DNA of 40,480 nucleotides. Source: Trinickia symbiotica. Lineage in GTDB: Bacteria; Pseudomonadota; Gammaproteobacteria; Burkholderiales; Burkholderiaceae. The stretch spans positions 1 to 40,480 of the forward strand of contig NZ_PTIR01000035.1 in assembly GCF_002934455.1 (NCBI RefSeq), read 5' to 3'. Positions 1 to 40,480 of the stretch are shown in pieces. Each line of letters opens with the position of its first letter. Position 1 is the stretch's first letter. The notes beneath the pieces were generated by a model that saw nothing but the letters and a program-made list of their open reading frames with translations, had not been told where the DNA came from and searched no databases. The translations under genes and the position numbers were made by a program.

Positions 1-91
1 CCGCATGATAGCGACGGCCGCGACCTCAGCAGGTCAGCCGCCGAACACCGGCAAATCTAGTTGTCGCCACCGGCAAAAGTAATTGTCGCCA
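1..91. mobile_element. Terminus of an IS21-like insertion sequence (partial)
   Basis: Position 91 is the abrupt end of a short-chain dehydrogenase frame read on the minus strand. Read outward from that point on the minus strand, the sequence begins TGGCGACAATTAC and is followed at once by a second tandem copy of the same 22-base unit. A TG...CA terminus with multiple tandem terminal repeats is characteristic of the IS21 family. No transposase (IstA/IstB) is visible because the element continues beyond the left edge. The remaining bases (1-47) show no readable gene. The family assignment is inference from terminus architecture only. Confidence 0.6.
48..91. repeat. Two tandem 22-bp repeats at the IS end
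   Basis: Positions 48-69 and 70-91 are direct repeats that share CCGGCAAA at one side and TTGTCGCCA at the other. They differ only within the five central bases (TCTAG versus AGTAA). Adjacent 22-bp repeats without spacers fit transposase-binding sites in an IS terminus. Confidence 0.85.
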
Positions 92-701
92 GACACACCT
101 CCCGGCTCGCCCCGACAAGCTGCCCCCACATCGACGTCGCAAAGGGGCCAGGAACGATCGCATTCACTCGGATTTTGCAGCTGGCGAGTTCAAAAGCGGC
201 CCAGCGCGCCAAGTAAAGCACAGCGCCTTTGCAAACAACGTACAGCACGCTTGCAGCTGGCGAGAAGTTCTCCGCGGCAGCAGACGAAACCAGTATCACG
301 GAGCCCCCGCCACGCCGTTGCATCGGGCCGACTGCGTGCTTTATGCACATCACGTGGCTGCGCAAAAGATTCGCCTGTCCGTCGTCCCAGTCCTCAACCG
401 TAAGGTCTGCGATCTTTTGCTTGTGATCCACCGAGGCCGCTGCATGAACGACGACATCAAGGCCGCCGAACTTCTCCTCTGCCATCGCCATCGTCCGGCC
501 AATGTCCTCTTCGTTGCGGATGTCGCAGGCGTTGAAATAGACCGTCCCAGGAAATCGCCGCTCTAACTGCGCACCCTTCTCCGCCTGGATATCTGCAACG
601 ATGATCTTGGCGCCCTCGGACACATACATCTCTACAACGCCGTAAGCTATCCCCGACGCGCCTCCCGTAATAACCGCAACCTTTCCAGACAAACGTCCCA
701 T
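57..701 (-). pseudogene. Short-chain dehydrogenase/reductase, 3' end truncated by IS
   Basis: This is an SDR-family NAD(P)-dependent oxidoreductase fragment. The start at 701 (MGRLSGKVAVITGG) is preferred over an upstream ATG at 743 because a GGGAGG ribosome site lies just upstream and the protein then begins at the usual SDR N-terminus. The Rossmann motif TGGASGI, a catalytic SS pair and the active-site YVVCK (YxxxK) are present, as is VNAIVPGP. The frame departs from the family after MWGQLVGASREVCL and ends within ten codons inside the IS terminus, giving 214 residues where about 250 are usual. The missing part is the C-terminal substrate-loop and dimerisation segment, so activity is doubtful. 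It is the last gene of the short minus-strand group headed by the gene at 2655. Confidence 0.8.
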
Positions 702-829
702 TCTTATTACCTCCCGGTCGAGGCATAACGTTGCAGGCGTCATGCCTCCAGACAGAAATCCAAGCAGCCGAGACCGATGGAATCGCCTTTGGTGAATGTC
801 GATGTTGTAAACGGTAAGACGGCTGCCCC

Positions 830-1738
830 TTACTGTTTCCGAAGTATTGCGGAAAGCGCGTCAATACCCTCCCAATCCCCGATGATGACGGGCGGCTTCC
901 CTGTTATGCGTTGAGTTTCGTCTTCGCGAACTACGTTGAGGACAACCCGATCCACGCCGGCCGTTCCGAACTCCTCGACTCGGGCAAGGATGTCGGAAGG
1001 GCTTCCCCAAGCAGTGAGGGAATCGATGAGTCGATCACTTCCGCCCTCGCTCCAATCACTCGCTTCAAAGCCGGCCTTCTCAAACGCGGCCTGATAATAC
1101 GGAAGCGCGAGGTACATCGATAGATATGTGCGGGCAATTGTTCGGGCCTCGTTCGCATCCGAACTCATCACGCACATAATCTGGGAGGTGATGTTCAGGC
1201 CAGACCCGACACGTTCGCGCGCTTCCTTTATCACGGCGGTGGGCATCATCCATGTGACCATGCCCTGAGCATGCTTGGTTGCAAGTTTTTGCAAACCCGG
1301 CGCGTGGGCTGCGATATACAAGGGTGCCATCAGCTCCGGCTTGGCGGAAATGAGTTTGACCTCCGCCATCTCTTCAAGATATGCGGTCATCTTCGGCAGT
1401 GGTGCCACCCACTCGCCCTTGCGCTTGGCTATCACAATCGGGTTCGAGGCGCCGAGGCCCATGATGAATCGGCCAGGGTAAAACTGGGACAAGGTTTGAA
1501 GTGCTTGCACGGCTCCGGTCGGATCGCGGCCATAGACGGTTGCAACCCCTGTCGCGACCTTCAATGTGTGCGTTTGCGAAAGCATGAATCCGCATGCAAG
1601 GAACGGCTCACGCCCGAACGAGTCGAGCAACCAAACGCTTTCGAAACCCAGTCGCTCTATCTTCTTCACCAAATCGGAAAGCTTTTCAGCCGGTAATTGG
1701 TGAGTCGTGCGATCAAGAGTAAGGCCGATCAATGGCAT
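830..1738 (-). CDS. LLM-class flavin-dependent oxidoreductase (luciferase-like)
   Basis: This 302-residue protein belongs to the bacterial luciferase-like monooxygenase/F420-dependent reductase superfamily, a TIM-barrel fold using reduced flavin or F420. Recognisable blocks are the N-terminal IGLTLDRT strand, KIERLGFESVWLLDSFGREP, the central LSQFYPGRFIMGLGASNP block that is strongly typical of the family, and a C-terminal GTAGVDRVVLNV strand. The start is ATG at 1738 behind an ACGGAG ribosome site. It lies 170 bp downstream of the Fno-like gene and upstream of the truncated SDR, all on the minus strand. FMN and F420 use cannot be separated by eye. The substrate is unknown; a role in oxygenating or reducing a pathway intermediate is inference. 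Confidence 0.85.
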   Translation of the reverse strand: MPLIGLTLDRTTHQLPAEKLSDLVKKIERLGFESVWLLDSFGREPFLACGFMLSQTHTLKVATGVATVYGRDPTGAVQALQTLSQFYPGRFIMGLGASNPIVIAKRKGEWVAPLPKMTAYLEEMAEVKLISAKPELMAPLYIAAHAPGLQKLATKHAQGMVTWMMPTAVIKEARERVGSGLNITSQIMCVMSSDANEARTIARTYLSMYLALPYYQAAFEKAGFEASDWSEGGSDRLIDSLTAWGSPSDILARVEEFGTAGVDRVVLNVVREDETQRITGKPPVIIGDWEGIDALSAILRKQ

Positions 1739-1908
1739 GGGAACTCCGTTTAGAATTTTGCCTAGGTGCGCAATGCACGCTCGAGAAAACGAGCTGCTTC
1801 CATTTGCCTCTGATCAGGTCAGCGCCAAGTCGGAATTCGCTGTCGGGAGTGTCCAACCGTCGGACCGAACACGTAGCGCTGTGCCTCATGAGGGCTTGCG
1901 ACGAGTGA

Positions 1909-2655
1909 TCACATAAACAACGCGCGATTGAGGCGGACGAGGTATTCGGCATCCGGGTTCGTTGCGACTCCCTCAATCCGCTCCATGACTGCGGCGAACG
2001 ACAGGTCGCGGCGTTTGGGCAATCTCGCTACTTCCGCGGTGGCCAGCGCGGCAGGCATCTCCTCGCGCGAGAGGTCCGTGCAATAGCACGGCGCACCAGG
2101 CTGCTGTCGCCACGATTGCGCAAGGGTGCCGGCATCGAATCCGTCGAACCCCGTGTCCTCCACGAGCGCGATTCCGACCTTGCGGTCCGCGTCGCTGTCG
2201 GCGGCAACCGGGATAGCGATACGTCCGGGACTCCCTGCAGGTTTGTCCTTCTTCGCGAAAGAGTCAGAACCGATGGCATTCCACGCCTTGACGACCGGAC
2301 GGCCCAACCGCTCCGCAACCCAAAGGCTCTCCACCTGGCCGGATTCGATGGGGCCAATGTTGCCATCTCGCGCCGGATAGTAGTTCGACGTGTCAATGAC
2401 TACTGTTTCCGCCGAAACGGTGGCGATAACCGGCGCGATGTCGGGAATGCGGATTAGGGGAATCGAGAGGATCAAGACGTCGACATCGGTCACAGCTTCG
2501 GCAGACTGGACCGGGCGCCCCCCGAAGGCCAGCACGTCGGCCCCGATACTGTCCGGGCCACGCGAGTTTGCAACCTTCACGCCATGCCCCGCTGCGCTCA
2601 ACCTTTGGACTAGCGTCTTCCCGATGTGGCCCGTGCCGATAATGCCGATTTTCAT
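1909..2655 (-). CDS. Fno-like NADP-binding oxidoreductase (F420-reductase family)
   Basis: This 248-residue protein has a clear N-terminal dinucleotide-binding fold, with GIIGTGHIGK followed by VKVANSRGPDS, a basic loop that suggests NADP(H). The overall pattern is that of the NADPH:F420 reductase-like/pyrroline-5-carboxylate-reductase-like family. Further blocks are VLILSIPL, VVIDTSNYYPARDG and VVKAWNAIGSDSF. Bacterial members in organisms without F420 are common and mostly uncharacterised, so a general NADP-dependent reductase is the safe call. The start at 2655 has AGGAGA eight bases upstream. It is the first gene of a minus-strand group and is transcribed away from the acyl-CoA synthetase, with an operator-bearing promoter at 2743-2786. 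Confidence 0.8.
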   Translation of the reverse strand: MKIGIIGTGHIGKTLVQRLSAAGHGVKVANSRGPDSIGADVLAFGGRPVQSAEAVTDVDVLILSIPLIRIPDIAPVIATVSAETVVIDTSNYYPARDGNIGPIESGQVESLWVAERLGRPVVKAWNAIGSDSFAKKDKPAGSPGRIAIPVAADSDADRKVGIALVEDTGFDGFDAGTLAQSWRQQPGAPCYCTDLSREEMPAALATAEVARLPKRRDLSFAAVMERIEGVATNPDAEYLVRLNRALFM

Positions 2656-2742
2656 GAGTTCGATCTCCTAGTAGCCTGGATCTTTCGGTCGTGTGGCGGG
2701 CGGCGAAATATGCACTGCCGTGCTTCGAGCAGCACCGTCACC

Positions 2743-2786
2743 ATGGTATGCAACAATACCATATATAGTCAGTACGATCATGTCAA
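2743..2786 (-). promoter_or_regulatory. Predicted sigma70 promoter with GTAT-N6-ATAC operator
   Basis: On the minus strand, a perfect TTGACA (2786-2781) is followed after 17 bases by TATGGT (2763-2758). The palindrome TGGTATGCAACAATACCA (2744-2761) overlaps the -10 box, so a bound protein would block RNA polymerase. It would serve the Fno-like, luciferase-like and truncated SDR genes. Confidence 0.55.
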
Positions 2787-2995
2787 TCGATCTCAACCCG
2801 ACTCGCGCGAGCGCACCACGCGAGGCGATGGTCGTTTCGCCCGCCAACCGCACGCACCCATGTATAGGTGGTGGTAGTACAGCTGACCACATGGCTGCGC
2901 CGAGCAGCGCATGCAGGGCGAGCCCAAATCCCGGAACGGATCCGACATGAAACGTCATGCCCTCAGCATCGTTCCGCCGAATCAACACTTAATTA

Positions 2996-3024
2996 TTGTA
3001 TCCAACCATACCTTGTTGTACATT
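2996..3024 (+). promoter_or_regulatory. Predicted promoter with GTAT-N6-ATAC operator
   Basis: TTGTAT (2996-3001) and TACATT (3019-3024) are separated by 17 bases. The operator TTGTATCCAACCATACCT (2996-3013) covers the -35 box and most of the spacer. The start codon of the acyl-CoA synthetase is about 48 bases further on. Confidence 0.5.
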
Positions 3025-3071
3025 ACCAAGTGCAATCTGGCGCATCGAACAAGATACGGAGACACCCTCAT

Positions 3072-4646
3072 ATGATCGGCGAGCCCGAGCTGGATTTACT
3101 GCCCTGGTCGATCGGCGACCTGCTGCGCACTGCGAGCCGGCAGCGGCCTGACCTAACGGCTCTAATCGTCCCGGCATCCACGCAAGGGCGAGAGGAACAG
3201 CGCTGGACGTATAGCGAACTACAGGCCGAGGCCGAACGAGCAGCCGCCGCGCTCCTCGTCCACTTCGCCCCTGGCGACCGTGTCGCCACTTGGGCGGGCG
3301 CAAGTTCCAACTTGCTGATGTTGCACCTAGGTGCTGCTCTGGCCGGCATCGTTCTTGTCACACTCAATCCGGCATGCCGCGGCCAAGAATTGAAGTATCT
3401 CCTCGAGCAGGCCGAGGTGCGCGGCATCTTTCTTGAGCGCGCATTCCGAAAGATGGACAACGTCGCTGTGCTGGAAGCAGTACGGCCAGAACTCCCCAAG
3501 CTCGAATCGGTGTTCTATCTTGACGCCTGGTCGAGTTTCGTGGCGAGCGCAGCCGACGCGTCACCATCGCTTCCGACGGTGCAGCCCGAAGCGCCTGCAT
3601 TGATTATTTTTACTTCTGGCACAACGGGAAAACCAAAAGGCGCCGTCCTCAGCCATGCGGGTGTCGTGAACAACGCCCGGTTTACGCAAGCGCGCATGGG
3701 CATGGCTGAGGGCTCCGCCTGGCTCACGGTGATGCCAATGTTCCATGTCGGCGGAAGTGTGACCATGACGCTCGGTTGCATGGCAAGCCTCGGAACACAG
3801 GTACTCTTGCCCGAGTTTAATCCCGAAGCGATGCTCGATGCGCTCGAGCGTTACCGCGTCCGAATGACAATGGCTGTGCCGACGATGATTCTCGCCGCGA
3901 TAGAAAGCGAGCAATTCGATCGGACCGACCTCTCGCAGCTGGAGCTGTTGATCACCGGCGGCACCGTCGTCGTCCCCGAATTGATCCGCTTGATACATGA
4001 ACGCTTTGGCTGCGAACCGATGGTCGTGTTCGGCCAGACCGAAGCCGGCGGCGCGATGTGCCTCTCGCGCCGGGGCGACGGCATTGAACTGTTGACGCAG
4101 AGCGTCGGCGCCCCCCTGTCGATGTCTGAAGTGAAAATCATCGGGCTCGACGGTGCTGCAGTGCCGGTCGGGCAGCCGGGCGAGATCTGCGTGAAGACGC
4201 CCTGTCGCATGCTGGAATACTTTCGTATGCCGGAAAAAACGCGGGAGGCAATCGATGCGGATGGCTGGGTGCATACAGGCGACGTCGGCATCCTGCTCCC
4301 GAATGGCTACGTTCAAATAACAGGCCGTCTAAAGGACATGATCATCCGTGGCGGCGAAAACATTTACCCTCGCGAGATCGAGGACTTGCTGGCACAACAT
4401 CCGGCAGTGCTGCAGTCGGCCGTCTTTGGCGTGCCCGACGAAAGATGGGGCGAACAGGTAGCCGCCGCGGTTGTTCTCAAGCAAGGGCACAACTGCGATG
4501 CGGACGCGCTCAGCGCATTTCTGGATGGCCGCATCGCACGCCATAAGGTACCGCGGGTGTGGCGCTTCCTCGACGCGATGCCGGTCACCGCCACAGGCAA
4601 GGTGCAAAAGTTCGTCTTGCGCGACCTGGTAATGGCCCAAGCATGA
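3072..4646 (+). CDS. AMP-forming acyl-CoA synthetase
   Basis: This 524-residue ANL-superfamily enzyme probably activates a carboxylic acid to its CoA thioester using ATP, the entry step of the pathway. The ATP loop IIFTSGTTGKPKGAVLSH, the adenylate motif GQTEAGG, the hinge block ITGRLKDMIIRGGENIYP and the C-terminal lysine region TATGKVQKFVLRDL are all present, and the length fits a soluble acyl-CoA synthetase. ATG at 3072 is chosen because ACGGAGAC lies upstream and MIGEPELDLLPWSIGDLL matches a normal N-terminus; the open frame reaches back to 2868 without support. It is the first gene after the operator at 2996 and precedes the long plus-strand group. Chain-length or ring specificity cannot be read. 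Confidence 0.9.
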   Translation: MIGEPELDLLPWSIGDLLRTASRQRPDLTALIVPASTQGREEQRWTYSELQAEAERAAAALLVHFAPGDRVATWAGASSNLLMLHLGAALAGIVLVTLNPACRGQELKYLLEQAEVRGIFLERAFRKMDNVAVLEAVRPELPKLESVFYLDAWSSFVASAADASPSLPTVQPEAPALIIFTSGTTGKPKGAVLSHAGVVNNARFTQARMGMAEGSAWLTVMPMFHVGGSVTMTLGCMASLGTQVLLPEFNPEAMLDALERYRVRMTMAVPTMILAAIESEQFDRTDLSQLELLITGGTVVVPELIRLIHERFGCEPMVVFGQTEAGGAMCLSRRGDGIELLTQSVGAPLSMSEVKIIGLDGAAVPVGQPGEICVKTPCRMLEYFRMPEKTREAIDADGWVHTGDVGILLPNGYVQITGRLKDMIIRGGENIYPREIEDLLAQHPAVLQSAVFGVPDERWGEQVAAAVVLKQGHNCDADALSAFLDGRIARHKVPRVWRFLDAMPVTATGKVQKFVLRDLVMAQA

Positions 4647-5028
4647 TGCGCGACCGTTCTAGTTGTGCATTGCTGCTCCATCGACGCTCCGGAGAGCAGC
4701 GGCGCCCTATCGCTCTGGCTGCTGCGCCCGATGAGAAGGTAGGACTGAACAGCCGAGCGTGAGCAGCACTGATGCAGCGCAACTCGCGGGCCGAAGTTAC
4801 ATTGTATGTCTGTTTATCGTATGCTACCGTATCGCTCAAGCACAATCGAGCCGTCTTCTGCAAGAGGGCACGGTCATCCGCCCAACGGAGACTCGACGGT
4901 GCGGGGTTTTGATCTGACTGCCGGGGATCGCAATCTGGGCAGCGTGCAATTGTTCTCGATGCGGACGCCGCCTATCACCGCTGGGCAAACCGCTCAAGGC
5001 AGCGGACTGACGCGAACTGGAGATGAAG
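4647..5028. promoter_or_regulatory. Gap with a degenerate operator-like site
   Basis: This 382-bp gap before the old yellow enzyme gene holds no convincing gene. At 4817-4834 the sequence TCGTATGCTACCGTATCG resembles the operator at 37059, but its right half-site is GTAT instead of ATAC, so it may be a weak binding site or chance. No clear terminator was found after the acyl-CoA synthetase. Confidence 0.3.
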
Positions 5029-6123
5029 ATGTCGCATGCCGGACTCTTTGAGCCCCTGGCACTGACGCGGGGCCCGGCCATGAAGAATCGCTTCATGCTT
5101 GCACCGCTAACGAACCAGCAAAGCTACCCTGACGGTCGCCTGTCCGACGACGAGATCCGCTGGCTGGAGATGCGCGCCGAAGGGGGTTTTGGACTGGTGA
5201 TGACCGCGGCTGCGCCTGTCCAACAGGTCGGGCAAGGGTATCCGGGGCAGCTCGGTGTTTTCGAGGATCTGCACATTGAGGGACTCTCCCGCCTCGCGAG
5301 CGCCGTTCGCGCGCACGGCAGCCTTTCAGCAGTGCAGCTCTATCATGGTGGCGATCGCGCTTCACCCGAACTGATTGGCACCCCTGTCTCCCCTTCGGAA
5401 AACTCGCGTAACGGCGCCAGGTCGCTGAACTTGAAGGAAGTCGAACAGCTGCGGGATGACTTCATCGCGGCCGCCCTCCGTGCGGAAACGGCAGGATTCG
5501 ATGGGGTCGAGATACATGGCGCTCACGGCTACATCTTGGCGCAATTTCTGTCTCCGACTATCAACCAGCGCGATGACCGCTACGGCGGAAGCTTCGAAAA
5601 TCGCTCGCGGCTCATGTTGGAAGTCATCGACGGGATCCGCAGTCAGTGCGGCGACGATTTTCAGATTGGCCTTCGGCTATCGCCGGAGCGCTTCGGAATG
5701 CGCCTTGCCGAGGTGCGGGACCTCGCAACGGAAATCATGCGGACGGAGCAGATCGATTATCTGGACCTGTCATTGTGGGACGTGACGAAGCAACCCCATG
5801 AGGAGGAATTCCAGGGGCGCACGTTGTTGAGTTACTTCACGGAACTACCGCGTGGGAACGTGCGGCTCGGCGCCGCCGGCAAGGTGATGAGCGCGGCTCT
5901 GGCGGCAAGCGTGATCGAAGCCGGCTGCGATTTTGTCACGATCGGCCGCGCGGGCATCTTGCGTCACGACTTCCCTGAACAAGTGCGGCGTAATCCAGAG
6001 TACGACTCTCCGTCTCAGCCAATCGCTGTACAGCACCTGCAGGATCAGGGCGTGGGTCAAGACTTTATCGCTTACCTGCGCACTTTTCCGGGACTCGTAG
6101 CTGAGGAAGGAACTCGGACATGA
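5029..6123 (+). CDS. Old yellow enzyme family NADH:flavin oxidoreductase
   Basis: This 364-residue FMN-dependent TIM-barrel protein of the OYE family reduces activated C=C bonds or acts on cyclic enones. It shows the FMN-binding N-terminal block NRFMLAPLTN, the signature GVEIHGAHGYILAQFLSP followed by the conserved NxRxDxYGGSFENRSR-type block, and the late FMN phosphate region FVTIGRAGILRHDFP. ATG at 5029 is preferred to one at 5023 because GGAG then sits six bases upstream. It is followed 64 bp later by the Rieske oxygenase. The 2,4-dienoyl-CoA-reductase type is unlikely, as it is far too short to carry the extra FeS/FAD half. Substrate unknown. Confidence 0.9.
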   Translation: MSHAGLFEPLALTRGPAMKNRFMLAPLTNQQSYPDGRLSDDEIRWLEMRAEGGFGLVMTAAAPVQQVGQGYPGQLGVFEDLHIEGLSRLASAVRAHGSLSAVQLYHGGDRASPELIGTPVSPSENSRNGARSLNLKEVEQLRDDFIAAALRAETAGFDGVEIHGAHGYILAQFLSPTINQRDDRYGGSFENRSRLMLEVIDGIRSQCGDDFQIGLRLSPERFGMRLAEVRDLATEIMRTEQIDYLDLSLWDVTKQPHEEEFQGRTLLSYFTELPRGNVRLGAAGKVMSAALAASVIEAGCDFVTIGRAGILRHDFPEQVRRNPEYDSPSQPIAVQHLQDQGVGQDFIAYLRTFPGLVAEEGTRT

Positions 6124-6187
6124 ACTTCATGGCGCAGGTGAGATCACTTGGCAGCCAGTAACTGCTTTTTGCGAGGAGAAGGGGACA

Positions 6188-7573
6188 ATGAATTACGACT
6201 ACAAAACGGGCTTTGTGGCTTATCCTGACGCGGAACCCGGCAGCCCCGCCGCAAAGGCGCCCTATGTCGATAACGGTAAGGCTCGCATCGACCCGCGCCG
6301 TTACTACACGCATGAGGAAGCGGCGCTCGAGTGGGAGCATATGTGGACGAAGAGCTGGGTGTTCGCCGGGCTCGCGCACGACATCCCGAACATCGGCGAC
6401 TGGTTCAAGGTCGAACTCGGCAAGGAATCGTTCATTGTCGTCCGCAACGCGGAGGGCGATGACGGTATTGCCGCGTATTTCAATCTGTGCCCGCATCGCG
6501 GCAACCGTATCGTTCATACCGATTTCGGCAATGCCGGTAGCGGAAGCTGCTTTCAATGCGACTTTCACGGGTGGAAGTTTGGTCTCGATGGCAAGAATGT
6601 CGAAATCCGTGACGAGTTTCTCTTCCGCAAGGAAGCCGTCGCGCATCGCCCGGGACTGAAGCCTATCCGCTGTGGCGTCTGGAACAGCCTCGTTTTCATC
6701 AGTGTAGCTCCCTCCGGCAAGTCGCTCGCGGAGCATTTGGATAACATTCCGAAGCACTTGGCGCCCTACCCCTTCGAAAAGTACCGTGTAATCCGCGACA
6801 TCGAAACCTGCTGGAACGCGAACTGGAAAACAGCGCTCGACGCTTTTATCGAGTTCTATCACGCCGACGACGTCCATCCGCAGCTGCTGACTTTCACCGA
6901 GACCCTCGAGTGCCAGTACGACCTTTACGCCAACGGGAACAGTCGGATGATCATTCCTGTCGGATACGTGACAAGCAGGAACGAGGACCGCGAAACCGTG
7001 ACGGATGCGCTCAAAGGCTTCCTGCAGTTCTATGGCGGCAACCCGGACGACTACGTCCACCTGAAAGGCCACGAGTACTATAAGGCGCTAGTGGATGTCC
7101 GGAGGAAGTGGGCCAAGCGCCACGGGTACTCGCATTTCGACGATCTCAGCGACGCGCAAATCAACGATGATTGGAATTATTTTGTATTCCCTAACATCAC
7201 CATCAACGCATTCAGCGATGCGCTTCTGATCCAGATTTTTTCGCCGCACGAGAGCGATCCGAGCAAAAGTTACTACCGGGCGATCTCGCTATGTCTGCCC
7301 GTCGGTGGAACGCAGGACATGGTCATGGACCCTGGTCAATTCGGGCCCGAGGCCATGTCGCCGCCGGGCTGGGATGGATCGGAGCGACCGGCAAAGATCA
7401 TTCCGCAAACCCTTGCCGATTTCGGCTCTGTGCTGGCGCAAGACGCCGTGCGAGTGCCGGAAGTTCAAAAAGGTATCGAGTCCATGGCGTTTGACGGCTA
7501 CGTGCTATCGGAATCGGAGTGCCGTATCCGGCACTACCATGCCGAGATCGATCGGCTCATTGGCCGCAAATGA
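6188..7573 (+). CDS. Rieske non-haem iron oxygenase, alpha subunit
   Basis: This 461-residue ring-hydroxylating oxygenase large subunit has Rieske 2Fe-2S ligands C101-x-H103 (CPHRGN) and C124-x2-H127 (CDFHGW). The mononuclear iron site lies in NWKTALDAFIEFYHADDVHP, with H225 and H230 as likely ligands. These enzymes insert one or two oxygen atoms using electrons from a ferredoxin and reductase. The start at 6188 is behind AGGAGAAGGGG. No beta subunit, ferredoxin or reductase is encoded in the window, so it is either an alpha-only oxygenase or borrows electron carriers from elsewhere. Its place between the old yellow enzyme and the small monooxygenase-like gene suggests an early oxidation of a cyclic substrate. 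Regiochemistry and substrate are unknown. Confidence 0.93.
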   Translation: MNYDYKTGFVAYPDAEPGSPAAKAPYVDNGKARIDPRRYYTHEEAALEWEHMWTKSWVFAGLAHDIPNIGDWFKVELGKESFIVVRNAEGDDGIAAYFNLCPHRGNRIVHTDFGNAGSGSCFQCDFHGWKFGLDGKNVEIRDEFLFRKEAVAHRPGLKPIRCGVWNSLVFISVAPSGKSLAEHLDNIPKHLAPYPFEKYRVIRDIETCWNANWKTALDAFIEFYHADDVHPQLLTFTETLECQYDLYANGNSRMIIPVGYVTSRNEDRETVTDALKGFLQFYGGNPDDYVHLKGHEYYKALVDVRRKWAKRHGYSHFDDLSDAQINDDWNYFVFPNITINAFSDALLIQIFSPHESDPSKSYYRAISLCLPVGGTQDMVMDPGQFGPEAMSPPGWDGSERPAKIIPQTLADFGSVLAQDAVRVPEVQKGIESMAFDGYVLSESECRIRHYHAEIDRLIGRK

Positions 7574-7651
7574 TCCTTGGCCGAGCACAAATCCTTGGTT
7601 TCTTAATTAGGGGCACTGCAGTTGGCATGCCTCATACTCAGGAGACAAAAA

Positions 7652-8050
7652 ATGGCGAAAGGTTGGTTTCATAATTCGAATTGCTTTTTGGCGCGTTACC
7701 CGGTGGATCCGGCTCGCCGTGAAGAGTTTTTGTCGGCACTCAATGACATGTTCGCGTTCGCAGAACCCTGGTATGAAGAGCATGCTCATTTCGCATTCCA
7801 CGGATGGGCCCGCGATCCGAATACATGGGTGGTAATCGCTGCGTGGAAGAGCGAGGAAATCCTTGAGCGGCTGCGGAAGGAACCCGAGTTCCAAAAGCAC
7901 AGCGTGCGCATGCTCGAATGCTGCACCGGGCCGATGATCATCGAGCAATTCAGCGGCATGAAGGTGGATCGGAGCGTCTTTGATCTCTATCCGGCTGGGA
8001 AGTCGCAGGTTCACCTTCCGACTCAGTCCCTTGGAGTGGAATTCGTTTAA
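7652..8050 (+). CDS. Small ABM-like (antibiotic biosynthesis monooxygenase fold) protein, copy 1
   Basis: This 132-residue protein looks like a dimeric ferredoxin-like alpha/beta barrel of the ABM/quinol-monooxygenase type: NSNCFLARYPVDPARREEFL at the start, a central HFAFHGWARDPN and a helix rich in charged residues. The function of such proteins ranges from cofactor-free oxygenation to isomerisation or binding, so none is assigned. The C-terminal half (CTGPMIIEQFSGMKVDRSVF and YPAGKSQVH) is nearly repeated in the gene at 27887-28285, which has the same length, so the locus holds two paralogues. ATG at 7652 follows CAGGAGA; an upstream in-frame start at 7622 has no such site. The second copy, like this one, sits in a group with an SRPBCC gene. 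Confidence 0.7.
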   Translation: MAKGWFHNSNCFLARYPVDPARREEFLSALNDMFAFAEPWYEEHAHFAFHGWARDPNTWVVIAAWKSEEILERLRKEPEFQKHSVRMLECCTGPMIIEQFSGMKVDRSVFDLYPAGKSQVHLPTQSLGVEFV

Positions 8051-8088
8051 CGCGCTATTCCGCACAGGTCGACGAAGGGGGGCCCTAC

Positions 8089-9330
8089 ATGGATTTCGGT
8101 CTTAGTTCGCGCGGGCGAGATTGGCTCGCACGAGTACAGACGTTTCTCGATGAGCACGTTTATCCGAACGAGGAACTCTACGAGGAACAGCTCGGGCATG
8201 AGTGCGACGATCCATGGCGAGTTCCCCCCATCATGCTGGAGCTCCAGAACAAGGCGCGAGAAGCCGGGCTATGGAACATGCATATCCATGACCCTCGCCA
8301 CGGGCCAAGCCTGAGCAACGTAGACTATGCGCCGATTGCGGAGGCGTTAGGTCGAGTCCACTGGGCATCCGAAGTGTTCAACTGCAACGCTCCGGACAGC
8401 GGCAATATGGACCTCCTGTCGCTATTCGGCAGCCCTGAGCAGCAGGAAAAGTGGCTGAAGCCCATGCTGGCCGGTGAGATCAAATCCTGCTTTGCAATGA
8501 CCGAACCGGCTGTGGCGTCTTCCGACGCCACCAATGTCGAGACCCGGATCGAGCGCGATGGCGATACGTACGTCATCAATGGCAGGAAGTGGTGGATCAC
8601 CAACGCTTTCAACCCGCGCATGAAAATCATGATCGTGATGGGAAAAAGCGATCCGAACGCTCCACGCCATAAGCAACAGACGCAGGTCTTGGTGGAACCC
8701 AACGCGCCCGGTGTGAAGATCGTCCGGCCGCTGCCGATCTTCGGCTACTACGACCGCCCGCACGGGCACGGCGAGATCGTCTTTGAGAATGTTCGTGTAC
8801 CCGCCGAGAACGTCATACTTGGTGAAGGAAGAGGCTTCGAAATCGCGCAGGGCCGCCTGGGGCCAGGCCGTATACATCACGCAATGCGGATCATCGGCGT
8901 TTCGGAACGGCTCCTCGAAAAGCTATGTACGCGGCTTTCTTCGCGGGTGGCATTCGGCAAGCGCCTTTCGGACGAAGGCGTCTGGCAAAACCGCATTGCG
9001 CGCGCTCGCATTAACATCGAAATGAGCAGGCTTCTCGTATATAAGACGGCTTGGCTGATGGATACGGTCGGCGTCAAGAATGCCCGCAGCGAAATTTCGC
9101 AGATCAAGGTGATCGTTCCCGAACTGGCTCAAAGTTTGTGTGACGTCGTCCAGCAAGCGTACGGCGCAGCGGGCATGTGCGACGATTTCGGCTTGGCGTA
9201 CACCTTCGCGCGCCTGAGGGTCATGCGTATCGGCGATGGGCCCGACGAAGTCCACAACCGAGTTATTGCACGCAACGAGCTGAAGAAGTACGCCTCGCCG
9301 AAAGCGAACGAGGTATGCGCGCATGACTGA
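8089..9330 (+). CDS. Acyl-CoA dehydrogenase, ACAD10/11 type
   Basis: This 413-residue FAD-dependent acyl-CoA dehydrogenase has the FAD/substrate blocks CFAMTEPAVASSDATN and GRKWWITNA. The segments GRLGPGRIHHAMR and IGDGPDEVHNRVIARNEL are those of the ACAD10/ACAD11 clade. In that clade the enzyme works with a phosphotransferase on 4-hydroxyacyl-CoAs: the hydroxyl is phosphorylated, and the dehydrogenase then eliminates phosphate and shifts the double bond (known for human ACAD10/11 and the bacterial LvaA/LvaC levulinate route). The very next gene, overlapping by 8 bp, is that kinase-like partner. A strong AAGGGGGG ribosome site precedes ATG 8089. The substrate chain is not deducible. Confidence 0.9.
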   Translation: MDFGLSSRGRDWLARVQTFLDEHVYPNEELYEEQLGHECDDPWRVPPIMLELQNKAREAGLWNMHIHDPRHGPSLSNVDYAPIAEALGRVHWASEVFNCNAPDSGNMDLLSLFGSPEQQEKWLKPMLAGEIKSCFAMTEPAVASSDATNVETRIERDGDTYVINGRKWWITNAFNPRMKIMIVMGKSDPNAPRHKQQTQVLVEPNAPGVKIVRPLPIFGYYDRPHGHGEIVFENVRVPAENVILGEGRGFEIAQGRLGPGRIHHAMRIIGVSERLLEKLCTRLSSRVAFGKRLSDEGVWQNRIARARINIEMSRLLVYKTAWLMDTVGVKNARSEISQIKVIVPELAQSLCDVVQQAYGAAGMCDDFGLAYTFARLRVMRIGDGPDEVHNRVIARNELKKYASPKANEVCAHD

Positions 9331-10396
9331 TCGTCAGGAAATGCTGAGCGGCACGGAAGCACCCCCCGAACATCTTGCGCTGGACGTCGATAGGCTCGCG
9401 GCGTTCCTCGCCCCGCAGTTGGAAGGATTGGCAAGAGACTTCCGCGTCGAAAAGTTCAAAGGCGGACAGTCGAACCCCACTTATAAGCTGAGCGGACGAG
9501 ACAAGAGCTACGTTTTGCGCCGGCGCCCGCCAGGCCCATTACTGCAGTCTGCTCATGCGATCGATCGCGAATACCGAATCACGAAAGCGCTGTCGGAAAT
9601 CGGATTTCCGGTACCCCGCCCCGCCCTCTATTGCGAGGACGAAGGTGTCATCGGCTCAGCGTTTTATGTTACCGAGTTCGTCGAGGGACGAGTATTCTGG
9701 AACGCCGATCTGCCGGGCGTAGACAAAGCGCATCGAACGCTCATCTATGACTCGTTGAACGACTTTCTCGCCAACCTACATCAGCTCGACTATCGAGCGC
9801 TCGGCCTAGAGACGTTCGGCAGAGAGAGCGGCTTTACCGCCCGCAATCTGAAGCGCTGGTGCACCATTTACGAGGAATCCAAGCTCGAGGATGTGCCCGA
9901 TATCGACTGGTTGATGAAGGCACTCCACGATCGGCTTCCTAACAATGAACCGACGGCCATCCTGCACGGCGACTTTGGCTTGTACAACGCCATGATTCAC
10001 CCGACGGAGGCCAAAGTTCGGTCGGTGCTCGATTGGGAGCTCTCGACACTGGGGAATCCCTATGTCGACCTAGCACATAACACACGTGCCTGGTGGGAAC
10101 CGACCGGCTACGTGGAAGGCACCGCAACGACGCTAGTCGGGCTCGACCTGAGTAAGCTCGGCATTCCCAGTATGGAAAGCTATCTGGAGCGCTACTGTCG
10201 TCGCTCCGGTATCAGCGCTATACCCAATCTGAAGTTCTATCTGAGCTTCGTTCAATTCAGATATGCCGTGATGATCCAGGGCATCTTGAAGCGTGCATCG
10301 GCGGGAACGAACGCGAACCGACGCATCGTACATACCCAGGATCGCGTGGCTGCTATCGCCGCTCTCGCGCGAAGAACGCTTACCGCTCCCGAATAG
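9323..10396 (+). CDS. Aminoglycoside-phosphotransferase-like kinase (ACAD10/11 kinase-domain type)
   Basis: This 357-residue APH-fold protein has the kinase catalytic loop HGDFGLYNAMIH and metal-binding DWELSTLGNP, as in active phosphotransferases. The N-terminal blocks KGGQSNPTY and LLQSAHAIDREYR and the segment EGRVFWNADLPG match the kinase half of ACAD11 and LvaA, which phosphorylate the 4-hydroxyl of 4-hydroxyacyl-CoA. It overlaps the acyl-CoA dehydrogenase by 8 bp, so the two appear to be translationally coupled and act as the split form of a fused animal protein. A GAGGT site lies upstream. Antibiotic resistance is an unlikely role given the context. A small LvaB-like partner was not found. 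Confidence 0.87.
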   Translation: MTDRQEMLSGTEAPPEHLALDVDRLAAFLAPQLEGLARDFRVEKFKGGQSNPTYKLSGRDKSYVLRRRPPGPLLQSAHAIDREYRITKALSEIGFPVPRPALYCEDEGVIGSAFYVTEFVEGRVFWNADLPGVDKAHRTLIYDSLNDFLANLHQLDYRALGLETFGRESGFTARNLKRWCTIYEESKLEDVPDIDWLMKALHDRLPNNEPTAILHGDFGLYNAMIHPTEAKVRSVLDWELSTLGNPYVDLAHNTRAWWEPTGYVEGTATTLVGLDLSKLGIPSMESYLERYCRRSGISAIPNLKFYLSFVQFRYAVMIQGILKRASAGTNANRRIVHTQDRVAAIAALARRTLTAPE

Positions 10397-10405
10397 GTGC
10401 CCAGC

Positions 10406-11152
10406 ATGAAGCAATATTTCGATTTCAGCGGCAAGGTTGCTCTGGTCACCGGTGGTAGCCGCGGCCTGGGCGCAGCCATCGTCCGGTCCTTCGCCGAACA
10501 AGGCGCCGACGTCGTTATCGCTAGCCGTAACGCAGACAACTGCGAGCGGCTGGCCGCACAGATAGAAGCGGAATTAGGCCGGCGCGCTTTAGGCATCGGC
10601 GCCCACCTGGGTCATTGGGATGATTGCGAGCGGCTCGTCAATGCCGCTTACGAGCGCTTCGGCAAGGTCGATATTTTGGTCAACAACGCTGGGATGTCCC
10701 CCCTCTCCGACAGCTCGCTCGAAACATCCGAGGCGCTGTTCGACAAGGTAGTCGGTGTCAATTTAAAAGGCCCATTCCGAATGACCGCACTGGTTGGGAG
10801 CCGTATGGTGCAAGGCGATGGGGGCAGCATTATCAACATCTCTTCCATCGGCTCGATCCGCCCACAGCCCGAATATGCACCTTACGCGGGGGCCAAAGCC
10901 GCACTGAATGCGATCACCGTCGCGCATGCGTTCGAATATGCTCCGAAGGTTCGCGTCAACGCGATACTTCCGGGCAGCTTTCGAACCGACATTGCAAAGT
11001 CGTGGTCGCCGGACAAAGAGAAGAACATCAAGTCGGCAATCAAGCGGTACGGCGAACCCGAAGAGATTGTATCGACCGTCATGTATCTTGCATCCGCACA
11101 CGCGAGTTTCACGACAGGAGCGCTGATCCGCGTTGACGGTGGCCGCCCATAG
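10406..11152 (+). CDS. SDR family oxidoreductase (FabG-like)
   Basis: This 248-residue classical short-chain dehydrogenase has the cofactor loop TGGSRGLG, NNAG in the core, catalytic Ser in INISSIGS, and YAGAK as YxxxK. The C-terminus ends GALIRVDGGRP as usual. ATG 10406 follows AGGTG; a GTG at 10397 directly abuts the kinase stop and is less likely. It lies 9 bp after the kinase gene, so it may share a transcript with it. An SDR that oxidises or reduces a hydroxyl/keto group on a CoA thioester, or that forms the 4-hydroxyacyl-CoA used by the preceding pair, would fit, but that is inference. All active-site residues are intact. Confidence 0.9.
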   Translation: MKQYFDFSGKVALVTGGSRGLGAAIVRSFAEQGADVVIASRNADNCERLAAQIEAELGRRALGIGAHLGHWDDCERLVNAAYERFGKVDILVNNAGMSPLSDSSLETSEALFDKVVGVNLKGPFRMTALVGSRMVQGDGGSIINISSIGSIRPQPEYAPYAGAKAALNAITVAHAFEYAPKVRVNAILPGSFRTDIAKSWSPDKEKNIKSAIKRYGEPEEIVSTVMYLASAHASFTTGALIRVDGGRP

Positions 11153-11235
11153 CCACGCTGCGAACTTGAAATCATTGCAGTTTCCCGGATAGCGCGGTTT
11201 CTCTTCGAGCTAGTTAACATCTCCCCGAGGTTCTA

Positions 11236-11652
11236 ATGAACGTAGAAGATCACTTGGCTATCCAGGAATTGACTCACCGTTACGCCTATTTCATCGATTG
11301 TTTTGATATCGATAGCTGGGTAGACGTTTTCACTCCAACTGCGATCCTCGATGAGACAGAGCTAGGCACCGGTCTCTTGGAAGGCCATGAGGCCATCCGT
11401 CGCTACGGTCGAGAAATCGTCAGTACGACACAGCATGTGGTGCACCTGATGAGCAATCACATCATTTGGTCGCTCGAGCGCGATGCGGCTCGCGGGACCG
11501 TGTTCAGCATCGTTGATGCACTGTCCAAAAGTGGCGAGCGCACTCGCTATCAAATCAAGTACGAGGACGAGTATCTCAAAATCAGTGGTTGTTGGAAGAT
11601 TGCGAGGCGGAAGGTTCGACCGACTCTTCCGCCTGAAGCCGTCAGCACTTGA
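11236..11652 (+). CDS. NTF2/SnoaL-like fold protein
   Basis: This 138-residue protein has the opening EDHLAIQELTHRYAYFIDCFD and a later GHEAIRRYGREIVSTTQHVVHLMSNH segment typical of the SnoaL-like/nuclear transport factor 2 superfamily (cone-shaped alpha+beta barrel). Members include ketosteroid-isomerase-like enzymes, dehydratases and small oxygenase beta subunits. Because the locus has a Rieske alpha subunit and no classical beta subunit, I considered that this could be its beta subunit, since those share the fold, but it is shorter (138 versus about 160-180 residues) and not adjacent. A GAGG site lies upstream of ATG 11236. Function is open: isomerase or dehydratase are equally plausible. 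Confidence 0.75.
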   Translation: MNVEDHLAIQELTHRYAYFIDCFDIDSWVDVFTPTAILDETELGTGLLEGHEAIRRYGREIVSTTQHVVHLMSNHIIWSLERDAARGTVFSIVDALSKSGERTRYQIKYEDEYLKISGCWKIARRKVRPTLPPEAVST

Positions 11653-11756
11653 TTCCGAGCAGAGCGATCGCGAGAGAAATGGACAACAAGCGGCCGTGCG
11701 ATGCCCGCGTCGGCTGTCTCTCAGTATGAAGTGGTCTCACCGAGGAGGATTTCAAT

Positions 11757-12257
11757 ATGTCTAAGGTGCAACGTGGCTCCGGCATGCGAGAGGGAATCAT
11801 CGAAAGCAACGTGGAGCCACTCTGGAAATTGCTCACCGACTGGGGAAACCTGGATTGGTGGGGCAACGATGTCGCCGAGGAAGGGATGAAGGCCGGCAGA
11901 GCCTACCTCGAGGGTGAGAAAGGCAAGGTGCCACGTACGAAGGTAATCGAGCGATCGAACGCCGATGGTGCCGGCCTCCCTGTCGTGAATCGCGAGACGC
12001 TGATTCATGAAGATCATTTGGCACACCGGCTCTACTACAACGCTAGCGATGGGTTCCTATTGGGGGTGCGGAATTACCTCGCCTCATGGCATGTGGATCC
12101 TATGTCGGAAGATCGGTGCCGCATGACGATTACATCTACCTTTGACGTTGTTGACCCAGGCAATGTGGACGCGGTGCGCAACACCGTCGAAGCAGTCTAC
12201 GATGCGATTTTCGACGGACTCAACAAATATTTGGCAAAGCGACGCACGGTGGCGTGA
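11757..12257 (+). CDS. SRPBCC (START-like) family protein, copy 1
   Basis: This 166-residue protein begins with an SRPBCC-style helix and strand (ESNVEPLWKLLTDWGNLDWW) and ends with a long C-terminal helix (VRNTVEAVYDAIFDGLNKYLAK). Such helix-grip proteins bind hydrophobic ligands and include cyclases, aromatases and dehydratases. The related gene at 27278-27790 shares LLTDW, VPRT, YYN, NYLA and FDVVxP. A strong GAGGAGG site precedes ATG 11757. A hydrophobic-intermediate carrier or isomerase role is inference. Confidence 0.78.
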   Translation: MSKVQRGSGMREGIIESNVEPLWKLLTDWGNLDWWGNDVAEEGMKAGRAYLEGEKGKVPRTKVIERSNADGAGLPVVNRETLIHEDHLAHRLYYNASDGFLLGVRNYLASWHVDPMSEDRCRMTITSTFDVVDPGNVDAVRNTVEAVYDAIFDGLNKYLAKRRTVA

Positions 12258-12371
12258 AGAACCAACGGACTCCCGCCCGAACGGGCTAAAGAGGATATCG
12301 GGAGTGCCGCCGGGGCGTGCGCAGCGCCAAGCCGCGCCCTTGGCCAACGCATATATCTGAAGGAGACTCAA

Positions 12372-13115
12372 ATGGGTCGAGTGAGTGGGAAAGTTGCTAT
12401 CGTGACGGGCGCGGCGCAGGGCATGGGCGCCGCTCACGCACGCCGATTGGTTCAGGAAGGGGCAAAGGTCGTCCTGACCGACGTGCTCGACGCGATCGGA
12501 GAAGCGACCGCCTCTTCGCTGGGAGAAAACGCGCGCTACCTTCACCAGGACGTAACGAAGGAAGACGAATGGAAGCAGGTTGTCCGTGCGACAGAGGAAA
12601 CGTTTGGCCCCGTCTCTGTGCTGGTCAACAATGCCGGCATTGTGGCCTATGGCGCTATCGAACAAATGGAAGAACGCGACTATCGACGCGTTATCGACGT
12701 CAATCAGGTCTCCGTCTTCCTTGGCATGAAGTCCGTCATTCCATCGATGAAGCGCGCCGGCGGAGGATCCATCATCAACATTTCGTCGGTCGCGGGTCTG
12801 TTCGGCGCAAGTCACGTTCTACCGTACACGGCGTCGAAATTCGCCGTGCGCGGCATGAGCAAATCAGCTGCTATCGAACTCGCACCGTATAACATCAGGG
12901 TCAATTCGGTCCATCCCGGTATGATCACTACGCCGATGACCACCCCCACACCAGAATCGGAAGCGAGCATCACTCGTTTTATCGCGGCGACGCCCGCTGC
13001 GAGGTGGGGTGAACCTGACGAGGTCGCGAATATCGTGCTTCTTCTGGCCAGCGACGAATCGCGTTTTTCGACGGGCGCTGAATTTGTCGTAGACGGCGGG
13101 ATCAGTTGTCAATAA
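12372..13115 (+). CDS. SDR family oxidoreductase (hydroxysteroid-dehydrogenase-like)
   Basis: This 247-residue classical SDR has TGAAQGMG in the cofactor loop, NNAG, catalytic Ser in INISSVAG and YTASK for the catalytic Tyr-Lys, followed by RVNSVHPGMI. The pattern resembles 3-alpha/20-beta-hydroxysteroid dehydrogenase-like members and many FabG-like catabolic enzymes. AAGGAG lies 8 bases before ATG 12372. It is the last gene of the plus-strand group, and a predicted hairpin follows before the convergent minus-strand SDR. Its N-terminus resembles the SDR truncated at the left edge (MGR-SGKVA), suggesting related enzymes. The substrate is not known. Confidence 0.9.
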   Translation: MGRVSGKVAIVTGAAQGMGAAHARRLVQEGAKVVLTDVLDAIGEATASSLGENARYLHQDVTKEDEWKQVVRATEETFGPVSVLVNNAGIVAYGAIEQMEERDYRRVIDVNQVSVFLGMKSVIPSMKRAGGGSIINISSVAGLFGASHVLPYTASKFAVRGMSKSAAIELAPYNIRVNSVHPGMITTPMTTPTPESEASITRFIAATPAARWGEPDEVANIVLLLASDESRFSTGAEFVVDGGISCQ

Positions 13116-13124
13116 CGGGGCGCC

Positions 13125-13146
13125 GCCGCGATTCACCGGTCGCGGC
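13125..13146. terminator. Hairpin between convergent genes
   Basis: GCCGCGA (13125-13131) and TCGCGGC (13140-13146) can pair around an 8-base loop in the 45-bp gap between two convergent SDR genes. There is no clear T-run on either side, so it is a candidate bidirectional terminator only. Confidence 0.4.
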
Positions 13147-13160
13147 CGCTCCCGTCTCGA

Positions 13161-13952
13161 TCAGATTTGCATGCCGCCGTCGACAGCGAGCGACTGACCC
13201 GTGATGTAGCGCGCACGCGAAGAGAGCAAGAACAGCGCGGCGTCCGCGATATCGCGGGCCTCGCCCAGGGCACGTAGCGGAATGCTCTTCTTGATCATCG
13301 CCACCGCTTCGGGCGTCAATTCCTGTTCGATGACCTGCTGCCCTAAGCCCGCGGCCACCCAACCGGGGCCAACGCAGTTGGCTCGTACGCCATTGCGTCC
13401 CTCCTCCTTCGCTACACCGCGCATGAGCATTTCGATAGCGGCCTTCGGTGCTGCGGATTGAATATCTCTGGCCGGCACACGTTCAACCGCTGCGGTGATT
13501 ATGGCAACATAAGCGCCGCGAGCTTTGCGGACGTGCGGCAGCGTGGCATGCACAAGGTTGAAGCAGCCGTTGACGTCGACGGCCATGACATTTGCCCATT
13601 TGACCGGATCGATATCGCCAATCAACTCCATGTGCAACCCGGGGCCCGAGGCGTAGACGACGGAGTGCAAAGATGCATGGCGCGACGTCACATCATCGAT
13701 GAACCTGGACACGCCTGCCGCATCCTGAATCGCCAGCCCTGCGACCTCCGCCTTTCGCCCCATGGCCGTTATCTGTCCCGCAACCTCTTCCGCCGCCTTT
13801 CTATTTCGCCCGTACGTCAGGACGACGTCGCTTCCCGCGCGCGCCAGCGTCAGAGCGATTTCGCGGCCGATACCGCCGCTTCCCCCGGTAACGATCGCCA
13901 CCCCTTCCTTGAATCGTGGCTCTTGCGCAAGCCAGGTCTGTTCCACGTCCAT
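13161..13952 (-). CDS. SDR-fold protein with a degenerate active site
   Basis: This 263-residue protein has an intact Rossmann loop (VTGGSGGIGRE) and a C-terminal AVDGGMQI typical of classical SDRs. At the expected YxxxK the sequence is SAAPK (S166...K170), so the catalytic Tyr is Ser, and the usual Ser of the SS motif is in ITAAV without a serine. NNAG is replaced by YASG. It may be inactive, use a different catalytic arrangement, or act as a partner subunit. The start at 13952 follows GGACGGAAA. It lies 178 bp downstream of the MeaB-like gene, at the end of the mutase operon. Confidence 0.82.
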   Translation of the reverse strand: MDVEQTWLAQEPRFKEGVAIVTGGSGGIGREIALTLARAGSDVVLTYGRNRKAAEEVAGQITAMGRKAEVAGLAIQDAAGVSRFIDDVTSRHASLHSVVYASGPGLHMELIGDIDPVKWANVMAVDVNGCFNLVHATLPHVRKARGAYVAIITAAVERVPARDIQSAAPKAAIEMLMRGVAKEEGRNGVRANCVGPGWVAAGLGQQVIEQELTPEAVAMIKKSIPLRALGEARDIADAALFLLSSRARYITGQSLAVDGGMQI

Positions 13953-14130
13953 TTTCCGTCCTGTCTATTGAGTAATCGAAATCTTCGGCCAAAGCCGGTA
14001 GCCGGCGGCCAGCAGGGCCCGTATGTTGCAAGACGACTTATCGGCGTTGGGACCGGCTCTATCCAGCAAACGGCAATGCCTTGCGGGAGACCGCATCAGT
14101 GGCAACCCATCAGTCCGTGCAGGAATTGCA

Positions 14131-15108
14131 TCAAGCCGACGCTTTGTTAAACAATCGGTCCGAGAGATCATAGGGATCGATCTTTCGATTCAATGCGTCC
14201 AACAGCAGCTGCGGATCGCCTCCATGTTCGTCTAATTCACGTTCGATGCGACGACCTATGACGTCCTTTGCAATCTCGAACGCGCGAGCTCGTAATTGCG
14301 TCAAAGACGATTCCTGCGCGGCCGCGGGATGCGCGCTCAGGAAGTCAAAGCGACGCTGAATCTTTTCGTACAACTCATCGACTCCGCGTCCTGTGGTAGC
14401 TTCGGTTGCGACGACATCGGGATACCACCCTTTCAAAGTGTTCTGGTCATTGCGCGAGTGGACCATCTCCCTAAGAGCGTTGACCATGCGATGGCTTCCA
14501 GCAACGTCGGCCTTGTTGACAACGAAGATATCCCCGATCTCGAGAACGCCGGCCTTCGATAACTGCGTCTCGTCACCGCTCAAAGCAGTTTGCAAAAGAA
14601 CGATGCATGACGCGTAGCGCATGACATCCATTTCACTCTGGCCTATGCCCACCGTCTCCACGACGATGACATCCCAGCCCATCGCGTCCATGATAGTCAG
14701 GGCGTCGCCTGCCGCCATCGCGAGGCCACCGAGCGCTCCACGCGACGCCATACTTCGAATGAAGACGGCCGGATCCGAATCGTGGCGATTCATACGGACC
14801 CGATCGCCCAATAATGCGCCGCCCGAATAAGGACTCGACGGGTCCACGGCGAGGACTGCAATTCGCTTTCCGTGTCGTCGATACGTCGCAATGAGCTGAT
14901 CTAGCAATGTGCTCTTGCCTGCTCCTGGAGGACCAGTGATCCCAATCAGTTGCGCTCGCCCTCCATGGCGGTAAAGCTGCTTCACGACGTCACGGATAGC
15001 TGGATCTCCGTTTTCAGCTCTCGTGATCAGCCGTGCAACGGCACGTAGATTCCCTGACAGGACGGCGTCGACCTGTTGAGCAACTGATATCCGTTCAAGT
15101 TCACTCAT
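14131..15108 (-). CDS. meaB: MeaB/ArgK-type GTPase, chaperone of the B12-dependent acyl-CoA mutase
   Basis: This 325-residue G3E-family GTPase has the Walker A motif GPPGAGKST, a VDPSSP segment and NKAD as the base-recognition motif. MeaB proteins gate cofactor loading of B12-dependent mutases and protect them from inactivation. The start at 15108 overlaps the stop of the B12-binding subunit (ATGA), which is the likely coupled start, rather than an ATG six codons upstream. The gene order of large subunit, B12 subunit, GTPase strongly suggests one functional unit. A specialised partner, as in HCM/MeaH or ICM/MeaI pairs, is as plausible as true MeaB. Confidence 0.92.
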   Translation of the reverse strand: MSELERISVAQQVDAVLSGNLRAVARLITRAENGDPAIRDVVKQLYRHGGRAQLIGITGPPGAGKSTLLDQLIATYRRHGKRIAVLAVDPSSPYSGGALLGDRVRMNRHDSDPAVFIRSMASRGALGGLAMAAGDALTIMDAMGWDVIVVETVGIGQSEMDVMRYASCIVLLQTALSGDETQLSKAGVLEIGDIFVVNKADVAGSHRMVNALREMVHSRNDQNTLKGWYPDVVATEATTGRGVDELYEKIQRRFDFLSAHPAAAQESSLTQLRARAFEIAKDVIGRRIERELDEHGGDPQLLLDALNRKIDPYDLSDRLFNKASA

Positions 15109-15515
15109 TGCACAGGAGGCAGGCAAGCGCTGCGAACAAAGGCCAATATTTCCGACGTAGCAGACCCGGGACCAAATATTCCTGATACGCCGATTTTCCG
15201 CAGCGGCTCGTGGTCATCCGGATGCACGAGGCCGCCTACCATGACTGGCACGTTGCCGACACCGCGCGCGTTCATTGCGTCGATGAGCTCTTTTGCGTAG
15301 TGAAGATAGGTAGCGATCGAGAAACTGATGCCGACGAGATCGACGTCTTCCTGGATCACTGCGTTCACCATACCATCGACAGTGTTGTGCTCACCTAGGT
15401 ACACCACCTCGATCCCATTGTCTCGAAACAGCTGCGCCAGCGTGCGGATTCCCTTGGTATGCACGTCCGTACCAAGCATTCCAAGTAGGCAGCGAATTTT
15501 CCTTTCACCGGTCAT
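15105..15515 (-). CDS. B12-binding small subunit of acyl-CoA mutase
   Basis: This 136-residue protein is a stand-alone cobalamin-binding domain. The lower-ligand motif DVHTKG (D17-x-H19-x-x-G22) is a clear DxHxxG, so H19 should coordinate cobalt base-off. GISFSIAT and MVGGLVHPDD cover the nucleotide-loop and GG regions. The length matches the separate small subunits of isobutyryl-CoA and 2-hydroxyisobutyryl-CoA mutases (about 136 residues) and not the fused methylmalonyl-CoA mutase. It is 7 bp downstream of the large-subunit stop and overlaps the GTPase by 4 bp. Confidence 0.93.
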   Translation of the reverse strand: MTGERKIRCLLGMLGTDVHTKGIRTLAQLFRDNGIEVVYLGEHNTVDGMVNAVIQEDVDLVGISFSIATYLHYAKELIDAMNARGVGNVPVMVGGLVHPDDHEPLRKIGVSGIFGPGSATSEILAFVRSACLPPVQ

Positions 15516-15522
15516 ATCTCAC

Positions 15523-17187
15523 TCAGCTCTCGGTATAGGTAAAAGGTGATTCGATCACCCTGAAGGGATCGTACGGCAGGCCATTCGCCACACGAACCGT
15601 ACCCCAAACCTCGCCAATGGAAGCATCCGCGATCAACGCGTCAATCATGGCTTGGTGTGAATTCTCGCGGCGCTTCGCCACGCGGTAGAGTGTTTGGATT
15701 CGTTCCGCGAGTTGCGGCTGGTCGCGGGCCGCCTTCATTTCCTTGAACCGTTGTAGATGGCTCGCCATCATCCGCTGGTCGAACGAAAAGCGCTTTGGAG
15801 GCGGCTCGTCTTTCGGAACAAATGCGTTCACCCCAACCTGTATCCGCTTTTTGCTGTCGAGTTCTTGCTTCTGGTTGTAGTTGAACTCATCCATCAAACC
15901 TTCGATGTAGCCATCCTCGATGGCCTTGACCAACCCGATATCCTCGATCTTTCCAAGCATCGTCAACGCGTCGGCTTCGACTTGATTGGTGAGGCTCTCG
16001 ATGTAATAGCTTCCGCCGAGCGGATCAGCGACGCGCGCCGCCCCGATTTCGTGCGCCAAAATTTGTTGGGTGCGCGTAGCCAGTTCCCGGGCTTCTTCAG
16101 TGGGAATGCAGACCGGTTCATCATAGGTACAGGTTTCGACTGATTGCACCCCACCGAGCAGTGCTGCCAGCGTCTGCACGGCGGCACGGGACAGATTGTT
16201 GAGCGGTTGCTGGTACACCAGGGAGCGACCGGAGGTATGACATGCGATCCGTAGCCGTTGCGCGCGGGGATCGTTCGCTCCGAAACGTTCCCTCATGGTG
16301 CGTGCCCAAATCCGTCGTAAAGCGCGAAACTTCGCTATTTCCTCAAAGAAGTCGATGTCCGACGGCGACACCCAGGCCATACTCGGGCACACCTGATCCG
16401 CTGTCATGCCGCGTGCGCCAAGGTCCATAAGCGTCTGGTTGACGATCGCCATGCCTACGGCGATTTCGCCGGCTGCACCGAGGCCTCGCTCGCGCATGTC
16501 GTACGCCTGCGGGCACCCCAGAGCCCAGCGAGGACTGTTCTTGGCGCTGTACTCGATGCAGTCCACTGTCGTCCGGTGGCCCAACTCCGCGGGAACGATC
16601 TTTTCGCTCCAACCGGCAAGTCTCAGTTGCAGATGGTCCGGCATGTGCGAACCTTGCAGCTTCGCCATGTCCTTCCCCTGCTTCTGTGCCAGCGCCGCGA
16701 CCAGCGGATAAGTCATCATGGTGCTATGCCATGCAACGTCCTGCTGGGTCACGTCGATACCTTGCAGCAACACCTCCATGTCTCGCACGCACGAGATCGA
16801 ACAGCCCTCCTGGCCGGCGTCGTTGGTTAGCGCGGGGTGGTCAGCGTCGATCGCCTCCTGTCCGAGCGTATCGACAACGATATTGATACCCGCCGTGCCC
16901 ATTTGCAGCGCACGTTCGATTCCACCGCGCGTGTCTTCCGGCGCCCCGAAGCCAACAATATTACGCAGGGTCCACATGCGGCTTCGGTACATCTGAGGAT
17001 ACGCACCACGCGTATACGGATATTGTCCTGGATCACCGAGATCACGTTCGTAGTCAACGTTCGCGGCGTCTGCCGGGCCGTAACTCGCGTTCGTTTCAAG
17101 ACCACTCCACGTGGCGGTACGCGACAGCTTAACTTCAACGTTCGCGATGTTTTCCGCCAAAGACGAACCACCCTCGTTCCCTTTCAT
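15523..17187 (-). CDS. Coenzyme B12-dependent acyl-CoA mutase large subunit, unusual substrate site
   Basis: This 554-residue radical mutase TIM-barrel subunit rearranges the carbon skeleton of an acyl-CoA together with the B12 subunit. The family blocks YPYTRGAYPQMYRSRMWTLR and ARVADPLGGSYYIESLT are clear, and the length fits the two-subunit ICM/HCM type. By eye alignment, Tyr89 of methylmalonyl-CoA mutase is kept (Y63). The carboxylate-binding Arg207 position is Gly (about G192), the Gln197 position is not Gln, and the active-site His244 in GYHMQEAG is Asp (AYDMRERG, D230). The substrate is therefore unlikely to be methylmalonyl-CoA. ATG 17187 has GGAGGGAC directly upstream; an in-frame extension to 17268 lacks support. 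It lies in the minus-strand operon with two acyl-CoA dehydrogenases and a hydratase. Confidence 0.93.
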   Translation of the reverse strand: MKGNEGGSSLAENIANVEVKLSRTATWSGLETNASYGPADAANVDYERDLGDPGQYPYTRGAYPQMYRSRMWTLRNIVGFGAPEDTRGGIERALQMGTAGINIVVDTLGQEAIDADHPALTNDAGQEGCSISCVRDMEVLLQGIDVTQQDVAWHSTMMTYPLVAALAQKQGKDMAKLQGSHMPDHLQLRLAGWSEKIVPAELGHRTTVDCIEYSAKNSPRWALGCPQAYDMRERGLGAAGEIAVGMAIVNQTLMDLGARGMTADQVCPSMAWVSPSDIDFFEEIAKFRALRRIWARTMRERFGANDPRAQRLRIACHTSGRSLVYQQPLNNLSRAAVQTLAALLGGVQSVETCTYDEPVCIPTEEARELATRTQQILAHEIGAARVADPLGGSYYIESLTNQVEADALTMLGKIEDIGLVKAIEDGYIEGLMDEFNYNQKQELDSKKRIQVGVNAFVPKDEPPPKRFSFDQRMMASHLQRFKEMKAARDQPQLAERIQTLYRVAKRRENSHQAMIDALIADASIGEVWGTVRVANGLPYDPFRVIESPFTYTES

Positions 17188-17292
17188 GTCCCTCCTGTCG
17201 CCTCCAAAGGAGCGCTTCATTGCTTGGTTCCGGCTTGGCGCGAGCCGATTGATGAACGCGCTCGCCAACCAGTTGTCTGACCGAAACTCCGC

Positions 17293-18090
17293 TTAAGACT
17301 TTTTGCCAAGTTTTTCGCGCAGTGCGGCGAACAGGTTGCGGAATTCATCGCCGAAAAACAGGCCGCTGGCCACGATGCGCTCCACATTGCGCGCCTGAGC
17401 CCGGTCAAGGTCAGCGCACAATTCGATGGCGAGCTTCGCGGCGCCGATCGCTTCGGCGGGTTGCTTTGCCAAATTGAGACAGAACTCCCGTACCCTCGCT
17501 TCGAATTCCTCGTCGGAATAGACATCGTGGATCAGGCCGATACGCTCGGCTTTGGCAGCATCCATTTGCAGGTTCGCCATGATGAACCAGCGCGCCCACT
17601 GAGGCCCCACCAGCCGAGCCATCCGGCTCGTACCGCCAGACCCGGGAATGTTGCCGAATGCTGTCTCCGGCAAACCATAACGGGCGCTTTGTGCCGCGAG
17701 GCGGAAATCACAGGATAGCGACATCTCCAGCGCACCACCAAGGCATGGACCATGGTGAGCAACGACAATAGGCTTTTCGATGACCTCGAAGCGATCGAGC
17801 AGCGGGTGCAAGCTGCCACGGCCTTCTCGGTACCATTGGCGGAACGCCGTCGGGCTCGCCAGACTAGGATCGGGGCCGAGTTCGCTGTTGAGATCGACAC
17901 CCGCGCTGAAGTACTTGCCGCGCGCGCGAATCAGCATCACACGCAGCGAAGGTTCGGTAGCAAAGCGCTCCGTCTGTACGATCAACGCATCGTACATCTC
18001 ACCATTGATGGCGTTCAGTTTGGATGGGCGGTTCAATACCAGTTCCAAAATCCCATCGGATTCCGAAGCCAGCACAAGGGGTTCGCTCAT
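17293..18090 (-). CDS. Enoyl-CoA hydratase/isomerase (crotonase)
   Basis: This 265-residue crotonase-fold protein has the oxyanion-hole segment GKYFSAGVDL and CLGGALEMSLSCD with a Glu at the first catalytic position. LPETAFGNIPGSGGT carries the second Glu, so both general acid/base Glu of true hydratases are present. The start at 18090 (MSEPLV) follows AGAGGATG; an upstream open frame to 18303 overlaps the dehydrogenase and is not family-like. It is 22 bp from the acyl-CoA dehydrogenase and probably hydrates the unsaturated thioester made by that pair, upstream of the mutase in the operon. Confidence 0.9.
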   Translation of the reverse strand: MSEPLVLASESDGILELVLNRPSKLNAINGEMYDALIVQTERFATEPSLRVMLIRARGKYFSAGVDLNSELGPDPSLASPTAFRQWYREGRGSLHPLLDRFEVIEKPIVVAHHGPCLGGALEMSLSCDFRLAAQSARYGLPETAFGNIPGSGGTSRMARLVGPQWARWFIMANLQMDAAKAERIGLIHDVYSDEEFEARVREFCLNLAKQPAEAIGAAKLAIELCADLDRAQARNVERIVASGLFFGDEFRNLFAALREKLGKKS

Positions 18091-18112
18091 ATTCACATCC
18101 TCTTGCAATGAA

Positions 18113-19312
18113 CTACCGGCGCAACAACGCGCCCGCAATGATGTTGCGCTGAATTTCGTTGGAACCGCCGAAGATGCTCCAGCATCGGCCGTAGAGGTAG
18201 GCGTAGTTGATTGCCGCGGCCTGTCGCCATGGCTCTGATGCGCCAAGCCCTCCATCTCTGCGACAGGTCGGGTCATAGCATGCCCCGTACACGCCAAGCG
18301 CATCTCGCCAGAACTCGGTCATCCGCTGCAGCAATTCCGTGCTGAGCACTTTAAGAACCGATGCGCCGACGCCGTCATCGCGCCCAGCTTCCCATTCATC
18401 GAAGTATTGGCGCTCCAAGGCGACCAACGCGGTGAGACTGGCTTCGATCTCCATCATCCGCGCCCGCGCAAGCGTTCGCTCCACATCCGGCATTCGAGCG
18501 GCATAATTGGAGAAGGTCTCCTTGATCTGCCGCATTTGCCGGATCCTGCTTCCAGTATCCGCAATTGAAGTTCTCTCTCGCGACAACAGGAATTTTGCAA
18601 TCTTCCAGCCTTCGCCTTCGGCACCGACCAGGTTCTCGGCGGGCACACGAACGTTGTCGAAAAACACCTGATTCGTATGGTGCTCGCCATCCAGCGTCAC
18701 GATAGGTTCGACCGTGATGCCGGGCGTGCGCATGTCGATCAAAAGAAAGCTAATGCCTTGCTGCTTTTTGCCGGAACCATCTGTGCGAACGAGACAATGC
18801 ATCATGTCCGCCCAATGCGCTTCTGTCGTCCACATCTTGGTACCGTTGACGACGTAGCACTCCCCATCGCGCACTGCCGCCGTCGACAACGAGGCCAAGT
18901 CCGACCCGGCATTCGGCTCCGAGTATCCTTGGCACCACCACGTGTCGCTGCTGAGGATACCTGGCAGGTATCGACGTTTCTGTTCTTCATTGCCGAAGGT
19001 GTAGAGCACGGGGCCGACCATGCTGACGCCATAAGGAATGATCATGGGCGCCGCATTGAGAGCGCACTCCTGCAAAAAGGCGTGCTCCTTTCGCATTGAC
19101 CAGCCCTGTCCGCCGAACGCCACGGGCCAATTCGCCGCGAACCAACCGCGACGGTGCAGCGCCTTTTGCCAGCCAACGTAGTCGGCTTTCTCCAGGTAAA
19201 GGCCGTTTTCTACCCGGTACCTGGTCTCGGCAGCAAGTTCGGAACGCACGAACGCCCTGACCTCTCGCCGAAACGCGGCCTCGTCGAATTCCGAATCTAC
19301 ACCACTCTCCAT
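18113..19312 (-). CDS. Acyl-CoA dehydrogenase, probable catalytic subunit of a pair
   Basis: This 399-residue acyl-CoA dehydrogenase has WCQGYSEPNAGSDLASL (FAD/substrate), GTKMWTTEAHWAD and the C-terminal FGGSNEIQRNIIAG. The helix-G block SRERTSIAD keeps a Glu at the position used as catalytic base in isovaleryl/long-chain-type enzymes. It begins 57 bp after the neighbouring dehydrogenase gene, which is shorter and lacks that Glu. AGGAGAG precedes ATG 19312. Partnership of catalytic and non-catalytic subunits, as in actinobacterial steroid dehydrogenases, is inference. The product would be the substrate of the hydratase that follows. Confidence 0.9.
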   Translation of the reverse strand: MESGVDSEFDEAAFRREVRAFVRSELAAETRYRVENGLYLEKADYVGWQKALHRRGWFAANWPVAFGGQGWSMRKEHAFLQECALNAAPMIIPYGVSMVGPVLYTFGNEEQKRRYLPGILSSDTWWCQGYSEPNAGSDLASLSTAAVRDGECYVVNGTKMWTTEAHWADMMHCLVRTDGSGKKQQGISFLLIDMRTPGITVEPIVTLDGEHHTNQVFFDNVRVPAENLVGAEGEGWKIAKFLLSRERTSIADTGSRIRQMRQIKETFSNYAARMPDVERTLARARMMEIEASLTALVALERQYFDEWEAGRDDGVGASVLKVLSTELLQRMTEFWRDALGVYGACYDPTCRRDGGLGASEPWRQAAAINYAYLYGRCWSIFGGSNEIQRNIIAGALLRR

Positions 19313-19369
19313 CGCACTCTCCTGATGTTTCTACGCTCGTCCAGGCCACTACCCAGCAGACGGCTTCGC

Positions 19370-20470
19370 CTAGCTACCCGAAGCCGCGCTTTGGTCGACC
19401 CAAGCGCGTATCAGCCGCGTCAAGACCACCAGCCTTGCATTGCAATGACTGACGATCAGTTCGTCGGTCACGCCCATGCCCCCATGCATCTGAATGGCTT
19501 CCTGACCAACCAATTTCGCTGCCCGTTCGACCACCGAGGATGCAGCAAAACAAAGCCAAGCGTGGTCCCCCGATGTCGCCGCATCGACGCGGCCGGCAAG
19601 CTCGCGCGTAATGGCTTGGGCCTGAACGAGACCCATGTGCATATCTGCATACCGGTGCTGTAATGCCTGAAACGTCCCGATAGCGACGCCGAACTGGACC
19701 CGAGTACGTAGATATTCGCCTGTCACTTCCAAAAGCAATGCCATAACACCGACCGCGTCCGCGCAGTAAGCGCTGACGGCCCGCCGGCTTGCGAGGTCCA
19801 TGGCCTCTCGAGCAGCCTCCCCTTGAACCCATGCGGTCGATAATGGAATAGCCGTGTCATCGAAACGAATGTCAGCAGCCGGCTTACCGTCCATAAGGCG
19901 ATAGCCGGCGACATGCGCCCGTGTCTCTGAACGGGGAACCCGAAAAATCGCAGGTGTGCCATCGCTGTCAACCGCCATCAGCAGCCAGAAATCAGCCTGT
20001 TCCGCGAAGGGAATGAGCGACAAATTCCCAGATAAGCGGTAACCCTCTTGGGTTTTCTTGAAAGAGAGCTGGTCCGGCACGTCTGAGCGGCCGCCAAGCA
20101 TCGCCGTCACGCTCGCGCCCTCGATCGCTTGCGTGACAGCGTGCCCCCGTTGCTCCGGATCTCGACCACGCGCGAGTACAGTGCCAGCAATCACCGCTGA
20201 TTCGATGAAGGGCTCGAAGATCAAGCCTTTAGCCAATACTGTCACAGCATCGGCGATATCGGCACTGGCTCCGCCGAGGCCCCCGAAAACTTCTTCGAAA
20301 GGTAGCCCGAGCACGCCGAGCTGCGCCAAGAGCCCCCAGTGCAGCAAGCAATCCACGTGGCCTTGTCTCACGCGCTGATGCCGTGCGCTTGGCTCATAAG
20401 ATTCTGCGATGAAGCGGAGCAACGTATTTTCGATAATGCTCTTCGATTCGCGGTCCAACGGAGAACTCAT
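19370..20470 (-). CDS. Acyl-CoA dehydrogenase-like protein, probable non-catalytic partner
   Basis: This 366-residue acyl-CoA dehydrogenase fold protein has RTRVQFGVAIGTFQALQHR and QMHGGMGVTDE. The helix-G block reads LASRRAVSAYC, with Ser where a base Glu would sit, and the C-terminus lacks the GGS/EGT-type segment, so both usual catalytic Glu positions are empty. This is the pattern of a structural subunit in a heteromeric dehydrogenase. ATG 20470 (MSSPLD) follows TGAGGTGG; an upstream frame reaches 20533 without support. It is the first gene of the mutase operon, behind a palindromic operator at 20541. Confidence 0.85.
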   Translation of the reverse strand: MSSPLDRESKSIIENTLLRFIAESYEPSARHQRVRQGHVDCLLHWGLLAQLGVLGLPFEEVFGGLGGASADIADAVTVLAKGLIFEPFIESAVIAGTVLARGRDPEQRGHAVTQAIEGASVTAMLGGRSDVPDQLSFKKTQEGYRLSGNLSLIPFAEQADFWLLMAVDSDGTPAIFRVPRSETRAHVAGYRLMDGKPAADIRFDDTAIPLSTAWVQGEAAREAMDLASRRAVSAYCADAVGVMALLLEVTGEYLRTRVQFGVAIGTFQALQHRYADMHMGLVQAQAITRELAGRVDAATSGDHAWLCFAASSVVERAAKLVGQEAIQMHGGMGVTDELIVSHCNARLVVLTRLIRAWVDQSAASGS

Positions 20471-20540
20471 AACCACCTCAGGAGACAACATCTGAACGGG
20501 TGCGATCCCCACCCGACCTTTGATCGCCAGCACTCAAATT

Positions 20541-20598
20541 TGGTATGCAATCATACCGTGTTGATACATACTTTATCTGGCACTGCATATTCTGTAAA
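20541..20598 (-). promoter_or_regulatory. Candidate promoter and operator for the mutase operon
   Basis: The palindrome TGGTATGCAATCATACCG lies at 20541-20558. On the minus strand, TTTACA (20598-20593) and TAAAGT (20575-20570) are 17 bases apart, placing the operator near or just after the start of transcription. The operator is well supported; the promoter is tentative. Confidence 0.45.
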
Positions 20599-20817
20599 GA
20601 TTAATGCACGGGAGGGCGCTGTCAAGGACCGCAGTCGGCATGGCACTGGCACCGGAAACCATGCACCCCTCCGATTCTGCAGCGCCCTCCTGCACCTCGA
20701 CCGGCCAACCGGCGCACCAAGTCGTGCACCCTTGGCACATTACATATGACGCTGGCAGTTAGCACTTTGCAGACGTCGAACGAATTCAGCAGCGGGGCAC
20801 CTATCACTTCACGTCGG

Positions 20818-20860
20818 TTGACCCATCTATTCTCGTAGTGTATCGTATACTTGCATACTT
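20818..20860 (+). promoter_or_regulatory. Candidate promoter and operator for the HMGCS-DUF35 operon
   Basis: TTGACC (20818-20823) and TATCGT (20841-20846) are 17 bases apart. The operator TCGTATACTTGCATACTT (20843-20860) overlaps the -10 element. The start codon is at 20918. Confidence 0.5.
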
Positions 20861-20917
20861 CTTTTGCTCCTACCGCAGCAGGAACTGGCCAATCAACGTG
20901 AAGGGCGACAAGTGTCG

Positions 20918-22369
20918 ATGAACAACACCTATGGAATCACGGGCTTCGGAGGCTACATACCGCGGCTCCGGATGCAGCGAGCCGCCATCGCCGCCGCGCA
21001 TAAATGGATGGCGCCTAGCCTTCGCTCCCTGAGCAAGGGCCAGCGGGCATTCTGCAGTTGGGACGAAGACGCCGTAACGATGGCTGTCGAGGCGGCACGA
21101 GATGCGCTCGACACCAAGCCAACGTCCCATTTTGTTGCTGTGTCTATGGCGTCCACCACCATGCCGTTTGCCGATTTGCAGAACTCGGCCATCGTCGCAG
21201 GAGCCCTCGGTTTGCCTGCCGACGCAAGGACAATGGACCTAGGTTATTCGCAGCGCGCCGGTACTGCCGGTCTTCTTGCAGCCCTGCAATCAGCATCGGG
21301 GCCCGCGCTCTTTGTCGCAAGCGACCGCCCTCGCGGCAAACCGGCCAGCACGCAGGAGATCGGCTACGGAGCCGGCGCCGCGGCATTCACTCTCGGTAGC
21401 GAAAACGTTCTGGCGCATGTGATCGGATCTTCTAGCCGCAACGCAATGTTCGTCGATCACTTCCGCGCGGCGAACGCCAAATACGACTATGTCTGGGAAG
21501 AGCGCTGGATTCGCGACGAAGGCTACGCAAAGCTGGTTCCGCAAGCCGTAAGCGCCGCGTTGACGCAAGCAGGTATCCCTGCTGCCGAGGTCAGCCATTT
21601 CATTTTGGCAACACCAATGAAGGGCATCGCCGCGATGATCGCAAAGAGTCTCGGCATTCCTCCTGAAGCAGAAGCCGACAACCTTAGCGAGAACTGTGGT
21701 TTCACCGGTACCGCTCACGGGTTGCTCATGCTTGCGCACGTGCTCGAGCGCGCCGCCCCTGGCGAAGTCATCGTAATAGCCAGTTTCGGCCAAGGCGTGG
21801 ATGTGCTCGTTCTGCGGACAACGGACGCGTTAAAGTCCTTCTCACCCCGCCGTGGCATTAACGGCGCGCTGGCCGACGCACAATCCCACGATGCCTATCT
21901 GCGCATGCTCTCCTATGATGAAGCCATCGAACTCGAGTGGGGCATGCGCGGCGAGAAGGTGCTTAAGACAGCCCTAACCGAACAATACCGGTCCAGTTTT
22001 CAACTGGCCCACTTCATGGCGGGCAAATGTGCCAAATGCGGGGCAATCCAATTCCCTCAATTAGCCTACTGCGTCAATGCTTCGTGCGCAGCACCGAGCG
22101 AAAACTTCCACCAACTCTCTCTAGTGGATGAGAAGTGCCACGTGCTCACTTATACCGCCGATTGGCTCTCGTATCATCCAGCGCCGCCACTCTACGTCGG
22201 TTTCACTCAATTCGAGAACGGCGCTCGCCTGTTGACCGAGACCGTCGACGTCGGCGCAGCCGGGCTCGAGGTGGGCACCCCGCTCAAGGTGGTATTCCGG
22301 ATCAAAGACGTAGACAAAGACCGTGGATATCCGCGTTATTTCTGGAAAACCTCACCGGTACAAGCATAA
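20918..22369 (+). CDS. HMG-CoA-synthase-fold/DUF35 fusion protein
   Basis: This 483-residue protein joins an archaeal-type HMG-CoA synthase-like domain (about 1-330) to a DUF35 zinc-ribbon/OB-fold domain. Ribbon Cys are C371, C374, C385 and C390 (CAKC...CVNASC). The first domain matches archaeal HMG-CoA synthases at GITGFGGYIPRLR, DEDAVTMAVEAARDAL and RAGTAGLL. However, the catalytic Cys of EFACKAGTAG is Gln here (YSQRAGTAG, Q112), the His of FHQPNGK is Ala (about A231), and no Glu aligns with the third residue. Its condensing activity is therefore probably lost or changed. DUF35 partners thiolases in archaeal synthase complexes and in steroid-type aldolases. ATG 20918 is chosen because the N-terminus matches the family. 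The thiolase follows after 11 bp. Confidence 0.85.
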   Translation: MNNTYGITGFGGYIPRLRMQRAAIAAAHKWMAPSLRSLSKGQRAFCSWDEDAVTMAVEAARDALDTKPTSHFVAVSMASTTMPFADLQNSAIVAGALGLPADARTMDLGYSQRAGTAGLLAALQSASGPALFVASDRPRGKPASTQEIGYGAGAAAFTLGSENVLAHVIGSSSRNAMFVDHFRAANAKYDYVWEERWIRDEGYAKLVPQAVSAALTQAGIPAAEVSHFILATPMKGIAAMIAKSLGIPPEAEADNLSENCGFTGTAHGLLMLAHVLERAAPGEVIVIASFGQGVDVLVLRTTDALKSFSPRRGINGALADAQSHDAYLRMLSYDEAIELEWGMRGEKVLKTALTEQYRSSFQLAHFMAGKCAKCGAIQFPQLAYCVNASCAAPSENFHQLSLVDEKCHVLTYTADWLSYHPAPPLYVGFTQFENGARLLTETVDVGAAGLEVGTPLKVVFRIKDVDKDRGYPRYFWKTSPVQA

Positions 22370-22380
22370 GGGGCGCAATC

Positions 22381-23577
22381 ATGGCATCTGGCATCAAGGA
22401 CAAGGTCGCCATTCTTGGCATGGGATGTACGAAATTTGGCGAACGCTGGGATGTAGGCACGCATCAGCTCATGGCGGAGGCTTTTGAAGAAGCGCTGGTC
22501 GATGCCGGGATTGAACGGAAGCAAATCGACGCCGCGTGGTACGGATCCTGTCTCGACGAAATCAACGTAGGCAATTCCTCGATTCCGGCGTCTCTTGCAC
22601 TGCGTCTGGAAGGCGTGCCGGTGAGCCGCATGGAGAATATGTGTGCTACCGGCACCGAGGCGTTGCGCGGTGCCGTCTACGCGGTGGCATCGGGCGCGGT
22701 AGATATCGCCCTAGCGATTGGCGCGGAAAAGCTGAAGGACACTGGCTATGGCGGCCTTCCTGCGCCCTACAAAGGAACGCTGAACGACCTTTGGCTGCCT
22801 CTGGGTTCCGCGCCAGCCGGCTTTGCCCAATTGGCGGCCGGATATCGCGCCAAGCACGGGGTATCGCACGAAGACCTAAAGAGAGCGATCGGCCATGTCT
22901 CGTGGAAGAGCCACGAGAACGGCGTCAAGAGCCCAAAGGCGCACATCCGCAAGAAGGTAACGATGGACCAGATCCTCGGTGCGCCGATGATCGCGGAGCC
23001 GCTTGGCCTATTCGACTGCTGCGGTGTGAGCGATGGAGCGGCCTGCGCAATCGTCACTACACCCGAGATCGCCAGGTCTCTGGGGAAACAGGATCTGGTG
23101 GCGATCAAGGCAATTCAACTCGCCAGCAGCTCCGGTATTGAGTCGCACACAACGCAGTGGGATGGGAGCTACGTCAGAACGACGCGCCACGCAGCTCGAC
23201 GTGCCTATGAGGAAGCGGGCATTACGAACCCGCGCGAGCAGCTGAGCCTGATGGAGGTTCACGACTGCTTTTCGATTACCGAACTGGTTACGATGGAAGA
23301 TCTGTTCGTCTCAGGCGAAGGCAGAGCCGTAACCGACGTTCTCGATGGCTTTTACGATGCTGATGGAAGTGTCCCCTGTCAAATCGACGGGGGCCTGAAG
23401 TGCTTCGGCCATCCCATCGCCGCATCGGGACTGCGCATGGCGTACGAGATCTACAACCAATTGCTGCATCGCGCTGGCGAGCGCCAGTTGGACAATCCAA
23501 CTGTCGGACTCACGCATAACCTAGGCGGCGTTCCCTACCTCGGGGTTGCGGCGATCTCGATTCTCGGTCTTCTCTAA
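22381..23577 (+). CDS. Thiolase-family protein (archaeal/SCP2 type)
   Basis: This 398-residue thiolase-fold protein has the nucleophile block ENMCATGTEAL (C88), the HDCFSITEL His motif and LKCFGHPIAASG. The C-terminus reads THNLGGVPYLG, like archaeal acetoacetyl-CoA thiolases, in place of the CxGGG of bacterial biosynthetic thiolases. It may carry out thiolysis or, like Ltp2-type relatives paired with DUF35, retro-aldol cleavage; the retained Cys argues for thiolysis. It sits 11 bp after the HMGCS-DUF35 gene, and the two likely form a complex. The start at 22381 follows AGGGGCG. A longer frame from 22135 overlaps the upstream gene and is rejected. Confidence 0.9.
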   Translation: MASGIKDKVAILGMGCTKFGERWDVGTHQLMAEAFEEALVDAGIERKQIDAAWYGSCLDEINVGNSSIPASLALRLEGVPVSRMENMCATGTEALRGAVYAVASGAVDIALAIGAEKLKDTGYGGLPAPYKGTLNDLWLPLGSAPAGFAQLAAGYRAKHGVSHEDLKRAIGHVSWKSHENGVKSPKAHIRKKVTMDQILGAPMIAEPLGLFDCCGVSDGAACAIVTTPEIARSLGKQDLVAIKAIQLASSSGIESHTTQWDGSYVRTTRHAARRAYEEAGITNPREQLSLMEVHDCFSITELVTMEDLFVSGEGRAVTDVLDGFYDADGSVPCQIDGGLKCFGHPIAASGLRMAYEIYNQLLHRAGERQLDNPTVGLTHNLGGVPYLGVAAISILGLL

Positions 23578-23639
23578 CGACCCGCGTGGCCGGTTGCCGC
23601 AGGGAAGCGGGAACCGGTGCGCGGGCAGGTACAACAATT

Positions 23640-24893
23640 ATGGCTGAGTACATCGCGGAGGCCGAGCTTGCCCAACTGGTCAAGCCGCAGCACCACATAT
23701 TCATTCCGGGGTCGAGCGGCGAACCTTCCGCGTTCATGTCTGCGTTGCTGCGCGAGCCCAACCGTACACAGCACGCGCACATTCTCACGAGCTACGTTCC
23801 CGGAATCAACAAGCTGGACATCGATCGATTCCATCCCACCGCAGCCGTTAGCGGCTTGTTCATGCAGCCAGGGTTGCACGATGCACAACGCGACGAGCGC
23901 TATCGTTTCCTTCCTGTCACGTATGCGGGATTCGTCCGCCACATCAGGGAAAACGTCGAGCTGGATTTGACTGTGCTCCAGGTCTCGCCGCCCGATGAGG
24001 AAGGGCTGTGCTCACTTGGACCGGCCGTGGAATTTGTCCCGACTGTGATCGGCAGAAGCCGAAGTATCCTCGCCCTGGTAAACCAACGCACGCCGCGGGT
24101 GTCCGGAGCAGCGACCGTTCCGTATTCGCGGTTCGATTACGTATGCGAGGTTGATTCGCCGCTCCCGCAGTACGTCACGCCACTCGACGACAGCTCGATA
24201 TCGGTAGCGCGCCACGTTGCCTCCCTGATCGACGACGGATCAACAGTTCAGATCGGGCTAGGTAGAGTGCCGGCGGCCCTCTGCCTTCAGCTCAAAGACC
24301 GTCGCAACCTCCGATTTCATTCAGGCATGCTTTCCGACGGTTTCGTCGATCTGGCCGCGGCGGGCGCAATCGATGAAAGTTTGATCCACGCCTGCTGTGT
24401 GCTAGTAGGATCCGAATCGCTCTACGGATGGGCAGCCGAATTTGAAGCTCTTCAAGTCGTCGGTTGCGAGGTTACGCACGACCTGCAGACGTTGGCCGGT
24501 AAAGACCGTTTTATCTCGGTCAATTCGGCACTTGAAGTCGATTTGTTCGGGCAATGCAATCTCGAGCATGCTGATGGCCGCTCCATTAGCGGGCCCGGCG
24601 GCGCACCCGATTTCGCGCGTGGGGCACGCCTTTCCAACGGCGGGCGGAGCATCGTCGCGCTTTCGGCGACACACAGTGCCGGAACGGGATCACGCGTGGT
24701 GCCTCAGCTGAGCGAGCGGTCGATCGCGACACTCTCGCGCGTCGACGTCGACTACATCGTCACCGAATTCGGGGTCGCCCGCCTGGTTGGCGCAAGTGTC
24801 CACGAACGCGCCAAGGCGTTGATCGATGTTGCAGCCCCCGCGTTCCGCGAGGGTTTATCGCGTTCCTGGCGTGAGATTGCCGGTTACCTTTAG
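23640..24893 (+). CDS. Acetyl-CoA hydrolase/CoA-transferase family protein
   Basis: This 417-residue class I CoA-transferase family protein has the FISVNSALEVDLFGQ block conserved around the catalytic Glu and VDYIVTEFGVARLVGAS near the C-terminus. Relatives include 4-hydroxybutyrate CoA-transferase and acetyl-CoA hydrolase. The enzyme would either load CoA onto an acid from an acyl-CoA donor or release CoA from a product. It is the last gene of the short plus-strand operon and ends 8 bp before the convergent nitroreductase. ATG 23640 follows CAGGT; an in-frame ATG at 23586 is less family-like. Confidence 0.88.
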   Translation: MAEYIAEAELAQLVKPQHHIFIPGSSGEPSAFMSALLREPNRTQHAHILTSYVPGINKLDIDRFHPTAAVSGLFMQPGLHDAQRDERYRFLPVTYAGFVRHIRENVELDLTVLQVSPPDEEGLCSLGPAVEFVPTVIGRSRSILALVNQRTPRVSGAATVPYSRFDYVCEVDSPLPQYVTPLDDSSISVARHVASLIDDGSTVQIGLGRVPAALCLQLKDRRNLRFHSGMLSDGFVDLAAAGAIDESLIHACCVLVGSESLYGWAAEFEALQVVGCEVTHDLQTLAGKDRFISVNSALEVDLFGQCNLEHADGRSISGPGGAPDFARGARLSNGGRSIVALSATHSAGTGSRVVPQLSERSIATLSRVDVDYIVTEFGVARLVGASVHERAKALIDVAAPAFREGLSRSWREIAGYL

Positions 24894-24901
24894 CTTGACG
24901 C

Positions 24902-25570
24902 TCACTTACTACGTCTTTCGTCAGTGTCGCCGCGAACGAACATAGCGACTTCGTCGACTGAGCGTCTTAGGAACGGCTTGGCCGGGGCCGAGGGATACCC
25001 GAGAGTGATCAGTCCTTGCGCTTGCCAGTGCGCCGGCAAACCTAGAACCTCGGCTATAACGTCGGGGCAGAACAATGGAGCACATAGCCAACACGCGCCT
25101 AAGCCGACGGCGTGGGCGGCCAACAGCAGGTTAGCGCCCGCCATCGCCGTACTTTGTACCGCCATCAACTGTTCGCACCGGCTGCGAATCGGATCCGGAT
25201 AGGTATCCATATCTTCCATCGTCATGCATACGACGATGATTACCGGAGCAGAAGTGATTCGAGCATAGGATCGCTCGACGTCACGCTCCACGTCGCTTGC
25301 CTTGTCGCCATCCCGCAGGCGGTCGCTCCGTAGACGCTCGCCCATTGATGTAGCCAATGCCGCCTTTCGGTCGAACGCATCAATCACGGCGAATCGCCAC
25401 GGTTGCCGGTTGTGTGCGGACGGCGCGGAGATCGCCGCTCGCAGAAGACGCTCAATCGTGTAATGGCTAACGGCGTCTGGCTTGTATCGCCTTACGGAAC
25501 GTCGGCCGGAGCCATCGAACGAAAGAACAGTCGGGCCGTCCGGAGAATCGATTACAGGTACACGATCCAT
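24902..25570 (-). CDS. Nitroreductase-family flavoprotein (FbiB C-terminal-like)
   Basis: This 222-residue flavoprotein has the FMN-binding RRSVRRYKPD opening, the RAAISAPSAHNRQPWRFAVI block and a late GLGACWLCAPLF block. The style resembles the C-terminal domain of FbiB and related deazaflavin or FMN nitroreductases more than NfsA/NfsB. It lies beyond a predicted terminator after DUF1329, so it may be separately transcribed; no clear ribosome site was found. A role in reducing a pathway enone or an aromatic intermediate is inference. Its presence along with the LLM and Fno-like proteins is noted, but there are no F420 biosynthesis genes here. Confidence 0.8.
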   Translation of the reverse strand: MDRVPVIDSPDGPTVLSFDGSGRRSVRRYKPDAVSHYTIERLLRAAISAPSAHNRQPWRFAVIDAFDRKAALATSMGERLRSDRLRDGDKASDVERDVERSYARITSAPVIIVVCMTMEDMDTYPDPIRSRCEQLMAVQSTAMAGANLLLAAHAVGLGACWLCAPLFCPDVIAEVLGLPAHWQAQGLITLGYPSAPAKPFLRRSVDEVAMFVRGDTDERRSK

Positions 25571-25755
25571 AAGTATGAAACCCTACAACGTCGAGCAGTC
25601 CCGGGCAGCGTTCAACCCGGAAAGGCGACCGAACGTCAACGCATTCGCGATGCCGATTCCGCCTCCGATATACCTGCGTCCATCGTTCGCATCGTCTGCC
25701 CCGAGGCCGAGGGCCCGCACGGCGAGCATATCCACAAAAGCGCTGTGGCATAAGA

Positions 25756-25786
25756 CCCCACCCGCAGCGCGATTCTGCGGGAGGGG
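25756..25786 (-). terminator. Predicted terminator hairpin after DUF1329 gene
   Basis: CCCGCAG (25761-25767) and CTGCGGG (25775-25781) pair around a 7-base loop, and four further C-G pairs (25756-25759 with 25783-25786) extend the stem past an A-A mismatch. On the minus strand it is followed by TCTTAT, a short T-rich tract. Confidence 0.65.
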
Positions 25787-25805
25787 CACCAAAATATGCG
25801 CCAAG

Positions 25806-27185
25806 CTAGCGGATGCCCTCGCCGGCCATGGTGTCGGGGGAGAAGAAGCTCATATCCTTCGGCTCTTGGTGCACGACTCCTGCGCCGACGTTACCTAAGG
25901 CGCCCTGCGCTGACCAAACACCGGTTTGGAGATCATAATTGAACGTATCGTCGCCCAGCGCCCCGCCCCCCTCGCTCACGTAGAACGGAATACTGAGGGC
26001 CGTAACGATACGATAGAGTTTTCCGGCCGCATCGTAATTTTCAGACAAGCCCGCACTGAAACTATCTTCATCCCAGTACATCATCCGGCGCGCATAGATA
26101 TGGCGGAACCCCGGCTTAAGTTTTCCTTCCACCACCCAAACCCTATGCAACTCCCAGCGCACGCAATCTGGATTCGCGAAGTTCTTGGTTAGGAGCTTCT
26201 TGTCATCACAGCTCGTATGGTCGGCGAGCTTGAAGTTGTTATACATGATGTACTTTTCTTTCTTGCCGATCAACTTCCAGTCATAGCGGTCGACGGCACC
26301 TTGGAAGACCTCGGCATCATCCATCGTTGCCGCTCCCCCGGCGGCTGGACTCGGGGTGTCATAGGCCAGAGTCGGAGCGAGCTTAACGCGGCGCAGGCCG
26401 GGAATGTACTGATAAGCCCGACGGACATGATCGAGAGAATCGATCAGCACGAGCTTCTGTCCGGATTGGCTCGACGGCGCGTCGGTGTCGTCTCTAAACG
26501 CCCAATAGATAGTCTTTCCCGTCGCCGGCGCCGTGGCCTTTGGATCAAAATACGGAGACTGCTCCGAAACCTTGTTGCCTTGCACAAGGTAAGAAGAACC
26601 ATTCGCGGACACCACGTAGGAATTCGAATATCCCCCCCATGCATAACCAATATAAGTCGTTAGGTGGTCCCACATAACCTGTGTGCCGTTGGTAGGAATT
26701 GGAAAGGCGAATCCGCCCCAACACCCCTCCAGTCGAAGATCACCGTCTTCCCCCTTGCACTCCGTCGCGTTCTTCATCGTATTGGCGATCACCGTCTTGT
26801 TATATACGATCGTGCGATGGGTGGGATAAATATCCATCCGGAAATTGGGATATCTCTTAAACATATCGATCATGCCGTCGAGCTTGTCTGCGTATTGCGC
26901 GGCATTTTGCGCGGTGATGGTGTATAGCGGCTTCTCGTTGGCGAAGGGATCGGGACGTTTGTACGGATCCGATTTGTCGCTACCAAATTCCGCGGGCGTC
27001 TTAAGACCTTCGCCCGTGTATGCCGGAATAGTACCTTCTTTATTGCCGGCGGCCTCTGCACCAATGGGTGTCAGCTCGGGGCCCTTCAGTTTCTGCGCTT
27101 CTGCCGCGCTAACTGCGGCCATGCACTGGCCGGAGAAGATCACGGCGAGCAAGGCCGAGACGATATGGGTTGTCTTGCGGATCAT
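25806..27185 (-). CDS. DUF1329 domain protein, secreted
   Basis: This 459-residue protein starts with a short positive segment and a hydrophobic signal peptide (IVSALLAVIFSGQCMA then AVSAAEA), giving Sec export. The rest fits DUF1329 in length. DUF1329 proteins are periplasmic/outer-membrane-associated and are commonly encoded with DUF1302 proteins and RND/MMPL transporters in hydrophobic-substrate catabolic clusters. GGAGGAGG precedes ATG 27185. It is the last gene of the long minus-strand run before the terminator at 25756. The ligand is unknown. Confidence 0.85.
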   Translation of the reverse strand: MIRKTTHIVSALLAVIFSGQCMAAVSAAEAQKLKGPELTPIGAEAAGNKEGTIPAYTGEGLKTPAEFGSDKSDPYKRPDPFANEKPLYTITAQNAAQYADKLDGMIDMFKRYPNFRMDIYPTHRTIVYNKTVIANTMKNATECKGEDGDLRLEGCWGGFAFPIPTNGTQVMWDHLTTYIGYAWGGYSNSYVVSANGSSYLVQGNKVSEQSPYFDPKATAPATGKTIYWAFRDDTDAPSSQSGQKLVLIDSLDHVRRAYQYIPGLRRVKLAPTLAYDTPSPAAGGAATMDDAEVFQGAVDRYDWKLIGKKEKYIMYNNFKLADHTSCDDKKLLTKNFANPDCVRWELHRVWVVEGKLKPGFRHIYARRMMYWDEDSFSAGLSENYDAAGKLYRIVTALSIPFYVSEGGGALGDDTFNYDLQTGVWSAQGALGNVGAGVVHQEPKDMSFFSPDTMAGEGIR

Positions 27186-27277
27186 TCTATGCCTCCTCCA
27201 AGGCGGCGGCCTTCTTCAAAACTGCACGCCCTTTGATATGGATTAACTTGCCCAACAGGCTTCACACGGACGCCACG

Positions 27278-27790
27278 CTACGACGCCTTTGTCCTCGCAA
27301 AATAACGTCGAAAACCTTGCAAGATCGCATCTGTCCACGTTCTCTCAATGATCGAACGCATGAGATCGAGATCGGCAGGCTCTACAACGTCGAACTCGGC
27401 CTTGAATGTCATCAAGGTCTTGCCATCGGGCAAGGTGTCCACCATCGTGGTCGCCAAGTAGTTCTCGAATTCGCTACGCAGCACCGCACCGCCGGGGTTC
27501 GGCCGGTACACCATGTTGTAGTAGATGCGCCGCGTCTCATCGTTCTGAACGAGCAGGGTTTCGTCGACAGTCGACCCCGTTACATGGCGAACGACGCGCG
27601 TCCGAGGCACGTCGTGCGGCCCTCCCACCAACTCGACGCTCGCGAGATCGGGACCCGGGCGGCCTCCCTCTTCGGGCTTGATCCACCAAGTCAGCAGGGC
27701 ATCCCAGTCGGTTAGCAATTCCCAAACTTGTTCAGCCGGAGCATCTACGACACCTCGCACCTCGGCGTGACCGCGTTTGAATTTGCGCAT
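27278..27790 (-). CDS. SRPBCC (START-like) family protein, copy 2
   Basis: This 170-residue helix-grip protein begins MRKFKRGHAEVRGVVDAPAEQ and continues VWELLTDW, with a long C-terminal helix ending GFRRYFARTKAS. It is the paralogue of the gene at 11757. Start 27790 is chosen because GGAGG then lies eight bases upstream; the ATG at 27796 would leave only two bases between. The ABM-like paralogue at 27887-28285 is its neighbour. A hydrophobic ligand is likely, but the reaction is unknown. Confidence 0.78.
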   Translation of the reverse strand: MRKFKRGHAEVRGVVDAPAEQVWELLTDWDALLTWWIKPEEGGRPGPDLASVELVGGPHDVPRTRVVRHVTGSTVDETLLVQNDETRRIYYNMVYRPNPGGAVLRSEFENYLATTMVDTLPDGKTLMTFKAEFDVVEPADLDLMRSIIERTWTDAILQGFRRYFARTKAS

Positions 27791-27886
27791 GCTCATTTCC
27801 TCCAAAACTATTTGTATGCATTGACGCAACCGCCACGCGTCGCTCGCGTCCGACATCCGAGGCGCGAGCTCGATGGCGACTAATGG

Positions 27887-28285
27887 CTAGAGAAAGATCA
27901 CGTCGAGGGTCTTCGTTTTCATGTGCACTTGAGAGCTTCCGGCGGGGTATCGCGTAAATACCGAGCGATCGACGTTCATGCCACTGAACTGCTCCATGAT
28001 CATCGGATGCGAGCTGCACTCGAGCATCCGCTGCTGAGTGTCCTTGTACCAAGCCGTCTGGCGCATCTTGTTCACGTAGTCCTCCGACTTCCATGAAGCG
28101 ATCGCCACCCATTCGTTAGGGTTTCGGCCCCATCCATGAAATGCGAAATTGCAGCCTTCGTCGTACCAGTTCGCGGCATTGCCAGCCAGTTCATCCAGTG
28201 CAGCGAGAAATTCAGCTCTCCGATCCGGATCCACAGTAAATCTCGAAACAAAACAGTTAGCGTCGCGCACCCATTTGGAAGACAT
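27887..28285 (-). CDS. Small ABM-like protein, copy 2
   Basis: This 132-residue protein is equal in length to the one at 7652-8050. It repeats its core almost unchanged: NCF, FAFHGW, PMIMEQFSGMNVDRSVF and YPAGSSQVHMKTKTLDVIFL. The start at 28285 (MSSKWV) follows AAGGAG. This copy lies between an E2 catalytic gene and the second SRPBCC gene. A duplicated monooxygenase, isomerase or binding role within one pathway is inference; the shared C-terminal block is the best candidate for a functional site. Confidence 0.72.
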   Translation of the reverse strand: MSSKWVRDANCFVSRFTVDPDRRAEFLAALDELAGNAANWYDEGCNFAFHGWGRNPNEWVAIASWKSEDYVNKMRQTAWYKDTQQRMLECSSHPMIMEQFSGMNVDRSVFTRYPAGSSQVHMKTKTLDVIFL

Positions 28286-28353
28286 AAAAACTCCTTGCAA
28301 ATCACTTGAATTGATAAATGCCGAACCATCCCATCTATGTTCCTTCGCTGCGC

Positions 28354-29106
28354 CTATTTCATCAATGACTCCGGCCGGCTCAGCACATCGGCAACGAACA
28401 CAGCGAACCGTGCTGCGTCTGCGCCGTTGATAACACGGTGATCGTAAGTGAGCGATAGCGGCAACATCAGCCGCCAGTCGATAGCATCACCGTCGCGAAG
28501 TGGCTTCCATTGCGCCTTGGTGACGCCTAGGATCGCCACCTCAGGGGCATTGATGATCGGAGAGAATGCGGTTCCACCAATATTGCCTAGTGAACTGACC
28601 GTCATGCATCCCCCGACCATGTCGCCCATCGGCAGCCCCTTCTGACGTGCGCGCGAAGAAACCGCACCGATCTCACCAGCGAGTTCCACAACACCTTTCT
28701 TGTCGCAGTCGCGTATCACGGCAACCAGCAGACCTGATGGCGTGTCCACGGCGACGCCTATGTGGAAATACTTCTTGACGATCAGACTCTGGCCGCTTGC
28801 ATCGAGAGAGGCATTGAAGCGCGGGAACTGTCGCAGCGCTTCCACCAATGCCTTGACGATGAATGCCAAAGGAGTCACTCGTGCGCCGGCGTCCTCCGCT
28901 AGCCGCGCTCGAAAAGCGTCCAGGGAAGTGATGTCGGCCTCGTCGTGGTGCGTCACCTGCGGAATCGCCAACCAATTCCGCGATAGGTACCCAGCGGTCA
29001 GTTTTTGGATTCGCGACAGCGGTACGGTTTCGGTTTCTCCGAAAGCCGCGAAATCCACCTCAGGCCAAGGCGGTAGATCGCCGTAAAGTCCAGATGATGG
29101 GCTCAT
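28354..29106 (-). CDS. Stand-alone E2 acyltransferase catalytic domain
   Basis: This 250-residue protein is the C-terminal acyltransferase domain of a 2-oxoacid dehydrogenase E2, with KYFHIGVAVDTPSGLLVAVI and the active-site block LTYDHRVINGADAARF (H223). Full E2 proteins carry an N-terminal lipoyl domain, which is absent here. A lipoyl protein is encoded separately 17 bp upstream (29124-29354). The two genes together equal a small AcoC-like E2. No peripheral-subunit-binding domain is seen. Confidence 0.9.
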   Translation of the reverse strand: MSPSSGLYGDLPPWPEVDFAAFGETETVPLSRIQKLTAGYLSRNWLAIPQVTHHDEADITSLDAFRARLAEDAGARVTPLAFIVKALVEALRQFPRFNASLDASGQSLIVKKYFHIGVAVDTPSGLLVAVIRDCDKKGVVELAGEIGAVSSRARQKGLPMGDMVGGCMTVSSLGNIGGTAFSPIINAPEVAILGVTKAQWKPLRDGDAIDWRLMLPLSLTYDHRVINGADAARFAVFVADVLSRPESLMK

Positions 29107-29123
29107 CAGTTCTATCTCTCATC

Positions 29124-29354
29124 TCAGCCGATCTGGGCGAGCAGCTCGCCCACCGGATAAACCTCGCCGACGCTAGCAATTATCTTCAGCGTCCCAGAAG
29201 CAGGTGCCTCGATTTCCTGAACCGACTTGTCGCTTTCCAACGCATACAACGGCTGCCCCTCGCTGATTGCTGCCCCATCGGCCGCCAGCCATTCGACGAG
29301 CGTTCCCTCGTTCATCGAAAAGCCCAGCTTGGGCATAAGAACATCGGTACTCAT
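29124..29354 (-). CDS. Lipoyl-carrier domain protein
   Basis: This 76-residue protein is a single lipoyl/biotinyl domain with PKLGFSMNEGTLVEWLAADG, lysine K43 in YALESDKSVQEIEAPASG and the closing VGELLAQIG. The DK motif and nearby E1/E2 genes indicate a lipoylated rather than biotinylated carrier. It ends exactly at the end of the domain, so it is a natural stand-alone gene rather than a truncated E2. GGGGGAC precedes ATG 29354. It would shuttle the acyl group between E1 and the separate E2 domain. Confidence 0.9.
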   Translation of the reverse strand: MSTDVLMPKLGFSMNEGTLVEWLAADGAAISEGQPLYALESDKSVQEIEAPASGTLKIIASVGEVYPVGELLAQIG

Positions 29355-29387
29355 AGACAGTCCCCCTGAGAGCGTGTTGAATTCAGA

Positions 29388-30374
29388 TTAGCCAAGCGTC
29401 TTGCGAACAGCCGCCTCGATCTGGCCGACGCTCGGGACAAAAGCGGTTTCGAGTGGCTTGGTGAACGGCACTGGGCAGAAGGCCGACGCGACCCGCTGCA
29501 CGGGGGCCTTCAATTGGCCGAACAACTCTTCGTGAATACGCGAGGAAATTTCCGCACCCACGCCGAACGGCTTTACGGCCTCGTGCACGACGATCGCTCG
29601 CCGAGTCTTCGCAACCGAATCGAGTATCGTTTCAGCATCGAACGGTGCCACTGTGCGAAGGTCGACGACCTCGACGGAGATCCCCTCGTTCTGCAATTTT
29701 TCGGCAACCGCACAAGCGTCCAGCACCTGGCGGCTGTACGCGATGATCGTTGCGTCAGCGCCCTCGCGAACAATCTTGGCCTTACCAAGCGGAATTCGAA
29801 CGCCGCGCTCGGGAGCTGGCCCATCGTTCCAATAGGTCACCATGTTCTCGATGAAAATGCATGGGTCGTCGTCCTCGATGCACGACAACAAAAGACCGTA
29901 GGCATCAGCGGGCGTGGACGGCGCCACCACCTTTAGCCCAGCCGTGTGGGCAAACCAGGCCTCGAGAAAATCGGAATGCTGACCTCCAACACCGAATCCG
30001 GCACCCGTCATCGTGCGGATCGTGATGGGCACATGTGTCTGGCCACCGGACATGAACCGCAGCTTCGCCGCGTGATTGACGATCATGTCCATCGCCACGG
30101 TAGTGAAATTCATGAGCATGATTTCCGCTACCGGTCGCATGCCGACAAGCGAAGCCCCGATCGCGGCGCCTATGATCGCCTGCTCCGAAATCGGCGTCGA
30201 CCGCACACGAACATCTCCGTGCTTCGTCGACAAACCCTTCGTCACACCCATCACCCCACCCTCTTGGCGGTCCGCGACGTCTTCGCCAAAGACGATCACG
30301 TTCTGGTCGGACGACAGCGCATCGTCAAGGGCGAGGTTCACCGCTTGAACCAAGTTCATTTTTGGAGCATTCAT
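29388..30374 (-). CDS. 2-oxoacid/acetoin dehydrogenase E1 beta subunit
   Basis: This 328-residue E1 beta subunit has NLALDDALSSDQNVIVFGEDVA, HGDVRVRSTPISEQAIIGAAIGA and the C-terminal VVHEAVKPFGVGAEISSRI. It forms the TPP site with the alpha subunit and overlaps that gene by 4 bp (ATGA). Length and style match acetoin dehydrogenase and branched-chain E1 enzymes; which of these cannot be told. No E3 (dihydrolipoyl dehydrogenase) gene is in the window, so the complex must use a shared E3. Confidence 0.9.
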   Translation of the reverse strand: MNAPKMNLVQAVNLALDDALSSDQNVIVFGEDVADRQEGGVMGVTKGLSTKHGDVRVRSTPISEQAIIGAAIGASLVGMRPVAEIMLMNFTTVAMDMIVNHAAKLRFMSGGQTHVPITIRTMTGAGFGVGGQHSDFLEAWFAHTAGLKVVAPSTPADAYGLLLSCIEDDDPCIFIENMVTYWNDGPAPERGVRIPLGKAKIVREGADATIIAYSRQVLDACAVAEKLQNEGISVEVVDLRTVAPFDAETILDSVAKTRRAIVVHEAVKPFGVGAEISSRIHEELFGQLKAPVQRVASAFCPVPFTKPLETAFVPSVGQIEAAVRKTLG

Positions 30375-31360
30375 ACTTCGATCTCCTGAGCATAGACATC
30401 GCGGCGCAATTCAGCGACGTCGGGATACGGACTGGCAAGCGCGTATTCAATCGCTGCGTCGATTTCGGTTTCGATGGCCCGTTCGATGCCCGTCAGTTCG
30501 TTCTCACTAGCGTGGGCGTGTTCAATCAGCCAAGACCTGTAGCGCGGGACGGGGTCGTTCTTGATGGCGGAAGCCTTCTCTGCCGGATCCATATAACCAT
30601 CGGCGTCGCCGAACACATGACCATGAAAGCGAAACGTCATCGCCTCGATGAGGGTTGGTCCGCCTCCTTCTCGAGCTCGCGCAACGGCTTCACCGGCAGC
30701 CTGCCACATGGCGACCGGATCGTTGCCGTCAACGTGGATCGACGGCATGCCGTAGGCGGCTCCGCGATCTGAGATGCGACCAATCGATGTTCCGGTAGCG
30801 TACGGGGTATGTTCCGCGAAGCGATTGTTCTGACAGAGGAAGACGACCGGCAATTTCCATAGTGAAGCCAGATTCAGCGCCTCGTGAAATGCGCCAATGT
30901 TGCTCGCCCCGTCGCCAAACGTCGCCACGGCGATGCGCTTTTCGCCACGAATCTGCGCTGCAAGGGCCAAGCCATTCGCAATCGGCATGCTGCTGCCGAC
31001 AATACCAGTCGTCACCATGATCCCGCTCGCCGGATGAGTCACATGCATCGGGCCGCCCTTTCCTTTACAGGTGCCCGTTTCACGGCCGGCGAGTTCTGCC
31101 CACAGCAGCTTCGAGGGAACGCCCTTCGCCAGCATGTCGTGAATGCCGCGATAAATCGTACAAAGATAATCGTCGTTCGTGAGGTGCACCGACAATGCGG
31201 ATGGGATTACTTCCTGACCTCGTGGGGAGTAGTAGGTCATTGCCAATTTACCGGACTTGATGACCGCGCGGAATCTCTCATCGTTCATCTTGACGAGTGC
31301 CATTCGCCGATAAATCTCCACCAGCGTACTCCGGTCGGGTTGAAGTCGAGCTTGGTTCAT
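30371..31360 (-). CDS. 2-oxoacid/acetoin dehydrogenase E1 alpha subunit
   Basis: This 329-residue E1 alpha subunit has the TPP-binding GDG...NN motif at about 149-179 (FGDGASNIGAFHEALNL to CQNN) and the GTCKGKGGPMHV segment. Acetoin dehydrogenase alpha (AcoA) and pyruvate/branched-chain E1 alpha enzymes are closest in size. AAGGAAAC precedes ATG 31360. The gene begins 10 bp after the MMPL transporter stop, suggesting cotranscription. A role in splitting a 2-oxo or diketone intermediate to an acyl-CoA is inference. Confidence 0.9.
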   Translation of the reverse strand: MNQARLQPDRSTLVEIYRRMALVKMNDERFRAVIKSGKLAMTYYSPRGQEVIPSALSVHLTNDDYLCTIYRGIHDMLAKGVPSKLLWAELAGRETGTCKGKGGPMHVTHPASGIMVTTGIVGSSMPIANGLALAAQIRGEKRIAVATFGDGASNIGAFHEALNLASLWKLPVVFLCQNNRFAEHTPYATGTSIGRISDRGAAYGMPSIHVDGNDPVAMWQAAGEAVARAREGGGPTLIEAMTFRFHGHVFGDADGYMDPAEKASAIKNDPVPRYRSWLIEHAHASENELTGIERAIETEIDAAIEYALASPYPDVAELRRDVYAQEIEV

Positions 31361-31370
31361 GGTGGTTTCC

Positions 31371-33812
31371 TTATGCCTCAGATGAATTGGTGCAAGTTGT
31401 GGTTTTCACTCGAACATCCTTGAGGAGAAAGTGGGACAGTGCCGGGATGAGCACAAGTGCACCGAGCATGTTCCACAGGAACATGAAGGTAAGCATGATG
31501 CCCATGTCAGCCTGGAACTTGATCGGCGACCAAACCCACGTAACCACACCGGCCGCAAGCGTCACACCGACAAGGCCCACAACCTTGCCCGTGAAGGCAA
31601 CGGCATTCTTGTATGCCTCTTGCAAACTTGATCCTTGGCGCTGCTGCGCCAGCTGTACGCTGAGCAGATAGAGCGCGTAATCGACGCCGATGCCGACACC
31701 CAAGGCTACGACCGGCAGGGTCGCCACCTTTACGCCAATGCCGAGCCCAACCATGACGGCCTCAGCCAGAATTGATGTGAGTGCCAAAGGAAGTATCGCT
31801 ACGACGACGGCCCGCCAATTTCTAAAGGTAATCAGGCACAGCAAAATGACAGCTCCGTAGACGTAGAACAACATTGCGCGATTCGCTTCCCTAACGACGA
31901 TGTTGGTCGCTGCCTCAACACCCGAGTTTCCAGCCGCGAGCAGAAACTTTCGATCGGGCGTATCGTGAGCGGCTGCAAATGTCTTCACGGCTTCCGTGAC
32001 CCGATCGAGTGTTGCGGCTTTGTGGTCCGATAGATAGGCGACAACCGGCAATACAGAACAGTCGTTGTTCAAGTATTCCGAATTCCAAAGCAATGCATTG
32101 GTGACCTGGGGATCGATCAAACCTTGACTTTCACTGATCGTCATCCATTTAGGGTTACCCTCGAAATCACCCATGGTATAGAGGCGAACGGTATCGGCCA
32201 GCGACGCCGTACGCAGCACGCCAGGCAGCTGTTCGAGAGTCCACCCGAGCCGATCCGCTTCTACTAGCGTTGCGAATGAGCGGCATTGACCCGGTGGTGT
32301 TTTCACCATCACAGCGAAAGCGTCGCTCGAGATGCTGTAGTGGGACGTGATGAACGCGTCGTCCCTGTTGTAGCGGGAATCGGGCCGCAGCTCGGGTGCG
32401 CCGGCGTCGAGGTCACCCACCTGAAGGCCACGGCTGCCCAAATAGCCCACAATGCCGAGGCCCACCGCGCCTACTAAAGCGGCAGTTGCCCATCGACGTT
32501 CCGTGAACCGGTCCAAGACGCTCCAGATCTTCCCAAATCCCTGGCCACGGTTCTCCTCCTGACTCTGCCTCACTGCCCGCTTGGCCGCGGACTTGCTGAC
32601 ACCCAGATAGGAAAGTAAGACCGGCAGGAGTATCAGGTTGGTGAAAATAAGCACGGCCACACCGAGGCTTGCGGTCATGGCCAACTCACGGATTACCGGA
32701 ATGTCAATAATCATCAGCACGCCAAAGCCAACCGCATCGGCCAGCAGTGCCGTCATGCCGGCGAGAAACAACCGACGGTACGTGTAGCGCGCTGCGACCC
32801 ACTTGTGCGTTCCCCGCCCGACGTCGAGCATGATGCCGTTCATTTTCTGGGCACCATGAGAGACTCCGATAGCGAACACCAGAAAGGGCACGAGAACAGA
32901 GAAAGGGTCAATGCTGTGGCCCAGCACGGCCACAATTCCAAGCTGCCAGACAACCGCAATCAACGAGCACGCTACCACCAGCACCGTGCTGCGAATGCAG
33001 CGGGTGAACAAATAGATAACGACGCTTGCGACGAATGCAGCCGCCAGGAAAAAGTACATGACTTTCCCGAGGCCATCGATCAGGTCGCCGACTAGTTTCG
33101 CGAAGCCGGTAATATGGATTCTCACCTGCGGCTGGCCATCAGCCTCCACCCGGCTGTACCGCTTGCGAATTTCGTCCAGCCGCGACGAAAGCGCGTGATA
33201 GTCCAGTGGCTTGCCTTCCGCATCTTTCGCCAATAGAGGGACGACGATCATGCTCGATCGATAGTCGTTGGAGACCAGGCTTCCGACTACGCCTGCACGC
33301 ACGATGTTCAGGCGCAATTGTGCGATCGACTGCTGGGAGCCGTTGAAGATATCGGGCAACACCGGTCCCCCGACAAATCCCTCCTCCGTCACCTCCGTCC
33401 AGCGCACAACCGGCGTAAAAATTGATTTCATCCACGCACGGTCGACGCCCGGCAACAAAAACAGTTCGTCGTTTACCTTTCCCAGCGTCTGAAGGTATGC
33501 GGGATCGAAAATGTCGCCACGGGGGTTCTCGACGGCAACACGCACGTTATCACCCAATCCCCGCAACTCACCCCGGTTGGCGATGAAATTCTTGATGTAC
33601 GGTTGAGACAAGGGCAGCATCTTGTCGTAGCTAGCGCTAATAGTCAGGCCGCGCAACTGAAACGCAAAGAACGCCGTCAACAACGCACTACCGAAGATCA
33701 CCCACCCTCGGTGGTTGAATATCAACCTCTCCAGAAAGTTTCCTGACCTCTTGTTGAAGTCACTCGGATCCGCGACCACTGCCATCGCATCGGTCTTTGA
33801 GATTGCGACCAT
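31371..33812 (-). CDS. RND/MMPL superfamily transporter
   Basis: This 813-residue membrane protein has the duplicated RND/MMPL plan: an N-terminal membrane helix (GWVIFGSALLTAFFAFQL), a large periplasmic loop, the first helix bundle around FSVLVPFLVFAIGVSHGA, a second loop, and the second bundle with ALGVGIGVDYALYLLS. It resembles the hydrophobic-substrate RND proteins found with DUF1302/DUF1329. The start is ATG 33812 with GGAAAGG; a TTG at 33854 overlaps the upstream stop and is less likely. The transport direction, import or export of a lipid-like compound, is not known. Confidence 0.87.
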   Translation of the reverse strand: MVAISKTDAMAVVADPSDFNKRSGNFLERLIFNHRGWVIFGSALLTAFFAFQLRGLTISASYDKMLPLSQPYIKNFIANRGELRGLGDNVRVAVENPRGDIFDPAYLQTLGKVNDELFLLPGVDRAWMKSIFTPVVRWTEVTEEGFVGGPVLPDIFNGSQQSIAQLRLNIVRAGVVGSLVSNDYRSSMIVVPLLAKDAEGKPLDYHALSSRLDEIRKRYSRVEADGQPQVRIHITGFAKLVGDLIDGLGKVMYFFLAAAFVASVVIYLFTRCIRSTVLVVACSLIAVVWQLGIVAVLGHSIDPFSVLVPFLVFAIGVSHGAQKMNGIMLDVGRGTHKWVAARYTYRRLFLAGMTALLADAVGFGVLMIIDIPVIRELAMTASLGVAVLIFTNLILLPVLLSYLGVSKSAAKRAVRQSQEENRGQGFGKIWSVLDRFTERRWATAALVGAVGLGIVGYLGSRGLQVGDLDAGAPELRPDSRYNRDDAFITSHYSISSDAFAVMVKTPPGQCRSFATLVEADRLGWTLEQLPGVLRTASLADTVRLYTMGDFEGNPKWMTISESQGLIDPQVTNALLWNSEYLNNDCSVLPVVAYLSDHKAATLDRVTEAVKTFAAAHDTPDRKFLLAAGNSGVEAATNIVVREANRAMLFYVYGAVILLCLITFRNWRAVVVAILPLALTSILAEAVMVGLGIGVKVATLPVVALGVGIGVDYALYLLSVQLAQQRQGSSLQEAYKNAVAFTGKVVGLVGVTLAAGVVTWVWSPIKFQADMGIMLTFMFLWNMLGALVLIPALSHFLLKDVRVKTTTCTNSSEA

Positions 33813-33850
33813 ATCTAGAGCCTTTCCGTTAGAACTTTGCCGGCTTGCGC

Positions 33851-34990
33851 TCAATTCACGCTGCGTGCCGCAGTGCCCGAAGGCGGAGGAACATCCTCGA
33901 CGACCACGCCATTCAGACCCACGAGCGCAACCTTGTCATCGACAACTCCGCCAACCCCAAAGTAGGGCATGGGCCACTTAAGCTTCACCGATCGGAACGA
34001 TTTCCCACCGTCCCGGCTAAGTAGCGCAGTTCCGCCCTGATCGACTAAAAGGAACGAACCGTCCGAAAGCACCACGCCACCAGTGATGCCCGCGCGGCTA
34101 GGTACCTCGACCTTCTCCCATGTCGTGCATCCGTCGGAGCTCCGAAAGAGGCTACCCCGCATGCCGTAGACGACAATATCGCTTCCCGATTCGACGGAAC
34201 CGAATAGCGTTCCCTTATAGGGTGTCGGCTTCGGTTCGAACAATTGCTTGTCGCGATTCAGTTCCCAAACCATGCCATGCTCTCCGGTCAAGAGAATTCG
34301 ACCGCCGCCGCCATGGACGGAATAAAAATGGAAATCGTCCGGATTGCTTGTGCGCTCCATCCATGGAATCCAACTCTTTCCGCCGTCTTCCGTGTGAAAC
34401 ACGCGATTAAACGTACCGACGACGAACCCACTCTTCTTACTCTCGAAAAAAACGTCGAGCAGAGCCTCGGGGCTACCGTCAGAAGCAGACGCCTTAGCAT
34501 CGTCGAAAGCCCGCTTTACTTCCGCGGATTGGTTGTCGGCAATCATCCGCTTGTAGTAATTCACCGCCAGTTCCGAAAGGTGCTTACCGTCCGTCTGCTT
34601 GACCCAGGTTGTTCCGCCGTCATCGGTATGAATGACAACACCGCCATGACCGACGGCCCATCCGTCCTTCGCGTCCGGAAACGAAACCGCGACTAGGTCA
34701 GCGCTCACGGGCACCCTTGCTTGGACCCATGTCCGGCCGCCATCATCCGAATAGACGATAATCCCCCGAAGCCCCACTGCCACGATCCGATGCCCCGCCT
34801 GAGCCACGCCAATAAGCGGCGCATGGGCGGCCATTGACGTCGGCATGGCGGGGACGTCCACCGGATTTTCGAATGCGCGCGCGCTCGCGCATGTGACCAT
34901 AAGAAAGACAACGATGCCCGAGCAAATGCGCATCAAGCTACTGCTCCAATTTCGTATGGCCACATCCCACACGCTGCTAGAAACTGACAT
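33851..34990 (-). CDS. YCF48/BNR-repeat periplasmic protein
   Basis: This 379-residue protein has a signal peptide (IVVFLMVTCASARA) and repeated beta-propeller motifs with SDDGGRTWVQ, HTDDGGTTWVK, HTEDGGKSWIP and SRDGGKSF. This is the photosystem-assembly-factor YCF48-like fold, here reused in a catabolic cluster. Its partners are the MMPL transporter immediately downstream and DUF1302 upstream. Start 34990 (MSVSSS) follows AGGACG; an alternative start at 35008 is weaker. Its role is unknown, perhaps as a scaffold for outer-membrane/transporter contact. Confidence 0.83.
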   Translation of the reverse strand: MSVSSSVWDVAIRNWSSSLMRICSGIVVFLMVTCASARAFENPVDVPAMPTSMAAHAPLIGVAQAGHRIVAVGLRGIIVYSDDGGRTWVQARVPVSADLVAVSFPDAKDGWAVGHGGVVIHTDDGGTTWVKQTDGKHLSELAVNYYKRMIADNQSAEVKRAFDDAKASASDGSPEALLDVFFESKKSGFVVGTFNRVFHTEDGGKSWIPWMERTSNPDDFHFYSVHGGGGRILLTGEHGMVWELNRDKQLFEPKPTPYKGTLFGSVESGSDIVVYGMRGSLFRSSDGCTTWEKVEVPSRAGITGGVVLSDGSFLLVDQGGTALLSRDGGKSFRSVKLKWPMPYFGVGGVVDDKVALVGLNGVVVEDVPPPSGTAARSVN

Positions 34991-35192
34991 TGATCGTCCT
35001 TTTGTCAATCGCTACCGGATCACTAAACCGCCAGTGGGCGTGTTCAACCTGAAAACCTATTCGACCGATGGCTAAGAAACAACAGCGTGTTGTCGAGCAA
35101 CTGCGCACCAATAGCGCTCAGCTTATCCGTCCGAAGTACCACTGACGTTTGCCCGCACCACTTGTCTGTGATCCTATAAAGTCCTAGCTCGA

Positions 35193-35231
35193 GTGCGACC
35201 GCTCCCCCTTCGGAGGGAATCCCGGTCGCAC
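35193..35231 (-). terminator. Hairpin between DUF1302 and YCF48-like genes
   Basis: GTGCGACC (35193-35200) pairs with GGTCGCAC (35224-35231), and inner bases TCCC/GGGA can pair further. The hairpin lies downstream of the DUF1302 stop on the minus strand. There is no strong T-run, so it may attenuate or protect mRNA rather than end transcription fully. The rest of the 254-bp gap (34991-35244) shows no gene. Confidence 0.5.
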
Positions 35232-35244
35232 CATATCGTTCCGC

Positions 35245-36954
35245 TCAAAAGGTAGACTGGAATGTCAACGAAACCCAGTTTCTATCCCAATACTTGCCGA
35301 GACTTGAATTGCTATTTGAGGCGACGCCCAAGTTATCGTTACTATGCAGCGCGAGATAGCCGATATACTTTAGCGAAATTTTATATTTCGACTTAACATC
35401 GAACGTGAGTCCGACACTATACGATCCCTCGCCTTGATTACTCCCGAAAAGCACCGGTGAATTTCCGGAAAGGCCTGTGCTGAAGAAGATCGGCATGCTC
35501 AGGTTTACACCTGAGAAAACCTCGTACCAGATGGGCTCGAACTGGGCCGAGATGCCTACTGCATTTCGCGTAGGGCAGCCATGGTGCGTTGCGACGCCGT
35601 CAGACCCGCAGTTTTGCTTCAGCCCGTAGTACAGATTGAATGGATCGTGAGTAACACCTTGCAACCAGGCATAATTGACTTCTGCGATAAACGTCGCCGA
35701 ATCGAATAGCGGAGTTTTCCCAAAATAGTCAATCATGTTCACCACGCCTGAAAACACATTCCCCCTCGGAATCCAGTCAGCACCGGCAGCATTAGCAGCA
35801 ACGACATTTGAGAACGGTGTTGCTGCCAGCTCCGCGTTATTGCGATAAGTCAGGTCCGTTGCGAACGAAATCCCTCCGATCTGCTTCGAAAGACTGAATG
35901 CATACATTCGCTCGCGCGGCGCACGATAATCGACACCGACATTCAAGTTTCCGCCGGAAGCACTATCAATGACCAACTGGGGAAACGTCGATGTGTATTG
36001 CCGATAGTAAAATCCGGCCGTCCCATCAAGCCAGGCCGGACGCCACTTCACAGCCACGCCAAAATCACCTGCCATGTGCGCAGGCTTTTGCTGCCCTTGA
36101 AAGACCGCGGGAGCACCAAGAAACGGCACTAAAGTCCCACCCCCAAGGGTCAGAAGGTCTGCGGCGCCGAAGTACGTTCCACCATCGGGGAGCCGAGAAG
36201 GCGACCAATCGAGAAAATATTGCGCAGCAAGCGCAAGCTCAGGATTGATGGTTGCAGAAAACGAAAGTTGAGGCCGGGGAAGGAAGAGTTCTTGGGCTTG
36301 CGCACTTGGATCCGTCAGGGCCTTCCGTATGTCAACGGGACCCTGATTGTATGCAACGCCACAGACGAAGCAGAATATCGACTCACCCCAAAACTGGTTG
36401 AACTGGCCGGCCTTGACGTCGACCGGCACCGAGCCCAAATGGAGCCTGGTGAAGCCAAACGCATCGAGCAATTGACCAGATGGCCCCCGGTTCCAGCGAT
36501 CGATATAGCTTGTGTACTGATTGTTTCGAAACGCGTTTATGCCCTGTGACAGGAAAAACGGATCGCCTTTCGGGCCGCCAGTGTAAGCCGCATCGTACCA
36601 GCCGTCCCCGCTGAAACGGACGCCGGTGTCACCCTTGTAGATGACGCTGAATTCGGATAACAGGCTGAACCGATTGGTAACGATATCCCCGGCTTTCGCG
36701 AACTTCCGATCCGATTGGTGCGCTGAAACATCGCCCGCCCCCTTCCCGTTTCCGCAGATGTCGGGGTCGCAGTCCTGCGCGCGAATTCCAAGGTTGTAGC
36801 TAAAGGTGTTATCCCATTGGACGCTAAGGTCTGGAATACCAGTGTCGAACTTATACGCATGGGCGATCCCTGGCCAGACTGCGGCGGAAATCGTTAAGAC
36901 TGCGAACAATGCTCCAAATAAACCGCTGGAGCGTCTAGCGACTTTCCTCAACAT
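35245..36954 (-). CDS. DUF1302 family outer-membrane protein
   Basis: This 569-residue protein has a signal peptide (LFGALFAVLTISAAVWPGIAHA) and beta-rich sequence ending WVSLTFQSTF with a terminal Phe, the pattern of an outer-membrane barrel. It matches the DUF1302 family in length and in the early segment of Cys pairs (QDCDPDICGNG) and further Cys pairs (CFVCG). DUF1302 proteins are believed to help pass hydrophobic compounds across the outer membrane. AGGAGG precedes ATG 36954. The gene is the first of the long minus-strand run and is controlled by the operator at 37059, on the opposite side from the MarR gene. Confidence 0.87.
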   Translation of the reverse strand: MLRKVARRSSGLFGALFAVLTISAAVWPGIAHAYKFDTGIPDLSVQWDNTFSYNLGIRAQDCDPDICGNGKGAGDVSAHQSDRKFAKAGDIVTNRFSLLSEFSVIYKGDTGVRFSGDGWYDAAYTGGPKGDPFFLSQGINAFRNNQYTSYIDRWNRGPSGQLLDAFGFTRLHLGSVPVDVKAGQFNQFWGESIFCFVCGVAYNQGPVDIRKALTDPSAQAQELFLPRPQLSFSATINPELALAAQYFLDWSPSRLPDGGTYFGAADLLTLGGGTLVPFLGAPAVFQGQQKPAHMAGDFGVAVKWRPAWLDGTAGFYYRQYTSTFPQLVIDSASGGNLNVGVDYRAPRERMYAFSLSKQIGGISFATDLTYRNNAELAATPFSNVVAANAAGADWIPRGNVFSGVVNMIDYFGKTPLFDSATFIAEVNYAWLQGVTHDPFNLYYGLKQNCGSDGVATHHGCPTRNAVGISAQFEPIWYEVFSGVNLSMPIFFSTGLSGNSPVLFGSNQGEGSYSVGLTFDVKSKYKISLKYIGYLALHSNDNLGVASNSNSSLGKYWDRNWVSLTFQSTF

Positions 36955-37058
36955 GGGACCGCCTCCTGTACCAAGTTATATTTTTCCGTCTGTGCGGTAC
37001 ATCGATCGTCTATGACGCGACGTTTCCCGCCATGCACTGACGTCTCCTCCAGTGCTAT

Positions 37059-37090
37059 ACGTATGCTAGCATACCATACGCTAATGTCAA
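37059..37090 (-). promoter_or_regulatory. Predicted promoter with operator for DUF1302 gene
   Basis: On the minus strand TTGACA (37090-37085) is followed after 16 bases by TAGCAT (37068-37063). The palindrome ACGTATGCTAGCATACCA (37059-37076) covers the -10 box and half the spacer. This is the most symmetric copy of the shared operator. Confidence 0.55.
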
Positions 37091-37311
37091 AAGATGATTG
37101 AGCCGACGAGAGCAGCTGCGCGAGTGCAGGAGATCTCCAACCTGGGGTCCCTACGCCGCGATCGCATTGGCGTGTCCTCATATCCAATACAGGGTGCTGC
37201 GCAACCGTTTTGCGAAACCCCGTGCCTCTACCCGAGGCATCTTTCATCGGAGAGTCTGACGGTCGTCCCGCTGAACGGCCGACTCTAGGGTCATACTTTA
37301 TCTAAAGGATA

Positions 37312-37329
37312 TCGTATGGTACTATACTG
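37312..37329 (+). promoter_or_regulatory. Operator upstream of the MarR gene
   Basis: TCGTATGGTACTATACTG carries GTAT-N6-ATAC 61-78 bases before the marR start codon. A TATACT (37323-37328) inside it could be a -10 element, so binding would give autorepression. The -35 box was not convincing. Confidence 0.5.
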
Positions 37330-37390
37330 TTTACGCCTGACACGTAGGTGTCACTACCTAGTAAATGGCTGACCTGCCAGGGAAAGAGGA

Positions 37391-37954
37391 ATGGATAACG
37401 AGACCGCGATCAGAACGACGTCAACCGTTGCCGGTACCACGCGCGAGAAGACCCGGCCATATGCGGAAGGGTCGAGGGACGAGGAAAACTGGGATCAACG
37501 GCTAGGGTTCCTCATGCACGACGTCTCACGATTGAGGCGGCTCGTTTTCGACTCATTCGTAGAACCCCTTGGGGTGACTCGCTCGCAGTGGTGGGTCATC
37601 GCCCATCTCTCTCGTCATGACGGCATGATGCAAAGCGATTTGGCTAACGTTCTCGAACTGGGCAAAGCAGCCTTGGGTGGGCTTGTTGACCGACTAGAAG
37701 CGTCGGGCTTTATCGAAAGACGCGCAGACGGGTCGGATCGACGCGTCAAGCGCGTTTACCTAACGCCCTCCGGCAACGGTCTCGTGAATCAGATGCGTGC
37801 CATGAGCCATGAGATGAACGAGCGAATTCTGGCCGATCTCGATCACAGCCGTCGCCAGCAACTCGCCGAGCTGTTGCAGCAAGTGAAGCGAAACTTGCTT
37901 GTGCTCAAGCGCGAAAGCGAGGGCACGGGATCGGCCGCCAGCGCCGATGAATGA
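37391..37954 (+). CDS. MarR family transcriptional regulator
   Basis: This 187-residue protein has a typical MarR winged helix: VTRSQWWVIAHLSRHDGMMQ, DLANVLELGKAALGGLVDRLE as recognition helix, the RRADGSDRRVKRVYLT wing, and a long C-terminal dimerisation helix. MarR proteins usually bind pseudo-palindromes as dimers and release DNA when an aromatic or CoA ligand binds. AAAGAGG precedes ATG 37391. It stands divergent from the DUF1302 gene and is the only transcription factor seen in the window, so it is the best candidate to bind the GTAT-N6-ATAC palindromes, though this is inference. Confidence 0.92.
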   Translation: MDNETAIRTTSTVAGTTREKTRPYAEGSRDEENWDQRLGFLMHDVSRLRRLVFDSFVEPLGVTRSQWWVIAHLSRHDGMMQSDLANVLELGKAALGGLVDRLEASGFIERRADGSDRRVKRVYLTPSGNGLVNQMRAMSHEMNERILADLDHSRRQQLAELLQQVKRNLLVLKRESEGTGSAASADE

Positions 37955-38059
37955 CTTGCCGCGCTGCATGCTTCGCTTTGGGTATCACCGACTCACCAGG
38001 CGGCGCTGAATGCTCAAGCAATCTTGTCATCGTGACGGCGCTCGTAAATAACTGGGCAC

Positions 38060-39031
38060 TTAGCTCCGGTCGTCGCCCCCACCATGCAAACTCGCGGCCA
38101 CGGCCAGAATTTTATGTGCTCGCTTTAGATGCGGCATGTCGAGCATCTTTCCATCCAGGCCCATCGTGCCTACACCCGGATTGCTCGCGAACGCTTCCAC
38201 CACGCGCCGTGACCAAGATATCTCATCATCGCTTGGGGTGAACGCCTGGTTGATGATGTCAATCTGATTCGGATGAACCGCCAATTTTCCGGTAAACCCG
38301 GCTTGTCTAGCCAAATTCGCCTCTGCCTCCAAGCCCGCGGAATCACGGAAGTCGACAAATACGGTATCCACCGGCTGCACGTCCGCGGTGGCCGCACCGA
38401 TAAGGCACAGCGCTCGCGCCAACTCATATACCGTATCGTATTCGCCGTTTGGCCGCCGATTGTTGCTCGCGCCAAGCGCCGCGGCTATGTCTTCTGCGCC
38501 CCACGTCAAGCCGGTAAGCCGCGGGCCACACCCTTCGTATCCGCCCAGCGTGAACAGCGACTGAGGCGTCTCGGTCGCCACCGGTAGTATTCGAATCGAT
38601 CCCGCAGCGACGCCTTCGCGCAGTTCAAGGGCATCGAGATAATGCCCAAGGCGAGTCACGTCGTGCGACGAATGGACTTTAGGCAAAACGATACCGTCCG
38701 GCGCCCCCGCGACCACCGCAAGGTCGTGAAGCGCGGCGGGATTCGACAGGGCATTAATCCGAACCCAAATCTGCTGCCCCTTGCGCTGCGATTGCGGCCG
38801 AGATTGCAGGTACTCGAGCACGATAGCGCGAGCGACGTGAGTCCTAGACGACGCGACCGAGTCTTCCAGATCGAGAATGAGCGCATCGGCATGCGATGAA
38901 ATCGCCTTGGCAATCTTTCGTTCGCTGTCGCCGGGCACGAACAGCATGGAACGCAGCGCGGCAACCTTGCCCGCGCATTCGCCTACAGGCTCTTGCTGCA
39001 GATCTGACCCGCTCGCTAGATGAGATTTCAC
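38060..39031 (-). CDS. HpcH/HpaI-CitE-like CoA ester lyase
   Basis: This 323-residue member of the CitE/HpcH superfamily has RSMLFVPGD, ALILDLEDSV, an ATETPQSLFTLG block, LTWGAEDIAA and GKLAVHPNQI, together forming the Mg2+ and CoA-acid pocket. Relatives cleave malyl- or citramalyl-CoA-like thioesters. The start is a GTG at 39031 that overlaps the stop of the preceding acyl-CoA dehydrogenase by 4 bp, indicating translational coupling. A retro-Claisen cleavage of a hydroxyacyl-CoA is inference; beta-methylmalyl-type substrates are equally possible. Confidence 0.87.
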   Translation of the reverse strand: MKSHLASGSDLQQEPVGECAGKVAALRSMLFVPGDSERKIAKAISSHADALILDLEDSVASSRTHVARAIVLEYLQSRPQSQRKGQQIWVRINALSNPAALHDLAVVAGAPDGIVLPKVHSSHDVTRLGHYLDALELREGVAAGSIRILPVATETPQSLFTLGGYEGCGPRLTGLTWGAEDIAAALGASNNRRPNGEYDTVYELARALCLIGAATADVQPVDTVFVDFRDSAGLEAEANLARQAGFTGKLAVHPNQIDIINQAFTPSDDEISWSRRVVEAFASNPGVGTMGLDGKMLDMPHLKRAHKILAVAASLHGGGDDRS

Positions 39032-40191
39032 TTTGCGCTCTTACTGGAGACGGAGAAGAGACTACGGCCAATGATGTGCTTCATAACCTCTATCGAGCCG
39101 CCGGCGATCCGAGTAACGCGCGCGTCCGCGAACGCGCGCGCGATCGGATACTCCCACATGTAACCCCAGCCACCGAAGAACTGAAGACATTCGTCGACGG
39201 CACGTCCGTGGAGATTCGAAAGCCACAGCTTGGCCATCGCAGCATCAGTGCCATCCAACTTGCCGGCCATGAACAACTCCATGCAACGATCGACGAAGAC
39301 CCGTCCGACGGTGGCTTCCGTCTTCAAGTCGGCAAGCTTGAACTGAGTGTTTTGAAACTCTGCCAAAGTCTGATTGAACATCTTACGATCGGCGACATAC
39401 TCGACAGTCCAATCGAGAACAGCCTCAACCACCGCTGCAGAGCGGACAGCCTGGGTGAGACGCTCCTGAGCGAGATTTTTCATCAGCAACTTGAAGCCGC
39501 CGTTTTCAGGTCCAAGCAGATTGGTCGCCGGAACACGGACATCCTCAAAAAAAAGCTCAGAGGTATCCTGAGCCTTCAGGCCAATTTTTTCCAACCGGCG
39601 GCCACGCTTAAACCCTTCGCGAAAGGCCTCAACGATGAACAGCGAGATACCACCCGTATCGGCCTTTGGATCGGTTTTCGTTGCTAACACGATCACATCG
39701 CACAGTTGGCCATTCGAGATAAACACCTTCTGTCCCGAGATGACGAATGAGTCGCCGTCGCGTACTGCGCGGGTCCGGATACTCTTCAGGTCACTGCCGG
39801 CGTGCGGCTCTGTGAGGCCTAGGGCGCCAATCGCCTCGCCCCTAACCATCTGTGGCAGCCAGTGGCGCTTTTGCTCTTCAGTCCCGAACGCCAGGACGTA
39901 GGGCATCACCATCTCGTTATGCACTGCAAAACCGGGTCCGGTAACGCCCGCGCGTGCAAGTTCTTCGACCAATACAAAATCAAAGAGGTGATCGCCCCCC
40001 GCCCCTCCGTATTCCTCGGGGATTGAACACCCGAGCAGACCTGCCCGACCGGCGGCCTCCCAGATGCTACGCGGGACAATACCTTGGCGTTCCCACTCCA
40101 TATGAAACGGAGCAATTTCAGTCGCTATGAACCTCCGCACCGACTCTCGAAATATTTCGTGATCCGCCGAGAAAAGAGATCTTTCAATCAT
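39028..40191 (-). CDS. Acyl-CoA dehydrogenase (long-chain type)
   Basis: This 387-residue dehydrogenase has EPHAGSDLKSIRT, GQKVFISNGQLCD and helix-G NLAQERLTQAV with a Glu in the position used by long-chain/isovaleryl enzymes. It ends with a GGSIEVMKHIIGRSL block. It overlaps the lyase by 4 bp, so the two work together. ATG 40191 has only a weak GAGG site. No shared palindrome was seen in the 155-bp gap upstream, so the pair may not belong to the regulon. The substrate is probably a branched or medium-to-long acyl-CoA. Confidence 0.9.
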   Translation of the reverse strand: MIERSLFSADHEIFRESVRRFIATEIAPFHMEWERQGIVPRSIWEAAGRAGLLGCSIPEEYGGAGGDHLFDFVLVEELARAGVTGPGFAVHNEMVMPYVLAFGTEEQKRHWLPQMVRGEAIGALGLTEPHAGSDLKSIRTRAVRDGDSFVISGQKVFISNGQLCDVIVLATKTDPKADTGGISLFIVEAFREGFKRGRRLEKIGLKAQDTSELFFEDVRVPATNLLGPENGGFKLLMKNLAQERLTQAVRSAAVVEAVLDWTVEYVADRKMFNQTLAEFQNTQFKLADLKTEATVGRVFVDRCMELFMAGKLDGTDAAMAKLWLSNLHGRAVDECLQFFGGWGYMWEYPIARAFADARVTRIAGGSIEVMKHIIGRSLFSVSSKSAK

Positions 40192-40290
40192 TTGTGCCTC
40201 AATTTTTGTTTCTTTCTCGTGATCACGACTTTTTCGCGCTCAGACAGTACATCGTAAGCGCTAAATCTGCCCCACATCGTTAGGTTTCGC

Positions 40291-40332
40291 GTTACCGGGT
40301 AACATCTTTCGAATCGATAGTTACCGGGTAAC
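40291..40332. repeat. Two copies of palindrome GTTACCGGGTAAC
   Basis: GTTACCGGGTAAC occurs at 40291-40303 and 40320-40332, 29 bp centre to centre, directly before the partial gene at 40347. Each is an inverted repeat GTTACC-G-GGTAAC. They look like operators for an autoregulator and differ from the GTAT-N6-ATAC motif of the rest of the window. Confidence 0.7.
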
Positions 40333-40346
40333 GAGGGAGATGGGAG

Positions 40347-40480
40347 ATGACACAAACGACGGCACAACGGCAAGCGGCTTATCGAGCAAGGCGCGACACG
40401 GCAGGCAAGGATGGCAACGGTGATCGACGTCTGGATATGTGGGTGAGCACGGAGGCGTATCTTGCTCTGACGCGGTTAGC
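40347..40480 (+). CDS. Small hypothetical protein, partial (plasmid/mobile-element type)
   Basis: The frame starts at ATG 40347 with GAGGGAGATGGGAG upstream and runs off the right edge after 44 residues. It begins MTQTTAQRQAAYRARRDTAG and continues with GDRRLDMWVSTEAYLALTRL, a basic helix followed by a strand-helix segment reminiscent of ribbon-helix-helix-like small regulators on plasmids and mobile elements. I do not recognise it with certainty. The twin palindromes upstream support a DNA-binding autoregulator, as inference. Confidence 0.6.
   Translation, partial: MTQTTAQRQAAYRARRDTAGKDGNGDRRLDMWVSTEAYLALTRL

Follow-up and report, generated by a model that had tools for sequence, protein, structure and literature searches.

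Three genes in a 40,480-nt stretch of DNA from the soil bacterium Trinickia symbiotica (GCF_002934455.1, contig NZ_PTIR01000035.1, positions 1..40,480, forward strand; GTDB lineage Bacteria; Pseudomonadota; Gammaproteobacteria; Burkholderiales; Burkholderiaceae), hereafter the window, probably encode a working adenosylcobalamin (AdoCbl)-dependent acyl-CoA mutase together with its MeaB chaperone. The enzyme probably represents a subfamily without ties to the characterised enzymes compared (MCM, HCM, PCM and IcmF), and its substrate is probably a bulky and apolar acyl-CoA of non-dicarboxylic type, processed within a mobile cluster for the catabolism of hydrophobic compounds. The computed basis comprises family membership, predicted fold, B12 motif, chaperone gene, conservation, a rebuilt substrate pocket and a separate clade.

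The large subunit scored 444.1 bits against PF01642 (Pfam gathering score 22.1) and 376.2 bits against TIGR00641 (cut-off 303.8), and an AGGAGG lies immediately 5' of its ATG. The two-subunit plan, intact B12 motif and GTPase partner of the original prediction were all recovered: the large and B12-binding subunits are encoded by separate genes, as in HCM, the DxHxxG motif of the latter reads DVHTKG, and the MeaB gene, which carries the P-loop GPPGAGKS and an NKAD motif, overlaps the B12-subunit gene by 22 bases. In several relatives the MeaB gene does not adjoin the mutase. The B12 subunit aligns a Met with a lysine of methylmalonyl-CoA mutase (MCM) that we take to be Lys604. An Rfam search of the window and three Paraburkholderia stretches returned no matches, and therefore no cobalamin riboswitch, in any of them. 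Promoter and terminator scans gave 4 against 3.2 expected and 10 against 7.4 expected, respectively.

Residues of the large subunit are compared using P. shermanii MCM numbering, based on phmmer alignments to PDB chains, MAFFT and profile-profile hhalign. All three place Asp230 at His244 and Met182 at Gln197, as predicted, and restore neither Arg207 nor His244. The predicted Gly at position 207 stands in part, as Arg is absent from every alignment and the column is occupied by Gly192 (hhalign, one MAFFT) or Trp193 (phmmer, another MAFFT) because of a one-residue insertion. The claim that Tyr89 is kept was dropped, the aligned residue being Ile77 (phmmer, MAFFT), the same as in both HCM rows. 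Further pocket changes are His328 to Ala, Gln330 to His317, Thr166 to His154 and Phe287 to Val, with Tyr at position 243 and Val104 in the column of the HCM Asp, while CoA-contact columns are mostly retained. With Arg207, Gln197 and the Asp of HCM all gone and Phe287 changed, the pocket points to an acyl group that is bulky, mostly apolar and not dicarboxylic, and the difference of the pocket from those of the compared studied enzymes suggests that this substrate is probably new. The original interpretation is supported in part: a new specificity for a bulky substrate is likely, and a quaternary-carbon acid is plausible, if unproven.

In MCM, His244 contacts the thioester carbonyl and its loss is harmful; the PDB includes an H244A mutant (1e1c). 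The Asp244 group could therefore be slow or differently specialised. Residue states were scored in 240 database matches (best 120 of 7996 plus best 120 of 7938), which included His244 in none and His330 in 235. Among the closest matches listed (best 120), Asp or Asn occupies position 244 in all 120, Met position 197 in 118, and the new histidines are unchanged in 120. Pocket conservation is therefore above chance, as also indicated by a dN/dS of ~0.05 between the large subunit and two Paraburkholderia copies. His244 is present in each of the 12 reference rows. A further 35 control homologues (20 places from clade-holding genomes and 15 from a class-level draw, 56 genomes) had 31 His, two Asp, one Gln and one Asn at position 244 and His330 in none, with His328 missing in several; Asp at 244 is hence not unique to the window clade. 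Two own-genome rows were excluded from the class-level draw. The clade-holding genomes yielded 34 places: the window clade accounts for 12 copies plus a fragment (G304:C139), and 20 of the remaining 21 were used, the second place on G307:C223 being excluded. Of these 20 rows four are incomplete, and two of the four lack columns 89 to 207. The pair Asp244/His330 offers a simple marker for finding more members.

Concurrent loss of His244, Arg207 and Gln197 would also fit a catalytically dead or regulatory homologue, such as the beta chain of heterodimeric MCM. We consider this very unlikely, given that the protein has its own B12 subunit with DxHxxG and its own MeaB, keeps most CoA-contact columns, and has invariant rather than decayed new histidines and a low dN/dS. 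Moreover, the MutA model TIGR00642 scored 146.4 bits against a cut-off of 617.25, no second mutase large subunit is present within the window, and elsewhere in the genome PF01642 matches a single frame, of 1127 aa (L002) and apparently of IcmF type.

The tree places the large subunit in a fully supported clade separate from the MCM, HCM, PCM and IcmF rows. That the protein diverged within a known specificity (HCM, PCM, ICM or MCM), its reaction unchanged, would be in keeping with Ile77, with 4r3u (HCM) as the top PDB match by both structure and sequence, and with PCM coming closest among the His244 groups of the careful tree (support 93/93). Approximately unbiased (AU) tests nevertheless reject a single clade with HCM (p 1e-41), MCM (p 2e-5) or PCM (Xaut_5043 plus a Sulfitobacter relative; p 0.007). 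HCM rows retain His244, Gln197, Gln at 207 and an Asp (presumably HcmA Asp117) at the Val104 column, none of which occurs in the window protein, and scores fall far below the NCBIfam equivalog cut-offs for MCM (NF006944, 311.7 of 876 bits) and IcmF (NF045497, 129.3 of 1500 bits), making a known specificity distinctly unlikely.

Relatives are scattered across Proteobacteria and Actinobacteria, the clade being present in Paraburkholderia, Hydrocarboniphaga, sphingomonad and actinobacterial genomes. The own genome was the sole positive among 299 family genomes (E 1e-100) and 398 phylum genomes (E 1e-130), so these samples added no new relatives. A 2012 review reportedly covers novel acyl-CoA mutases. 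No description of an Asp244-type mutase was found in the titles and abstracts searched, a scope mostly outside subscription journals, or in passages of PMC11599936, PMC9974510, PMC6759758, PMC8360864 and PMC7176365.

Table 1 Features of the mutase locus and surrounding cluster
Feature	Position	Strand	Basis
FadD-type acyl-CoA ligase	2868..4646	+	PF00501; cluster cl1 in 10/14 relative gene sets
Old-Yellow-Enzyme type NADH:flavin oxidoreductase	5023..6123	+	PF00724
Rieske oxygenase alpha subunit (RieskeA)	6188..7573	+	PF00355, PF00848; cluster cl2 in 7/14 relative gene sets
Acyl-CoA dehydrogenase, 8-base overlap with kinase-like gene	8089..9330	+	PF00441, PF02770
APH-family phosphotransferase (kinase-like)	9323..10396	+	PF01636
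SDR, recurs with mutase	13161..13952	-	cluster cl8 in 4/14 relative sets
MeaB-type G-protein chaperone	14131..15126	-	PF03308 289.7 bits; TIGR00750 323.3, cut-off 240.75
B12-binding small subunit, 136 aa, DVHTKG	15105..15515	-	PF02310 74.1 bits; alignment
Mutase large (substrate-binding, TIM-barrel) subunit, 554 aa	15523..17187	-	PF01642, TIGR00641
Enoyl-CoA hydratase/isomerase family protein	17293..18060	-	PF00378; family in 5/14 relative gene sets
Acyl-CoA dehydrogenase	18113..19312	-	PF02770, PF02771, PF00441
Second acyl-CoA dehydrogenase family protein	19370..20533	-	PF00441, PF02771
HMG-CoA-synthase-like protein	20864..22369	+	PF08541 above cut-off; NF003274 159.5 bits, below cut-off 244
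Thiolase, PRK06157 type	22405..23577	+	NF004810 643.1 bits, cut-off 403
Acetyl-CoA hydrolase/CoA-transferase family protein	23586..24893	+	PF13336, PF02550
DUF1329 protein	25806..27185	-	putative hydrophobic-substrate set
2-oxoacid dehydrogenase genes	28354..31360	-	E2, lipoyl, E1 beta, E1 alpha
2-oxoacid dehydrogenase E2	28354..29106	-	PF00198
Free lipoyl domain	29124..29354	-	reading frame; name from PGU19 annotation
E1 beta	29388..30374	-	name from PGU19 annotation
E1 alpha	30371..31360	-	TIGR03182, below its cut-off
MMPL transporter	31371..33854	-	putative hydrophobic-substrate set
YCF48-like protein	33851..35008	-	putative hydrophobic-substrate set
DUF1302 protein	35245..36954	-	name from PGU19 annotation

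The acyl-CoA dehydrogenase and hydratase neighbours originally noted correspond to two dehydrogenase genes and one hydratase-like gene directly upstream of the mutase on the same strand (Table 1). The nearest model to the first of these dehydrogenases is the pimeloyl-CoA dehydrogenase large subunit (TIGR03204, 371.3 bits, under the cut-off of 623.85), and the C-terminus of the HMG-CoA-synthase-like protein weakly matches a ChsH2/DUF35 zinc ribbon (PF12172, 21.6 bits, below the cut-off of 23.2). The overlapping dehydrogenase and kinase-like genes may resemble ACAD10/11-type handling of 4-hydroxyacyl-CoA, by analogy with published abstracts, and the DUF1329, MMPL, YCF48-like and DUF1302 genes (25806..36954) would form a set for handling hydrophobic substrates. 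Genes of one Rieske oxygenase family and for a CoA ligase often accompany the mutase in relatives. However, 7 of the 14 relative gene sets have no RieskeA-cluster gene in the stretch examined, and 4 of 11 genomes lack a RieskeA match at E 1e-60; the window copy is ~8 kb away from the mutase, on the opposite strand. Close homology of RieskeA to the PM1 plasmid Rieske oxygenase, which we take to be the tert-butyl alcohol oxygenase MdpJ, was rejected (29% over 65 residues). Among the neighbours identified by a Pfam scan in Hydrocarboniphaga and Sinobacteraceae are a P450, TonB receptors and proteins of flavin amine oxidase type; they gave no substrate hint.

For the proposed mutase, AdoCbl homolysis would yield a 5'-deoxyadenosyl radical. 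This radical would abstract a hydrogen from an acyl-CoA threaded through the barrel, and a 1,2-shift would move the thioester carbonyl group, by analogy with MCM, HCM and PCM. Asp230 and His317, with His154, may take over the usual role of His244 in contacting the carbonyl. Because that contact residue has given way to a fixed new His/Asp set, AdoCbl might instead support another radical reaction on an acyl-CoA (elimination, or ring contraction or expansion); the overall fold and the subunits are organised as in mutases that migrate the thioester, and such a departure appears highly improbable. In the main reading, the Rieske oxygenase and CoA ligase of the mobile cluster would activate a hydrophobic compound, probably a cyclic or terpenoid/steroid-like one, and the mutase would rearrange a carbon skeleton resistant to beta-oxidation so that this route can proceed. 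Diterpenoid resin acids, compounds of the ionone/abscisic acid type, steroids and tert-alkyl compounds were weighed as substrates, and no result discriminates between them.

A bolder proposal, tentative and on balance unlikely, divides the acyl-CoA mutases into two major branches, the second being the Asp244/His330 group, where a His/Asp set at other positions has taken the place of the His that binds the carbonyl in MCM, HCM, PCM and IcmF. As the aerobic arm of this branch, the window clade would carry out a skeletal rearrangement that eliminates a quaternary (gem-dimethyl or angular-methyl type) centre from a polycyclic terpenoid- or steroid-like acid, once a Rieske oxygenase has prepared the substrate and a ligase has formed the CoA ester; if true, this would place a B12 step in aerobic terpenoid catabolism. 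To our knowledge, acyl-CoA mutases of known substrate are few, and each new specificity (ECM, HCM, PCM) has exposed a new pathway. With a pocket unlike those of the compared reference enzymes, including loss of the carbonyl-contact His, an assay would test the dependence of radical thioester migration on this residue and could show how aerobes handle carbon skeletons blocking beta-oxidation.

Beyond mutases, structure searches (VIA-align, Foldseek) returned aminomutases and TIM barrels. The window protein shares the catalytic fold and most CoA-contact residues with MCM (PDB 1req; E. coli ScpA, L030), whereas Tyr89, Gln197, Arg207, His244, His328 and Gln330 are each altered, the membership residues Tyr89, Arg207 and His244 being Ile77, Gly192/Trp193 and Asp230. 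IcmF (PDB 4xc6; L002) is likewise an AdoCbl acyl-CoA mutase with a G-protein, but has a fused architecture, the window G-protein gene being separate, retains Phe89/Gln207/His244 and shares 27% identity (L002). In the presumed pivalyl-CoA mutase (PCM; Xaut_5043/5044, L029), B12 and MeaB-type genes also flank the large subunit; identity is 35%, and its Leu89, Asn207, Gln243, His244 and Gln330 contrast with Ile, Gly/Trp, Tyr, Asp and His here. HCM (HcmA/HcmB, PDB 4r3u; plasmid genes of Methylibium PM1, L028, and Xanthobacter, L027, presumably HCM) has the same two-subunit plan and a MeaB-type gene nearby, but forms its own clade at 36-38% identity. IaaGH, the benzylmalonyl-CoA mutase of auxin degradation, is a B12 mutase for a bulky substituted succinyl-CoA in a catabolic cluster, differing from the reading of the window protein in its dicarboxylyl substrate (PMC8360864). 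An analogous arylsuccinyl- or alkylsuccinyl-CoA to malonyl-CoA type mutase acting on an aromatic or alkyl substrate has this precedent, as well as one related-anaerobe clade member (L015) near HGD-D (2-hydroxyacyl-CoA dehydratase/benzoyl-CoA reductase type) genes; since free-carboxylate substrates would be expected to retain Arg207, here Gly/Trp, we regard it as quite unlikely. The anaerobe Asp244/His330 mutases (L014, L015, L018, L020, L024; P0121-P0240) have, among the best 120 matches listed, Asp/Asn244 in 114, His330 in 115, loss of His328 in all 120 and Arg207 in two, but differ from the window protein in identity (36-38%), in His154 and Met182, which are absent or rare, and in their anaerobe gene contexts.

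The substrate-pocket residues of the mutase large subunit were assigned by phmmer against PDB chains, MAFFT with reference sequences and profile-profile hhalign, all of which were concordant. Numbered after P. shermanii methylmalonyl-CoA mutase (MCM), Gln197 is replaced by Met182, His244 by Asp230, Phe287 by Val273, His328 by Ala315, Gln330 by His317 and Thr166 by His154, and Tyr243 is retained. The Arg207 column holds either Trp193 (phmmer and one MAFFT alignment) or Gly192 (hhalign and another MAFFT alignment) because of a one-residue insertion. The changes at Arg207, Gln197 and His244 reported in the original prediction were thus recovered, and realignment, named beforehand as a possible refutation, restored neither Arg207 nor His244 by any of the three methods; Tyr89, described as kept, is instead Ile77. 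Columns Tyr75, Arg82, Thr85, Arg87, Gln361, Ser362 and Glu370, which we take to be putative CoA contacts, are unaltered.

This pattern recurs in the best 120 database matches listed for the window protein (63–95% identity), with Ile in 116 at column 89, Met in 118 at 197, Asp in 117 and Asn in three at 244, Ala in 117 and Ser in three at 328, and His, Val and His in all 120 at 166, 287 and 330, respectively. A second search from a desulfobacterial relative (best 120 matches listed, in sets of 40 and 80) gave Asp or Asn at column 244 in 35/40 (otherwise three Gly, one Thr and one gap) and 79/80 (otherwise one Glu), and His at 330 in 40/40 and 75/80. His244 occurred in none of the 240 matches listed from both searches, and reference sequences carried His244 in 12/12 and His330 in 0/12. 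Among 35 further control homologues, from clade-bearing genomes and a class-level draw, column 244 was His in 31, Asp in two, Gln in one and Asn in one, and none had His at 330. Asp244 alone is therefore not unique; the Asp244/His330 pair was seen only in this group among the sequences examined. The exceptional controls, L072, L075 (Sporichthya MAG), L056 and L064 (Asp, Asp, Gln and Asn), all lack His330, with Arg207 retained in L072 and L075; judged by sequence, they are additional unusual lineages of the mutase family.

A quick tree of 100 sequences grouped the 41 window-clade members on one branch (SH-aLRT 100), nested in an 88-sequence set (100) and separate from 2-hydroxyisobutyryl-CoA mutase (HCM), pivalyl-CoA mutase (PCM) and MCM; the HCM and PCM labels of the plasmid genes, taken from locus tags, presumably hold. 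A careful tree of 41 sequences supported the window clade (100/100) and a split of 12 His244 sequences from the remaining 29 (100/99), but did not settle on one anaerobe group as the sister of the window clade (87/43). AU tests rejected a single clade of the window group with HCM (p 1e-41), MCM (p 2e-5) or PCM (p 0.007), in long-stemmed trees built without ethylmalonyl-CoA mutase, characterised IcmA, the benzylmalonyl-CoA mutase subunit IaaG and alkylsuccinyl-CoA mutases. In two anaerobe loci, two large subunits flank one B12 subunit gene (L014 6892-10874; L022 833-4812), and a desulfobacterial Asp244-type mutase (L015 1890-6483) lies near two HGD-D genes (2-hydroxyacyl-CoA dehydratase/benzoyl-CoA reductase type).

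The DxHxxG motif is present and intact in all 12 window-clade B12 subunits aligned, the Sinobacteraceae sequence being left out (five DVHTKG, four DVHSKG, one DVHSRG, two DKHNKG). The MCM position that we number Lys604 is Met in the same 12 and Lys in 6/6 HCM, PCM, PCM-like, Streptomyces and E. coli sequences; three anaerobe sequences have Met, Met and Ala. Nei-Gojobori estimates for the large subunit were dN 0.029 and dS 0.53 against Paraburkholderia sp. PGU19, and dN 0.051 and dS 1.13 against P. rhynchosiae, a pair near saturation; in the B12 subunit and MeaB, too, dS greatly exceeded dN.

Features of the window
Feature	Coordinates	Strand	Remark
CoA ligase	2868-4646	plus	
OYE	5023-6123	plus	
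RieskeA	6188-7573	plus	
Acyl-CoA dehydrogenase overlapping APH-family kinase gene	8089-10396		
SDR_13161	13161-13952	minus	
Acyl-CoA dehydrogenase	20533-19370	minus	first in transcription order
Acyl-CoA dehydrogenase	19312-18113	minus	second
Enoyl-CoA hydratase-like gene	18060-17293	minus	third
Mutase large subunit	17187-15523	minus	fourth; MM_CoA_mutase (Pfam, NCBIfam)
B12-binding subunit	15515-15105	minus	fifth; B12-binding (Pfam, NCBIfam)
MeaB	15126-14131	minus	sixth; MeaB (Pfam, NCBIfam)
HMG-CoA-synthase-like protein	20864-22369		C-terminal part weakly ChsH2/DUF35 zinc-ribbon-like (21.6 bits, below Pfam cut-off)
2-oxoacid dehydrogenase genes	28354-31360		Pfam: E2 without lipoyl domain
Free lipoyl protein	29124-29354		76 aa

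The window is an entire contig of a 6.71 Mb genome, whose sole other PF01642 match is a 1127-aa frame, of IcmF type by its size and residues. Intergenic distances across the six minus-strand genes are 57, 52, 105, 7 and -22 bases; the GTPase partner described in the original prediction is MeaB, and the dehydrogenase and hydratase setting comprises two and one genes upstream on the same strand. By mutase protein, the nearest named relative among the matches listed is Paraburkholderia sp. PGU19 (plasmid PPGU19_p3, 95% identity), where the thiolase appears as two ORFs with no listed CDS (L026 13575-14899) and a single open frame in the window.

Relatives at 55–95% identity include the proteobacterial Paraburkholderia, Hydrocarboniphaga, Sinobacteraceae, Erythrobacteraceae, Rhizorhapis, Hyphomonadaceae and a betaproteobacterial MAG, as well as Amycolatopsis, Sporichthya and Parafrankia. 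The B12 subunit gene adjoins the mutase in 13/13 loci; a MeaB gene comes after these in the window, L026, L003, L004, L013, L005, L008 and the second Hydrocarboniphaga copy, but was not found adjoining in L006, L009, L010, L011 or L012; in L007 the contig stops at this point. Across 14 relative gene sets (two being pieces of one MAG, and two genomes contributing two each), the CoA-ligase family occurs in ten, RieskeA in seven, E1 beta and ECH in five each, and SDR_13161 in four. Both Hydrocarboniphaga copies and the Sinobacteraceae MAG have a reduced set (Rieske, ligase, mutase, B12 subunit, MeaB) among genes mostly with no window counterpart, and for the Erythrobacteraceae stretch the top matches are spread over 20 different genes of the window. 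A RieskeA match at E 1e-60 was absent from 4/11 genomes, and genome G301 has two RieskeA-like genes (51–52%) on other contigs. Since the window and Rhizorhapis share 90% identity in the Rieske protein and 62% in the mutase, the sequences suggest that cluster genes travel.

OYE, SDRs, the acyl-CoA dehydrogenase and APH kinase pair, a thiolase, the HMG-CoA-synthase-like protein, a CoA-transferase, a 2-oxoacid dehydrogenase with free lipoyl domain and MMPL/DUF1302/DUF1329/YCF48 make up the rest of the window, which looks like a cluster for breaking down a hydrophobic compound. The HMG-CoA-synthase-like gene adjoins those for thiolase and CoA-transferase; in archaea, similar parts are encoded by separate genes and assemble into a complex.

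Computation established the enzyme's family and predicted fold, the presence of a B12 motif and of a chaperone gene, conservation of the rebuilt pocket, and purifying selection. On this sequence basis the altered-pocket mutase is a real conserved feature, beyond what alignment by eye had shown. The enzyme would perform AdoCbl radical chemistry, a 1,2 thioester shift on an acyl-CoA that is probably bulky and apolar, with Asp230, His317 and His154 as putative new polar contacts, and its step may lie between CoA ligation and beta-oxidation. The dehydrogenase and kinase pair resembles ACAD10/11, which phosphorylate 4-hydroxyacyl-CoAs according to PMC11342911 and PMC12440821. Tert-butyl alcohol breakdown, for which PMC7176365 outlines a ligase and HCM and cites a work assigning the Rieske step to MdpJ, is a functional analogy only, its Rieske proteins not being close to RieskeA.
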